Shown piece by piece: positions 1 to 22,415 of a stretch of 22,415 bases of DNA. The translations under genes and the position numbers were made by a program. How positions within the stretch are numbered: the stretch's first letter is position 1; the number at the start of each line of letters is the position of its first letter. This DNA comes from a virus. The stretch is taken from positions 1-22,415 of IMG/VR virus record IMGVR_UViG_3300036719_000583. The stretch is one strand, 5' to 3'. The notes beneath the pieces are model-generated. The model made no database searches. It saw nothing but the letters and a program-made list of their open reading frames with translations, and was not told the origin of the DNA.

Positions 1-1
1 A

Positions 2-139
2 TTGCTAAAACAGATTATTGAACAACGTGATGTTGAATCTGTTAAGCAACCCGCTAACCCGAGTGATTCGGACGCAGCGGTGAAACTGCTAGAGGCGCTT
101 GAATATCGCGAGCTGCTGAAAGCAATCGCAACCCGTTAG
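2..139 (+). CDS. 3' end of upstream gene, possibly prohead protease (partial)
   Basis: An open frame enters from the left edge and ends at TAG 137-139, giving the last 45 residues of a protein whose start lies outside the window. The visible tail is charged and probably helical (for example LLEALEYRELLKAIATR), with no catalytic motif. In HK97-type phages the gene directly before the major capsid protein is normally the capsid maturation protease. The next gene here carries a long N-terminal scaffold-like region of the kind such a protease removes, so prohead protease is the positional guess. A separate scaffold gene is the main alternative. The stop lies 11 nt before the next start, and the strong AGGAGA ribosome site of that gene overlaps this stop codon. 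Identity is inferred only; that it is coding is fairly secure. Confidence 0.55.
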   Translation: MLKQIIEQRDVESVKQPANPSDSDAAVKLLEALEYRELLKAIATR

Positions 140-150
140 GAGATTTCAAA

Positions 151-1500
151 ATGTTGGAAAAAGTCATTGAAAAACTGGATGCAATCGAAGCATCTAGCGC
201 TGCCAAATTGGCAGAAACCGCTCAGGCCGTCGAAGTAAAAGTTGCTGAGGCTGTCGAGGCTCTTAAAACCGAAACCGAAGCAAAGATTGCCGCATTAGAG
301 GCAAAAGTTGCCGCTCCTTCTATCATCCGTCCTATTCACAAGACCGTCCGTGGCGAAGCAAATCGTCGATTCAAAGACGTTCTCAAGGAGTACATGAAGG
401 CCGGTAACAACATCGAGCGTGAAGTCAAGATCTTTGAATCTGTCGATCAATGCGAAGCGTACATCAAAGAAGCCTCGGCTCTTACGGGTTCGGGTTACGA
501 CGTTGGTGGCCGTACCGCTTACGATCCCGTGTTCGCCGCAAAGCGTCTCGGAAACCCCTTGATGGATCTGTCGCGCATCGTCGCAACTGACGGTTCGGCT
601 TATCAGTTCCGCGTCAAGACCGGCAATGCAGGTGCTCAGTGGGGCTACACCGTTCAGAATAACGGCACACCTACGACTGAAGCCACAAGCATTTGGCAGG
701 TGATCCTTAAGGACTTGAACGCTCAGTTCCCCATCCGTACCGCAGCACTTGATGACATTGACGGCCTCGAGGCTAACGTTGTTGACGATATGCTGATGGA
801 GTTCCAGCAGGCAATGGCAACCTCGATGATCCAGAACAACGATCAGTCGGGCACCGGAACCTCGGTAACGACGGGCGGCGCTGATGGTCTGCGTGGCTTA
901 GATCAGTACGCTGGCGCTAATGCAACCTACACGGGTGGCTCTTGTTCAACGGCTGCTTTCGGTACTTCGGGAACTGCAACGACCAACGGTTTGCACTCGC
1001 TTGCTACCTACGACCAGTTGACGACAAACGCCAACACGGTTGCCGCAAATAATGTGAACTACAAAGATGTGGTTAACTTTATTTACAGCCTGCCACAGCA
1101 GTATTGGACACCGACAGCAGCGTTCATGATCAACCCGATTCTGCTTCAAGGCATTCGCGGGTTAGTCGATCTGCAAGGCCGTCCGATCTATGTTGACGGT
1201 GTTTCGCGCACCGATGGCATTGTTGGTGAATTGCTCGGCTTCAAGGTTGCAGTTAACAAGTATGTCGACAATCCTAGCCAGCCCACCACCGGCGCAGCAG
1301 GGACTACGTCCTACTATCCGATGTACTTTGCGGATTGGCAGCAGTTCCACACCATCGTCATGCGTCTCTCGATGGTTCTCAGGAGATACGACCAGACAGT
1401 TCCGGGATCTATAACATTCTATGGCGAGACTCGTGCAGCCACTTCGGTGCGCGATCCTAATGCCGGTGTGCGTTATCGCTCGACTGGTACGGCTGCTTGA
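151..1500 (+). CDS. HK97-fold major capsid protein with N-terminal scaffold-like region
   Basis: This 449-residue protein is the likely main shell subunit. Residues 1 to about 55 are Ala/Glu/Lys-rich and read as a coiled coil. The region up to about residue 106 matches the size of the HK97 delta (scaffold) domain, which is about 103 residues and is removed by the prohead protease during maturation. The core begins near EASALTGSG at residue 107 and continues with VKTGNA, WGYTV, TSIWQ, NAQFPIR, DDIDGL and NNDQSG. The C-terminal region has PGSITFYGE and SVRDPNAGVR, typical of HK97-fold capsid C-termini. The start is ATG with a strong AGGAGA site at 138-143, 7 nt upstream. The same core motifs recur in the next gene, which is a paralogue. 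The fold is confident; cleavage of the N-terminal region is inferred. Confidence 0.93.
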   Translation: MLEKVIEKLDAIEASSAAKLAETAQAVEVKVAEAVEALKTETEAKIAALEAKVAAPSIIRPIHKTVRGEANRRFKDVLKEYMKAGNNIEREVKIFESVDQCEAYIKEASALTGSGYDVGGRTAYDPVFAAKRLGNPLMDLSRIVATDGSAYQFRVKTGNAGAQWGYTVQNNGTPTTEATSIWQVILKDLNAQFPIRTAALDDIDGLEANVVDDMLMEFQQAMATSMIQNNDQSGTGTSVTTGGADGLRGLDQYAGANATYTGGSCSTAAFGTSGTATTNGLHSLATYDQLTTNANTVAANNVNYKDVVNFIYSLPQQYWTPTAAFMINPILLQGIRGLVDLQGRPIYVDGVSRTDGIVGELLGFKVAVNKYVDNPSQPTTGAAGTTSYYPMYFADWQQFHTIVMRLSMVLRRYDQTVPGSITFYGETRAATSVRDPNAGVRYRSTGTAA

Positions 1501-1504
1501 TAAA

Positions 1505-1529
1505 AGAGGGCGAAAGCCCTCTCCCTTTT
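1505..1529 (+). terminator. Hairpin with GAAA loop and T run between the two capsid genes
   Basis: AGAGGGC (1505-1511) and GCCCTCT (1516-1522) form a perfect 7-bp stem closed by a GAAA (GNRA) tetraloop, followed by CCC and then TTTT (1526-1529). The hairpin begins 4 nt after the stop of the first capsid gene and ends just before the ribosome site of the second. It has the form of a weak intrinsic terminator: the T run is only four long and is separated from the stem by CCC. Partial read-through, giving much less second capsid protein than first, is the likely effect. A role in mRNA 3'-end stability is the alternative. Confidence 0.65.
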
Positions 1530-1535
1530 GGAGAG
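1530..1535 (+). promoter_or_regulatory. Ribosome binding site fixing the start of the second capsid gene
   Basis: GGAGAG lies 3-5 nt before ATG 1539. It supports that ATG over the in-frame TTG at 1497, which overlaps the previous stop (TTGA) but would place the hairpin inside the coding sequence. Confidence 0.7.
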
Positions 1536-1538
1536 ATT

Positions 1539-2567
1539 ATGAAACAGGTTATTTTGGAAGGCTTGAAAAAGGCTCTCCACGAGGGCAAAAGCACTGTCAA
1601 CCTCGCGGAAGCCTCAGCCCTAACCGGCTCAGGCAGCGGGGTTGGTGGTCGCGTTTATAACGAGGATGTGTTTGCATCGCTTCGTTACTGGAACCCATTT
1701 CGGGTTTATGCAAATCAGACAATGACGGCAGACTCGGACATTCAGTTTGTTGTCAAAACAGGTAACGCTGCTAACTCCACAAACCCGTGGGGCTACACGG
1801 TTAACGCCAACTCAGGCTCACCCAATATCGCCACCAGTATTTGGCAGCTTCCGATGCGTGTTATTTCCGCTCAGATGCCAATCAGGGCTGCGGCGATGGA
1901 TGACATTAACGGATTAGACGCTGCGCTTGTCGAAGATCTCGCAATGGAATTTAGCCAGATCGAAGCCGCGTCGATGGCAATCAATAACGATCAGGCAGGC
2001 TCTACAACGACCTCCACAGGCGCTACAAACGGCCTTAGAGGCTTAAAGATGTACGCAGGCACTGCTGGATCATCCGCTGCTTACGGAACGTCAGGAACGG
2101 CCATTACAGCAGGCATACACACCCTTAATACCGTGGGTTATACGCACTCAGGTGGTATTGAGTGGGAAAGCCTTGTAGACGTTGCTAACGCCCTTCCCGG
2201 TCAGTTCTGGAGAATGCCCGGAACCGCGTGGATGATGCACCCGACAGCTATTGCAACGCTGAGGGAATATACTCACTCTGGTAACTCTTACGCACTTGTC
2301 GAGACAGGCGAGAAGGACGAAGGTCCTGCTATAAACATTATGGGCTGGCCGGTGATTGCGAATCCTTATTTGGATGCTCCAGCGATCGGTGCTTCTCCAA
2401 TCTATCTTGCGAACTGGCCTCGGTTTATGTGGATTGTCGATCACTCGGAGATGACGCTTCAGAGGATGGAGCAGACCCAGCCGGGAACGATTACGATATA
2501 TGCTGAGAAGCGGATGGTCTCGACCGTTCGTGATGTAACTGCTGGCGTTCGGCTCATTGGGGCTTAA
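1539..2567 (+). CDS. Second HK97-fold capsid protein, paralogue lacking the scaffold region
   Basis: This 342-residue protein matches the core of the preceding capsid protein along its whole length. It shares EASALTGSG, GVGGR, WNP/GNP, QFxVKTGNA, WGYTV, ATSIWQ, AQMPIR, DDINGLDA, MEFSQ, NNDQAG and GLRGL. At the C-terminus it shares TQPGTITIYAE and STVRDVTAGVR. Only 23 residues precede EASALTGSG, compared with 106 in the first protein, so the coiled-coil scaffold-like region is absent. Codon choice in shared motifs differs heavily, which means the two copies are old or came from different phages. The ATG start is preceded by GGAG at the usual distance. By analogy with the T4 gp23/gp24 pair it may be a vertex or minor shell subunit; an alternative shell protein or a decaying copy is also possible, though no stop or frameshift is seen. 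Confidence 0.88.
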   Translation: MKQVILEGLKKALHEGKSTVNLAEASALTGSGSGVGGRVYNEDVFASLRYWNPFRVYANQTMTADSDIQFVVKTGNAANSTNPWGYTVNANSGSPNIATSIWQLPMRVISAQMPIRAAAMDDINGLDAALVEDLAMEFSQIEAASMAINNDQAGSTTTSTGATNGLRGLKMYAGTAGSSAAYGTSGTAITAGIHTLNTVGYTHSGGIEWESLVDVANALPGQFWRMPGTAWMMHPTAIATLREYTHSGNSYALVETGEKDEGPAINIMGWPVIANPYLDAPAIGASPIYLANWPRFMWIVDHSEMTLQRMEQTQPGTITIYAEKRMVSTVRDVTAGVRLIGA

Positions 2568-2569
2568 TC

Positions 2570-3214
2570 ATGCCTAGCCAACTGCAAGGTAACTTCGGAG
2601 CGGGTTCTCGTAACCCGTTCAACTACTCGAAGGTCATTCAGAGCACCCGTGATCCGGTGACTCAATGGCTGACGTTTGAGGAAATCACCAACCAGTTGAA
2701 TTTATTTCAGGATGAATCGCAGGACGATTACCTAAGTCAGTTAGAACTCGCTACACGGATGGCGATTGAGGACTACTTAGGCACCCCGATCTTTAATGTG
2801 ACTTATCAGGCTTCCTACATGATCTCAGGGCTTATGGCTGCACCTGTAAGTCTTGATCTACCTGAGGTCTCGCAGAATGGCGTGACAATCAATTGGGTGA
2901 AGTATTACACCGACTTAAATCCGCCGACACTCACGACGATTACAAGCTCAAACTACTACTACGACCCCACTGGGAACAAAGTCGTTCTCTTTGAGGTTCC
3001 CAACAACATCAACACCTACATGACTGCGCCGATGCTTTGTCAGTACACCTTACAGGGCTCTGTAATCGGGCAGTATCCTGTCGTAAAGCAAGCGGGGCTT
3101 ATGTTGTTGACGCATTTCTACAATCATCGCTCTGCAATGTCCGCCGAGCCTATAAAGCAGATTCCGTGGGCAGTCGATCAGCTTCTTAGACCCTACAAGC
3201 CGTTGGTGATGTAA
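2570..3214 (+). CDS. Head-tail connector protein, gp6-like
   Basis: This 214-residue protein probably forms the adaptor ring below the portal. The segment LTFEEITNQLNL (from about residue 34), followed by ESQDDYLSQLELATRMAIEDYLG, is the typical helical start of the gp6-like connector family, in which a short helix-turn segment leads into a conserved 'A..AIE.YLG' helix. The middle is beta-rich, and the C-terminus (VKQAGLMLLTHFYNHRSAM) is the helix commonly seen in this family. It is longer than HK97 gp6, close to the roughly 200-residue version found in many phages. Only 2 nt separate it from the second capsid gene, with GGGG 5-8 nt before the stop as a possible ribosome site. Its position after capsid and before head closure supports the call. 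Confidence 0.8.
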   Translation: MPSQLQGNFGAGSRNPFNYSKVIQSTRDPVTQWLTFEEITNQLNLFQDESQDDYLSQLELATRMAIEDYLGTPIFNVTYQASYMISGLMAAPVSLDLPEVSQNGVTINWVKYYTDLNPPTLTTITSSNYYYDPTGNKVVLFEVPNNINTYMTAPMLCQYTLQGSVIGQYPVVKQAGLMLLTHFYNHRSAMSAEPIKQIPWAVDQLLRPYKPLVM

Positions 3215-3555
3215 TGGTCTTACGCGTCGATGAGATAAGTATCAACAATCTGTCGTTTACGGTCACTAATTTGGGTGAACAAACGACGGTAGAGACGCTG
3301 TGGTTCAAGACGCGAGCAAAAACTAAGTCGGTTCACAATCGGATTCGCACGTTAGAAAAGTTCAGGCAGTACGACAACATGATGGACTTCATCGTGAACT
3401 ACACGCCCAACATGAGAACGATCTCGGATAATCAGGAAGATTACTCGATTACATTCCGAGGTAACAGCTGGCGAATCGCAGAGGTCTTTGAGCATGATGA
3501 CAGACAGTGGGTCTCGCTGATGTGTTATCGAAACGAACCTAGCGTGGCAGTCTAA
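3214..3555 (+). CDS. Head closure (head-tail joining) protein
   Basis: This 113-residue, beta-rich protein probably forms the stopper ring between connector and tail. The sequence (TTVETLWFKTRAKTKSV followed by a basic segment, then IVNYTPNMRTI, YSITFRGNSWRI and VFEHDDRQWVSLMCYR) follows the phage head-tail joining family pattern of short beta strands with a conserved 'F.G..W.I..V......R..L.L.C' end. Size is normal for the family (about 100-120 residues). The ATG overlaps the connector stop by one base (TAATG), so translation is probably coupled. Connector, closure, tail terminator is the standard order. Confidence 0.78.
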   Translation: MVLRVDEISINNLSFTVTNLGEQTTVETLWFKTRAKTKSVHNRIRTLEKFRQYDNMMDFIVNYTPNMRTISDNQEDYSITFRGNSWRIAEVFEHDDRQWVSLMCYRNEPSVAV

Positions 3556-3556
3556 G

Positions 3557-3961
3557 ATGGGGCAAAATAGCGCGGTTGTTTATGCTCAAGCGATACAAGC
3601 CCAACTGGTCACGGTTTGTACGCCGACTCCGGTTTATGCAGTGTTTAACCGTAACTTTGCAAGCGAACCGACCTTTGTAACGTGGCAGCTTAGAGATGTT
3701 CATCAGCCGGTTTACACAGGGCCACAGTCGGTTAAGGGTATAGACAGACCGGTTTGTCAGATTACGGTGTTTGCTCAGTTGATGGCAAATTGTTTCAGTA
3801 AGGCGCAGCAGATTGTGGATGCCTTACACGGGTATCAAGGCACTTTTGGTGGTCTCTTTTTTGTGTCGAAGGTCGATGTTGACTGGCTCTTCAACACATA
3901 CGATAACGATAGCAAATTACATCAAATATTTCTTGATTGCACTTTAGACATCCCTGCGTGA
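3557..3961 (+). CDS. Tail terminator-like protein
   Basis: This 134-residue protein probably caps the tail tube and joins it to the head. The pattern fits small tail terminators of the DUF3168/gpU kind: an N-terminal helix (VVYAQAIQAQLV), then 'VYAVFNRNFASEPTFVTWQL', a strand 'RPVCQITVFAQ', a helix 'CFSKAQQIVDALHGYQG', and a final strand 'HQIFLDCTLDI'. Its place directly before the tail tube gene is the expected one. It starts at ATG 1 nt after the previous stop, without a clear ribosome site, so it probably depends on coupling. Confidence 0.68.
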   Translation: MGQNSAVVYAQAIQAQLVTVCTPTPVYAVFNRNFASEPTFVTWQLRDVHQPVYTGPQSVKGIDRPVCQITVFAQLMANCFSKAQQIVDALHGYQGTFGGLFFVSKVDVDWLFNTYDNDSKLHQIFLDCTLDIPA

Positions 3962-3969
3962 GGTGAAAA

Positions 3970-4464
3970 ATGGCTCTTCCTAATAAAGTTTTACCCGGCT
4001 TTAGCGCCTCGCTCTATTGCCAACCGACTGCAACTCCAACCCCTATAACCCCTGACAATCTTGATGACTACGCAACAATTTCTGCGTTAGCCGTCTCTGG
4101 CAACCTTGTTCCCGTAGAAGCGATCCCCGCTTTTGGACAAGACGATGCGGTTGCTAACTTCTCGGTTGCTGGCTCGCGTCAGTCAGACAAGATTCCCGTT
4201 CAGTCTGCACCTACAAGCATGACTTGCGTGGCGGCGTGGAATCCTGCAAATACAGTCATTGGTTTGTTGCGCGATGATGCCTACAACGGCACGATTGATC
4301 GCACCTTCATCATCAAAGCCACTGACGGCACAAACAGCGTTTACTACGCTTTCAACGGCCGCGTAAGTCAGTGGACAACTGATCCAGCTCCGGGCGCTGA
4401 AACGCAAGTTACATTCACCATTCATCCGAGAGGCAATCAATATGGCTGGTCATACACGCCTTAA
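3970..4464 (+). CDS. Major tail (tube) protein
   Basis: This 164-residue protein is the likely tube subunit, the most abundant tail protein. It begins MALPNKVLPGFSASLYC, then ISALAVSGNLVPVEAIPAFG and a basic-acidic turn (VAGSRQSDKIPVQ), and ends with an Ig-like beta segment (YYAFNGRVSQW, then QVTFTIHPRG). This resembles tail tube proteins in which the N-terminal strand describes the sequence-conserved 'P' start and the C-terminal half carries the inter-ring strands. The start has a clear GAGGTG site at 3960-3965. Position just after the tail terminator agrees. The function assignment is from order, size and beta pattern rather than a diagnostic motif. Confidence 0.72.
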   Translation: MALPNKVLPGFSASLYCQPTATPTPITPDNLDDYATISALAVSGNLVPVEAIPAFGQDDAVANFSVAGSRQSDKIPVQSAPTSMTCVAAWNPANTVIGLLRDDAYNGTIDRTFIIKATDGTNSVYYAFNGRVSQWTTDPAPGAETQVTFTIHPRGNQYGWSYTP

Positions 4465-4479
4465 TCCGCCTTATAAGCG

Positions 4480-4731
4480 GTGGCTTCCTCCTTACAGAAA
4501 GCCAAAGTAATGCAGAGAGCAAGCGACGATTTGCTGAGTTATCTCATCACGCAGGCCCAAACCGGTGCTAAGAACTGGTTTGGGTACCCGCAACAGCGCC
4601 TCATCAACATTGCTCTATGTCATCAGATCGCAGCTAATCATGCTGACTGCATGACACCTGATGAAGTTGTTGACTACGTCCTAAAGCTCAACGATCACAT
4701 CTTTAAGCGGATTGTGACCAATGGAGTTTGA
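4480..4731 (+). CDS. Small helical protein of unknown function in tail module
   Basis: This 83-residue protein (GTG start) is not recognised. It is predominantly helical with no membrane segment or signal peptide, and includes LLSYLITQAQTGAKNWFG and PDEVVDYVLKLNDHIFKRI. It lies between the tail tube gene and the HK97 gp10-like gene and overlaps the latter by 11 nt. An in-frame ATG at 4510 would give a 73-residue version; neither start has a good ribosome site. The GTG sits in the 3' arm of a weak 4-bp CCGC/GCGG hairpin (4466-4480). A tail assembly role is possible from position alone. Confidence 0.6.
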   Translation: MASSLQKAKVMQRASDDLLSYLITQAQTGAKNWFGYPQQRLINIALCHQIAANHADCMTPDEVVDYVLKLNDHIFKRIVTNGV

Positions 4732-5191
4732 GGTCAAGGGTCTTAAAGAGTTTGAGAATGTGCTGCTTGAGCTACAGCAAGAGTTTGGCTCGACTGCTGC
4801 AAAAAGATCATTGGTGCCTGCACTTAGGAAAGCCGTTGTACCTGCTAAGGATGTCATAAAAGCAAGTGCTCCTATGGACACCGGTAGGTTAAAGACAACC
4901 GTCAGAGTAGGCGCAAAAGTAGCTTCTGGTAAAGACAAGAAGAGGAAGTATCTTAACGAGAATACGCTAGCTTTTGGCTATGTGGATGTTGGTGTCAAGT
5001 ATTACGATGAGAAGGGCGACTACAGGCCTGCCACAGAAGCCTTAGAGTACGGCACAGCACAGCAGCCTGCTAGACCGTTTATAAAACGAGGTTTCCAATC
5101 AGCTATACCTAATATGCTGGAGATCTTAAGATCGGACTTAGGCACACACTTAAATAACTGGGCAAATAAACACAGGGCAAAACGAAAATGA
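4721..5191 (+). CDS. HK97 gp10-like tail/neck protein
   Basis: This 156-residue protein matches the HK97 gp10 family, a virion component at the head-tail joint. It has an N-terminal 'VKGLKEFENVLLELQQEF' helix and 'LVPALRKAVVPAKDVIKASAP' followed by the family hallmark 'DTGRLK' (residues near 48-53). A beta segment 'AFGYVDVGV' follows, then 'ALEYGT...PARPFIKRGF' at the end. The 'P.DTGRL' and 'E.GT....RPF..p' motifs are what define the family, so this is a firm assignment. In most phages this gene sits before the tail terminator; here it follows the tail tube gene. It overlaps the preceding gene by 11 nt and the following gene by 4 nt (ATGA). Confidence 0.88.
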   Translation: MEFEVKGLKEFENVLLELQQEFGSTAAKRSLVPALRKAVVPAKDVIKASAPMDTGRLKTTVRVGAKVASGKDKKRKYLNENTLAFGYVDVGVKYYDEKGDYRPATEALEYGTAQQPARPFIKRGFQSAIPNMLEILRSDLGTHLNNWANKHRAKRK

Positions 5192-5649
5192 AACTACAAG
5201 AAAGACTAGGCGCATTCCAGCGTCAAAAATACAAGACAATCAACTTTGCAAATCAAGAGCTTCAGGTTTATGTACCAACTCGTAACGAGATGAAAAACCT
5301 GATGGACAAGCTCCGCAAGCCAACGCCAGAACTTATAGAGGCCGAATATCAGGACCTCATCAAGTCGCTGTGGGAGTTCGCTTCGCCTACAGACGATGGC
5401 ATTGAAGTCAAAGATGACGATGTTGTCGTTAACGGCTCTAGCATGAAGAATGCAGCGCGTTACAAATCAATTATGAAGATGCGCGAGATCGCAATGATCT
5501 CACTGGTTGGATTCAAAGAAGGCGACGATTTGTTTGCGCTTTCTTACGAGGACATCTCCGATACATTGTCCGAGGTCGAGATCAAAGAACTCGTGAAATC
5601 TATTGAGTCTGTGGTTAACCCGGACTACGAGGAAACGAAAAAAAACTAA
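5188..5649 (+). CDS. Tail assembly chaperone, gpG-like (frameshift donor)
   Basis: This 153-residue cytoplasmic protein is the short product of a gpG/gpGT-type pair that coats the tape measure protein during tail assembly and is absent from the mature virion. It is acidic and helical with a basic N-terminus, and has TNEMKNL-like and SYEDISDTLSEVEIKELVKSI helices. It ends EETKKN-stop with the last codons AAA AAA AAC TAA. That run of eight A residues (5638-5645) contains a slippery heptamer, and the -1 frame stays open to 6014. Position immediately before the tape measure gene, with a frameshift, is diagnostic of this role even though primary sequence is poorly conserved in the family. The start ATG overlaps the previous stop (ATGA). 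Confidence 0.82.
   Translation: MKLQERLGAFQRQKYKTINFANQELQVYVPTRNEMKNLMDKLRKPTPELIEAEYQDLIKSLWEFASPTDDGIEVKDDDVVVNGSSMKNAARYKSIMKMREIAMISLVGFKEGDDLFALSYEDISDTLSEVEIKELVKSIESVVNPDYEETKKN
5640..5646 (+). promoter_or_regulatory. Slippery heptamer A AAA AAC for -1 ribosomal frameshift
   Basis: Read in the upstream frame the site is A_AAA_AAC, which fits X_XXY_YYZ. Slippage by -1 lets both tRNAs re-pair on AAA AAA. The in-frame stop TAA (5647-5649) follows immediately, and the -1 frame is open for 122 more residues. Confidence 0.85.
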
Positions 5650-6014
5650 CGGGGTCGCTATATCTGCAAATCAGGGCGGCGGCCATATTCAACGGTCAAA
5701 GTCCTGAAGTCTTTGATAGCCTTGATGTAGCGACCATTCGAGCGTTAGAATTGATGTATCGAGATGGGATGATTGGTGCTAGACACAATCTAATACTTTC
5801 GTCTCATCTGATGTCGGTTGTTTATAACTTTGCGTCATCGTGGGCCAAAGGCAGTAAGACGATGAAACCGCAAGAGTTCTTCCCTCATATGGAGGCGTAT
5901 TTTGTACCTCCAAAAGAAATGACAAGACAAGAGCGCGACTTTGTGGCTTTTACTTCGCTGCCCGGATTTAAGGCGGAGTATCTTGAAATACTAGGAGGGA
6001 AGCGTGGCAGGTAA
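5646..6014 (+). CDS. T extension of the gpGT-like tail assembly chaperone (by -1 frameshift)
   Basis: This frame has no own start or ribosome site near its beginning; it is entered by -1 slippage at 5640-5646. It continues as LTGSLYLQIRAAAIFNGQ. The extension is 122 residues, so the fusion made from start 5188 is 275 residues. The extension includes a helical region (LDVATIRALELMYRDGMIGARHN), an aromatic middle (VVYNFASSWAKG) and a Pro-rich link (FFPHMEAYFVPPKEMTRQERDF). In lambda the T part recruits the tape measure protein while the G part polymerises on it. It ends at TAA 6012-6014, overlapping the tape measure start by 11 nt. An internal ATG at 5751 could make an 87-residue protein, but it lacks a ribosome site. 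Confidence 0.85.
   Translation, partial: LTGSLYLQIRAAAIFNGQSPEVFDSLDVATIRALELMYRDGMIGARHNLILSSHLMSVVYNFASSWAKGSKTMKPQEFFPHMEAYFVPPKEMTRQERDFVAFTSLPGFKAEYLEILGGKRGR
5653..5735 (+). promoter_or_regulatory. Frameshift-stimulating RNA stem-loop
   Basis: The 12 bases 5653-5664 (GGTCGCTATATC) pair with 5724-5735 (GATGTAGCGACC), giving 12 bp with a single G-U. The stem starts 6 nt after the slippery heptamer, the spacing typical of -1 stimulators. The 59-nt loop contains a second hairpin, TCAAAG (5696-5701) with CTTTGA (5711-5716). Spacer, stem length and location all fit a ribosome-pausing element. Confidence 0.75.
5993..5998 (+). promoter_or_regulatory. Ribosome binding site fixing the GTG start of the tape measure gene
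   Basis: AGGAGG lies 5 nt before GTG 6004 and 17 nt before the in-frame ATG 6016. The spacing favours the GTG. The site lies within the end of the T extension. Confidence 0.75.
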
Positions 6015-7908
6015 GATGATTGCTGGCCTTCAGGTCGGCCTAGCGCTAGACAGCGCAGAGTTTAAAAAGGGTGCCGACGAGGCCAAAAAGAAAGCTCAAG
6101 AGCTTGCCGGTACGTTTGAGTCTACAAGCGCTCAAACCAAAAATTACTCCTCCGCTCTCAATGACGCGGCGAATGCCAAAAAGAACTTTCAATACAACCT
6201 GAGGAACATCGGTTATCAGGTTCAGGATTTCTCTACGCAGGTTGCCGCTGGAACTTCTGCTGCACAAGCCCTTACCCAACAGTTACCGCAATTGCTTAGT
6301 GGATTCGGCACGATGGGTGTGGTGTTGGGCGCTCTTGCGGCTGTTGGGATTCCGCTTGTTACTGCTGGCATCACAAAACTCATAGGCGACATTAAGGGCT
6401 TAGACGATGCTACAAAAGGTGCGACGGATGCGGCGACTCAGTTTATTGAGGCCAATAACAAAGCCGCTTTATCGCTAAGTGAAATAGCCGAGAGTTACCA
6501 CAAAGAAGCTGGCCCTGCTCTTATGGAGCTTTATGACCAGCTGTTGCAGATCTCAAAGTTAAAGCTAACAAACGAGATCAAGGAATTTGCTAAAGCAGTA
6601 CAAAACGAATACGCGCCGATGTGGAAGTTGGCGCTGCCCGAGATCTTTAATTTGTTTAGGGATTCTCCAGTTGAGAAGCTAGCAAAAGATCTGGGCATTT
6701 CAGAGCAAGAAGCCACCAGACTGTTCTCTACCCTACGAAAGTTTGAGCAAGGTCAGGCAACGTTTGAGGAGCTTCGTGACGCTGTTATTGGGCTAAAGAA
6801 TGCAAGCGGTGAAGCCACAAAAGAAGGGATGAAGTTAAGAGAGCAGCTTCTTAGAGTCATTACGGCATATCAAGAAGCGGCAGATGCAAAAACAGATAGC
6901 CTAAAAAAAGCAGAGAAAGAATCGGAAAAAGCTGCCAAATCAGAAGCGGATCGTGCCAAAGCCTACATAGAAAGTTTAGACGCTCAGATTAGAAAGCTCA
7001 GAGAAGGCGAGGAAGCTGCGCTAAGGTTTGAGGCCGCTAAGTACGGCGGTGAAGCATCTAAAAAAGCAGAGACCTTGATAGGACTTAAAGCAGGCAAAAC
7101 AGTCGCTGAGGATGTGACTAAGCCTAACTTTCTTGATGCGTTTCTTCCTACTAAGGAACAAATGCAGACTATTTTTGATGAGCTAAAAGGCTTTGTAAAA
7201 GAGGAGTCAAAAGACTTTGCTCTTAGTTTTCAGGCACCTGCTGGAGATACGCCATCAAAACTAATGGGTGAAAGCTGGGAGTCGCTTGTACAAGCCGCAG
7301 AGAAAATTAAGCAAACAATAGATCCCTTAAGAGCCTTAGAAAAAGAAGTCGAGACGTTAGACAAGTTATTTTATTCGGGCCTGTTAAATCAAAAAGAGTA
7401 TCTGAAGGCAGTGGATCTTGCGTTTGAAAACTTTACTAAAAAACACGATCCGCTTAAAGAACTACTAGAAGATCTAAGAGATGGCTTTAAGAGCTTAGGC
7501 GCAGAAATTGTCGATGCCTTTATGAAAGGAAGCTCGGCCGCTCAGGCGTTTAAGAATATTGCCCAAAGTCTGTTCCAGCGATTCGCTACCAAAGCACTCA
7601 ATCGCTTTATTGATGCAATGATTCCCGGCGGCTCATCGTTCGCAGGACTGTTTAGAGCAGAAGGTGGCCCTGTAGCAAGTGGCCGTCCTTATATCGTTGG
7701 AGAACAAGGCCCCGAGTTATTTGTACCTAAAGCAAGCGGAACCATCGTGCCTAACGGCGGATTCTCTGGCGGCGGGACTGTCGTCAACTACAACATACAA
7801 GCGATCGACGTAAAGTCTTTTGAGGATCGGATTATGGGCAGCAACCGAGCGGTATGGGCAGCTAATGCCTACGCTCAGAAATCACTCTCACCGAGAGGCA
7901 GAGCATGA
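6004..7908 (+). CDS. Tail tape measure protein
   Basis: This 634-residue protein sets tail length and probably enters the host membrane at DNA ejection. Residues 15-65 are a charged coiled coil. Residues about 95-128 are hydrophobic (LLSGFGTMGVVLGALAAVGIP), the usual tape measure membrane segment. Long Lys/Glu/Ala coiled coils follow (roughly 280-355 and 430-500). Near residues 553-585 is the C-terminal signature GGPVxxGRPYIVGEQGPELF followed by VPKASGTIVPN, widely seen in lambda-like tape measure proteins. Using the rule of about 1.5 angstrom per residue, the tail would be near 95 nm. The GTG start is set by a strong AGGAGG site. It lies directly after the assembly chaperones, and its end overlaps the next start by 4 nt (ATGA). 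Confidence 0.95.
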   Translation: MAGKMIAGLQVGLALDSAEFKKGADEAKKKAQELAGTFESTSAQTKNYSSALNDAANAKKNFQYNLRNIGYQVQDFSTQVAAGTSAAQALTQQLPQLLSGFGTMGVVLGALAAVGIPLVTAGITKLIGDIKGLDDATKGATDAATQFIEANNKAALSLSEIAESYHKEAGPALMELYDQLLQISKLKLTNEIKEFAKAVQNEYAPMWKLALPEIFNLFRDSPVEKLAKDLGISEQEATRLFSTLRKFEQGQATFEELRDAVIGLKNASGEATKEGMKLREQLLRVITAYQEAADAKTDSLKKAEKESEKAAKSEADRAKAYIESLDAQIRKLREGEEAALRFEAAKYGGEASKKAETLIGLKAGKTVAEDVTKPNFLDAFLPTKEQMQTIFDELKGFVKEESKDFALSFQAPAGDTPSKLMGESWESLVQAAEKIKQTIDPLRALEKEVETLDKLFYSGLLNQKEYLKAVDLAFENFTKKHDPLKELLEDLRDGFKSLGAEIVDAFMKGSSAAQAFKNIAQSLFQRFATKALNRFIDAMIPGGSSFAGLFRAEGGPVASGRPYIVGEQGPELFVPKASGTIVPNGGFSGGGTVVNYNIQAIDVKSFEDRIMGSNRAVWAANAYAQKSLSPRGRA

Positions 7909-8552
7909 GCTTCCAAACCATCTTAAACATCTCCCAGTCCATCACGGTTAATAACCGTCGAATGGTTGGTCAGCAATACTCACGATCCGGGCAAGTCAGG
8001 ACAGCGCAGTATGTAACTTCGGTTCCGTGGGTGTTCACGGTTCGCCCTCATTCTTATCTTTATTATCCACAGGTCAGAGACGTTATCCAGACGATTGACA
8101 ATCTAGATAGACAGACTGCGGCGACAATCACATTTAACACTACGAATCTTCAGTGGTTCACAGAGTACAAGGGCGGTCTTACGTCTGGACAGGCTGCTGC
8201 CCTTACCCTTGATAGCGTTCCTGCGCCTAACGCGACAACGATCTCTGTCGGCAATCTTCCCGCTGTCTCAGCGTCTACAGTCGTCTTTGCTGCTGGCGAC
8301 TTCCTCCAGATAGGCAACTATCCCTACAAGGTCACCGCAGAGGTGCTGAGAGGCTCAGGATCGACCGTTAGCGTCACGTTACATCGTCCGGTGATAGGAA
8401 CACCCTCTACGGGCACATTAACGGCTGTAGGGGCTTCCTGCACGTTCTCTGTGGTTGCGGAGTCTTGTCCTATTTACACGTTAAACCCGATGACTAACGG
8501 CGCTTTCGTAGAGTGGAATTCAGACTTTGTCTTTAGGGAGAACGTCCAGTGA
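7905..8552 (+). CDS. Putative minor tail / distal tail protein
   Basis: This 215-residue, beta-rich protein follows the tape measure gene directly, where the distal tail protein and minor tail proteins lie in most siphoviruses. It begins MSFQTILNISQSITVNNRRMV, then a strand-rich middle (VRTAQYVTSVPWVFTVRPHS) and a valine-serine-rich beta half. It ends with TLNPMTNGAFVEWNSDFVFRENVQ, a strand pattern resembling minor tail proteins that adopt a tube-like fold. No catalytic motif or membrane segment is visible. Overlaps of 4 nt at both ends (ATGA before, GTGA after) indicate coupled translation with the tape measure gene and the next tail gene. Exact role is inferred from position. Confidence 0.6.
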   Translation: MSFQTILNISQSITVNNRRMVGQQYSRSGQVRTAQYVTSVPWVFTVRPHSYLYYPQVRDVIQTIDNLDRQTAATITFNTTNLQWFTEYKGGLTSGQAAALTLDSVPAPNATTISVGNLPAVSASTVVFAAGDFLQIGNYPYKVTAEVLRGSGSTVSVTLHRPVIGTPSTGTLTAVGASCTFSVVAESCPIYTLNPMTNGAFVEWNSDFVFRENVQ

Positions 8553-9223
8553 GTACGCCAATGACAGCGCTAAATAGCGCAAGCATTACTCACGGTGAAT
8601 TTGTAAAACTTACGACATCGACAACAACTTACGCATTTTGTAACGCTGCTGCTCCTATTACGGTTGGCGGCACGACGTTCTCAAATCTGGGAAGTCTTTT
8701 GTCTGTTGGTGCAGTCAATCGAGAAATCAAGGCCACATCAATTGATATGGTGATCGGTCTTATAGGCATTGACCCGACAAACGTATCATTGGTCTTAGGA
8801 TCAAACATCAAGGGCTCGACTATCGAGATCTGGCGAGGATTCTTCGACTCTAATTACCAGATCATCACAAGCCCTAGCACGCAGTTCTTCAAGCGTTATC
8901 AGGGGATTGTTTCCAACATCAGCCTGACTGAGGACTGGAACGAGCAATTAAGAAGCAGAACGGTTACAGCGTCGATCTCTTGCGCTTCTTTCAGGGCCAT
9001 TCTGGAAAACAGAATTGCAGGCATTCGCACGAACGTAAATAGCTGGCAACAACAATACTCGGGCGATACAAGCATGAGTCGAGTCGCGGCGATTGCTGGA
9101 CAGTATTTTGACTTTGGTGCTCCACCGCAGTCTGGATCTCAATCAGCACCGGGATCGGATGTGGTTGTTGGTGTAGAGACGGATATTCAACGCAAATTAG
9201 ATACGGACCTTACCTCACGATGA
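8549..9223 (+). CDS. Putative tail tip / baseplate hub protein
   Basis: This 224-residue protein has the pattern of tail-tip proteins related to DUF2163. It has an N-terminal beta segment on a small substrate-like core ('VKLTTSTTTYAFCNAAAPITVGGTTFSNLGSLLSVG'), then 'IKATSIDMVIGLIGIDP' and 'IKGSTIEIWRGFFD'. The C-terminal half has 'LRSRTVTASISCASFRAILENRIAGIRTN', then 'SWQQQYSGDTSMSRVA' and 'YFDFG'. Such proteins sit between the tape measure and the gpJ-like protein and probably help build the tip hub. The GTG start (GTGA overlap) is supported by AGGGAG at 8535-8540. No enzymatic residues are evident. Family naming is from memory of the motif, not a search. Confidence 0.62.
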   Translation: MSTPMTALNSASITHGEFVKLTTSTTTYAFCNAAAPITVGGTTFSNLGSLLSVGAVNREIKATSIDMVIGLIGIDPTNVSLVLGSNIKGSTIEIWRGFFDSNYQIITSPSTQFFKRYQGIVSNISLTEDWNEQLRSRTVTASISCASFRAILENRIAGIRTNVNSWQQQYSGDTSMSRVAAIAGQYFDFGAPPQSGSQSAPGSDVVVGVETDIQRKLDTDLTSR

Positions 9224-9657
9224 GATACGCGACAAAATACGATCTGCCTCACTTCATTGAGATGATGAAGGCCTACGCAAAAGAAGCCGGTATCAAGGCG
9301 CTACAAGAAAATCAGAACATAGATCAGGTTAAAAATCTATTCGATCAAATGATTAACGGTCGAGGATTTGTTCTTGTTGATGACAATCTTCGCGGGTTTC
9401 TAGCGGCTTATGTTGGCAGGAACTTTTGGAATCGCCACATAAGAGAGCTTCACGAGGTGGCGTGGTGGGTCATGCCAGAGTACAGAAATACAAGTATCGG
9501 CGGGAGATTGTGGTTAAGGTTTAATCAACTCGCTCAGTACATGCTGGATCAAAAACGGGTGGACATTGTGTGTACAAGCCTGATGCCATCTAGCCCGGAA
9601 ATAGACTATACGAAGTATAAATTCAAGCCCTTGCAAGCGACCTTCTTTCGAGAGTAG
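9220..9657 (+). CDS. GNAT-fold acetyltransferase-like protein in tail module
   Basis: This 145-residue protein looks like a GNAT domain. It has an N-terminal helix after a 'RYATKYDLPHFIEMM' start, a strand 'GFVLVDDNLRGFLAAYVG', the central strand 'LHEVAWWVMPEYRNTSIGGRLW' (about residues 78-99), and a long helix with an 'IVCTSLMPS' strand near the end. 'WWVMPEYRNTSIGGRL' resembles the acetyl-CoA-binding motif A, but the usual Gln/Arg-x-x-Gly-x-Gly loop is degenerate because the two glycines are adjacent. Activity is therefore uncertain. It sits where lambda-type phages often carry the tail peptidase gpK, between the tip protein and the central fibre, with ATGA overlap to the gene before and 3 nt to the gene after. 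A tail-assembly or modification role is possible but unknown. Confidence 0.68.
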   Translation: MRYATKYDLPHFIEMMKAYAKEAGIKALQENQNIDQVKNLFDQMINGRGFVLVDDNLRGFLAAYVGRNFWNRHIRELHEVAWWVMPEYRNTSIGGRLWLRFNQLAQYMLDQKRVDIVCTSLMPSSPEIDYTKYKFKPLQATFFRE

Positions 9658-9660
9658 ATC

Positions 9661-12600
9661 ATGCCAGCATCAATTGTCTTAAGCGCAGTTTATGGATCAA
9701 TGGCCGCTGCCGGAGCTGCATTAGGATCTATTGGTCTTGCAGCTGCGACCTTTGCAATCAACTTTGCGGTTTCATTTGTCGTTACGCGAGCTTTTGGTAA
9801 CAAGCCCTCGCAGGCTCAGGATATGGGCGCTAGGCAGCAAATGCCTCCTGCTAACAGTAATTCCATCCCTGTCGTTTATGGCAGTGCGTGGCTAGGCGGA
9901 ACTTTTGTCGATGCGGTGCTGACGACCGATCAAAAGACGATGTATTACGTCATAGCCATAAGTTCTATATCGTCGGATGCGTCCGCAACCTTTACTTATG
10001 ACACGCAAAAGTTTTACTACGGTGATCGCTTAATCACGTTTGATAATGTAGATCAGACTAAAGTAGTATCCCTGACCGATGGTGCAAGTAATGTCGATGA
10101 CAAGATCTCGGGCAATCTGTACATCAGTCTTTACACATCTACGAATGCTGGCGTTATTACTCCTGTAAACGGAACCGCACCTAATGTAACGATGGGCGGA
10201 TCTGAGATCCCCGCATTTCTTCGCTGGCCTGCATCTGGCCGTCAGATGAACGGATTAGCGTTTGCAATCGTCAAACTGAATTACAACGCTGACGCAGGCA
10301 CGACAGGCCTACAGCCCATAACGTTTTACTGCACGCACCTTCCTAAAGGCGGATCTGTTTGTAAGCCCGGCGATGCGTGGTACGACTATATGACAGACGA
10401 GCGTTACGGTGCAGGCATGACTGGTCTCGTGGACTCTGCAAGCGCGACAGCTCTTAACACTTACTCGGATCAGACCATTACCTATACGCCTTCTGGAGGC
10501 GGATCGGCCACACAAGCCCGATACAGAATTAACGGTGTCATAGACACGGGAAGGCCAGTATTAGATAACGTCGAGAAGATGCTGGAGTGCTCCGATAGTT
10601 GGATGGCTTACAACGCCGCCTCGGGGCTGTGGTCGATCATTATCAACAAAGCTGATAGTTCTACATTTTCGTTCAATGACTCAAACTTGATCGGCGAGAT
10701 CAGAGTCTCTGCGATCGACATCAATCAGCAGATCAATCAGATACAAATTGAGTTCCCATCTAAAGACAATCGGGATCAGCCCGATATGGTGTTTCTTGAG
10801 ACACCTGCGGGCCTAAGGTATCCCAACGAACCTGATAACAGACAAACAACCAGCCTAGACTTTTGCAACAACTCTGTGCAAGCCCAGTACCTCGGTAATA
10901 GAAGGCTAGAACAGGCACGAGAAGATCTCATCGTCACCATCACCTCGACATATCCGGGCATACAAGTCGATGCGGGCGATGTGGTTGACATTACAAACGC
11001 AGACTACGGATGGACAAACAAGCTCTTCCGAGTCATGAAGGTATCCGAGGCTACGGTAGATGACGGGAACTTAGGAGCTACATTAGAACTATCTGAATAC
11101 AATGCTGATGTTTATAACGACTCAAGTATTACAGCGTTTGCTCCTGCGCCTAACTCTAGTCTGCCGTCTCCGACTTACTTCTCGAGTCTGAATGCTCCGG
11201 TCTTAGGCGATCTTGCGCCTTCTGCTGCGCCTCCTACATTCTCGGCTACTTGCACGATGCCGACTGTAGGTCGAGTCACTACCGTCACATTGTTCTATAC
11301 GAGTTCTGCGACCCCTTCTGCAACAGACTGGAAAGTCATCAGCTCTCAAATCCTGAGCAACGGATCGACGTTTGCAAACTCAAGTACGGTTAAGTTCCAG
11401 AATCTGCAAATAGCCGGTGGAACGTGGTACTTCGCCTTTTCTGTTTCCAATGAGTCAGCTAAGAGCGCACTGTCGGCTACGAGCGCAGCATTTGTGTGGT
11501 CGCCTACAGGAATGGCGGGACCTACGGGGCCACAGGGGCCTACAGGCAGTCAGGGGCCAACGGGAGATCAGGGACCAACGGGAGCACAGGGCCCGACGGG
11601 AAGTTCTGGCCCGACAGGTGGATCTGGGCTCATAGGTATTGCCTTTATTAACGCTTATCTTGTTCAGTCACAAACCGCATCCACACCTTCTTTCTCAACA
11701 CCGACATCTGGCTCTGCGGTTCCTGCTGGATGGTCGTCTACGGTTCCCGGCATTTCTATCGGTCAGGTGCTTTGGTATCTACAGGGAAGATACAACGCTA
11801 ACGCAGTGACGGTAGATGGAGTGCCTGCTAATTCAACAGCGTGGACAGGACCCATAGCTGCCTCTGTGTTTCAGAGCATTCTTTCTGACAACTACAACGG
11901 CCCTATTCCTCCGACCTCTTCCAGTTACGGAACGGCAGGCTGGTATCTCGACAAGACCTCTGGCGGTTTATATGCGTCTGCTGCGTATCTCCGGGGAGAG
12001 ATTGCCTCTGGTACCGGATCAAACCGGATCACAATCAACAACTCCAACAACCTTGAGATTCAGGGCTACACGACTTACGGTGGAACGACTCCGTGGTTCT
12101 CGATGGGTGTATCTGGTTACGACACAAAGATCCTGAGTGTCAATGCCGTTAATTACCCTTATGCGGATTGTGCGGTTCAGTTCTTAGGCGGTGCCTCTGG
12201 TCAATTCACGCTTAAGGTTCCCAATGGAGCTGGATCTCCGTTAGTTAAGGGCGCTTACTTCAGTGCATTTGCAGCCGAGGCGCTTGTCGTTGAAAGAACA
12301 TCTTCCCTAACAAACGGAAACGGCTCTACGTTTTCTAATGCCAATGGTTATGCAATCAGGGTTTTGACTGGCGGCATCGCTTCTAATGTTTATTACTTCC
12401 CGAATACCTCAGCAGGCTTCACGCAGATCCAAAACATCCCCAACAACACGACGACCTTTTTGAGAGGCGACGGTTCGTGGGCTTCAGGCATTGCCGGACC
12501 TACGGGGCCGACGGGCCCGCAAGGTATACAAGGCGATCAGGGGATACAAGGAAATCCCGGACCTACTGGCCCGCAGGGTGCTACTGGCCCAGCATCAACG

Positions 12601-13203
12601 GTTCCCGGACCTACTGGCCCGCAGGGTCCTACCGGCGCAGCGTCTACCGTTCCGGGGCCAACAGGCCCGCAGGGAGCTACAGGTCCGACGGGAGCTACGC
12701 CTTCGCTGCCTGATCCGTGGACAAACTCAATTGCTCTTGCTTCCGGTAAGACGGCCTCACTAAGAGGAACATCCTTTGCAGACAACTCGTGGGTCTTTAC
12801 GAACAGCACCGGTTCCTATGCAACTGGAGCTAACATCGTTCTTTACACGAGCAGTGCCTCACAAACGTGGACATTCAACAGTAACGGTAATGCTTATGCT
12901 GATGCTGGTTCGTGGGTTAACTCTTCAGACAGAAACGTCAAAGAGAACATCCAGAACTACAGTGGTGGACTTCAGAAGATCCTTGCTTTGCAACCCGTGA
13001 AATTCAATTACATCGGTCAGGCCGATCCTCACTTAGGCTTTATCGCTCAGGATGTTGAGTCGATCATTCCTGAAGTGGTTTCGTCTGTTGACACGCCTAA
13101 AGGTCAGCGTCTAGGCCTTGCGATGACTGAGATGATCGCTGTGTTAACCAACGCGGTGAAAGAACTAGAGGCAAGGATTGCGTCGCTAGAGCAAAAGCCG
13201 TAG
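9661..13203 (+). CDS. gpJ-like central tail fibre / tip attachment protein with collagen-like repeats and S74 chaperone
   Basis: At 1180 residues this is the likely central tail-tip protein that contacts the host. Residues 5-45 are hydrophobic (Ala/Gly/Leu helices), as at the N-terminus of many gpJ-like proteins, and 'IPVVYG' follows at 69-74. A hub-like core ends with '[19 protein letters not shown]' and '[15 protein letters not shown]'. Residues about 510-618 look like a fibronectin-III-type domain. Gly-X-Y collagen-like repeats occupy about 619-655 and 943-1014. The C-terminus (about 1088-1180) is a peptidase S74 intramolecular chaperone: S-D-R-N-V-K puts Ser1089 and Lys1094 in the spacing of the endosialidase self-cleavage dyad, followed by [15 protein letters not shown] and a final coiled coil. 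It starts at ATG 3 nt after the GNAT stop. Confidence 0.9.
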
Positions 13204-13279
13204 AATCAAGAAAAGACAAGACAGCCATCGTTCTGCTGGGAGTGCCTAGCGAACGTCAATCTTACCGAGCGAGGGAAAA
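13204..13279 (+). other. Structured 76-nt intergenic leader before the fibre genes
   Basis: This is the longest gap in the window. It holds a hairpin: CGTTC (13229-13233), bulged T, then GCTGGG (13235-13240), loop AGTG, CCTAGC (13245-13250) and GAACG (13251-13255), which is 11 bp with one G-U and one bulge. AGCCA (13223-13227) can also pair with TGGCT (13281-13285), a helix that would cover the TTG start at 13280. The ribosome site GAGGGA is at 13271-13276. There is no T run, so this is not an intrinsic terminator. A role in translation control or mRNA processing is inferred; no known riboswitch is recognised. Confidence 0.5.
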
Positions 13280-13762
13280 TTGGCTATCTTCAACAAGAAT
13301 ACGTTGACACAGGTCAGCGGGTTCAACAATCAGATTATTGCCGGTGAGCTGGTATACAACCAGAAAACTTACTGGAATCTGACGCTCAACAATGAATCGG
13401 GTTCGCCATTCAACTTAACTGGCGCGACCATCACAAGTCAGATCATCCGTAGACAACTCTCAAACGTCAGAGACTCCAGATACGGATTGACATTCGATAT
13501 TTCCGATTACACGCCAGCTCCCAGTCCAGTAAACCTTACGATCACGAATCAGAATCTGTCTGGTGGATCGTTTACTCTCGTGATAGATGAAGCAGCGTGG
13601 TCGGTGCTGTCAACAGATGTGCAACTAGACATTAACGCCAACAATCCTGTCGGTTTTTCTGGGAACATCACGATAGCTATCCCTGCTAGCGGATCTACGC
13701 CTGCTCAAGACCTGATTGTCTTTTTGTTGTTCCTCGTCAGATCCAACGGGGTGACAAATTGA
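13280..13762 (+). CDS. Putative baseplate or fibre-anchor protein (BppU N-terminal-like pattern)
   Basis: This 160-residue protein has a TTG start with a GAGGGA site at 13271-13276. The sequence ([30 protein letters not shown], then [24 protein letters not shown]) has the rhythm of an immunoglobulin-like domain: 'Y.W.LTL.......DLTGATVT..IR' is what one sees in BppU N-terminal-like baseplate domains. It ends with short hydrophobic strands ([10 protein letters not shown]). It is the first gene of the fibre block, just after the central fibre, so a role anchoring the following collagen fibre is plausible. The stop overlaps the next start by 4 nt (TTGA). Domain assignment is tentative. Confidence 0.55.
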
Positions 13763-15159
13763 GCGACGTTAACCTTACTATCACCGGCGGCACACAGGTA
13801 ACACTGATTGTCGATCAGGGCGTTATCGGCCCGACAGGCCCTGCGGGTGCAGGGACAGACATTCCAGTCTCCAATGCTGGCACACAGATTACGTCAGGAC
13901 TCACATCTCTTAACATCACCGGCCCCGGTGCTACAGCGACAGCAGTCGGTGGTGATGTCACAGTCACGATTATTGGCGGTGGAGCTACAGGCCCAACCGG
14001 CGCTCAAGGCCCCACAGGACCCACTGGCAGTCAGGGTGATGTCGGACCTACTGGCGCTGCATCTACCGTCCCCGGCCCCACAGGACCGCAAGGTGTTACA
14101 GGACCCACAGGCCCTGCTTCTACAGTAGCCGGACCCACTGGCCCTACAGGCGCAGCATCCACTGTAGCCGGTCCTACAGGGCCCACAGGAGCCGCATCTA
14201 CGGTGGCTGGACCTACGGGCCCCACTGGTGAGACTGGGCCCACAGGAGGCCTCGGCCCGACAGGACCCACGGGTCCCGCGGGAACCGGGACAAACATTGC
14301 TGTCTCGGATGAGGGCTCAGTCTTAACCACTGGAGTCACTTCCTTTAACTTTGTTGGTTTAGGTGTCGCTGCAACGGCTGTAGGCGATGCGGTCACTGTC
14401 ACTATTCCCGGCGGTGGATTCGGAGCAACCGGCCCCACAGGCCCCACAGGCCCGCAAGGCGATATTGGACCGACCGGCAGTCAGGGTCCCACGGGTGTTC
14501 AAGGAAACATCGGTCCAACGGGTCCGCAGGGTGACATTGGCCCGACCGGCGCTCAAGGTCCAACAGGTGCTCAAGGTCCGACCGGCGCTCAGGGCCCTAC
14601 GGGTGTAGCTGGTCCAACTGGTAGTCAGGGACCTACTGGCCCGACCGGGGAAATTGGCCCCACTGGCGCTCAAGGTAACGTCGGCCCTACCGGCCCCACT
14701 GGTATTCAAGGTAATGTTGGACCCACCGGCCCGACGGGAAATGTTGGTCCCACAGGCGCTCAGGGAAATATTGGCCCAACTGGTCCGACGGGTGACATCG
14801 GTCCCACAGGTCCTGCATCTACGGTAGCGGGTCCAACCGGACCAACCGGAGCTGCTTCTACGGTAGCTGGGCCAACCGGACCTACTGGTGCAGCCTCTAC
14901 AGTCGCGGGACCTACGGGGCCAACCGGCGCTGATTCAACGGTTCCCGGACCAACAGGTCCCACTGGAGCTGCGTCTACTGTGGCAGGTCCAACGGGCCCC
15001 ACGGGTGCAGCTTCGACCGTAGCAGGCCCAACAGGCCCTACAGGGGCTGCTTCTACAGTTCCGGGTCCTACAGGCAGTATTGGTCCCACAGGGCCTACAG
15101 GCCCAGCAGGAGGCGGTGGCGGTGGTGGTAGTCCTGCTTATGCGTGGTTCATTTCCTAG
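13759..15159 (+). CDS. Collagen-like tail fibre protein
   Basis: This 466-residue protein is dominated by Gly-X-Y repeats ([15 protein letters not shown]). It begins with a short beta segment ([20 protein letters not shown]), then repeats. Two 43-residue beta modules of related sequence ('..I.VS..G...T.G.TS.N..G.G..ATAVG..VTVTI.GGG') lie at residues 33-75 and 178-220. The repeats include 13-residue units [13 protein letters not shown] that break the strict triplet. It ends in a seven-glycine run and [10 protein letters not shown] trimeric collagen-like rod carrying beta knobs is the likely form; the host lacks the hydroxylation that stabilises animal collagen, so stability comes from other residues. 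The TTG start overlaps the previous stop (TTGA). It is probably a side fibre of the virion. Confidence 0.82.
13855..13983 (+). repeat. First 43-residue beta module of the collagen-like fibre
   Basis: Residues 33-75 of the fibre follow 'I.VS..G...T.G.TS.N..G.G..ATAVG..VTVTI.GGG'. The same pattern recurs at 14290-14418. Conservation is at protein level. Confidence 0.7.
14058..14230 (+). repeat. 13-residue collagen-like repeat cluster 1
   Basis: About three to four copies of the 39-nt unit encoding [13 protein letters not shown], with variant codons. Confidence 0.7.
14290..14418 (+). repeat. Second 43-residue beta module of the collagen-like fibre
   Basis: Residues 178-220 of the fibre repeat the 13855-13983 module at equal length. 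Shared residues include TxxGxTSxN, ATAVG and VTVTI. Confidence 0.7.
14812..15084 (+). repeat. 13-residue collagen-like repeat cluster 2
   Basis: About seven tandem copies of the 39-nt unit encoding (A/P)[12 protein letters not shown]. Amino acids are almost constant while third bases vary widely, for example Thr ACG/ACA/ACT/ACC and Gly GGT/GGA/GGC/GGG. Confidence 0.75.
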
Positions 15160-15168
15160 GGGTTTCAC

Positions 15169-16008
15169 ATGATGTTCGTTCTTACCTCCACAAAGACAAT
15201 CAAGGTAGCTTTACTAGCTGCCCCTACGACACAGCCTCAGTGGACGGCGGCTTATGCAGACAATGATGGGACAACGTTTATCGAAGGGTCGAGCAGCGGC
15301 GCTCTCACAGGAACCTCGGATGCGACGATTGTTGCTGCGCCTACAGGAAGCTACAGACGCATCATCAAGAACCTGACCATCGAGAACACGAATAATGCTG
15401 CTGTCACTGCACTTATCAAGCTCGATGATGGTTCTACACAAAGCGTAGCGGCAAAGGTAACGCTGAATCCCGGCGATGTTTGGACAACGAATGGCACATT
15501 TGATGAGTACGGTTCGCTTAAGCAGACGCTGGGAACTGTCAACGTAACGACAGTTACGGGTACGCTACCGATTGCCAATGGCGGTACAGGTCAGACAACG
15601 CAACAAGCGGCGATAAATGCTCTTGCGGGAGCTGTAACGAATGCTCAGTTCTTGAGAGGTAATGGCACTAACGTCTCAATGTCGGCTATACAAGTATCTG
15701 ATGTTCCGACGCTGAATCAGAATACAACGGGAACCGCTGCGAATGTAACCGGCACTGTAGCGATTGCCAACGGTGGAACTGGTCAGACGACACAGACTGC
15801 GGCGTTTGATGCGCTATCTCCGACAACGACTAAGGGCGATCTCATTGTCAGCAATGGCACAGACAATGTTCGGTTGGCTGTCGGTACTGATGCGTATGTC
15901 TTAACTGCTGACGCAACGCAAGCGACTGGTGTTAAGTGGGCAGCAGCAAGCGGCGGTGGCGTGACGACAGGCAAGGCCATCGCTATGGCTCTTATATTTG
16001 GCTTCTAA
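15169..16008 (+). CDS. Tail fibre protein with GGTGQTT repeats
   Basis: This 279-residue protein is a likely fibre or fibre-tip component. Residues 1-120 read as a beta domain ('YRRIIKNLTIENTNNAAVTALIKLDDGSTQSVAA', then a 'LNPGDVWTTNGTFDEYG' stretch). The second half carries two copies of 'xxIANGGTGQTTQxAAxxAL' (about residues 134-153 and 197-216), a repeat widespread in phage tail fibres, with 'LRGNGTNVSM' between them. The C-terminus is glycine-rich and hydrophobic. An ATG doublet at 15169/15172 is preceded by AGGGG at 15158-15162. The stop of the collagen fibre lies 9 nt upstream, so both are co-transcribed. No enzymatic domain is seen. Confidence 0.75.
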   Translation: MMFVLTSTKTIKVALLAAPTTQPQWTAAYADNDGTTFIEGSSSGALTGTSDATIVAAPTGSYRRIIKNLTIENTNNAAVTALIKLDDGSTQSVAAKVTLNPGDVWTTNGTFDEYGSLKQTLGTVNVTTVTGTLPIANGGTGQTTQQAAINALAGAVTNAQFLRGNGTNVSMSAIQVSDVPTLNQNTTGTAANVTGTVAIANGGTGQTTQTAAFDALSPTTTKGDLIVSNGTDNVRLAVGTDAYVLTADATQATGVKWAAASGGGVTTGKAIAMALIFGF

Positions 16009-16017
16009 GGAAACAAA

Positions 16018-16395
16018 ATGGCAAACCCAAACATCGTTAACGTAGCAACGATCTTAGGTAATACCTCTTACCTGATCCCTGCTAATACCACTGCTAATAC
16101 GTGGACAGCACTCACGGCAAGCACCAATTACGTTAACCGCATCGACTTCATGACTGCGTCTAACGTTACTTCGGCTGCTGCGACGGTTACTGTGTCCATC
16201 AACTCGGCTACTGCGGGTGGTGGAACGGCTTACAGAGTTGCTTATCAGATCACGGTTCCCGCGAATTCGACGCTTGTGATTCTTGATAAGACGACTGCGA
16301 TGTATGTCGGTGAGTCTCAGTCGGTTGTTGTCACAGTGGGCACTGCAAGCGCGATTGAGCTTGTTGCCAGCTACGAAGCCATTAGCAACACATGA
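16018..16395 (+). CDS. Small beta-rich virion protein
   Basis: This 125-residue protein has alternating beta strands (SYLIPANTTANTW, ATVTVSINSATAGGGTAYRVAYQITVPANSTLVILD, SVVVTVGTASAIELVASYEAI). The segment near 'YRVAYQITVPANSTLVILDKT' is alignable in pattern with the N-terminal beta domain of the preceding fibre, so the two may share a fold. The ATG has a GGAAAC site 9 nt upstream of it. A head or tail decoration, or a small fibre component, is likely; the exact location in the virion is unknown. Its stop overlaps the next start by 4 nt (ATGA). Confidence 0.65.
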   Translation: MANPNIVNVATILGNTSYLIPANTTANTWTALTASTNYVNRIDFMTASNVTSAAATVTVSINSATAGGGTAYRVAYQITVPANSTLVILDKTTAMYVGESQSVVVTVGTASAIELVASYEAISNT

Positions 16396-18101
16396 GCTTA
16401 GATCGGTATCTCGGCAGTTTCATTACTGCTAGTCCCACAGCCCCGACCCAGACCTCAGCACAAGGGGTATGGGAGCTTGAGCAACAAGCATCGGCTCAGG
16501 TTCAGAATGCGTGGCCTCTACCGCCTAATGTCATACAGAGATCGCTGCGGTTTAACAGTGCGGATAGCACTTACCTGAATTGGACGCCTTCCGTCGCGGC
16601 AACTAGCAATCAAAAGTTGACATATTCAACGTGGGTAAAACGAAGCGTCTTATCAACCTATCAACATTTTGGCCTTACCGCTGCTGTGTCTGGATCTTCT
16701 AGGGATGCAATGCGGTTTGATCAAGACTCTCAAGATGTTATTCAGGTTTATTTTGACGAAGGCGGAACTTATAACGTAAGAACATCCGCTGTCTTTAGAG
16801 ATCCTAGTGCGTGGTATAACATCGTTATTGCGATTGATACGACGTTATCGACTACATCGCAACGTGTCCGCATCTATGTTAACAATGTGGAGCAAACCTT
16901 AACTGGCACTCAGCCCATACAGAATTATCAGTTTTTAGGGTTTCTTGTTTCTGGAAAAGCGCAAAATATCGGTCGACACCCTAGCGCAGCTTTTTATTTC
17001 AACGGCTATCTGAGCGATGTTTATTGCATCGACGGCCAGCAGCTAACCCCATCCTCCTTCGGCGAAACCGATCCCCAGACAGGCGTATGGATACCTAAAG
17101 TCTACACAGGCAGCTACGGCACGAATGGCTTTAGGCTAAGGTTCAACAACAACAGCAGCACGACAGCATTAGGCTACGACACATCGGGCAACGGTAATAA
17201 CTGGACACCTAATAACTTCTCTGTCACCGCAGGATCAGGTAACGACTCTATGTTAGATGTGCCGAGTCTGTACGGCACAGATACGGGTCTAGGCGGCGAG
17301 GTGAGGGGGAATTACGCGACGTGGAACCCGCTTGAAACGATTACGACATCAAAACCAACAAACGGCAATTTAGATTACGCTCCTTCTTCAACCTCACCTC
17401 AAGTGGCTTTTTCAAGTATAGCGATTCCTTCCACTGGCAAATGGTACGCAGAGATTACAAAAGGTGATGCAAACACCAGCTGGCCCGTTGGCATTCAGGG
17501 TCCAACAAGAAGCGGAATTACTTATGCAAGCCAAACCGAAGGTATTGCGTATTGGGCTGGAGGTCAGATTTATAAAGACTCGGCACTAATTAGATCTGGT
17601 TTGGTGACGGCAACAACAAATGACGTTATTGGTATAGCGGTCGATTCAGATGCAAAAACCGTGCTGTTTTATAAAAATGGCGTTGTTATAACAACAGCAA
17701 TTAGCTATACATATTCTCAGGTTTGGTTTGCTTGCGGCAACTATGTGTCTGGTTTGCTTTTCTACGCCAACTTCGGCCAACGCCCCTTTGCATATACCGC
17801 ACCATCAGGATTTAAGGCGCTGTGTACGACGAACTTATCCGCATCGGGAACGGTAACGACTAGCGGCACATTCACAGGTAATGCTTCTACAGACGGCCCG
17901 TTTATTTACCTTAACGGCATCCCAACGGCTATGACGATCAACGGTAATGCAGTGACGTTTGGCACACAGGCAGACAAGCTCAGTAACGGCTTTAAGGTTC
18001 GCTCATCAAGTTCAAGCTATAACACCTCTGGATCTAACACTTATTCGGTGTCTACGACAGGCGCAATCTTCCGTTACTCTAACGCTCAAGGGAACCCATA
18101 A
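16392..18101 (+). CDS. LamG-like and SPRY-like adhesin (tail fibre)
   Basis: This 569-residue protein probably binds host surface glycans. Residues 1-45 carry a docking-like motif 'PTQTSAQGVWELEQQ...NAWP'. Residues about 48-218 are LamG-like ('RSLRFNSADSTYLNWTP', then 'KLTYSTWVKRS', and 'YFNGYLSDVYCIDGQQLTPSSFGE'). Residues about 300-470 match a SPRY-type domain ('GKWYAEITKG', 'DVIGIAVDSDAKTVLFYKNG') and continue as NFGQRPFAYTAPSGFKALC. The last 90 residues are a further beta domain with serine-rich strands. It overlaps the previous gene (ATGA) and the next (TAATG). No glycosidase residues are apparent, so this is likely binding rather than cleavage. Confidence 0.82.
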   Translation: MSLDRYLGSFITASPTAPTQTSAQGVWELEQQASAQVQNAWPLPPNVIQRSLRFNSADSTYLNWTPSVAATSNQKLTYSTWVKRSVLSTYQHFGLTAAVSGSSRDAMRFDQDSQDVIQVYFDEGGTYNVRTSAVFRDPSAWYNIVIAIDTTLSTTSQRVRIYVNNVEQTLTGTQPIQNYQFLGFLVSGKAQNIGRHPSAAFYFNGYLSDVYCIDGQQLTPSSFGETDPQTGVWIPKVYTGSYGTNGFRLRFNNNSSTTALGYDTSGNGNNWTPNNFSVTAGSGNDSMLDVPSLYGTDTGLGGEVRGNYATWNPLETITTSKPTNGNLDYAPSSTSPQVAFSSIAIPSTGKWYAEITKGDANTSWPVGIQGPTRSGITYASQTEGIAYWAGGQIYKDSALIRSGLVTATTNDVIGIAVDSDAKTVLFYKNGVVITTAISYTYSQVWFACGNYVSGLLFYANFGQRPFAYTAPSGFKALCTTNLSASGTVTTSGTFTGNASTDGPFIYLNGIPTAMTINGNAVTFGTQADKLSNGFKVRSSSSSYNTSGSNTYSVSTTGAIFRYSNAQGNP

Positions 18102-21100
18102 TGTCTCGCTTCCCCGGCAACATCATCAAGCTACCGAATGTAACCCCGACACAGAGCAGCGCATCTGGAGTCTGGTCACTCAAAGATCAGATGGTTTACC
18201 AGAGAAACAACCTCTGGCCGTTCCAGCGCGATCCGTACTTCAACTACACGACGTTACTTCTACAAGGCAACGTCCCCAACACGACAGGTCCACAGGCGAT
18301 GAACCTGCCCCTGTCTTACAACGCAGACGCTAGTACCAATAACTTCCTTGTCACGCCTAATGGTGACGTTGGCCCTCGTCCGTTCAGCCCGTACTTTGGG
18401 GGGAATTACAGTGTTTATTTTGATGGTGCTACAAGCACACGGTTAACGCTTGCAAGCAGTTCTGATTTTGCTTTTGGCACCGGTGCTTACACAATTGAAG
18501 CATGGGTATATTTAGCCGCTTATGCCTCAAATGGAAATGTGATATTTGATACGGGCAACGCCTCAAGTTCTTTGTACTTTACGGTTGGCTCTTCAGGCGC
18601 ATTGGCAATTGGCAAGCAAGGTACGGGCTATTTAATAACAAGCGCCAATAGTGTGGTTGCTTTGAACACATGGGTGCATGTAGCCATATCTCGCTCAAGC
18701 ACATCGTCTAATGACACGCGGCTGTTTGTAAATGGAGTTTTTGTTGCGGTTGGAACGGATAGCAATAATTGGACGGTAACAACGACGCCAACGATTGGCG
18801 GTATTAACGCCAGCGGATACACCACGACAGGCTACATCTCTAATCTTTCGGTATTAAAAGGCACCGCTAAATACACCACCAATTTCACGCCAACTGCACA
18901 GGCGCTACCGACAGGCACGACTAATCAGGTGTTGCTTGCCTGTGCTTCAAATCGTTTCATTGACACCAACACTGCAACGACAGCTAAGGCCATCACTGTC
19001 AACGGCGACTCCCGCATCACCGACAACAGCCCGTTTGTATCCACCGACTTCACGACCGGCGCGGGGTACTTTAAGGGTGCAGCGTCAGATTACTTGAGCC
19101 TTGCCGATAACGCTGCGTGGGACATTCCGGGCCAGTTTTCCATTGAGCTATCCGTCTATTTCAATAGCACCTCGTCACCGCAGACCCTCCTGTCACATTT
19201 GGACGCGCTTCCCGGCAATGGTTTCTTCTTCAGGATCGCTTCGGGCAATCTGGAATTTGGCTATGGAGACGGGACGGGTTCTTTCTCTGTAACGGCTGCA
19301 TTCACGATTGTGACTGGAACGTGGTTCCACTTGCTTGCAACCAGAGATAGCGGGAATAGGATCCGCCTATTCTCAAACGGTGTGATGCTTACCAACACCG
19401 TTCAGTCGAAAAACATGACCGGCAGCACCGGACCGCTTGAGATTGGAAGGCAAAGCCCAATAGCATCGTGGTACTTCAACGGCTACATGTCCAACGTCCG
19501 TATCGTCAACGGATCGGTGCCTACGGGGTATCAAACTAGCAGCACGACGAATGGTACGCAGATCTTCACGCCGCCAACTGAGATGCTTACAACGACATCT
19601 CAAGGTACAACGGCAGGGGATGTAAAGCTCCTCACCCTCCAGACTCGCGCTCCATCCCAGAACATCAACTTCATCGACTCCAGCCCCAACGAGTTCATCG
19701 TTACAAAGAACGGCAATACGACGCAGGGTACGTTCAGCCCATTTAGTCCTACGGGGTGGGGGAATCGTTTCGATGGCTCCTCTGGAAAGCTTGCATTTCC
19801 AACAGGATCGTTTGTCTTTGGCAACTCAGACTTCACCATTGAAGCGTGGGTATACAACACAGGAACGACTACAGGCGCATTTTTTACCAATCAATATACA
19901 AGCGGCGCAAGTACGACATCAATTATTGGTGCTATAGGATCAACCAATGGTAACTTTGATATGTACATTGGCGGTTCTGTGTATTCGCTTACAGGCATAA
20001 ATCCGACTTCAAACCAGTGGGTTCATGTTGCTATTGTGCGAACTGGTGGTACGGTTTCGGTGTTTCAGGGTGGCAACAGAACGCATACCAGATCTGACCT
20101 TAGCACGTTATCAATCAACGCCGGAGGCACATCCGTTCCACCTCAAATTGGTGATGGTGTAAACGGTTTTTTATCTAACCACAGGGTAATCATTGGAAGT
20201 GGGCCGTATGACGCAACTCAAGCGTCTATTACTGTACCAACCGCTCCGCTCACCGTAACTGCAAACACGAAGCTTCTTACCTGCCAATCAAACCGTTTCA
20301 TTGACCAAACCGGCAAGACGATTACCGTCACAGGTACCCCCTCCGTACAAGCCTTCTCTCCTTTCGCTCCTGCAAATGCTGTCAGCCCACTCGTCACAGG
20401 AGGGTCGGGGTATTTCAACGGCTCGTCTAATCTGACGGTTCCAGCGAACAATATTTTTGATTTTGCGGCGGGACAAGCATTTACGTTTGAGTGCTGGTTC
20501 TATTGCACGACGACTGGCTCACAAACCATAACGCAAGAAGGAGCAAACACCTTTTCCCTTGATGTAACGCCTAGTTCCGCATCAATTAACTACGGCAAAT
20601 CCGGGGTTGCAAATATCATTTCAGTAACGTCTAGCAATTTTACGGCAAACGCGTGGATGCACCTAGTCATCTGTAGGAACACCAGCAATCAAAGCCGCAT
20701 GTGGCTCAATGGCGTTTCAGTTGGATCTAGCAATAGCGACACATACGCCTTTAACAACGCAGTCAACTACATAGGATCAAATGCCAACCCTTCGTCATAT
20801 TTGAATGGCTACATTAGTGGCTTGCGCGTCCTAAAGGGATCAGCACTTTACGATCCAACCTCTTCAAGCAACATCCCCGTCCCCACCACCCCACCAACAG
20901 CAATACCCAACACTTCCCTTCTACTGAACTTCACTAACGGCGCAGCAGTTGATGCGACGGGTAAGAACGTTGTTGAATCAGTAGGCACGGCGCAGTTAAG
21001 TACAAGGGTCACAAAATTCGCAGGCACTGGGTCAGGGTATTTTGATGCCACAGCCGCTTATCAAACCATTCCGAATACGGCTGGCCTTATTGCGCTTCCG

Positions 21101-21571
21101 GGTGATTTCACACTAGAGCTTTGGGCTTACCGTCTTGACGCAACAAACAATACTTACTTTTGTGTCTTTGGGAATCAAGCGGCTGGGAATAATGGCTTCT
21201 TGTTTTGGGTTACCGGCGGATCGGCTAATGCAATTCGTTTTTACAGCAACGGCGCTTTTGTCATGTCAGGTGCGAATAACGCCGTTCCGCTGAATCAATG
21301 GACGCATATTGCCCTTGTCAGAAGTGGAACAGCCACAAACAATATGCGGTGCTATATCGACGGGGTAGAGGACACTGCTGCGAGAGCTACTAACACGACG
21401 GCATTTGTCGGCGTCTCTGGAAACGGCCTCGCGATAGGCACCGAATACAGCGGATCCTTTAGCGGTACACGCGCAGCCTTCTATTACAGCAACTACCGAC
21501 TTACGAGGTACGCCCGTTACACCTCCAACTTCAACACGAATCTCCCCACCGGACCTTTCCCCATAGGCTAA
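18101..21571 (+). CDS. Five-LamG adhesin (tail fibre)
   Basis: This 1156-residue protein is the largest in the fibre block after the gpJ-like protein. An N-terminal docking-like motif (residues 1-45: 'VTPTQSSASGVWSLKDQ...NLWP') matches that of the preceding protein. Five LamG-like (concanavalin A-type) domains begin near residues 103, 320, 555, 769 and 978, spaced by 217, 235, 214 and 209. Each opens with 'YFDG/YFNG/RFDG' and 'FTIEAWVY' and contains 'WxHVAIxR'. Linkers recur as 'LL.C.SNRFID....ITV.G......FSPF'. The ATG start overlaps the previous stop by one base. Multivalent glycan binding is the likely role; a purely structural use of LamG is the alternative. No signal peptide or enzymatic motif is visible. 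Confidence 0.85.
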   Translation: MSRFPGNIIKLPNVTPTQSSASGVWSLKDQMVYQRNNLWPFQRDPYFNYTTLLLQGNVPNTTGPQAMNLPLSYNADASTNNFLVTPNGDVGPRPFSPYFGGNYSVYFDGATSTRLTLASSSDFAFGTGAYTIEAWVYLAAYASNGNVIFDTGNASSSLYFTVGSSGALAIGKQGTGYLITSANSVVALNTWVHVAISRSSTSSNDTRLFVNGVFVAVGTDSNNWTVTTTPTIGGINASGYTTTGYISNLSVLKGTAKYTTNFTPTAQALPTGTTNQVLLACASNRFIDTNTATTAKAITVNGDSRITDNSPFVSTDFTTGAGYFKGAASDYLSLADNAAWDIPGQFSIELSVYFNSTSSPQTLLSHLDALPGNGFFFRIASGNLEFGYGDGTGSFSVTAAFTIVTGTWFHLLATRDSGNRIRLFSNGVMLTNTVQSKNMTGSTGPLEIGRQSPIASWYFNGYMSNVRIVNGSVPTGYQTSSTTNGTQIFTPPTEMLTTTSQGTTAGDVKLLTLQTRAPSQNINFIDSSPNEFIVTKNGNTTQGTFSPFSPTGWGNRFDGSSGKLAFPTGSFVFGNSDFTIEAWVYNTGTTTGAFFTNQYTSGASTTSIIGAIGSTNGNFDMYIGGSVYSLTGINPTSNQWVHVAIVRTGGTVSVFQGGNRTHTRSDLSTLSINAGGTSVPPQIGDGVNGFLSNHRVIIGSGPYDATQASITVPTAPLTVTANTKLLTCQSNRFIDQTGKTITVTGTPSVQAFSPFAPANAVSPLVTGGSGYFNGSSNLTVPANNIFDFAAGQAFTFECWFYCTTTGSQTITQEGANTFSLDVTPSSASINYGKSGVANIISVTSSNFTANAWMHLVICRNTSNQSRMWLNGVSVGSSNSDTYAFNNAVNYIGSNANPSSYLNGYISGLRVLKGSALYDPTSSSNIPVPTTPPTAIPNTSLLLNFTNGAAVDATGKNVVESVGTAQLSTRVTKFAGTGSGYFDATAAYQTIPNTAGLIALPGDFTLELWAYRLDATNNTYFCVFGNQAAGNNGFLFWVTGGSANAIRFYSNGAFVMSGANNAVPLNQWTHIALVRSGTATNNMRCYIDGVEDTAARATNTTAFVGVSGNGLAIGTEYSGSFSGTRAAFYYSNYRLTRYARYTSNFNTNLPTGPFPIG

Positions 21572-21573
21572 TC

Positions 21574-21888
21574 ATGTACGCAATCATCCGCGATGGCCGC
21601 GTGTACAACACCGGCACCCTAGAGTCGATGTTCATCTCCAACGTATTTCCGGGCTGTGATACGCCCGAGTGGCGACTAGAGCACTGCGCTTATATCGTGA
21701 AAGAAGTGCCCTACGACCCCGATACAGAGGTTCTAGCCTCTTGTGATCCCATCATCGACGGCGAGTATGTAACGCTTCATAAAGCCGTCCCTAAGCCTGA
21801 GCCTCCAGTGGCAATACCAGTCGCTATCGACCTTGTTATTGATACGATTGCTGACTCTGTGGCTGACTCTGTGGCTGACTCTATATAA
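21574..21888 (+). CDS. Small protein of unknown function with C-terminal 4-residue repeat
   Basis: This 104-residue protein begins MYAIIRDGRVYNTGTLESMF and has a short alpha/beta body (WRLEHCAYIVKEVPYDPDTE). Proline-rich residues (KPEPPVAIPVAI) lead to a C-terminal IDTI-ADSV-ADSV-ADSI tail that is coded by near-perfect 12-bp repeats. The family is not recognised. The ATG is 2 nt after the previous stop in the context TAATCATG, the same spacing context as the connector gene start. By position it may be a small fibre-associated or fibre-assembly protein; nothing in the sequence confirms this. Confidence 0.62.
   Translation: MYAIIRDGRVYNTGTLESMFISNVFPGCDTPEWRLEHCAYIVKEVPYDPDTEVLASCDPIIDGEYVTLHKAVPKPEPPVAIPVAIDLVIDTIADSVADSVADSI
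21850..21882 (+). repeat. 12-bp tandem repeat at the end of a small gene
   Basis: The unit GCTGACTCTGTG is present 2.75 times (21850-21861, 21862-21873, 21874-21882), encoding ADSV-ADSV-ADS. The preceding IDTI codons are a diverged copy. Repeat-slippage could change the length of the protein tail in frame. Confidence 0.85.
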
Positions 21889-21905
21889 AACAATGGATAC
21901 ACGAC

Positions 21906-22415
21906 ATGAAAATATGCGTATACGCAATCTCAAAAAACGAAGAGCAGTTTGTAAAACGATTCTGTGATTCAGCTAAAGACGCTGATCTAATTCTGATCGC
22001 TGACACGGGATCTACAGACAACACAGCGAGCCTAGCCAGAGAATGCGGCGCTACAGTCTACGACATCTCTGTAAAGCCGTGGCGTTTCGATATGGCAAGG
22101 GATACGGCTTTATGTCTCATCCCCGGTGACTACGATGTTTGTGTCTCCTTAGATCTTGATGAGGTTCTTGAGCCCGGATGGCGCGAGGAAATAGAAAGGG
22201 TATGGACTCCAGAGACCACTCGGCTTAGATACAAGTTCGATTGGGGGCAAAACATCCTCTTTTACTACGAGAAGATTCATCATCGACAGGGCTACCACTG
22301 GCATCACCCGGTTCATGAGTACCCGAGGCCGGATCAGAGAACTAAAGAAGTCTATGCCCAAACAGACATGCTTCTCGTGTCTCACCATCCCGATCCCACT
22401 AAGTCACGGGGGCAG
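21906..22415 (+). CDS. Family-2-type glycosyltransferase (3' truncated)
   Basis: The open frame runs from ATG 21906 to the right edge, 170 codons without a stop. It begins MKICVYAISKNEEQFVKRF, followed by 'LILIADTGSTDNT' (residues 28-40), the GT-A nucleotide-sugar binding start. The metal-binding D-x-D is at residues 83-85 in 'SLDLDEVLEPGW'. A histidine-rich segment near 125-138 (HHRQGYHWHHPVHE) lies before the truncated end 'HHPDPTKSRGQ'. This matches inverting family-2 glycosyltransferases. The likely donor is a nucleotide sugar; the acceptor is unknown and could be virion protein, DNA or host surface. Only 17 nt separate it from the previous stop, with GGA at 21896-21898 as a poor ribosome site. 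The missing C-terminus prevents firmer classification. Confidence 0.85.
   Translation, partial: MKICVYAISKNEEQFVKRFCDSAKDADLILIADTGSTDNTASLARECGATVYDISVKPWRFDMARDTALCLIPGDYDVCVSLDLDEVLEPGWREEIERVWTPETTRLRYKFDWGQNILFYYEKIHHRQGYHWHHPVHEYPRPDQRTKEVYAQTDMLLVSHHPDPTKSRGQ

Follow-up and report, generated by a model that had tools for sequence, protein, structure and literature searches.

Most tailed phages build both the hexamers and the pentamers of their heads from one protein; HK97 has a single shell gene, gp5, with a delta domain, and its gp4 is an S78 protease. In RcGTA, a single capsid protein forms pentamers as well as hexamers (PMC7296036). In T4, gp24 is a paralogue of gp23 and forms the vertices, and the protease removes 65 N-terminal residues from gp23 and 10 from gp24 (PMC9958956; PMC3185693). 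Operons of family 2B encapsulins encode two HK97-fold shell paralogues, about 60% identical, for which mixed shells have been proposed (PMC8346489). For siphophages, our searches of the open-access literature gave no account of a tandem capsid/vertex pair. Here we analyze a linear IMG/VR viral contig of 22,415 bp (the whole stretch of DNA analyzed, hereafter the window), in which two adjacent genes encode HK97-fold capsid paralogues, MCP1 and MCP2.

Two HK97-fold capsid genes in one head module

The head-module features described here lie on the plus strand. The window opens with the C-terminal end of a Peptidase_S78 prohead serine protease gene (1–139), cut at the window edge. The full-length gene is present in a near-identical contig (L003, 3704–4492) and matches PF04586 at E=8e-9, with a TIGR01543 score below the family cut-off; the upstream S78-type protease has conserved His and Ser motifs, and gp4 of the isolated relative P19250A matches the head maturation protease families phrog_3244/phrog_80. 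MCP1, a major capsid protein of 449 aa (151–1500), and MCP2, of 342 aa and without a long N-terminal domain (1539–2567), follow as intact ORFs, and next in the head module comes a head-tail adaptor gene (2570–3214), whose P19250A homologue belongs to phrog_40/phrog_442; tail genes lie downstream of it. The start of MCP2 is ATG 1539, which has a Shine-Dalgarno-like GGAGAG in front of it (1530–1535, by direct reading, and conserved in the window's clade) and is common to the aligned relatives. The mechanical ORF start, TTG 1497, was rejected because ATG 1539 aligns across relatives instead.

An earlier note on this DNA, made from the letters, had proposed that 151–2567 holds tandem HK97-type capsid paralogues with motifs in common along the whole HK97 core, and both points are borne out. 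MCP1 matches PF05065 (Phage_capsid) at E=1e-21 (78.1 bits, cut-off 24.2), TIGR01554 at E=4.7e-26 (91.8 bits, cut-off 27.5) and phrog_10; MCP2 matches PF05065 at E=1.6e-19 (70.8 bits) and TIGR01554 at E=5.1e-17 (62.1 bits), against the same cut-offs. The TIGR01554 alignment to MCP2 begins only at profile position 87, indicating that MCP2 is without the delta-domain part. BLASTP aligns the two proteins over 345 columns at 42% identity (E=1e-64), covering MCP1 residues 105–441, and the family alignment contains 60 columns that are conserved and identical in both paralogues, from E24 to A335 of MCP2, with core loops that are longer in MCP1 than in MCP2. Structure prediction, which the note had put forward as a check, yields an HK97-type fold for both proteins, and the best PDB match of either model is the RcGTA capsid 6tb9, the nearest solved relative; the AF2 model of MCP2 has a mean pLDDT of 69 and matches 6tb9 in Foldseek at E=1.8e-14. 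Profile searches of PDB sequences likewise place the RcGTA capsid first (E=4e-11 for MCP1, E=5e-5 for MCP2). Profiles were required, as phmmer searches of the PDB with single MCP sequences returned only noise. A plasmid search gave no match.

Several other genes in the window were noted in passing. Two short ORFs ahead of the tape-measure gene (5188–6014) sit where lambda has its G/GT tail chaperones. A 145-aa protein among the tail genes, directly before the J-like protein (9220–9657), resembles a GNAT acetyltransferase by eye, with no Pfam match. Two tail-region proteins (9661–13203 and 13759–15159) contain long collagen-like GPTGPTG repeat tracts, with a Peptidase_S74 (endosialidase chaperone) domain at the end of the larger one. 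A SPRY-domain protein (16392–18101) precedes a protein of 1156 aa (18101–21571) that contains five Laminin_G_3 (concanavalin-like lectin) stretches; these two are probably receptor-binding or adhesion proteins. The start of a family 2 glycosyltransferase-like gene lies behind the tail-fibre genes (21906–22415), cut at the contig end.

Distribution and age of the pair

Among 50,697 phage records, clear homologues occur only in Methylophilaceae phage P19250A, whose laboratory host is the LD28-clade strain IMCC19250. Its gp5, annotated "gene transfer agent capsid protein," is 58% identical to MCP1, and its gp6, 55% identical to MCP2 and in the same gene order, is annotated "hypothetical protein"; the pair has thus gone unrecorded there as two capsid proteins. 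We rejected a gene transfer agent as the source of these genes because P19250A, in which the pair also occurs, has a complete phage genome of 38.7 kb, equipped with terminase, portal, tail, recombinase and holin genes of its own.

To survey the wider group, we ran six IMG/VR scans, seeded with MCP2, MCP1 and the most distant members, and one GTDB genome scan, each returning at most its best 80 matches. These gave at least 339 sequences with capsid matches, the window and P19250A included, from a large group of tailed phages that is mostly freshwater. MCP1 and MCP2 are adjacent in at least 320 loci, some of them on one and the same contig, which represent 258 distinct DNA sequences, so that the search for the pair in related phages, suggested along with the original observation, extends it to hundreds of loci and to an isolate. 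The remaining loci among the matches listed comprise 17 that are cut by a contig end and two with a frameshift, one in MCP1 (L223) and one in MCP2 (L293). None of the matches listed is a single-gene locus with room on both sides, although remoter ones are possible; the note had held that free loss or disabling of the second gene by close relatives would speak against a distinct role, and among these matches we see no clean loss and that one MCP2 frameshift. The order is always protease-MCP1-MCP2-adaptor, and where the contig leaves room the flanking gene is nearly always found: the protease in 242/242 loci, the portal in 186/189 and the adaptor in 284/285. Four matches come from MAGs, with the labels Nitrosotalea, alpha-, beta- and gammaproteobacteria, and these may be mis-binned phage contigs. 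The GTDB contig labelled Nitrosotalea (L176) places the same phage capsid pair in an archaeal MAG, most likely through mis-binning.

When 35 representatives of each paralogue are placed in one tree, the MCP1 sequences fall into a single clade and so do the MCP2 sequences (100/100; 100% bootstraps), which indicates that a single duplication predates the radiation of the group and agrees with the earlier view of the duplication as ancient rather than recent. Long branches separate the paralogues (1.1 and 0.6 changes per column). Across genomes, the identities of MCP1 and MCP2 are correlated (r=0.77), with MCP2 evolving faster family-wide (mean identity 63% vs 71% for MCP1), and dN/dS against the window is 0.03–0.11 for MCP2 and 0.04–0.07 for MCP1. 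Purifying selection on MCP2 is as strong as on MCP1, and this selection, together with the parallel evolution of the two genes, argues that MCP2 is functional and coupled to MCP1. A recent duplication or an assembly artefact is ruled out by the reciprocal clades and the at least 320 paired loci, and a pseudogene by dN/dS; the reciprocal clades also argue against whole-gene conversion between the paralogues.

Predicted processing junctions and the intergenic hairpin

Counting from the N-terminus, the first alignment column with the same conserved residue in MCP1 and MCP2 holds a glutamate (E107 and E24, respectively), which marks the predicted end of an N-terminal propeptide in each protein; in P19250A, the corresponding predicted sites follow gp5 Glu106 and gp6 Glu34. 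In MCP1, the scaffold-like propeptide would comprise residues 1–107 (151–471), with a predicted site at Ile-Lys-Glu107|Ala; the model places helices at 2–53, 66–83 and 98–109 and a strand at 90–93, and with a mean pLDDT of 55 it serves as a guide only. The length of about 106 residues first assigned to this extension, and its restriction to MCP1, stand, but a long helix is predicted only for residues 2–53. In MCP2, 23 residues precede the junction Glu24, modeled at pLDDT 69 as a short helix (2–15) and a strand (17–21), and the segment to Leu-Ala-Glu24|Ala (residues 1–24, 1539–1610) is a predicted short propeptide. A motif search finds the junction Glu in 252/252 matched MCP1 copies, with Ala next in 245, while 68 further MCP1 copies, many being truncated at a contig end or differing in loop length, fall outside the motif pattern; in MCP2 it finds Glu in 319/320 copies and Ala next in 311. 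Nearly all copies have Leu, Ile, Met or Val two residues before the junction Glu, and the pre-Glu segment of MCP2 is mostly 22–28 residues long, reaching 43. T4 and related proteases cleave after Glu in such motifs (PMC5694885).

Because MCP2 has this junction in common with MCP1 and an S78 protease gene adjoins the pair, cleavage of a short MCP2 propeptide at Phi-x-Glu|Ala is probable. The suggestion in the note that the second protein skips scaffold cleavage is thus not supported: MCP2 probably has a short propeptide instead, like T4 gp24. Conservation of the junction Glu might alternatively reflect a function in the mature N-arm instead of cleavage. At the N-terminus of the protease itself, in L003 (3704–4492) and its relatives, hydrophobic residues lead up to a conserved Glu, with Ala or Ser next (e.g., FFYEAKV), which is possibly a self-cleavage site as in T4 gp21. 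We also observed that the junction motif is similar within each genome, EASALTGSG in the window and GLQGSG in P19250A.

The gap between the two genes, mostly 44–83 nt among the representatives, harbors a hairpin. In the window, the stem-loop AGAGGGC-GAAA-GCCCTCT (1505–1522) is followed by CCCTTTT, forming a terminator-like element with a weak T-run (1505–1529; z=-2.95). A hairpin of dG<=-9 kcal/mol occurs in the gap of all 35 representatives, compared with 129/2032 random windows of the same loci and 156/2100 shuffled gaps, and z<-2 folding is seen in 151/158 distinct gaps. Hairpin sequences differ completely between subclades while the hairpin persists, suggesting that the structure, not the letters, is kept. 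An exact-stem terminator search proved too strict (17/35), and the folding-based search with controls was used instead; by it, a canonical terminator is present in 23/35 gaps vs 23/2032 control windows. Within the clade of the window itself, few T follow the hairpin (2–4 T in 8), and a generic terminator scan (>=5 T) did not call the window hairpin, which in this subclade can thus be no more than a weak terminator. A canonical terminator behind the main capsid gene predicts that MCP2 is less abundant than MCP1, and from this arrangement we infer that MCP2 is made in lower amount. A separate feature of the gap is that CTCTCC, on the 3' side of the hairpin, could pair with GGAGAG in an alternative hairpin (1516–1535), one that would mask the ribosome site of MCP2. 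This pairing potential is kept in the window's subclade, making translational control of MCP2 by the alternative fold possible.

Proposed role of MCP2 and comparison with known systems

A two-component capsid in which MCP2 is the minor, probably vertex, subunit is the best-supported mechanism, and we regard it as reasonably probable. MCP1, with its coiled-coil, delta-like scaffold attached, would be the abundant, hexamer-forming subunit, and MCP2, a diverged paralogue made in smaller amount, would occupy special positions, of which the 11 pentameric vertices are the likeliest. The hairpin or terminator in the gap would help to set output, allowing only part of transcription (or translation) to get to MCP2, and the S78 protease is predicted to remove propeptides of about 107 residues from MCP1 and 24 residues from MCP2 at Phi-x-Glu|Ala. 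The copy number, cleavage and vertex location of MCP2 are what we infer, and neither sequence nor models prove its placement in pentamers rather than hexamers. A vertex or minor role, as first suggested in the note, is still the best reading and is strengthened by the conserved hairpin/terminator; only the skipping of cleavage is not supported. More tentatively, at somewhat less than even confidence, we suggest that an abundant freshwater siphophage lineage with RcGTA-like capsids has independently evolved a dedicated vertex protein, one that resembles T4 gp24 by convergence even in its short propeptide, and that the intrinsic terminator sets the ratio of hexamer to pentamer subunits (about 360:55 if T=7).

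MCP2 could instead be a minor subunit mixed into hexamers or located at one special place, such as around the portal, which we consider unlikely. The 60 conserved identical columns make co-assembly in one lattice possible, and the mixed shells proposed for family 2B encapsulins offer a precedent (PMC8346489); however, the long branches between the paralogues (1.1, 0.6) and the longer core loops of MCP1 suggest different environments for the two proteins, and the solved tailed-phage precedent, T4, is a vertex. As a protein with a full HK97 fold, able in principle to assemble alone and separated in expression by the hairpin, MCP2 might form particles separate from or alternative to the normal virion, such as small heads or empty decoys, or might set head size, without being part of that virion. 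This seems to us very improbable, since among the matches listed MCP2 occurs without MCP1 in the head operon only at contig ends and no second portal or protease gene is annotated in the P19250A genome.

A place for MCP2 in assembly alone, as an assembly factor or nucleation subunit absent from mature heads, would accord with its faster evolution family-wide (63% vs 71% mean identity) and with its want of the long scaffold-like domain, which implies a different interaction with the assembly core; yet the 60 shared core columns from E24 to A335 would be needless for a transient factor, and we give this explanation little credence. That MCP2 is a redundant duplicate heading for loss is scarcely believable: the one frameshifted MCP2 (L293) would fit, but one frameshift among hundreds of assemblies is no more than sequencing error would produce (L223 has one in MCP1), and at least 320 intact pairs, dN/dS of 0.03–0.11 and a duplication older than the whole group stand against it. 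A second such duplication, apparently independent of that in T4, in a simple phage (about 38 kb) would make it directly testable why and how a vertex specialist evolves, the isolate P19250A being already described. For annotation, this means that hundreds of viral contigs encode a capsid paralogue behind the capsid gene, under the label "hypothetical protein."

The locus can be compared with several known systems. With HK97 it has in common a fused scaffold-like N-terminus in MCP1 and an S78 protease directly upstream, and it differs in the presence of MCP2, which is without the long delta-like part. The RcGTA capsid (Rcc01687; 6tb9) is the closest solved relative of both MCP1 and MCP2 in fold and sequence, although RcGTA has one capsid protein and this locus two (PMC7296036). 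Family 2B encapsulins also place two HK97-fold shell paralogues in one operon, but they are cellular, non-phage cargo compartments without portal, protease or packaging genes. The resemblance to T4 gp23/gp24 extends to two retained HK97-fold paralogues that arose by duplication, to a long pre-segment in the first and a short one in the second before a Glu-ending junction, and to a prohead protease within the head module (PMC9958956, PMC5694885). Unlike T4, the proteins belong to the PF05065/RcGTA-like family and are 42% identical vs about 20% for gp23/gp24, and the genomes are about 38 kb and siphophage-like, with a hairpin between the capsid genes. Membership of the T4 gp23/gp24 family by descent was rejected, as no T4 capsid chain appeared among the PDB profile matches or the best 50 fold matches; the likeness to T4 is thus one of plan, not of close descent, and, the two MCPs being each other's nearest kin, the duplication is apparently independent of that in T4. 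The same pair, in the same gene order, is carried by the isolated relative P19250A as gp5/gp6.
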